Part shown: positions 1 to 25,193 of the stretch, one piece after another
How the letters are laid out: every line of letters starts with the position of its first letter
How positions within the stretch are numbered: the first letter of the stretch is position 1
IMG/VR virus record: IMGVR_UViG_3300021375_000149
Span: 1-25,193 of that record
DNA length: 25,193 nt
DNA from: a virus
Direction: 5' to 3' (one strand)
Notes under the pieces: model-generated
Seen by the model: only the letters and a program-made list of their open reading frames with translations
The model's database searches: none
Told to the model about the DNA's origin: nothing
Translations under genes and position numbers: made by a program

Positions 1-632
1 CAACCCATTTTAGAATGTAGAGATTCATCTCTTACAGACCATTTCATTTGTTGTCCGATACCTTTTAGTAGATTTCTCATTTGGAATGAGTAGAGTACTG
101 CAAATGAAGAGTATAGAGATACTCCTTCAGCGAATGCAGAAAATATTGCTAAACTTCTACCAACTTCTTGTCTTGCTTTTGGATTTGTTGCCAAATCTTC
201 ATGTTTCCATTCAGCGGTAGTTGAAGTTAGGAGTTCAAACTTCTCAGCAACTGCAGGTTCGTGCAGAAATGCTGAGAAGTCATCTAATCCTAAAGTTTCA
301 TTTAGATATGAATATGCAGTAGCATGGATTGTTTCTTGTGAACCGAACATCATAGCCATCTGTTTGATTTCATGTTTCGGAAACCAATCAGTAACCATGT
401 TAGTCCAATAATCAGAAACTGCACATTCAGTTTGAGCAAAACCAAGTAGAATATTCCCCACTAGATTTTTCTCAGCAGGTGTTAATCTTTCATTCCAATC
501 TTTAACATCACCCTGCATTGGGATTTCTGTGTGTAACCAAAATGCCTGTGCTTGCTTTAACCAGCCTTCTGTATAGTAAATTGGATATTCGAATGGTTTG
601 AAAGGAATTCTTTCTTGGAATAGTTTGCTCAT
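1..632 (-). CDS. nrdB: Ribonucleotide reductase class I small subunit (R2), C-terminal part cut by window edge
   Basis: Radical-bearing small subunit of class I ribonucleotide reductase, which with NrdA converts ribonucleotides to deoxyribonucleotides for phage DNA synthesis in the cytoplasm. The first 210 residues are present. The di-iron ligands can all be read: E69 (in QTECAVSDYW), E100 and H103 (in QETIH), E169 (in FAEG), and E203 and H206 (in RDESLH). Y107, four residues after H103, matches the stable tyrosyl radical position, so this is a tyrosyl-radical R2 and not a radical-less variant. Translation starts at ATG 632, ten nucleotides after the stop of the histone-like gene, so the two are probably co-transcribed. 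The rest of the gene, and any nrdA, lie outside the left edge. The identification is secure. Confidence 0.96.
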   Translation of the reverse strand, partial: MSKLFQERIPFKPFEYPIYYTEGWLKQAQAFWLHTEIPMQGDVKDWNERLTPAEKNLVGNILLGFAQTECAVSDYWTNMVTDWFPKHEIKQMAMMFGSQETIHATAYSYLNETLGLDDFSAFLHEPAVAEKFELLTSTTAEWKHEDLATNPKARQEVGRSLAIFSAFAEGVSLYSSFAVLYSFQMRNLLKGIGQQMKWSVRDESLHSKMG

Positions 633-642
633 AGTAACTTAA

Positions 643-813
643 TTATTTTGATTCTTCTACTGAAGCTTTTCTGTAATCTGTTACTAGCTTTTTGATTTCA
701 CCTATTGCTTTTCTTGCTCTTGATTTAGATGCTTTAGTGGTTCCGTTGTGTTCTACTTCAAATTGAGTATATAACTCTTTAATTGATTCGAATAATTCTT
801 GTGAATTTGCCAT
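643..813 (-). CDS. Small histone H1-like (Hc1-type) protein
   Basis: A 56-residue basic protein. An acidic/aromatic N-terminal helix (about residues 4-21, ELFESIKELYTQFEVE) is followed by a lysine/arginine-rich stretch (KASKSRARKAIGEIKKLV, residues 27-44) and the ending DYRKASVEESK. From memory this matches the short histone H1/Hc1-like proteins of Bacteroidota, which share a KAAGTRARKA..EIEKL.KEFRK.S.E pattern. Those proteins are thought to bind and compact DNA. The ATG at 813 is preceded by AAAGGAAA, one of the few purine-rich ribosome-binding-like sites in the window. The next gene downstream is nrdB. In a phage it could coat phage or host DNA, or act on transcription; neither role can be read from the sequence. 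The family assignment rests on pattern recognition without a search. Confidence 0.72.
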   Translation of the reverse strand: MANSQELFESIKELYTQFEVEHNGTTKASKSRARKAIGEIKKLVTDYRKASVEESK

Positions 814-844
814 AAAATTTATTTCCTTTATTTATTAATTTAAT

Positions 845-863
845 CTACCACTTAGTATGGTAG
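845..863 (-). promoter_or_regulatory. Small hairpin in the leader of the histone-like gene
   Basis: Perfect 6-bp inverted repeat, CTACCA (845-850) and TGGTAG (858-863), with a 7-nt loop, in the 171-nt gap between the helicase and histone-like genes. On the minus strand it lies about 32 nt before the histone-like start codon and has no U-run after it, so a leader structure or protein-binding site is likelier than a terminator. The rest of the gap (814-984) is very AT-rich and holds no convincing ORF. A TTTG (901-904) is present upstream but no good matching -7 element. Confidence 0.35.
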
Positions 864-984
864 GTGTTTATAATTATCATATATATTAAAAAACGAAATA
901 CAAATCTGATAATTTTTTTTTAATTTTTTATTTTGTTATACTAACTTAATTTCTTTTCATGGGTGTAATAATTTTTTGATATAC

Positions 985-2352
985 TTACCCCATGTTTTCT
1001 ACATACTTCTTATGTAAAAGTTTCTTGGTTTCCAACTGCCCACTTGCTGCTTCTTTCTGTGCAATCACCCCATCTGGTGATGTTCCATCATACACTTCAA
1101 TGTAACCTGTATTAGTATCCATCTTACAAGGAAATGTGATTCCATCTTGTCCAAATCTGTTTTTCATAACATGAGCTCTTGCAGTATTATTCAATTTATC
1201 TTTTGATTTTCTACTCCAACTCATAATGAAATCTGCATTCATTACTTTTGCATATGAATCTGCAATCTTATCTGCTTCGATAACTTCAGAATCTATTGCT
1301 GAACGATTGGTTTGGGATGCAGTCCAAATTGGAATTTCCAATTCACCACCCATACCACGCAAATCGATATAAACTCCTCCTTGTTCTTGATAAGTAGAGT
1401 CAACAGACTTACTAGAATTGGAGAGAAGTAAATCAGCATAATCTACAATGATAAGGTCGGGCTTGTTACCAAGTGTAGTCATCTTTTCAATGTGTTGTTG
1501 TAACTTTTTTACATTAACACCCTTTGGTGGAAAGTACTTAATAAGTAATTTTCCTTTAAGATTAGTGATTTTACCTTTTACTTCTTCTTGTTTATCTCTT
1601 AAATCTGCTGATGGTATCTGAGTAAATACAGTATCATATCTTGCACCAACATAGTGTTCCGATAATTCCATACTATAATGTACTACACTCAAACCATTTC
1701 GTACAGCCTCTGCACCAAGTGCAGTAAGTATCCAAGTTTTTCCAACACCCGAAGGTGCTACTACTACTCCTAATTCACCTGGTCCTAATCCACCATCCAT
1801 TAAATCATTGATAGGTTCCCATCGAGTTGGAACAGTTGAACGTTTTAAATCTTCCATACGTTCATCATAATCTAAAACATAATCCATACCCAAGTTAGTT
1901 TCGTTACCAACTTTCATTGCAGCATCTACCAAATCTTTGATTCTATCATAAGAACCAGCTTGTAGTAAATCAACTGAACGTAGGATTACTCCTTTAAGAT
2001 TTTGATTTATACAGAAATCCCTAAACTCATTCTTTATATAATCTAAATCTACATTACCAATTTGTGTATGAACGTGCTTCAGTTGGTCAACAACTGTTTT
2101 CTTTAGAATATCATTATCAACTTTTGATAATTCTGATTTGAATACATCAAGTGTAGGCGGTTTTCTGTACTCGTTATGATACTCAAGTATCTCAGATATA
2201 ATCCACTTGTTAGCATCGTTCTCAAAGAACTTAGGAGTGGTTATTTCACCGATTGTATCGAGGAACTTGTTATCAGTAAGAAGTGCAGATACTACTTTTG
2301 ATTGAAATGATTGCCCGTATTTCGATAAGGTATCTACTTTTTGTTCTTGCAT
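985..2352 (-). CDS. 41: Replicative DNA helicase, DnaB/gp41 family
   Basis: Hexameric 5'-3' helicase that unwinds the replication fork on the lagging strand using ATP. The 455 residues match the size of DnaB-type phage helicases such as T4 gp41. An N-terminal helical domain (about 1-165) precedes the RecA-like motor. The motor shows Walker A APSGVGKT at 199-206, the H1a glutamate in SMEL (E229), Walker B IIVDYAD at 301-307, the sensor segment TASQTNR at 344-350, and the arginine-finger region KNRFGQDG at 397-404. The ATG at 2352 lies about 20 nt after the -7 element of its own promoter, so it may be expressed apart from the clamp operon. No primase (gp61-like) gene is next to it and no primase domain is fused. 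Assignment is secure. Confidence 0.95.
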   Translation of the reverse strand: MQEQKVDTLSKYGQSFQSKVVSALLTDNKFLDTIGEITTPKFFENDANKWIISEILEYHNEYRKPPTLDVFKSELSKVDNDILKKTVVDQLKHVHTQIGNVDLDYIKNEFRDFCINQNLKGVILRSVDLLQAGSYDRIKDLVDAAMKVGNETNLGMDYVLDYDERMEDLKRSTVPTRWEPINDLMDGGLGPGELGVVVAPSGVGKTWILTALGAEAVRNGLSVVHYSMELSEHYVGARYDTVFTQIPSADLRDKQEEVKGKITNLKGKLLIKYFPPKGVNVKKLQQHIEKMTTLGNKPDLIIVDYADLLLSNSSKSVDSTYQEQGGVYIDLRGMGGELEIPIWTASQTNRSAIDSEVIEADKIADSYAKVMNADFIMSWSRKSKDKLNNTARAHVMKNRFGQDGITFPCKMDTNTGYIEVYDGTSPDGVIAQKEAASGQLETKKLLHKKYVENMG

Positions 2353-2373
2353 TGACTCTTTTTAAAACTTATG

Positions 2374-2405
2374 TAAAGATACGAAATTTATTTGAATAAT
2401 ACAAA
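2374..2405 (-). promoter_or_regulatory. Bacteroidota-type promoter for the helicase gene
   Basis: -33 TTTG at 2402-2405, a 20-nt spacer, and -7 TATCTTTA at 2374-2381 (7 of 8 to TAnnTTTG). TTCG directly precedes the -7 box, as in the other strong promoters here. The start codon of the helicase gene follows within about 20 nt. Confidence 0.7.
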
Positions 2406-2422
2406 TAATTTCAAACTTTAAT

Positions 2423-3367
2423 TTATAATGCTACTATTTGGATAATACAACTCATAAAAGTTATTTCTTTATCCACTACTAATGCATCTTTGTGTTGAGA
2501 TTCTGATAATATTAAGATTATGTTTGAAGTATTTGAACCTCCATATTCATCTACCTTTTCATATAGATAGGAATATAGTTCAGTAAAATCTTGTATTCTT
2601 GAATCTGCAACTGCTTGTCTGATATTCTTCCATTTATTTGGTTTAGAATCACTTCCCTTAAGAATATCTAAAACTTTTATTTTAATATCAGCATCCATTA
2701 TAGAACTTGTATCAACTTTTAATTCTCCTTTGTTAGAATTTAGTTGACAAGTATTGATAATCTTTCTAATATCAGGATATGAACTATCAATAATAGGTAC
2801 AAGATTAGTAGGCTGGAATTTTATATTTTCTTTACCTAAAATCTGTGAGATTTGTACTGCAACATCTTTTTTAGTTGGTGGTACAATCTGAAACTCTTGT
2901 GTTCTACTTCTAATAGGTGAGATTACTTTCTCAACGTAATTACAAGTTAGGATAAACCTACAATGTTGTGAGAATGTTTCCATTAGATTTCTCAAGATTG
3001 CTTGTGCATTTGGAGTCATGTAATCAAACTCATCGAGTATTACAATCTTCCATTTCTTGAATCCCATTGATGAAGCAAAGTTTTTAACCTTGTTTCTAAC
3101 TGTATCTACATTATTTTCATCAGATGCATTTATGATGATATGGTCACACTCAATTGAATTAACAATAAGTTTTGCTAAGGTTGTTTTTCCAGTACCCGCT
3201 TTACCAAAGAATAAAAGATGAGGAACATCGCTAGTTTCTAAATAACCTGAAACTTTTTCTTTTAAATGTTCATTTCCAACGTACTCTGATAATTTACGAG
3301 GTCTATACTTCTCTACCCATAAACTATTGTTTACATTTTCCTCATGTGTATCTTCGAAAAATGCCAT
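2423..3367 (-). CDS. 44: Clamp-loader ATPase subunit (gp44 / RFC-small-subunit type)
   Basis: AAA+ ATPase that opens the sliding clamp and loads it at primer-template junctions. The 314 residues match T4 gp44 (about 319 aa). The N-terminal LWVEKYRPRKLSEYVG (16-31) is the classic RFC-box start. Walker A is GKAGTGKT (55-62), Walker B LDEFD (111-115), sensor 1 TCN (141-143), and the SRT arginine-finger motif sits at 154-156, equivalent to SRC in RFC. A helical collar domain follows to the C-terminus. It is the last gene of the clamp operon, one nucleotide after the 70-aa gene; the helicase promoter lies just downstream. The gp62-like partner that normally follows gene 44 is not recognisable here. 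Confidence 0.94.
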   Translation of the reverse strand: MAFFEDTHEENVNNSLWVEKYRPRKLSEYVGNEHLKEKVSGYLETSDVPHLLFFGKAGTGKTTLAKLIVNSIECDHIIINASDENNVDTVRNKVKNFASSMGFKKWKIVILDEFDYMTPNAQAILRNLMETFSQHCRFILTCNYVEKVISPIRSRTQEFQIVPPTKKDVAVQISQILGKENIKFQPTNLVPIIDSSYPDIRKIINTCQLNSNKGELKVDTSSIMDADIKIKVLDILKGSDSKPNKWKNIRQAVADSRIQDFTELYSYLYEKVDEYGGSNTSNIILILSESQHKDALVVDKEITFMSCIIQIVAL

Positions 3368-3368
3368 A

Positions 3369-3581
3369 CTAAAATGTTGAATTTTTAACTTCTTTACAAA
3401 AATCAGTTAATTTTTCTAACTTTTCTATCAAAGATTCTTTTTTATTTCTATCAATTTGACCGGAGTTCATTTCTCCTATGATATCTTGTAATGAAGATGC
3501 TACTATTAGTAAACCATCTTCTTTTGAGTTTAAGTAATTATCGGATACTCTAAACTTGTTTGCTATTTCTGTTAAATTCAT
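3369..3581 (-). CDS. Uncharacterised 70-aa protein in the clamp operon
   Basis: No family recognised. The N-terminal part (MNLTEIANKF, followed by SDNYLNSKEDGLLIVASSL) is predicted helical, and the C-terminal half (about 44-67) is a charged helix rich in Lys, Glu and Leu that could form a coiled coil. There is no signal peptide, membrane segment or cysteine pair. It sits between the DruA-like gene (2-nt gap) and the clamp-loader ATPase (1-nt gap), so its product is probably made with the clamp machinery. It is far shorter than T4 gp62 (187 aa), so calling it a clamp-loader small subunit would be a guess. Confidence 0.7.
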   Translation of the reverse strand: MNLTEIANKFRVSDNYLNSKEDGLLIVASSLQDIIGEMNSGQIDRNKKESLIEKLEKLTDFCKEVKNSTF

Positions 3582-3583
3582 AA

Positions 3584-4810
3584 TTATCTACCTACTTCTT
3601 TTAAATATTTGTTTTTACATTCTTCCCAACTCATACCAATAGCATCTATGTAATATAAATGGTCTGGTTTAAGTTTATTATTATCATGTAATTTACTATA
3701 TCTTTTAATTGCTTGTCTTTTCCACCAATTATTGATATAATCAATTCCATCTTCGAATTTCTTTTTTATTTTTAATTCAGATTCTTCAATTTCAGAACGA
3801 AGAAATTCGGGTCCGTTCTCATACATCATAGCGAGATATACACCTCGTTTAAATCCATGATGATATTGTGATTGTTTTATACCACACTCTTTAAATATCT
3901 GTCCAAGAATCTTTTGTTTAATTCCACTAACAGGTCCACTAGCACCTTTGCCAGTTCCCATGGATTTACCATTTCTGATTCTTTCATTAGTAATTGCTTT
4001 AGCATACCACTCAGCTCTATTTTCCTTTAACCATTGGTGCCAAGGGTCATAGAACTTATCATCAGGTTTTAAGGAAATCTTTCCTGCTGATTCACCTAAT
4101 GTTTTGAAATGAGGAATACCATTATATTGAGAATGGATACCATAAAGAGAAGTTGTACCAACCCCTATTAGAGTTTGCCCATACTTTTCTTTCCAATAGT
4201 TTCTAACTTCAGGTAATGTAGTCATCATTGCTGTTAACTTACCTCCTAAGAAATTAAATCCTAATGGTTGTGTACATACAATTGTAGATGCTATTGTGGT
4301 ATGATTTAGTTTACCTTCTTTAAACTTGTTTTCTTTATTCCAACCAATGTAATTATCTCTTACACCCATTGAAGTAACATCAGAAGCTAATGAAACCAAA
4401 CCTAATAGTTTACCACTTGTTTTATCCTTTATGATTAACTTAACATTTCTACCAGGATTTGCAGTCCAACTCATAGTGTGAATCATCTTTCTAAGATAAG
4501 TCCATCGTGTAGAATCAGTAGTACCTGCTTCTACAATCTCAACAATAGGTTCTAACAATTGAATTTCTTTTATTGTTAGTTCCTTATTATTAATATCAGT
4601 TGGTTTCCATTGCATATCATATAAAGCTGCAATTGTAGATTTATCACGAATCATGGAATCTTCTTGCAGCTCAACCCATTTCTTATATAATGTCTGTTCT
4701 TCAACAGTCATTGTCATAAGGTAATCCATATTCTCGATAAGTTTTCGTTTCTCATCTTCAAATATAAATTCTGGCTTGGCTGGTTCTGTTTCCCAAAAAC
4801 TCATCTGCAT
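3584..4810 (-). CDS. DUF4338 / Druantia DruA-like protein
   Basis: The 408-aa protein has a central region (about 120-245) that fits, from memory, the DUF4338 family, to which the Druantia defence protein DruA belongs. It has a strand pair ending in LLGLVSLASDV (135-145), RDNYIGW (151-157), a hydrophobic stretch through TQPLGFNFLGGKL (180-192), then W206..YG211..LIGVGTTSLYG (214-224), and SQYNGIPHFKTLG (227-239). The order IGW / hydrophobic core / W-x-x-x-YG / TxxxG / YxxxPxxKxLG parallels DruA. A charged helical C-terminal region (about 295-408) is not explained. The biochemical role of the family is not established to my knowledge. ATG 4810 overlaps the clamp gene stop by one base (TAATG), suggesting coupled translation; ATG 4804 is an alternative start. 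Its place between clamp and clamp loader suggests a replication-linked function. Confidence 0.55.
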   Translation of the reverse strand: MQMSFWETEPAKPEFIFEDEKRKLIENMDYLMTMTVEEQTLYKKWVELQEDSMIRDKSTIAALYDMQWKPTDINNKELTIKEIQLLEPIVEIVEAGTTDSTRWTYLRKMIHTMSWTANPGRNVKLIIKDKTSGKLLGLVSLASDVTSMGVRDNYIGWNKENKFKEGKLNHTTIASTIVCTQPLGFNFLGGKLTAMMTTLPEVRNYWKEKYGQTLIGVGTTSLYGIHSQYNGIPHFKTLGESAGKISLKPDDKFYDPWHQWLKENRAEWYAKAITNERIRNGKSMGTGKGASGPVSGIKQKILGQIFKECGIKQSQYHHGFKRGVYLAMMYENGPEFLRSEIEESELKIKKKFEDGIDYINNWWKRQAIKRYSKLHDNNKLKPDHLYYIDAIGMSWEECKNKYLKEVGR

Positions 4811-5505
4811 TATTTTATCTCAACTAAGTAATAGTTAGAAGTATAGTCACCATCTGTAAATGATAGATGTGCTAATCCATCCGATGAAATCTGTAATGAT
4901 GATGTATTAGAACCTTTGTTAGCAACTAAGATTGCTTTCAAATATTTAGCTGAAAACTGAATTGGTTCGATATCACCTTCACAAGTACAATCAACTGATA
5001 ATGAAATTCTATTAGAATTAATTGAGGAATAACCTAAAATGATTTCTCCTTTATTATCTTTACAAGTGAATGTAAATGTATCAGCATCTGCTAATGCTCC
5101 TTTAGATTTTATGAATTTATTTACAAACTCATCATTTAAAGTTACCGTTGCGTTGAATTTAGGAAGAGCTTTTAAATCAGGTACCGCTGGGATAACTGAA
5201 GGTGCTGCTAACATATAATTCATTTTAGTTCCCTTATCAGAGAACTTAAGTGCTCCGGTTGCTTCTTCAATATCTATTGAACTATCTAATACACTTAACA
5301 ATCCCTTCAATTGAGTTGTTGTGTAGATACCAAACTCACCATCAGGAAATTCAGCATCTGAAACAGATACATCTCCTAAAAGAGTTTTATCATCAGAAAT
5401 CATTCTAACTGAAAGGTTAGAAGTATCTGATTTTACCATTACTGATTCAACCTCACCACCGAGGTTATAGCGGTTAATGAAACCATCTAATTTTTGTTTT
5501 TCCAT
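4810..5505 (-). CDS. 45: DNA polymerase sliding clamp (gp45-like)
   Basis: Ring-shaped processivity factor that tethers the family B polymerase to DNA; in T4 it also activates late transcription. The 231 residues match T4 gp45 (228 aa). The sequence shows repeated beta-rich segments of the clamp fold, with EFGIYTTTQLKGLLSVL (57-73) resembling the first-domain helix-strand unit of phage clamps, and a C-terminal strand SNYYLVEIK. There are no sharp catalytic motifs in this family, so the call rests on length, segment pattern and position: it is the first gene of an operon that ends with the clamp-loader ATPase, directly after the polymerase gene. It is preceded by a strong promoter (5538-5569), leaving a leader of about 25 nt. 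Confidence 0.88.
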   Translation of the reverse strand: MEKQKLDGFINRYNLGGEVESVMVKSDTSNLSVRMISDDKTLLGDVSVSDAEFPDGEFGIYTTTQLKGLLSVLDSSIDIEEATGALKFSDKGTKMNYMLAAPSVIPAVPDLKALPKFNATVTLNDEFVNKFIKSKGALADADTFTFTCKDNKGEIILGYSSINSNRISLSVDCTCEGDIEPIQFSAKYLKAILVANKGSNTSSLQISSDGLAHLSFTDGDYTSNYYLVEIK

Positions 5506-5537
5506 AATTATTTACTTTTTACGTTTTTAATATTATA

Positions 5538-5569
5538 CAAATATACGAATTATTATTTAAATATCCAAA
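5538..5569 (-). promoter_or_regulatory. Bacteroidota-type promoter for the clamp operon
   Basis: -33 TTTG at 5566-5569, a 20-nt spacer ending in TTCG, and -7 TATATTTG at 5538-5545, a full match to TAnnTTTG. It lies in the short gap between the polymerase stop and the clamp start and should drive the clamp, DruA-like, 70-aa and clamp-loader genes. Confidence 0.75.
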
Positions 5570-8083
5570 TTAAAATGAGAAAAATTTCTCAGCGGTTTTG
5601 GTGTCGGATATTACATCACCCCAACCTATTGCATCATAAAAGTCTTGTAACTTTCCTTTTAATTCCCTTTCGAAAATCTTTTTGTGGTCAATATAAGTGT
5701 TTATAAATTCTTCTATTTCAGGTGGGTCTGAATAACCTGTGAAGGCTAATCCACCCAATCCAAGTGGATTATTTTTTAAATAAACCCACTTTACTTTATC
5801 TCCATTTTTCATTGGTTCATATTTGAAAGGAGTTTTGAAATACTTCAAACAATCATTGTATGCGATTGCTGCCTTAACATGAGCAGGAGTTCCTTTCATT
5901 ACTTCAAACAGATTTCTTTTCTTACCCATATATTTGGAAAGATTTTTAACTGCTGAGTTCTTTGCTATATCTTTATGTGGTAACTTAGCCATCTTATCTT
6001 TAAAATCTACCACAAAATCAGTAATCTCAGTTTCAGATTTACCTCTTAGAATATCAATAAGAACAGTACCCATAGTATCTTGAAATGCTTTTGGGAATGA
6101 TGAACGTTTTACATCCAATCCTTTTACATCTAACTTATCACAAGGTACACCATTATCTGATATAATCCATTGTGCATATCTTTTCTTTGCTACCCACAAT
6201 CCTGCTTTTGCAACATACTCCTTCTTAATCTCTAATCTATGTTTATCAGCATCTACATTTAAAATCTTAGTAGAAAGTATATCGTAGAAACCATTAAGGT
6301 AATCTTGCATCTCTTCTGCAATCACATTTACATAACCTGCTATTGTATCTTGTTCTTCATCTTTCCAATTAGGATATCGTTTATCCATTAAAGGAACTGC
6401 TGAGAAAAATACAGAATCAGTATCGATGTATATATTAGAGTCAGCATCAGGAGTATCAAGCTCCTTGTTGTACTTGATGTTAGCCATATCCGCAGTTGAT
6501 TTAATAACTGTCTGTCCTGTTGTGGTAACAGCAGTAGCATTATCAACATCATAGAACCTAAAGGCAGGAAGGCCAAGCACACCATATAAAGAGTTAAGTA
6601 AAATTTTCTGAACCAACTGACGTTTGTGAAAGAAGGCATATTTTTCTTTGTTTCCTGCATTTCCATGTTTTTTCATTTCATCTTTATACTCAACTCGTTT
6701 TGTAAACCACAAGTCAAGGATACCAGGTATACAACCTACCGTATCTGTTCTATAAAGTACACCATTAGATGCAACTGAGAATTTAGATTGTTCTAAATAT
6801 TTCTTTAAGTTTTCTTTTGATATCGAATCTTCTCCGATATAATAAGTATCAACTTCTCCTTTTACGAACTTTTGAGCATCCCAATCTTGAATCTTACCAA
6901 TCTTTGATTCTGGTGAGATGTTTAGGGTCATAATAATTGATGGATATAGAGATGTTAAATCTAAATCATATATCCAATCATACTTACCAACAATTGGAGC
7001 TTTTACATATGCCCCAATAAACTTTTCTTCGTTATTATCACGAAGTGCTTGCATTCTCTCTTGTCTATCAGCAGGTTTGTTAGGTGCAACTAATCCCTTT
7101 CTTCTTAGATAAGTTAACATTGCTCCTTCAAGATACTTTGATGAGTAAACAAAATCTTCATATGGTACATGACCTGCATGAGTAATACCCCTACATAAAT
7201 CAATATATTGTAGTTTCTTATCCATATCAACTACCAACTCAACATCAACTAAGTTATATTCAATAAACTTATCAATATCATCTCTGAATAATTGGTCTAA
7301 ATTTCCATCATATTCAATCTTACCTCTACCCAATTCTAATTGAGCAATGGTATCTAATCGGTAATTGGGATATTCTGTATATGTAAAGTTTTTAAATAGT
7401 GCTATGTAATCTAAATAAGATACACCTGCCATAAAGTATCTTTTACGATAAGGTGACCAGAAACATTGTCCTATTGGTGATAATCTATTTGCTTGCCTTT
7501 CACCTAATAATCTTTTGATTCTGTTGTATAACATTGGTGTATCAAAGAAATCAATATTCCAACCAGTAACGATTGATGGGTTAATCATTTCATATAATTC
7601 CAAATACTTCATCAACATATCTCGTTCATCTTGAAATGGAAGAACGATTGCTTTATCAGTAGTTTTTTCTTTCATATCACCTTCCTTATCAACCACCAAT
7701 ACCCAATATTGGTTAGTGGCAGAATCATGAAGTGCAATAGAAGTTAATTCATTCTTAGCTTCTTCTGGATTAGGCAATCCACTTAACATCTCACACTCAA
7801 TATCATATGTGAGTATTACATGACCTGTTGATGATTCATCCGAATCTGAATATAAATCTACTAATGCTCTTGTAGTTTCAGGTACATCTGATTCAAATAA
7901 TTCAGGATCATCTTTGGAAAATTTGTAAATCTTTGTTAACTTATCTCCATAGATAGAACGAGCTTCTCCATTAGTTGCCTTTTCATATGCATATCGTGTG
8001 TAAGGGAACGAACTATATCCTCTTTTATCATCCCAAAGATGGATTAAGTTTTTTTCTCGTTGGTAATAAATGTTTTGGTACAA
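5570..8083 (-). CDS. 43: Replicative DNA polymerase, family B (gp43-like), with 3'-5' exonuclease
   Basis: Main replicative polymerase, 837 aa (T4 gp43 is 898). Exonuclease motifs: Exo I YDIECE with D94/E96, Exo II GWNIDFFD (174-181), Exo III YNLVD (276-280). Polymerase motifs: A DLTSLYPS (375-382), B KILLNSLYG (493-501), C YIDTDS (552-557). All catalytic acids are present, so both activities should be intact. The C-terminal peptide KTAEKFFSF resembles the clamp-binding tail of T4-type polymerases. The reading frame begins with TTG at 8083, two nt after the glycosyltransferase stop; the next in-frame ATG (residue 137) would delete Exo I, so TTG is the likely start and may limit synthesis. It is the last gene of the DUF262-HNH operon. 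Confidence 0.96.
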   Translation of the reverse strand: MYQNIYYQREKNLIHLWDDKRGYSSFPYTRYAYEKATNGEARSIYGDKLTKIYKFSKDDPELFESDVPETTRALVDLYSDSDESSTGHVILTYDIECEMLSGLPNPEEAKNELTSIALHDSATNQYWVLVVDKEGDMKEKTTDKAIVLPFQDERDMLMKYLELYEMINPSIVTGWNIDFFDTPMLYNRIKRLLGERQANRLSPIGQCFWSPYRKRYFMAGVSYLDYIALFKNFTYTEYPNYRLDTIAQLELGRGKIEYDGNLDQLFRDDIDKFIEYNLVDVELVVDMDKKLQYIDLCRGITHAGHVPYEDFVYSSKYLEGAMLTYLRRKGLVAPNKPADRQERMQALRDNNEEKFIGAYVKAPIVGKYDWIYDLDLTSLYPSIIMTLNISPESKIGKIQDWDAQKFVKGEVDTYYIGEDSISKENLKKYLEQSKFSVASNGVLYRTDTVGCIPGILDLWFTKRVEYKDEMKKHGNAGNKEKYAFFHKRQLVQKILLNSLYGVLGLPAFRFYDVDNATAVTTTGQTVIKSTADMANIKYNKELDTPDADSNIYIDTDSVFFSAVPLMDKRYPNWKDEEQDTIAGYVNVIAEEMQDYLNGFYDILSTKILNVDADKHRLEIKKEYVAKAGLWVAKKRYAQWIISDNGVPCDKLDVKGLDVKRSSFPKAFQDTMGTVLIDILRGKSETEITDFVVDFKDKMAKLPHKDIAKNSAVKNLSKYMGKKRNLFEVMKGTPAHVKAAIAYNDCLKYFKTPFKYEPMKNGDKVKWVYLKNNPLGLGGLAFTGYSDPPEIEEFINTYIDHKKIFERELKGKLQDFYDAIGWGDVISDTKTAEKFFSF

Positions 8084-8084
8084 A

Positions 8085-9209
8085 TTATTTAAGTTTTTGA
8101 TTTAATTTAACAATCATTTTAGCTTCATTATCTGATAATTCTTTAGCTCTTTCAATACTTCTAAATTCTTGTGCGAATCTAAATATATCATCATCTAACA
8201 TTTTATCTAAGTAATCAAAGAATTCTGTTTTCATTTTAAAGAACATACCATTTGGGTCAATTTCTTTATAACAATCCGATTCTTGCCATATCATTGGAGT
8301 ACCATTCATCATACAATCAGTACCACTAACACTCCAACCATAATTGGTTTGCCTCATCTGTACACCAACTTTACATTGTTGTAACCTCTGATAATATTCA
8401 TGTTTAGGTGATTTGGAGTTATCAATCCAAGTTTCAGGCGATTTACCAGTTAATTGTGGAACCCAAACAGTAAAATCATCTCTTCTCTTTCTGTATTCTC
8501 TCATCAATTCTATAAATCGAGGGTAACCTTTGTATGCAGCTGCCCTATGATTGAATACAATTATATTTCGTTTTTCAGATGATGGTTTATCAACTATTAA
8601 TTTATTAGGTAATCCTAAATTCCAAACAGTAAGAATATCATCTAACTTTTTTACGAAATTATCATTGAATATATCTTTAGCTTGTTCTAATATTCTACTC
8701 TTCTGGTCTTGTGTATTAACATAACAAGTATCCATCTGAGATACACCTAATAATTCTATTGGTAACCATAACCACTTAGCTTTACCTGGTCTTCTATCAA
8801 CACCATTAGCTGTTTTAGATTCCCACCAATGACAATAACCTATAATTTTGGTATCGATATTATTTTTATATCTACCAACTTGAGGCCAATCAGGTAAATG
8901 AGAATATATAACATCATATTCAACATCTTTCATTAACTTAATAAAATCAGGTGGAAATGCTCTTTGATTCATCATATCACCTGAAAATGGAAGGATGTGT
9001 TGTTTTACATTTTCTAAGTTTAGTTTCTTAACGGGTTTTGGTAAGATTACATTCCAAAAGAAATCACCAACATTATCTAATGCAATAATGTGGTTGTATA
9101 ATACATCTACAAATGAATCCTTTTCGATGTTAGAAGCATTGGTGATATTAGGTATCACCAATACTTTTCTAGCATCTTTGTAATCAACTTTTACATTCCA
9201 AAAACTCAT
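8085..9209 (-). CDS. GT-B type glycosyltransferase (GT4-like)
   Basis: 374 aa. The N-terminal half has alternating strands and helices (VLVIPNITN 16-24, YDVIYSHLPDWPQVGRY 98-114, KIIGYCHWWE 121-130). The C-terminal half starts with IIVFNHRAAAYKGYPRF (216-232), the strand-loop pattern that opens the nucleotide-sugar domain of GT4 enzymes, and has GWSVSGTDCMMNGTPMI (291-307), in the place of the E-x7-E donor-binding region. It should transfer a sugar from a nucleotide donor; the acceptor is unknown. It lies between the DUF262-HNH gene (TAATG overlap) and the polymerase, which makes a DNA-base glycosyltransferase plausible, since T4 alpha- and beta-glucosyltransferases are also GT-B; host-surface or virion targets are alternatives. 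No transmembrane segment or signal peptide is present. Confidence 0.72.
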   Translation of the reverse strand: MSFWNVKVDYKDARKVLVIPNITNASNIEKDSFVDVLYNHIIALDNVGDFFWNVILPKPVKKLNLENVKQHILPFSGDMMNQRAFPPDFIKLMKDVEYDVIYSHLPDWPQVGRYKNNIDTKIIGYCHWWESKTANGVDRRPGKAKWLWLPIELLGVSQMDTCYVNTQDQKSRILEQAKDIFNDNFVKKLDDILTVWNLGLPNKLIVDKPSSEKRNIIVFNHRAAAYKGYPRFIELMREYRKRRDDFTVWVPQLTGKSPETWIDNSKSPKHEYYQRLQQCKVGVQMRQTNYGWSVSGTDCMMNGTPMIWQESDCYKEIDPNGMFFKMKTEFFDYLDKMLDDDIFRFAQEFRSIERAKELSDNEAKMIVKLNQKLK

Positions 9210-10801
9210 TAAGCTACTAATTGTTTTTGTTTAAACGATTCACACCATTTAGAAAAATCTTCACTACTCATAGTTGATTTTTTTCTGTTAACTTCATGTG
9301 TGGTAACTATTAGATTATGGTATTCAGTAACACCACCTGCCTTAATTCCTTTACTTCTTGGAATTTTGTGGTCTCCAACCAAAACTTTAATCTTATCCTT
9401 CAATGATACTCCAGTAAAAGGACAAATCCAATCTTGTTCTTTAGCCTTTCTCATAATATCATCCTTCTTAAATGATTTTCTTGGGTCTAATTCTACAACA
9501 CCCCATTGTTCAAGTTCATCAACTTTATCTAAAACTTTAACAATGGTTTCAAGTGCGTTTTTATTTTTACCATTAAATGAGGCAGATATTGGTCCCATTT
9601 GTTTTCCATTATACTGAGTTTCATTCATATATAGTTTGTTAGTCTCACAATTCCAATCATCATAAATTTGTAAAAACTTTTCTACATAAACAGATTCAAT
9701 CATATTTTCATATTGTTGAAACATTTCGTAACCATAGTGAGTTAGAATCAAACTAAACATAGATGTTAGCTTATTTCTTCTATCATTCGGAAATATTTTT
9801 ATGACCTTAGATGAAAAATCAATCAATGGTTTTATTTCTTTTTGATATTCACTTTTCCATTTTGTTTCATTTGAAAAAATACCATTTTCTTGCTCATCTT
9901 TAACCCATTGTGTATGTTTAGGTTGAGATATACCATTTTTCCAACCATTGTAATACATAAAAATTAACTGAGAAACCCATTCGTCTACTTCCATTCTTCC
10001 AGATAAATTTATCTTTGGCATGTATGTCAAAAATTCTTTTTTAGAATCTGATTTAGACCTGTGAAGGAAGTGTGTAGATTTGTGTGAAGATTCGTAGGGT
10101 CTTGCTAATTCTCTAACATAAGATGAAAAGTGCCCTCTAACAGCGTTTCTAATTTCTTGTGCTTTCATATCGTTAACATTATTTAAAACATTAACAAATA
10201 AATCAGCAGTTTCATCATCAGATATATTATCATACCAAAAGCAATTGATTTGATAATCCATAAGTAATGAATGTATAGCTGAGTATTTAACTCTCAATTC
10301 TTCAAAAGATTTACCACTTATATCAACACCATTTACTGGTGGTATGTTTCCAACAACAAACTCACCATTTACAAAATCTATTGGAGAGGATGCTCTTTGC
10401 CTTCCATCAATATTTTCAATTTCAATATGAGTTACACCATTTGTTTCGTGTCTAACGATTCTTAAATGTAGAGGTGGAATTTTTTTGAATCCGTTTGAGA
10501 AAATAGTTTCCATAATGGCTTGCTTCCATTCAGTAGATGCAACTTTTTCTCTTTGATATTCTCTAGCCCCATGATTAAAAGATACTCCAGTTTGGGGTTG
10601 GGAAAGAAAATCAATTGATACTTTACCATCAAAAGAAATCGATTCATTGGTTTTGATAGTATTAACATAACTTAGAATTTCACTTGAAGTTACTGTTGGT
10701 TGTTGTGTTCTTATTTCATCTAAAGTTTTTAGATAAAATTCTTCGTAATGTGTAGGTTGGCTACTATTGTTCACCAAATCTACGTTTTTATTATTTGTCA
10801 T
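9209..10801 (-). CDS. DUF262 (ParB-like fold) protein with C-terminal HNH nuclease domain
   Basis: 530 aa. The N-terminal domain carries IDGRQR (131-136), matching the DGQQR-type signature of DUF262/ParB-like domains, followed by FVNVLNNVNDMKAQEIRNAV (202-221), the N-x-x-x-x-x-x-x-E-I segment usual after it. A helical middle follows. The C-terminus has CPFTG (460-464), VGDHKIPRSKGIKAGG (475-490) with the D477-H478 pair, HNLIVT (495-500) and N505, an HNH/beta-beta-alpha-metal nuclease. DUF262-HNH architecture is shared with GmrSD-type (type IV) enzymes that cut modified DNA, and with other conflict proteins. Here it could attack host or rival phage DNA. It has its own promoter (10908-10938) and a leader with two inverted repeats, so it looks separately controlled; translation is coupled to the glycosyltransferase gene. 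Confidence 0.8.
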   Translation of the reverse strand: MTNNKNVDLVNNSSQPTHYEEFYLKTLDEIRTQQPTVTSSEILSYVNTIKTNESISFDGKVSIDFLSQPQTGVSFNHGAREYQREKVASTEWKQAIMETIFSNGFKKIPPLHLRIVRHETNGVTHIEIENIDGRQRASSPIDFVNGEFVVGNIPPVNGVDISGKSFEELRVKYSAIHSLLMDYQINCFWYDNISDDETADLFVNVLNNVNDMKAQEIRNAVRGHFSSYVRELARPYESSHKSTHFLHRSKSDSKKEFLTYMPKINLSGRMEVDEWVSQLIFMYYNGWKNGISQPKHTQWVKDEQENGIFSNETKWKSEYQKEIKPLIDFSSKVIKIFPNDRRNKLTSMFSLILTHYGYEMFQQYENMIESVYVEKFLQIYDDWNCETNKLYMNETQYNGKQMGPISASFNGKNKNALETIVKVLDKVDELEQWGVVELDPRKSFKKDDIMRKAKEQDWICPFTGVSLKDKIKVLVGDHKIPRSKGIKAGGVTEYHNLIVTTHEVNRKKSTMSSEDFSKWCESFKQKQLVA

Positions 10802-10814
10802 AATTTTAAATTTT

Positions 10815-10854
10815 GAATGTATCTTAGTTTACAAATTGTAAACTCCGTACATTC
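10815..10854 (-). promoter_or_regulatory. 40-nt nested inverted repeat in the leader of the DUF262-HNH gene
   Basis: Inner perfect palindrome with 9-nt arms AGTTTACAA (10826-10834) and TTGTAAACT (10836-10844) around one base. Outer arms GAATGTA (10815-10821) and TACATTC (10848-10854) pair across an unpaired TCTT/CCG. As RNA it could form a 7-bp lower stem, an internal loop, and an upper 7-bp stem with a 5-nt loop, ending about 14 nt before the start codon. It has no U-run. As DNA it looks like a dimeric repressor site. Confidence 0.6.
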
Positions 10855-10879
10855 TCGTTAAATTAATTTTAGACCATTT

Positions 10880-10900
10880 AAAGAGGTTATCTATCTCTTT
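10880..10900 (-). promoter_or_regulatory. Second hairpin at the 5' end of the DUF262-HNH leader
   Basis: 6-bp inverted repeat AAAGAG (10880-10885) and CTCTTT (10895-10900) with a 9-nt loop. It sits right at the expected transcription start (about 7 nt after the -7 box), so it would be an early transcript hairpin or an operator over the start site. Confidence 0.4.
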
Positions 10901-10907
10901 TACTTTG

Positions 10908-10938
10908 TAAAGATACGAAATCTTTTTTAATTATCAAA
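10908..10938 (-). promoter_or_regulatory. Bacteroidota-type promoter for DUF262-HNH, glycosyltransferase and polymerase
   Basis: -33 TTTG at 10935-10938, a 19-nt spacer, TTCG next to the -7 box, and -7 TATCTTTA at 10908-10915. It lies in the 143-nt gap after the Mom-like gene and leaves a leader of about 100 nt, the longest in the window. Confidence 0.7.
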
Positions 10939-10944
10939 ATTTTT

Positions 10945-11739
10945 TTACCAAAAATTTACTTTATTTTCTGCTTCGATAGTTTTATAGTGTTCTATCTTTG
11001 GTAAATAATCTTCTAAGTTCTTTGGATAAGGATAAACTTTGTGTTTCAATTTTGATTTCAACTTCTTAGTTTCTCCTTTAGTTTGACCTAATATCTGAAT
11101 GTATCTATTCTTAGGTGCTTCTTTCTTTCTCCAAAATTCTTTATAACCATCTTTACCAACTGCCTCTTTTAGTTTTTCAATATTATGTGAACCCCATTTG
11201 GAAAATACAGTTCTTGAATGTATCCACTTATAAGGGTCTTTAGTTAATGATATACCAAAGTTTGGCATCAGTTGTATTTGTGATGTATCTTGGAATAACC
11301 AATTCGTTGCTTGGTAGATTCCTCCAAGATGTCCTTGTTCTGAATCAGAATAAGAAATCAACATCTTTATATTAGGTGCATTTTCTTTTAACCACTTAAA
11401 CGATTGCCCCATTGAGTATGATTCTACATTAGAACCGTAACCATCATGTATAAAGAGACGTGTGAGTTCTAAACACTCATCTTTACCCAATCCATCAACT
11501 ACTGAGGTTACTGCTGACCTACCTACGGGATAACCATAAATAAGACACCCTATGAGTTGTTCTGTGTTACCCAACACATCTTTGGTATCGGATTCATAGA
11601 ATACACCAAGAGCATATCTACACATTGAAAATGCGTGTGTATAATGATACTTTACAATCATATCTTTACCAGCTGCTTTACTGATTTCTCTGATTGTAAT
11701 TTTGGATGTATCTACATAATGTTTACCTTCCTCTTTCAT
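10945..11739 (-). CDS. Mom-like GNAT-fold DNA modification protein
   Basis: 264 aa. The central part reads CLELTRLFIHDGYGSNVESY (88-107), then a segment through MLISYSDSEQGHLGGIYQATNW (about 126-147). This order, E-L-[TS]-R-L / G-x-N-x-E-S / hydrophobic-S-Y-[SA]-D / G-H-x-G-x-I-Y-Q-A-x-N, is the pattern of Mom-related proteins, which belong to the GNAT acyltransferase fold; phage Mu Mom turns adenine in DNA into a carbamoylmethyl derivative. The YHYTHAF and YALGVFYE segments near the N-terminus also fit. The gene begins with an ATGA overlap with the helix-turn-helix gene, and is followed by the promoter of the DUF262-HNH gene. Likely function: base modification of phage DNA that protects it from nucleases. 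The exact chemistry cannot be inferred. Confidence 0.68.
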   Translation of the reverse strand: MKEEGKHYVDTSKITIREISKAAGKDMIVKYHYTHAFSMCRYALGVFYESDTKDVLGNTEQLIGCLIYGYPVGRSAVTSVVDGLGKDECLELTRLFIHDGYGSNVESYSMGQSFKWLKENAPNIKMLISYSDSEQGHLGGIYQATNWLFQDTSQIQLMPNFGISLTKDPYKWIHSRTVFSKWGSHNIEKLKEAVGKDGYKEFWRKKEAPKNRYIQILGQTKGETKKLKSKLKHKVYPYPKNLEDYLPKIEHYKTIEAENKVNFW

Positions 11740-11939
11740 AAACTACCACTCCAAAATTCATTTAGATGTTGCCAAGTTTTATTTTTAACAATCTTAACTA
11801 CGTTGGCAGGTGATACTTTATTATTACGAGCTATAACTCTTATGTTACGATGTCCCATTCTCCAAAGTTTTCTGATATCTAAAACTTGTTCATCAGTTAA
11901 CTTTGCCGATGGATGTGTTTGTCCTCTTCGTATTGGCAT
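11736..11939 (-). CDS. Small helix-turn-helix DNA-binding protein
   Basis: 67 aa from ATG 11939. The pattern HPSAKLTDEQVLDIRKLW (9-26), then RNIRVIARNNKVSPANV, then KIVKNKTWQHL (51-61) is the helix-turn-helix module (KLT.eqv..Ir.l...G.....iA..~.Vs...v..I..~.tW) commonly found at the C-terminus of phage HNH homing endonucleases. Here it stands alone with no nuclease domain. It overlaps the exonuclease stop by one base (TAATG) and the Mom-like start by four (ATGA), so it is firmly built into the operon. It may be a regulator, a DNA-targeting partner of the Mom-like enzyme, or the relic of a homing nuclease. A longer frame from TTG 11978 would overlap the exonuclease and is less likely. Confidence 0.7.
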   Translation of the reverse strand: MPIRRGQTHPSAKLTDEQVLDIRKLWRMGHRNIRVIARNNKVSPANVVKIVKNKTWQHLNEFWSGSL

Positions 11940-12994
11940 TAATCTGTAATTAAATTTCCAAAGGTTGTTTTTAACCAATCATTGATATCACCAAATGCAC
12001 CAGTTACTTTATATTTTAAAATAACTTTCATAAAATCCATTTTGTTTAATGGAGTTATAGGTTCATTAAATCTATCTAAGGTATTCATTTTAATAGTACC
12101 ACTAATATCAACATCATCTAATTGCATCAATTCTCTATTAAGTAAAATTTGATTTTTAGATTCTATGATATCTTTGTATATTTTAATCTTTCCTTTAGTT
12201 TCATCTATCTTTTCTTCAGCCAACCTTAGTAAATCATCAACTTCTAATTTTACATCTTCTGTAATTTCAGGAAATCTCTTTACTACTGTTTTTATACCAC
12301 ATCCATATACACCAGGAATATTATCTGATTTATCACCATCCAATACTCTGTATAATAAAAGATTCTTTGATTCTATACCAAATTCTTCTTTTACCATAGA
12401 TTTGTTGTACATTTTCTTTTTGGTAGGTGACCAAACAATGGTTGTATCATCAACTAATTGAAGGAAATCTTTATCAGTTGACATAATCACTGCTTGTTCA
12501 TCTTCTTTTAAAAGTGTAGTAGAGATATAAGCCATGATATCATCGGCTTCAACACCATCATATATCATAGTTGTAAGAGGAAGTTTATCTAACATTTCGT
12601 TTAACCAAACGAACTGTCTTTTCATAGATTCTCTTTCATCCTCATCGTTCATCATATCAGCGTATGCTCGATTTACTCTAAGTTTGTTCTTATCTCGTTG
12701 TGCTTTATATCCACTAAATTTCTTTTTACGAGAAGTAGAACCACCCTTTCCATCAAATACAACAACAACACGAGTCGGTTGAGTTTGTCTGATTGCATAC
12801 CCTATTGATTTAAGTACACCTGTTACTCCTGCAACATGGTCTCCATTATCATTCATAGTTGGTATTGATGACCAACATCTGATAAAGGTATTTAACCCAT
12901 CGATAATAAGTACACGAGAATTCTTGTGTTTATCGATATTTTGGGTTCTATCAGTTTCAACTGACTCTAAAATGTTCTTGTATAATTGCTTCAT
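11939..12994 (-). CDS. rnh: 5'-3' exonuclease / RNase H (FEN family)
   Basis: 351 aa, near T4 RNase H (305 aa) and the PolI 5'-nuclease domain. Acidic metal-binding residues typical of the family are visible: D32 (LIIDGLN), D81 (VVFDGKGG), EADD (149-152), and STDKD (172-176). The helix-3-turn-helix DNA-binding motif LDGDKSDNIPGVYGCGIKT spans 218-236. It should remove RNA primers and 5' flaps from lagging-strand fragments and process recombination intermediates. The ATG at 12994 overlaps the stop of the preceding 76-aa gene (ATGA), and its stop overlaps the next start (TAATG), so it is translated within the SSB-RecA operon. Confidence 0.92.
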   Translation of the reverse strand: MKQLYKNILESVETDRTQNIDKHKNSRVLIIDGLNTFIRCWSSIPTMNDNGDHVAGVTGVLKSIGYAIRQTQPTRVVVVFDGKGGSTSRKKKFSGYKAQRDKNKLRVNRAYADMMNDEDERESMKRQFVWLNEMLDKLPLTTMIYDGVEADDIMAYISTTLLKEDEQAVIMSTDKDFLQLVDDTTIVWSPTKKKMYNKSMVKEEFGIESKNLLLYRVLDGDKSDNIPGVYGCGIKTVVKRFPEITEDVKLEVDDLLRLAEEKIDETKGKIKIYKDIIESKNQILLNRELMQLDDVDISGTIKMNTLDRFNEPITPLNKMDFMKVILKYKVTGAFGDINDWLKTTFGNLITD

Positions 12995-13221
12995 GTAAGA
13001 AGTTCTTTGCTTGGTTCTTGGTTTTCATAATATTCTAATGCTTCTAATCTATCTAATGCGCCAGATAGAAGTTCTAATGCTTCTTCGGCGTTTTTATAGA
13101 AATCTTCAGTAGAATGGTCACCAATACCAACAGCCTTCTTATCTAATAAGTCGAGAGATAATAGTGCCTTAGCTTTATCAGCTTCGGCACTTTTTCTCAA
13201 CATAGTAATTAATTTACTCAT
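12991..13221 (-). CDS. Conserved small acidic phage protein, 76 aa
   Basis: Function not recognised. The protein looks helical: a first helix with KSAEADKAKALLSLDLL (10-26), a conserved-looking turn KKAVGIGDHSTEDFY (28-42), and a second helix NAEEALELLSGALDRLEALEYY (44-65). I have the impression that small proteins with this VGIGDHS turn recur near recombination genes of marine T4-like phages, but cannot confirm it. It lies one nucleotide after the recombinase stop and overlaps the exonuclease start by four bases, which points to a role with those enzymes. Confidence 0.75.
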   Translation of the reverse strand: MSKLITMLRKSAEADKAKALLSLDLLDKKAVGIGDHSTEDFYKNAEEALELLSGALDRLEALEYYENQEPSKELLT

Positions 13222-13222
13222 G

Positions 13223-14350
13223 TTATTCTGGTATTAAATTAGGGTCATGTACTACTGAATCAATATCCTTGGTATTGGTATCTGATTTATATTGTAAGAT
13301 TTGTACTTCACATATCTTTTTATAAATCTGTTCTCTAATTTCTTCTCTTTCTTCCATAATATCTATGAAATCTTTAGATTGAAATTTAAGTTCTTCACCA
13401 GTATCAGTATCAATATAAGTGTACCATGCACCCGCTTGTTTTACTAATTTATTATCTTTCATTACCTTTAACCACGAACCGTAGTTATCGATACCTCTAT
13501 CGAAGTAGATTTCAAAGTCAGTTGAACGTAATGGAGGACCCATTCTATTCTTAACTACTTGACATCTTACTTTCATACCAACAATCTTATCATTACCACC
13601 AATCTTCATTTTGATTTGACCAGCACCCTTCAATCTCAATCTTACAGAGGCATGGAAAGCAAGAGCTTTACCACCCGAAGTAGTCCATGGGTCACCGAAC
13701 GGCATAGCGTTCATCTTTTGTCTTAATTGGTTTGTGTAAACTAATAGAATTTTCTGTCTACCAATCATGTTGGTTATTTTCCTCATCGCTTTCGAGATGA
13801 TGATTGCTTTATCAGTAGCGTAACCATCTTTACCATAATCAGATGCAAGTTCAGCGGATGTTGATGCTGCTGCAACTGAATCTGTTACGATAGTTACTAA
13901 TCTATCTTTTGAAGTTTCTCGAACCTTTTCAATAATTGTTTCAGTCATATCAAAGATTTGTTCAACTGAATCTGCTGATACATAAAGAAGTTTAGAAACA
14001 TCCACACCGATAGCTTCTAAAAATTCTCTACTTACTGCAGTTTCAGTATCAATCAATACTGCAACACCACCTTGCTTTTGTGTTTCTGCAAGGAGGTGAG
14101 CTGATACCAATGATTTACCTGATTGTTCGAGACCTGTTATTTCAACGATTCTACCAACTGGCAATCCACCATAAGGGCGGTTAGAAATTGCTACATCTAA
14201 CATAGCACATCCAGTCGATACCCATCCATCTACATTTGTAGGTGCACTGTCATCATCGAGGAAGAATGCAACTTTGTTATCTTTAGCTTGTTTGTTAAGT
14301 TCACCCGCCAGAATATCTGCCAAGTCTACTTCTTGTTTCTTTTTTGCCAT
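13223..14350 (-). CDS. uvsX: RecA/UvsX-type recombinase
   Basis: ATP-dependent strand-exchange protein for recombination-dependent replication and repair, 375 aa. Walker A is GLEQSGKS (73-80), Walker B VTIVTDSVAA (152-161). Loop 2 begins TNQLRQK (206-212) and continues MPFGDPWTTSGGKAL (216-230), then HASVRLRL. The TNQ..., TTSGG.AL...ASVRL pattern is nearer to bacterial RecA than to T4 UvsX, as is common in marine T4-like phages. The basic N-terminus (MAKKKQE) and the acidic C-terminus are also usual. It follows the single-stranded DNA-binding protein by 10 nt, so the filament-forming proteins are made together. The identity as a RecA-family recombinase is secure; only the symbol is a convention. 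Confidence 0.94.
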   Translation of the reverse strand: MAKKKQEVDLADILAGELNKQAKDNKVAFFLDDDSAPTNVDGWVSTGCAMLDVAISNRPYGGLPVGRIVEITGLEQSGKSLVSAHLLAETQKQGGVAVLIDTETAVSREFLEAIGVDVSKLLYVSADSVEQIFDMTETIIEKVRETSKDRLVTIVTDSVAAASTSAELASDYGKDGYATDKAIIISKAMRKITNMIGRQKILLVYTNQLRQKMNAMPFGDPWTTSGGKALAFHASVRLRLKGAGQIKMKIGGNDKIVGMKVRCQVVKNRMGPPLRSTDFEIYFDRGIDNYGSWLKVMKDNKLVKQAGAWYTYIDTDTGEELKFQSKDFIDIMEEREEIREQIYKKICEVQILQYKSDTNTKDIDSVVHDPNLIPE

Positions 14351-14360
14351 TTAATTTGGT

Positions 14361-15182
14361 TTAGTTGTTGAATAAGTCATCAAATGCTGCTGCTACATCA
14401 TCGGTTTTCTTTTCTGATGTTGTAGGAGCCGCTGCTACTGGAGCAGGTGTTTTAGCCTCTGCTTGTGCAGCTGGTTTAGATGGAGTAGATAAAACCTCTT
14501 GAGATGCTGAACTTTGTTCACCTTCTGCTGTTGGGTTTAACCATCCTTCTAATACTGATTTTAATTCATCATAAGATAATTCAGAATATAAATCTGTAAT
14601 TTCAGTTTGATTTTCTAAGAAAGAAGTTGCATTTTTAGCATCTTCTGAAACTGCTGTTTCACTTGGTTTTACTCTAATAGTAGTAGTTGGATAAGTAGTT
14701 CCAGCTTCTTCTGCTGATTTATACTCAATTGTTAAATCTCTACCACTTGTTGGGTCAGTAATATCACCATAATCTGGATCAGCAATGTATCCAAGAATTT
14801 CTTGATATACAGTTTTACCAAATCCCCAAAATCTTACTCCTTCACCTTCTTCACCTCTTACAACAACAGGTACGAAAGTTCTCAACTTAGGCTCCATAGC
14901 CTTTGCTGCTTTCCAATCTTCTTTATCTCCCATTCTTTTTAGTTTATCCGCAAACTCTACAATAGGGTCTGGTCTACCAAATGATTGTGGTGATAAATAA
15001 GTTTTGTTGTTAATGTTGTAGTGAAAATACAATTCAATGAAAGGATTATCTTGATTGAATTTGTAAGGAACGATTCTTACTTGATGTTTTCCTGGAGTTG
15101 GTTTCCAAAGTGCATCTGATTTACGTTGTGTGTTTTGTAGTTTGTTCAGTCTACCTCTGATTGCGTTAATGTCTAAAGCCAT
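14361..15182 (-). CDS. 32: Single-stranded DNA-binding protein (gp32-like), no zinc-binding cysteines
   Basis: 273 aa. An N-terminal segment (1-25) rich in basic residues fits the self-assembly arm. The core follows: WKPTPGKHQVRIVPYKFN (26-43), ELYFHY (50-55), the FGRPDPIVEF segment (68-77), KLRTFVPVVVRGEE, and VRFWGFGKTVYQEIL. A low-complexity Ala/Pro/Ser linker (about 215-258) leads to the acidic tip DDVAAAFDDLFNN, the tail that in T4 gp32 contacts other replication proteins. The protein has no cysteine at all, so the zinc site of T4 gp32 is missing. It is the first gene of the operon with recA, exonuclease and the Mom-like gene, after a promoter at 15241-15272. A short palindrome TTAATTATTAA (15201-15211) lies in its leader. 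Confidence 0.9.
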   Translation of the reverse strand: MALDINAIRGRLNKLQNTQRKSDALWKPTPGKHQVRIVPYKFNQDNPFIELYFHYNINNKTYLSPQSFGRPDPIVEFADKLKRMGDKEDWKAAKAMEPKLRTFVPVVVRGEEGEGVRFWGFGKTVYQEILGYIADPDYGDITDPTSGRDLTIEYKSAEEAGTTYPTTTIRVKPSETAVSEDAKNATSFLENQTEITDLYSELSYDELKSVLEGWLNPTAEGEQSSASQEVLSTPSKPAAQAEAKTPAPVAAAPTTSEKKTDDVAAAFDDLFNN

Positions 15183-15240
15183 GATTTTTACCTTTTAGTG
15201 TTAATTATTAATTGTTTTATCGGTGTGTGTTTTATACATA

Positions 15241-15272
15241 TAAATATACGAAAATCGAAAAAACCACCGAAA
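15241..15272 (-). promoter_or_regulatory. Promoter for the SSB-recombinase operon
   Basis: -7 TATATTTA at 15241-15248 preceded by TTCG, and a -33 TTTC (one mismatch to TTTG) at 15269-15272 with a 20-nt spacer. It leaves a leader of about 50 nt before the SSB start. Confidence 0.55.
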
Positions 15273-15301
15273 AATCTTTCCAAAGTTCGTATTAATTTTT
15301 A

Positions 15302-15763
15302 TTATTTTGCCCACTTACCGTTACTAACGATTTGAGCTATGATTCCATAAACTGATAGGTCTTGGTATGAATCTTCGATTGCCTCTCCAACCTCATCTTT
15401 CTTACCTTGTACTACCATTTGTTTTAATCTCTGAATCTTATCATTCATTCTAAACCAAAGACCTGTAAGTGCTATATTTTTATCAGCTCTACTCTTTAAA
15501 TCAGAGCCAACTGATATATTATCTGGTCCGTAGTTAGCTTGTTTCTTACAGAAAAGTTCATATTGAGTAAACATAATTCTTTTAAACTCATCAGTCATTT
15601 CAGGCCATTCTTTTTCCATCTGTTCTACGATATCTGAATTATCGTACTTAATAACAGAGTACTCTACCTCATCAGGTGCTTTAAAGTTTAATCTATGTTC
15701 TCTTGTTTTTTGTTTTTTAACTACCGAAGTTTTGGTAGATTTAATAGGTGCTTTTTTTGCCAT
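15302..15763 (-). CDS. DUF1599-like helical protein (nucleotide-modification-associated type)
   Basis: 153 aa. A lysine-rich N-terminal tail (1-25) is followed by a helical domain with FCKKQANYGPDNISVG (72-87), then GLWFRMNDKIQRLKQMV (101-117), then VGEAIEDSYQDLSVYGII (124-141). The pattern K...YG..N / G...R.NDK..RL / E.......DL..Y is that of DUF1599 proteins in phages, which some authors group with nucleotide modification, and it resembles all-alpha nucleotide pyrophosphohydrolases. It may act on a nucleotide pool, but no substrate can be named. A strong promoter (15791-15822) lies 28 nt upstream, so it can be expressed alone; no partner gene is in the same transcript before the SSB promoter. 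Confidence 0.55.
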   Translation of the reverse strand: MAKKAPIKSTKTSVVKKQKTREHRLNFKAPDEVEYSVIKYDNSDIVEQMEKEWPEMTDEFKRIMFTQYELFCKKQANYGPDNISVGSDLKSRADKNIALTGLWFRMNDKIQRLKQMVVQGKKDEVGEAIEDSYQDLSVYGIIAQIVSNGKWAK

Positions 15764-15790
15764 ATGTAACTTATTTAAATTTTATTTATA

Positions 15791-15822
15791 CAAATATACG
15801 AATATTATTTTTAATATCCAAA
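15791..15822 (-). promoter_or_regulatory. Bacteroidota-type promoter for the DUF1599-like gene
   Basis: -33 TTTG at 15819-15822, a 20-nt spacer ending TTCG, and -7 TATATTTG at 15791-15798, a full consensus match. About 14 of 16 bases around the two boxes are shared with the clamp promoter at 5538-5569. Confidence 0.75.
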
Positions 15823-15838
15823 TTATTTTTAATATTTT

Positions 15839-16027
15839 TTAATCTTGATACCAAAATTCATCGATTGAAATCGTTTCCAATCGTTTCCATTCAGCTCTAA
15901 GTTCTTCAACAGTCCATTCAAAGTAGTTTACACTCCTATCTCTGTAACCGTTTACCTCTTTGTGTAAATCACTTATACACATTAAAAATTGTTCCTTAGT
16001 CCAAGTATCAATTGTTGTTCCTTCCAT
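15839..16027 (-). CDS. Uncharacterised 62-aa protein
   Basis: No family recognised. The protein is acidic and rich in Trp and Tyr, with WTKEQFLMCISDLHKEV (9-25) and WTVEELRAEWKRLE (38-51), two likely amphipathic helices that each begin with WT. There is no signal or membrane segment. Its ATG (16027) overlaps the stop of the metallopeptidase gene by one base (TAATG), so it is translated with it. It is the last gene before the DUF1599-like promoter. Confidence 0.65.
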   Translation of the reverse strand: MEGTTIDTWTKEQFLMCISDLHKEVNGYRDRSVNYFEWTVEELRAEWKRLETISIDEFWYQD

Positions 16028-16419
16028 TATATAAACATTTTGTAGTTAGATTCTTCTTTTGTTGCTGCAATCTCATATGGGTGATTATCGTATCTGAATC
16101 CCATGTTGTAGTATCTTGTCATCCAAGATGGAGATTGTAAGTAATGTTGGTATTCGTGAACTAAAGTTTCCACGATATGTTTTTTAGATTTCATCTTTGG
16201 ATAGTATAGAACTATTGAGTTATCAATTCTATCAAATTCAGCATCTGGTGATTCTTCTCCCATTTCACCATCATCTTCTTCACCACTTAATCTACCATAA
16301 ATTGAAGTTTCATATTCGATATAAGGAGTTACTTCTGGAAAGTGTTTTGAGTAACCATAGTAATTTTCAAGTTTTGGGAAAACTTCCTCAACTATTTTTT
16401 GTATATCTTTTAACTTCAT
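16027..16419 (-). CDS. Small zinc metallopeptidase-like protein (HExxH)
   Basis: 130 aa. The motif VETLVHEYQHYLQ (83-95) is a zincin signature with H88, E89 and H92. A second conserved-looking segment, NMGFRYDNHPYEIAA (105-119), offers E116 as a third zinc ligand on a helix, as in minimal gluzincins and SprT-like proteins. An acidic insertion (about 45-62) lies before the motif. It has no signal peptide, so it acts in the cytoplasm or is packaged. Possible roles are processing of a phage protein or binding without cleavage; the substrate is unknown. The gene begins one nucleotide after the 76-aa gene and overlaps the next start. Confidence 0.7.
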   Translation of the reverse strand: MKLKDIQKIVEEVFPKLENYYGYSKHFPEVTPYIEYETSIYGRLSGEEDDGEMGEESPDAEFDRIDNSIVLYYPKMKSKKHIVETLVHEYQHYLQSPSWMTRYYNMGFRYDNHPYEIAATKEESNYKMFI

Positions 16420-16420
16420 A

Positions 16421-16651
16421 TTAGTTATTTAGCCATAGGTTATATATGTAATCATAAGAAGTTTCAAGTTCTTCAGATAACCTAGTGAATAATCTTTCTC
16501 TAATTAGGGAATCACCTACACCAAAGTAATCATAAACATCACCTTTATTGAATAGTGTATTTAATAAGCCAGAGAAAGTTGAGGTTTCTTTAAGTTCAGC
16601 TCCCAACTCATCAGTTGGATAGTTTTCTAAATAAAATTCTTTAATAGTCAT
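16421..16651 (-). CDS. Conserved small phage protein, 76 aa
   Basis: No function recognised. It is acidic, with KGDVYDYFGVGDSLIRERLF (36-55), followed by TRLSEELETSYDYIYNLWL (56-74). The DVYD..G..DS..RER.F..L.E....YD.IY..WL arrangement gives the impression of a compact conserved helical domain that I believe occurs in other marine phages. It is the first gene after the promoter at 16678-16709 and leads the small operon with the metallopeptidase and the 62-aa protein. Confidence 0.68.
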   Translation of the reverse strand: MTIKEFYLENYPTDELGAELKETSTFSGLLNTLFNKGDVYDYFGVGDSLIRERLFTRLSEELETSYDYIYNLWLNN

Positions 16652-16677
16652 TTTTTAAGTTTTAATCATTTACATAG

Positions 16678-16709
16678 TAAATATACGAAAAAAAAATGAG
16701 AAATCCTAA
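16678..16709 (-). promoter_or_regulatory. Promoter for the small-gene operon with the metallopeptidase
   Basis: -7 TATATTTA at 16678-16685 preceded by TTCG, and a -33 TTAG (one mismatch) at 16706-16709 with a 20-nt spacer. The start codon at 16651 follows after a leader of about 20 nt. The T-run between the two boxes (16688-16696) has no stem before it and is not taken as a terminator. Confidence 0.55.
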
Positions 16710-16720
16710 TAAAAAGTGAA

Positions 16721-17122
16721 TTATTTTTTGTTAAATTCTATTACCTCGAAGATTCGTGTAGAAATTTTCTTTGTGCCTTCTACATTGGTAACAATGATTG
16801 AGTTTTTAAATTTATCCCAATCGATAGTAAATGATTTATCTAATACACCACCATTCTCTTCTTTTACCAATTCGTTTAGAGCGTTTATGGTATAAAGAGT
16901 ATTTGATTGCTTCTTTCTATGTACCAAAATAGTATCCCCTAAAGGTTTATCTGGTTTAATTGAAGTATCAATATTATATGTAACAAAAAGCTCTTCCAAA
17001 TTACCCTTATTCTGAAGAACATAAATATAGTTATAAACTATATGATAAGTTTCTCTAATAAGTTGAAGGGTTTTTTGAAGTTCCTCTTTAGTCGTGAATG
17101 TACAGAGTAACTGTGTTTGCAT
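16721..17122 (-). CDS. Conserved uncharacterised phage protein, 133 aa
   Basis: Function unknown. It begins MQTQLLCTFTTKEELQKTL, followed by VYNYIYVLQNKGNLEELFVT (29-48), HRKKQSNTLYTINALNELV (68-86), and a C-terminal strand-rich part with FTIDWDKFKNSIIVTN (98-113). I recall similar proteins, with the TFTTK start and the HRKK..NTLYTINALN segment, in cyanophage-type T4 relatives but cannot name a role. It is soluble with no signal peptide. A purine-rich AGGAAG lies 5-10 nt before the ATG. It appears to be transcribed on its own or from the gene upstream. Confidence 0.72.
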   Translation of the reverse strand: MQTQLLCTFTTKEELQKTLQLIRETYHIVYNYIYVLQNKGNLEELFVTYNIDTSIKPDKPLGDTILVHRKKQSNTLYTINALNELVKEENGGVLDKSFTIDWDKFKNSIIVTNVEGTKKISTRIFEVIEFNKK

Positions 17123-17181
17123 TAATCTTCCTATCTATTTGTATTCCTATATAAATATAAAATCATTTTAGGAAAGATTCA

Positions 17182-17205
17182 GTAATGTACATAAAAGTAA
17201 TGTAC
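17182..17205. repeat. Pair of 9-nt direct repeats in an intergenic gap
   Basis: GTAATGTAC occurs at 17182-17190 and 17197-17205 with a 15-bp period. The embedded GTACAT and ATGTAC also form an inverted repeat. It lies between the 663-aa gene and the 133-aa gene, upstream of an AT-rich -7-like box (17152-17159), where an operator could sit. The rest of this 98-nt gap shows nothing clear. Confidence 0.35.
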
Positions 17206-17220
17206 CCTCAATTAACGTTT

Positions 17221-19212
17221 CTATTTGGAGTTAGATGAGTAAACTTTTTGAGTTGCATCTTTTAATGTAGCCGCAAATCGTTTATCTAATTTCATTTCAA
17301 ATTTAATTTGACCACCATATCCTACACCATCTTCTCGTACACTAACCTCTGCAATTGGAATTACATCACTACCTACTTCAGCTTGATATCCTAAGAATGG
17401 TGGTGGGCCTGGCTCAGATGTTAGTTTTTCTTTTATATCATCATATTTAGATGTTCCAAATATTTCTATCATTGTATCTTTATCTAAAGACATATCACCA
17501 ATTGCCATAGTCTCTTCACCTTCAGATACTGCTTTTAATGGAAACTCTTCCCGTATAGATGTCATCATTCCTTCTTTCATTTTAGGATTTTCAGAAAGTG
17601 ATTTTATAGATGCTTCTATAAATTTAGTTTGCTTTTCCGATGCATCTCTTAAATATTGTTGAGCTACGGTGTTGCCACCCTCATTAGGACCTTTATCATT
17701 TCTCTTACCCCAACTTGGCCAATCAGCAATAGATTTTATAGATGCCATAACAACAGATGAACTTTTTCTGTAATCACCCTTTCCATTTTGTAAGTTATCT
17801 AAAGCTTCATTAAAATCTAACCCTTTGGATTTAAATACCTTTTCTAATTCTTTAGCTTTTTCAGGATTATCACTTAATAAGGATTCTATATCAGATTTTA
17901 TACTCTCACCGGTGGCTGCTATACTTTCTCTTTGATTTTCTTTATAAACACTTTGGTTTATCTCATCTGGCAAATCATCACCTAACCAATCTTTAAATTG
18001 ACCAGCTCCTGAGTTTAAGAAGTTTACATCTTTAGATTTTTTAAGTGAAATTTCATCTAAAACTTCCTCACCATTTGGTTTTTTAACTCTAAGATACATA
18101 TCGGTTGAAAATCCTTTATTTTCTTTGTAATTTTCAATTCCCATAGCTTCAGCCTCATCTTTAGCATCCCATGAACTAGCTACAATAGTAGTTCCGTTAC
18201 CATATTGTTTTTCTAATCTATCAATAATTGCTTTTCTACTTTGTGTAGCGGCTTTTACCCAACTCTTATCTATAATACGAGAACCTGGATTATCAACAAA
18301 TTTTCCTTTTGGGTTTTTCTTTTTAAATGTAGTTGGGTGGTTTTCTAATAATTCCTTCTCATGTTTAAGTAATGCTTCAGAAAATTCATTCCACTCATCA
18401 TCACTCATTGTAGAACCCATCATAGTCATCAATTCTCCAGCTTGTGCTGATATCTTACCAGCCCCTCCTTCAATATCAGAGAAATGGGTCCATTTTGCAG
18501 TTTCTGTGGTTATTCTTGAATTTACCATTCGTTCAAGTACCTTAACATATCTTTTTGGAAATTTTGGATTTTTAATAAATCCATCTAACTTTAAAGATTC
18601 AGGTGGAGTTGGATTAGCACTTTTTTCATTTCTTTTATTAAAATCATCATCAGTTGGTTCCAAATCCATTTGATAATTTTCCGATTCAAGTGGGTTTGTA
18701 TCTACTAATGTTTTATTTTTAGAACCTGTATATCCATTACCCTTCGTAGAATCACTTGATTGTTCATCAGATGAATCATTTTGTTTAGCTACCCTATCTG
18801 CTCTCTCTTTTTCTTTCTTAGCGTAATCAGAGTTAGCTTTTACATCTTTACCAAGTTCTTTTTCTTCTTTTTCCTCACCACCCGTTTCATCTTCTTTTGG
18901 TATATATTTACCACTTGGTGTTTTTGTAAACTTTTCAAAATCACCTTTAGGATTTGCTTTCCACTTATCGTAATCTTGTGCTTTTACATATCCACTACCA
19001 CCAGTATTCTTATACTTTTCATCTTCAGCTGTTTTTTCATCATCTTCATTAGTTAAAAATTCAAAGATAATTTCTTTTGCTTCAAACTCATTCCATTCTG
19101 AAAGAATTTCTGACATCATAGATTGTTGGTCTTTATCGTATATATCAACGATACCAACTCTCATGTTGAGTTCTCTTAATAAGTTATCTATTAACTGAGT
19201 ATAATCCATCAT
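17221..19212 (-). CDS. Large uncharacterised phage protein with a possible nuclease-like core
   Basis: 663 aa. The N-terminal 55 residues (IDNLLRELNMRVGIVDIYD) form a compact helical domain. Residues 56-205 are low-complexity, rich in Lys, Glu, Ser and Asp, and likely disordered. The folded part from about 207 includes GFSTDMYLRV (367-376) and LDEISLKKSKDVNFLN (385-400). D371 followed by D386/E387 and K391 on paired strands recalls PD-(D/E)xK nucleases, but spacing is not standard and this is a guess. A second ordered segment ends with GQIKFEMKLDKRF (634-646). Similar proteins seem to occur in marine T4-like phages as unknown or virion proteins. The start is ATG 19212 or the adjacent ATG 19209. 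It follows the lipoprotein nuclease gene by 14 nt. Confidence 0.75.
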   Translation of the reverse strand: MMDYTQLIDNLLRELNMRVGIVDIYDKDQQSMMSEILSEWNEFEAKEIIFEFLTNEDDEKTAEDEKYKNTGGSGYVKAQDYDKWKANPKGDFEKFTKTPSGKYIPKEDETGGEEKEEKELGKDVKANSDYAKKEKERADRVAKQNDSSDEQSSDSTKGNGYTGSKNKTLVDTNPLESENYQMDLEPTDDDFNKRNEKSANPTPPESLKLDGFIKNPKFPKRYVKVLERMVNSRITTETAKWTHFSDIEGGAGKISAQAGELMTMMGSTMSDDEWNEFSEALLKHEKELLENHPTTFKKKNPKGKFVDNPGSRIIDKSWVKAATQSRKAIIDRLEKQYGNGTTIVASSWDAKDEAEAMGIENYKENKGFSTDMYLRVKKPNGEEVLDEISLKKSKDVNFLNSGAGQFKDWLGDDLPDEINQSVYKENQRESIAATGESIKSDIESLLSDNPEKAKELEKVFKSKGLDFNEALDNLQNGKGDYRKSSSVVMASIKSIADWPSWGKRNDKGPNEGGNTVAQQYLRDASEKQTKFIEASIKSLSENPKMKEGMMTSIREEFPLKAVSEGEETMAIGDMSLDKDTMIEIFGTSKYDDIKEKLTSEPGPPPFLGYQAEVGSDVIPIAEVSVREDGVGYGGQIKFEMKLDKRFAATLKDATQKVYSSNSK

Positions 19213-19226
19213 GTATAAATATAAGT

Positions 19227-19847
19227 TTATTTAGTTACTAAGTAATCTGTCCAATGTGTACCACTTGTATCTTCATTTGGAAATTCAAATACAATCTCTC
19301 TATCATCAAACTTTAATATCTTTTTGAATCCTTTTGGAATTGAAGCACCACCACTAACTTTTTGTGGAGTTTCATCAAATATAACTTCGATTCTTACATC
19401 AACTTGGTAAAAATTTGCTAAGTTTCTTTCAAATCCTTCTAAATGATTCCACACACCTCTATTAAGAGATTCATGTTGTAAAGCAGAATTAGCAAAGTTA
19501 AATGTAAGTTGTAACATTTCTTTAGTACAATTGAATGCTGCTGCTGGTGCCATATGTCCTTTATCCCATACGTTTGAATAATAATCATCATTATCTGATG
19601 TTAAAATACCTTCTGGTTTCCAAAAATCCATTGAACCTCTATCAACTCCTGGTAGTGGGCATTCAACTGTGTATTCAATCCAAATTGGTTGTTCTAATAT
19701 CTCATTATATTCTAGTTTGAATATTTCACTTTCTACGATTACCGATTCTCTTGGGTCTTGAACTTCGATTACTTCGTATGGAGGAGTGAATCCCTCACTT
19801 GTACAAGCCACTATTAATAGTGCAAGTAACGTAATAAATTTTTTCAT
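19227..19847 (-). CDS. DNA/RNA non-specific endonuclease (beta-beta-alpha-Me) with lipoprotein signal peptide
   Basis: 206 aa. The N-terminus MKKFITLLALLIVAC is a lipoprotein signal with lipobox IVAC, C15 being the lipidated residue, so the mature enzyme should sit in a membrane facing the periplasm or the surface. The catalytic motif DKGHMAPAAA (95-104) corresponds to DRGHxAP of the Serratia nuclease family, with H98 as general base. SLNRGVWNHLE (127-137) supplies the magnesium-binding asparagine (N129) and a conserved Glu (E137). The family cuts DNA and RNA without sequence preference. Export protects the phage's own genome and suggests activity on DNA outside the cytoplasm: entering rival DNA, released host DNA as nutrient, or extracellular DNA. 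C-T-S-E-G after the lipobox carries only one acidic residue, a weak match to Bacteroidota surface-export signals. Confidence 0.9.
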   Translation of the reverse strand: MKKFITLLALLIVACTSEGFTPPYEVIEVQDPRESVIVESEIFKLEYNEILEQPIWIEYTVECPLPGVDRGSMDFWKPEGILTSDNDDYYSNVWDKGHMAPAAAFNCTKEMLQLTFNFANSALQHESLNRGVWNHLEGFERNLANFYQVDVRIEVIFDETPQKVSGGASIPKGFKKILKFDDREIVFEFPNEDTSGTHWTDYLVTK

Positions 19848-19881
19848 AATTTTATTTTGTATGTGTCAGTATATAAATATA

Positions 19882-21117
19882 TTAGATAATGTTTTTAGGA
19901 AGCTTTGGAAAAATCTCATCTAATAGACTATTTTTAGTCTTAACTGTTTCTAAAAAACAGCTTCGAATGTATTCTAACCATTCGTTTAATTTAGAGGTTA
20001 ACTCTTTCCATTTTACTTCATCATCCATTTGTATTCGTAACCAAGGCATTATATCAGTAATATCATCATATTCAGGTAATGGATATTCCGGTATATCATA
20101 TCCTAATAAATCAATTACTTTATGTATTTTTTGAATAGTTCTGTAATGTACATCTAAAAATAACTTACCTGCTAATATGTGACAGATTGTTTTTTCTGAG
20201 AAACATTGAGTCATTGGGTTTTCGTGTATAAGATTAACTTCAGCAAGTCCAAACATTTTCCACATACCTTCTTCCATATTATTTTTCATCCACTCACCGC
20301 CAAAATCTTCTATATTATACCCTCTTTTTTCTAATCTTTTAAGATTTGGGAATTTTAAAAATTCATTGTAATCTTTTTCATACTGATGTTTCCAAATGTA
20401 ATGATTAGAATCAGTAAATGAAGAGTATGTGATTAAAGTATCATTTTCATTTAAATCTTTTTTAATTCCATTAGCTATATATAATTTAGAATCATAAACT
20501 CTACGAACTGGATATAACAATTTATACTCATATTCAGTTTTTAATTTTAACCAATCATAGAAAAAATAATATTCTCGTGTAGCAGTTGTATCTGGAAATA
20601 TAAATGACATAAATGATTGTGAAAAGATATATTTAGTTCTATCCGGATTTGTAACATTATCATTGTAAAGATTTATATCTTCTTTAAGTAGCTTAGATAC
20701 ATCAATACCTTCTTCATCTAAATTAAATCCTTCCCAACTAATCCAAGATATATGTACGTTTTTTCTAACCTTGTATTTTAATCCATTTAAAAAAGGAATC
20801 CAATCATTTTTGAAACCTTCCATAGTTGGTAGAATAAACATTCTATCTGATGATAATCCATTTTGTAGTGAATTTATAGTAACATCAAAAATATGATGAG
20901 CTGATTCATCTTCCCAAAATCTATCATTTACAAATTTTATATCTAAATCAGTACCTTTGTACTTAGCTTTGATTGAGTGTATATTAGAATTCCAAATCTT
21001 TACTTGATATCTATTTTGCTCAGTTACAACAGGAACTTTAGTAGGGTCTACTTTTACTCCATGGAAAAAGTACCAAAATAACTCATAGGTATATTTGTGA
21101 TGAACGTATATTTTCAT
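19882..21117 (-). CDS. Tandem paralogue 3 of a large uncharacterised family (possible glycosyltransferase-like)
   Basis: 411 aa; the third and last of three adjacent homologous genes. Shared blocks: MKIYVHH.Y.YE.FWYFFHGV at the N-terminus (1-21), HISWISWEG (122-130), FMSFIFP...REYYFF (169-186), YPVRRVY (202-208), KRGYNIEDFGGEW (264-276), and FGLAEVNLIHE (289-299). SEKTICHILAGKLF (307-320) follows. The [ST]EK[TS]-x-x-HILA-x-KPFI block recalls the donor-binding TEK-type motif of GT10-like glycosyltransferases, but in this copy the usual K-P-F-I is K-L-F-L, so it may have drifted. There is no signal peptide or membrane segment. It begins with an ATGA overlap with paralogue 2. Substrate and function are unknown. 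Confidence 0.75.
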   Translation of the reverse strand: MKIYVHHKYTYELFWYFFHGVKVDPTKVPVVTEQNRYQVKIWNSNIHSIKAKYKGTDLDIKFVNDRFWEDESAHHIFDVTINSLQNGLSSDRMFILPTMEGFKNDWIPFLNGLKYKVRKNVHISWISWEGFNLDEEGIDVSKLLKEDINLYNDNVTNPDRTKYIFSQSFMSFIFPDTTATREYYFFYDWLKLKTEYEYKLLYPVRRVYDSKLYIANGIKKDLNENDTLITYSSFTDSNHYIWKHQYEKDYNEFLKFPNLKRLEKRGYNIEDFGGEWMKNNMEEGMWKMFGLAEVNLIHENPMTQCFSEKTICHILAGKLFLDVHYRTIQKIHKVIDLLGYDIPEYPLPEYDDITDIMPWLRIQMDDEVKWKELTSKLNEWLEYIRSCFLETVKTKNSLLDEIFPKLPKNII

Positions 21118-22352
21118 AAAATATTTTTTGTTGAATTCTGTTTAGATAATAGGTTATCTAAATATCCATTATGAGTATTCATAATTTCAAATAATGATTT
21201 TCTCATATAAGAAACATATTCTGTTATTTCATTCATAAGTATATTCCATTTAACATCATCTTTACTTACATTATTTAAATAGTATATTTTTTTCCACCAT
21301 CCCAAATCATCTAAGGGAAATGGTTTTATCTTGTAATTATATGTTTTTAAAATTTCACTATAAAAGTTTAATGTTTTTTTGTAAATAGGAATAAATGGTT
21401 TGTTGGCTAATATATGAGAGAATGTTTTTTCATTTATACCATATCCAATTGTAGATTCATGTAATAAATTAACTTCAGATATAGTTAATAATTTCCACAT
21501 AAATTCTTTCATATTATTATCATTATATTCAGCACCCCAATCTTTTAAATTATAACCTCGTTTGTTTATATAATTTTCATTACCAATTAATTCCATAATA
21601 GAAGTAAAGTACTTATCTGCATCTTTCTGTGTTCTCTCATCATCATTATAATTTGTAAATGATGATAATGTTACATTAAAAGCTGGATTATTAAATTTTT
21701 TAATTTCAGTTGCTACTTCAAACTTTTGTTTACTTAATCTTCTAATTGGATAATTTATTTTATATTTATAATCATTTTTGTATTTTAAATAATCTGCAAA
21801 AAAATAATATTCCCTTAACCCAATTGTATTTGGATATAAGAATGACCAAAGTATATGAGTAAACGATACTTTTTGATTATTTTCAATATGAGTTAATTCA
21901 TCCTTATATAATGTTATATTAGGATTTAATAATTTATTTAAAGTTGGGGTTATCTTATCATCACTCGTTTCCCAATCTATAAAAAATATACTTATTTTAT
22001 CTTTTAATAAATTTGCTCTTTTATTCATTAAAGGAATTATAGTATCATATAAATCGTTACCTATGTGCTCATTCCAACCTCTATCTGATATTTTTTTTAT
22101 CTCTAAGTGATGGATTGTATAATCCCATATATGATATCCATCGGTATTATTCCAATTTGAATCAAAACAAAATATACAAGTAAAATCTATATTTTTATAA
22201 GTAAACTTTATACTTACTTCCTCTCTTACTTTATTGTTTTTATTATACCGATTACTTTCAAACCATGTTGGGATTTCTTCTAATGGAGTTACTGCATGGA
22301 AGAAGTACCAAAAAAGTTCGTATGAATAATAATGATGAACATATATTTTCAT
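21114..22352 (-). CDS. Tandem paralogue 2 of the same family (possible glycosyltransferase-like)
   Basis: 412 aa. Homologous along its length with its neighbours: MKIYVHHYYSYELFWYFFHA (1-20), FFIDWE (123-128), SFLYPNTIGLREYYFFADYL (170-189), NYPIRRL (200-206), KRGYNLKDWGAEYNDNNM (264-281), SEVNLLHES (292-300), and INEKTFSHILANKPFIP (306-322). It keeps the full N-K-P-F-I block. The divergence between copies (length-changing gaps, many substitutions) shows the duplications are old, not recent. ATG 22352 overlaps the stop of paralogue 1 (ATGA), and its own stop overlaps the start of paralogue 3 the same way, so the three proteins are likely made together, possibly in similar amounts or as a complex. 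Confidence 0.75.
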   Translation of the reverse strand: MKIYVHHYYSYELFWYFFHAVTPLEEIPTWFESNRYNKNNKVREEVSIKFTYKNIDFTCIFCFDSNWNNTDGYHIWDYTIHHLEIKKISDRGWNEHIGNDLYDTIIPLMNKRANLLKDKISIFFIDWETSDDKITPTLNKLLNPNITLYKDELTHIENNQKVSFTHILWSFLYPNTIGLREYYFFADYLKYKNDYKYKINYPIRRLSKQKFEVATEIKKFNNPAFNVTLSSFTNYNDDERTQKDADKYFTSIMELIGNENYINKRGYNLKDWGAEYNDNNMKEFMWKLLTISEVNLLHESTIGYGINEKTFSHILANKPFIPIYKKTLNFYSEILKTYNYKIKPFPLDDLGWWKKIYYLNNVSKDDVKWNILMNEITEYVSYMRKSLFEIMNTHNGYLDNLLSKQNSTKNIL

Positions 22353-23650
22353 AATAGATTTTTATTTTTTTTAGCAATATCAGTTTTTAATAAAATTTCT
22401 AAAAAATCATTTTTATTATCAATCAAATCTAATATACTATTTCGTGTATTATCTACCCATTTTTTTAAACCAATTACTAATTCATTCCAACGTATATCAT
22501 CATTAGCAATTTCATTTATAGTATCTATACTATCTTCCAAAAATTCATATTTTAAGGGATAGTCTACTAATTTATATCCATTTGTAGTTAAAATACTATC
22601 ATAAAAAGTTATTGTACTATAAGAAGTAGGTATGAATGGTTTATTAGCTAAGATATGAGATACAGATTTTTCAGTAATACTAGATAATCCATGTTTATGC
22701 ACCGGAATATTATAAGTTCCATGTCGTATAGGTTCTTCAACATCATATTCTGGAATAATATTTACTTCTGCTATCCCAAACAACTTCCATAAGAATTCAG
22801 ATAAATTATTATCATTCCACTCACCACCCCAATCATCAATACCATATCCTCTTTTTTGGATATAGTTTTTTTCTGTTATTTTATCTTTTATTTTATTTCT
22901 AATTTTATCTGGAAATGGAGAATAATGTGGAGTCTCATGAAACGAAGAATGAGTTATATTAATATTTGAATTTTCAAGTTTTATAATTTTATTATATAAT
23001 CGTAGCTTGTGTCCATATATTCTCCTTATTGGAAAATTTATCTTATGAGTATAATCATTTTTATACTTTAATATATCTGCAAAAAAATAGTATTCTTTTA
23101 ATCCTAATGTATTTGGATATAAGAATGACATAAATATATTTGTAAATACACAATATTTGTGTTTGATATTTACATCGTTTTGTTCATCAACATAAATGTT
23201 TACATCTTTTGTAAGACCAACATCCATATTATGCTCATAATAAGGGTTATGTCCCTCCCAATCAATATAAAAGAAATGATATTTAACTTCATTTGATTTA
23301 GAAACATTATTTAGTAATGGGATGTATTCTTCATCTACTATTCTTCTGATTTTAGAATTAAAACCTCTATCTGATACTAAGTTTCTATCATATAAATCTA
23401 TACTATAATCTATGATGTGATGTCCTTTTAAGGAATGTTTATTACTTCCTACAAAAGTTATATCCAATTCAACGCCATTGTACTTACATTTTATGTTTAC
23501 ATCTTCATTTATAGGTGAAAACTTATTAAACATATTTTTTCGATTAGTATGTGTAATTACATCATTCAAATCAACTTCTACTCCATGAAAAAAATACCAA
23601 AATCTTTCATATGAATAATTGTGATGTACATAAATCTTAAACTTCTCCAT
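22349..23650 (-). CDS. Tandem paralogue 1 of the same family, with an insertion (possible glycosyltransferase-like)
   Basis: 433 aa from ATG 23650, chosen because MEKFKIYVHHNYSYERFWYF (1-20) then lines up with the N-termini of the other two copies; it overlaps the family A polymerase gene by 14 nt. An upstream ATG at 23686 would add 12 unrelated residues. Shared blocks: FYIDWEGH (127-134), MSFLYPNTLGLKEYYFFADI (174-193), NFPIRRIYG (205-213), KRGYGIDDWGGEWNDNNL (266-283), FGIAEVNIIPE (291-301), and ITEKSVSHILANKPFIP (325-341). About 20 extra residues (EEPIRHGTYNIPVHKHG and flanks, 305-324) lie just before the TEK block and are absent in the others, so this copy may recognise a different substrate. 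Confidence 0.75.
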   Translation of the reverse strand: MEKFKIYVHHNYSYERFWYFFHGVEVDLNDVITHTNRKNMFNKFSPINEDVNIKCKYNGVELDITFVGSNKHSLKGHHIIDYSIDLYDRNLVSDRGFNSKIRRIVDEEYIPLLNNVSKSNEVKYHFFYIDWEGHNPYYEHNMDVGLTKDVNIYVDEQNDVNIKHKYCVFTNIFMSFLYPNTLGLKEYYFFADILKYKNDYTHKINFPIRRIYGHKLRLYNKIIKLENSNINITHSSFHETPHYSPFPDKIRNKIKDKITEKNYIQKRGYGIDDWGGEWNDNNLSEFLWKLFGIAEVNIIPEYDVEEPIRHGTYNIPVHKHGLSSITEKSVSHILANKPFIPTSYSTITFYDSILTTNGYKLVDYPLKYEFLEDSIDTINEIANDDIRWNELVIGLKKWVDNTRNSILDLIDNKNDFLEILLKTDIAKKNKNLL

Positions 23651-24905
23651 AATTTTTACCCCAATCTGCTTTGACAGGAAATCCATAACTTTCGAGAACG
23701 GATTTAATCTTTTTAATAGTTTCTACCTCAGAATCATCAAATTCAAATAAGAATGAATCATAGGTATATAATATAGGTAGAGGTAACCCTTCTTTTTTCA
23801 ACTTATCCATTACCTCAATATTAAATTCAGTTTCAGTCGCTTGAAGTAGATAATTGAAGAACTTCTGTCCATTGGGTTGTTCAATCCATCCTAACGGTAT
23901 TTTTCTACCTTTAGGTGTTTGGATATACCCATTCTTGATTGCTTCTTCTTGCATCTTTCTAATGAACGTATCTACTTTATCAAAGAATGGTATTTTTCTA
24001 TCTTCATCGGATACTCCCCCATACAAGATTCTAAACGTTCTTCCTTTACTCTCATCATACGAACAACCATATTGGTCTGCTAACCATTGATGAACCGAAG
24101 TATCGGGTAATTTGTATTTAATCAACTTACCTATAATTCGTACATGATAGGCATCATAATCGAATTGTAAGAAAAGAGAATCATCGGAAGGTATAAAGGC
24201 TGCTCTTGAACCATCTTTCTTGTTAAGAGCAGAAAAGTTTACACCACCATGTCTATTCGAAGGTCTTGATGTAATCGTGTATGGATTGTACTCGGTATAA
24301 ACAACATTCCCTTGTTCGGTAGTGGCTATATGTTTTCTATTATCTTTCCATCTATCAATAAATTTTTCTGTATCGACCTTTATCCCACTTCGTTCGATAT
24401 CTGAGAGGAGAGGAATCATCGTTTCATCCACCCAATTGTTGGTATGTTTTATATCCCATTCACCAACAACCTCTCTTAGTACCTCACCCCACTTCATTAT
24501 AGGGATACTTTTACCCAAATCATCTCTTATACCCAAACGATAGTAAAAGTTCGTTAGAACCTCTAATTTGGATTGTATATCGTATATAGTGTTTTGTTCA
24601 AAGAATAACGAGGTTTGTACATCTTTTAGATTCTTTATTTCAATATCTGCTTGTAAGAACCCTTTTTTATTCCAAATCCATTTAGATTGAGTTGAAATGG
24701 ATAAATCCATTGTTAGCCTTTCACAATCATTATGATTGAATGGTAATATGAAATCCATATTTGGAAATCGGACATACAAAAATGACAACCCATTTGTCAT
24801 AGGATGTCTTTCCAAATCTTCCCAAATCGGAATAATCTTAGATTCTTCGTTATTCCAATATTCGAGAAATTGGTCTTTCTCTTTATTAGTTTCTACTATA
24901 ATCAT
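23637..24905 (-). CDS. Divergent short DNA polymerase, family A (PolI-like), no visible exonuclease
   Basis: 422 aa, much shorter than PolI (about 930) or T7 polymerase (704). The C-terminal part has family A features in order: TSRPS...GGVNFSALNKKDG (212-232) for primer-template contacts, motif A FDYDAYHVRII (248-258) with D249, motif B K287-x7-YG (295-296) in the form SKGRTFRILYGG, GYIQTPKGRKIPL (326-338), NYLLQATETEFNIEVM (351-366), and motif C TYDSF (381-385) with D383 in place of the usual HDE. Both catalytic aspartates are kept, but the arginine four residues before motif-B lysine is replaced by Tyr. The N-terminal 150 residues show no exonuclease motifs. It abuts the 71-aa gene (TAAATG). 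It may act in repair or gap filling beside the family B polymerase. Confidence 0.82.
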   Translation of the reverse strand: MIIVETNKEKDQFLEYWNNEESKIIPIWEDLERHPMTNGLSFLYVRFPNMDFILPFNHNDCERLTMDLSISTQSKWIWNKKGFLQADIEIKNLKDVQTSLFFEQNTIYDIQSKLEVLTNFYYRLGIRDDLGKSIPIMKWGEVLREVVGEWDIKHTNNWVDETMIPLLSDIERSGIKVDTEKFIDRWKDNRKHIATTEQGNVVYTEYNPYTITSRPSNRHGGVNFSALNKKDGSRAAFIPSDDSLFLQFDYDAYHVRIIGKLIKYKLPDTSVHQWLADQYGCSYDESKGRTFRILYGGVSDEDRKIPFFDKVDTFIRKMQEEAIKNGYIQTPKGRKIPLGWIEQPNGQKFFNYLLQATETEFNIEVMDKLKKEGLPLPILYTYDSFLFEFDDSEVETIKKIKSVLESYGFPVKADWGKNYGEV

Positions 24906-25121
24906 TTACTCTTTGTAGATTAATATCTCTTTTTCTGTTGCTTCTAACATCCTAATTAATTCATCTCTCAAATCTTCAAGCGTATTACCTCCTGGGCTAA
25001 TCCCATCTGCTGTCCAACTATCTGGTTCTCGTTTATTATCATAATAAACTTCATGAATTTGATACCAATCATCATCACCATCTGCCTTTTCGTGTTTCAT
25101 TACTCTATGATTCCAACCCAT
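24906..25121 (-). CDS. Conserved uncharacterised 71-aa protein
   Basis: It starts MGWNHRVMKHE and continues with DWYQIHEVYYDN (18-29), SWTADGISPGGNTLEDLRDE (35-54), and MLEATEKEILIYKE at the end. The pattern GWN.RV / Y.IHEVYYD / TLE.LR.DL..M..A is one I associate with small soluble proteins common in both phages and bacteria, without known function. It is acidic and has no signal peptide. The stop codon directly abuts the start of the family A polymerase gene, so the two are co-translated. Confidence 0.7.
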   Translation of the reverse strand: MGWNHRVMKHEKADGDDDWYQIHEVYYDNKREPDSWTADGISPGGNTLEDLRDELIRMLEATEKEILIYKE

Positions 25122-25130
25122 GGTTTATAA

Positions 25131-25193
25131 TCATTCAGTAACTCCTGCATTATATTCTAATAGGATTAGTTCTGCAGTTTCTTCATCTACATA
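25131..25193 (-). CDS. C-terminal end of an upstream gene, cut by window edge
   Basis: Open frame entering from the right edge and ending with TGA at 25131-25133. The visible 20 residues are YVDEETAELILLEYNAGVTE, an acidic helical tail. The following gene starts 9 nt later, so it belongs to the same transcript. Nothing can be said about its function. Confidence 0.5.
   Translation of the reverse strand, partial: YVDEETAELILLEYNAGVTE

Follow-up and report, generated by a model that had tools for sequence, protein, structure and literature searches.

The described systems nearest in kind to the protein reported here are PolA2/APEX of Actinobacteria and the split Pol III of group 2.2 jumbo phages. 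PolA2/APEX is a second polymerase of family A whose 3'-5' exonuclease domain is vestigial and inactive, and it is thought to act as a low-fidelity accessory polymerase (PMC12926913). The group 2.2 jumbo phages encode, beside a T4-type family B replicase, a minimal second polymerase represented by a Pol III alpha of family C split into two genes, for which a role on one strand or in repair was suggested (PMC7824862). The pairing of gp43 with a second, minimal polymerase is therefore not without precedent, although the open literature shows no such case for family A. Within family A, the residue E710 (numbering of E. coli Pol I) has been called universally conserved and pairs with Y766 for nucleotide selection (PMC4882331). 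The residue R754 stabilises the gamma-phosphate of the dNTP and, in Taq, was reported not to tolerate mutation; a universal His-Asp dyad has been described for motif C (PMC8599892). We describe here a family of small family A-fold DNA polymerases (mini-PolA) of which no description was found in a search of the open literature.

The window analysed is a virus fragment of 25,193 bases (IMG/VR record IMGVR_UViG_3300021375_000149), whose features are collected in Table 1. A sequence-only reading had proposed that it encodes a second, minimal family A polymerase at 23637-24905 in addition to a complete gp43-type family B polymerase, and both proteins are borne out, the former by its predicted fold and motif mapping. 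The mini-PolA frame is real and runs from 24905 down to 23637 over 422 codons with zero stops; the gene thus lies on the minus strand, and the plus strand of the same interval contains stops throughout. The single sequence was matched by the Pfam model DNA_pol_A at 5.6e-7, under the curated cut-off, and by PHROG_17 (DNA polymerase) at 2e-17. These matches being weak, the family was assembled.

Table 1. Position of the mini-PolA gene, its motifs and associated genes in the window
Feature	Position	Strand	Evidence
Mini family A-fold DNA polymerase (mini-PolA), 422 aa	23637..24905	minus	ORF, Pfam, PHROG, family alignment, AF2, Foldseek, profile alignment
N-terminal ~150 aa, shrunken exonuclease-like domain, catalytic acids apparently lost	24456..24905	minus	AF2 strand/helix order; Foldseek; hand residue mapping
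Motif A, D249-R256 (DYDAYHVR): catalytic Asp; His where the steric-gate Glu stands	24138..24161	minus	Family and profile alignment
Motif B / O helix, Y283-G296: Lys, Phe, Tyr-Gly retained; Arg replaced by Tyr	24018..24059	minus	Family and profile alignment
Motif C, Y382-D383-S384	23754..23762	minus	Family and profile alignment
133-aa orphan protein, conserved neighbour of mini-PolA	16721..17122	minus	Synteny, co-occurrence, AF2
gp32-like single-strand DNA-binding protein	14361..15182	minus	Pfam gp32 4.4e-13; PHROG
UvsX/RecA-like recombinase	13223..14350	minus	PHROG/Pfam searches
Stand-alone 5'-3' exonuclease (flap nuclease type)	11939..12994	minus	PF02739 2.4e-33
gp43-type family B replicative DNA polymerase, 837 aa	5570..8083	minus	phrog_262 1.5e-183; Pfam DNA_pol_B 1.1e-37
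DnaB-like replicative helicase (gp41 type)	985..2352	minus	PHROG/Pfam searches

Scans of IMG/VR with three mini-PolA members as queries matched 141, 312 and 109 contigs, of which the best 80 of each were used, and a scan with the LR756508 copy as query recovered no further members. The family is present across hundreds of viral contigs of aquatic, T4-type phages. The sequences were sorted by query and identity, and not from a tree, into the window clade (W), a second marine clade (W2), the immuto (I) and Mel-JY01 (M) clades and LR756508, a huge uncultured phage. Among annotated phages, a copy covering most of the query was found in Flavobacterium phage immuto (4 records), Microcystis phage Mel-JY01, where it is annotated as "hypothetical protein", and LR756508; these three phages represent 6 of 50,697 records. 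The gp43-type polymerase is found in 2,545 records, including only two of these three phages. The earlier statement that T4-like phages typically carry the family B enzyme alone is thus correct for isolates; in environmental contigs, by contrast, mini-PolA occurs frequently. Pfam misses much of the family. A cellular origin or spread was rejected, a related contig being detected in only three of ~85,000 species genomes, all of them metagenome-assembled.

The conservation alignment contains 231 full-length sequences from four clades, in which identity to the window copy drops to 24-28%. The residues D249, D251, H254, Y283, K287, F291, Y295, G296, Q355, E358, T359, N362, Y380, Y382 and D383 are conserved in all of them. 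The dN/dS ratio of the window copy against the ten nearest relatives tested is comprised between 0.11 and 0.22, and the median for 128 close pairs is 0.08; judging from these ratios and alignments, the gene is under purifying selection as an enzyme. The pairwise divergence of mini-PolA tracks that of its neighbour genes (r 0.85-0.96). Between clades, mini-PolA is mostly more diverged than gp32 and uvsX, as expected of an accessory enzyme.

A model of mini-PolA was obtained with AlphaFold (AF2) from 54 family sequences (mean pLDDT 93, pTM 0.90). Foldseek retrieved Klenow, Bst and Pol theta at E ~1e-19 with TM values up to 0.70 on the query (2e-19 and 0.69-0.70 for the Klenow part of E. coli and Bst Pol I), and the alignments span the full Klenow length. 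The structural check proposed together with the sequence-only reading has therefore come out in favour of the family A fold, with palm, fingers and an exonuclease-like N-terminus as in Klenow. Residues were mapped by a profile-profile alignment of the family with E. coli Klenow and phage PolA. The motifs D249, K287-x7-Y295-G296 and Y382-D383-S384, which had been located correctly, correspond to D705, K758...Y766-G767 and H881-D882-E883. The alignment also pairs F291 with F762, R214 with R668, H272 with H734, N351 with N845 and Q355 with Q849, so that D705, D882, K758, F762, Y766, N845, Q849 and R668 are shared with Klenow. We infer from the fold match that D249 and D383 would lie in one active site. 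Besides the palm/fingers fold, mini-PolA possesses both catalytic Asp and the Lys, Phe and Tyr-Gly of the O helix (231/231 for these residues).

On the other hand, three signature residues of family A are each replaced in 231 of the 231 sequences: E710, the steric-gate Glu, by His (H254), R754 of motif B by Tyr (Y283) and H881 by Tyr (Y382), so that motif C reads Tyr-Asp in place of the His-Asp dyad. The loss of the motif-B arginine had been recognized from the sequence, but the replacements of E710 and H881 and the near absence of the thumb, which are the stronger departures, had been missed. Conversely, the residue at the position of E883 (S384), Ser or Ala in the family, had been counted among the features of a specialised or decaying enzyme, and it is not a sign of damage. 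The full-length Tt72 polymerase of a Thermus phage, an active family A enzyme with strong proofreading and, unlike mini-PolA, a Glu at the gate, has Ser at this position and its mutant S616A keeps 76% of the activity (PMC9324360); we consider the change harmless for this reason. As a measure of the thumb, we counted the residues that separate R668 from the conserved Glu corresponding to E541 of E. coli. W2 and M have 23 and W, I and LR756508 have 39-43, versus 127 in E. coli, and on these alignments very little of the thumb is left. A shortening is also seen in the fingers (38-45 residues from the Asp to the Lys, versus 53). By descent and fold mini-PolA is a branch of family A, without three signature residues and without a full thumb.

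Concerning the N-terminus, the strand order of the first 150 residues in the AF2 model matches that of an exonuclease domain. With residues mapped by hand, the position of the first catalytic acid (column 28 of the 231-sequence alignment) contains Ser, Trp, Thr or other non-acidic residues among the common ones, and that of the second (column 30) Asn, Asp or Ser for the most part, mainly Asn. The region looks like a 3'-5' exonuclease-like domain that has been reduced in size and inactivated and, as far as the alignment indicates, proofreading has very likely been lost. The claim that mini-PolA has no exonuclease domain is right for the proofreading acids, apparently lost in contrast to Klenow, but a vestigial domain of about 150 residues remains. 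Also unlike Pol I, the 5' nuclease is a separate gene. Mini-PolA thus resembles PolA2/APEX, but without its clamp-binding QxxLF motif, which lies in a loop in the actinobacterial enzymes. A sequence of this type (QxxLFF; QTSLFF, residues 97-102) is conserved in only part of the window clade and sits in a helix, and was rejected as a clamp-binding motif.

Most of the large related contigs also encode a replicative polymerase. A family B enzyme accompanies mini-PolA in the large contigs of W, W2, M and LR756508. The immuto clade has no family B enzyme but a full-length family A polymerase of ~780 aa beside mini-PolA, which eliminates mini-PolA as a sole or replicative polymerase even where gp43 is missing. 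The two contigs without a replicative polymerase match (G004 and G018) are both fragments. As these genomes encode their replicative polymerase, of family B or A, in another gene, mini-PolA is not the replicase in any lineage examined. In LR756508.1 (259363-267281) and in one contig (L245), the gp43-type polymerase lies in separate pieces or frames, which possibly correspond to inteins, introns or split genes.

The order mini-PolA, 133-aa protein, gp32, recombinase, 5' nuclease and helicase recurs across clades, interrupted by insertions such as the glycosyltransferase-like genes of the window. These are three tandem paralogues of 411-445 aa (19882-23686, minus strand; KIYVHH...YSYE.FWYFFH), glycosyltransferase-like by eye and without a Pfam match. 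A DNA/RNA non-specific endonuclease with a lipoprotein-like signal (LLALLIVACTS; 19227-19847, minus strand) is often found near mini-PolA in the window clade. Some proteins encoded near mini-PolA share an N-terminal start motif (...EWS/EW...), perhaps for targeting (window 17221-19212, contigs L185 11231-11410 and L002 11415-12488). Elsewhere in the window, a DruA-like protein (Pfam 3.9e-21; 3584-4810, minus strand) is flanked by the presumed clamp gene and the gene for the clamp loader, and a 530-aa protein (9209-10801, minus strand) has an HNH/endonuclease VII-like C-terminus and a weak match to an IscB model.

The 133-aa orphan was detected in 201 mini-PolA loci and occurs in the same six phage records as mini-PolA and in none besides. 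As the same lineages carry both, this co-occurrence is no more than suggestive of a partnership of the two proteins. Its AF2 model has a pLDDT of 92.7; Pfam, PHROG and NCBIfam gave weak matches only, and the comparison with PDB folds returned nothing at E<=0.001.

On balance we favour mini-PolA as an accessory, distributive gap-filling or lesion-tolerant polymerase with a family A fold. Given its conservation in hundreds of viral contigs, mini-PolA probably functions in repair or gap filling rather than being a gene in decay. Without proofreading and with little grip on the duplex, it would add few nucleotides per binding event, filling short gaps or crossing lesions that result from recombination, from damage or from the processing of Okazaki fragments, and would then leave ligation or further synthesis to other enzymes. 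Its retention on DNA may be ensured by the 133-aa neighbour. That His is fixed where the sugar gate lies suggests a changed discrimination of sugars or mismatches and hence a lower fidelity. Against such an accessory role, the activity could, with R754 lost, be very weak or of another kind. In the Mel-JY01 and immuto clades the gene comes after several probable virion genes in a block, and a late function or one in the virion may also be considered. Tentatively, we propose a wider possibility, in which this new branch of family A, with its little thumb, fixed His gate, Tyr for the O-helix Arg and Tyr-Asp motif C, would form an obligate pair with the 133-aa orphan. The latter would supply the lost grip on DNA, in a gap-filling or recombination-repair step that is kept when the replicase swaps between families B and A.

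A dedicated translesion or error-prone polymerase, a phage counterpart of the Y-family or DnaE2 that tolerates damaged templates, is a rather unlikely explanation. The absence of proofreading, the open, thumbless active site and the fixation of the fidelity residue E710 as His all point to it, and in H. pylori and B. subtilis lesion bypass involves family A enzymes that lack active proofreading (PMC12926913). Nevertheless, neither a lesion-specific insert nor a damage-response signal was seen, and the neighbours are recombination genes instead of a known damage operon. Gap filling and translesion synthesis are not separated by the sequence alone.

The steric-gate Glu, replaced by His throughout the family, could be taken to indicate an enzyme that admits rNTPs and makes or extends primers, and short products would fit the reduction of the thumb. 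This is most unlikely. A DnaG-type primase is encoded in 10 of the 13 genomes of the family that were tested, and the remaining three are partial contigs, so that priming is covered in the large genomes and mini-PolA is not needed as a primase substitute.

The window also encodes a Mom-like DNA modification protein (10945-11739, minus strand; Pfam 1.2e-44), which hints at a modified adenine in the phage. The best PDB sequence match of mini-PolA is DpoZ of the 2-aminoadenine vibriophage phiVC8 (7pbk), in which motif C also has Ser for Glu. A polymerase for modified nucleotides comparable to DpoZ is nonetheless highly improbable. DpoZ is full-length, with a Klenow-like architecture including a thumb, an active exonuclease, a structurally conserved Arg (PMC8599892) and a Glu gate, the last seen in the alignment; the NCBIfam DpoZ model gives mini-PolA 16.9 bits for a cut-off of 500, and the genome here should be copied by another polymerase.

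Finally, a degenerate or non-catalytic relic, at most a structural protein, is scarcely credible despite the altered universal residues and the mostly missing thumb, as all 231 sequences, at identities as low as about 25%, keep both catalytic Asp and the Lys, Phe, Tyr and Gln, dN/dS is low (0.11-0.22) and the altered residues are fixed too. Together with the position kept across four clades, this rules out the decaying gene that had been one of the two earlier options; the other, a specialised enzyme, fits mini-PolA.

In a widespread aquatic phage family, three family A residues called universal or non-mutable have each been swapped for one fixed residue. If active, mini-PolA would show how little polymerase suffices for catalysis and would provide a natural test of the roles of E710, R754 and the thumb. 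It also constitutes a further small enzyme for the study of gap filling or lesion bypass. For the T4-type phages carrying it, a second polymerase is kept whichever replicase is in use.
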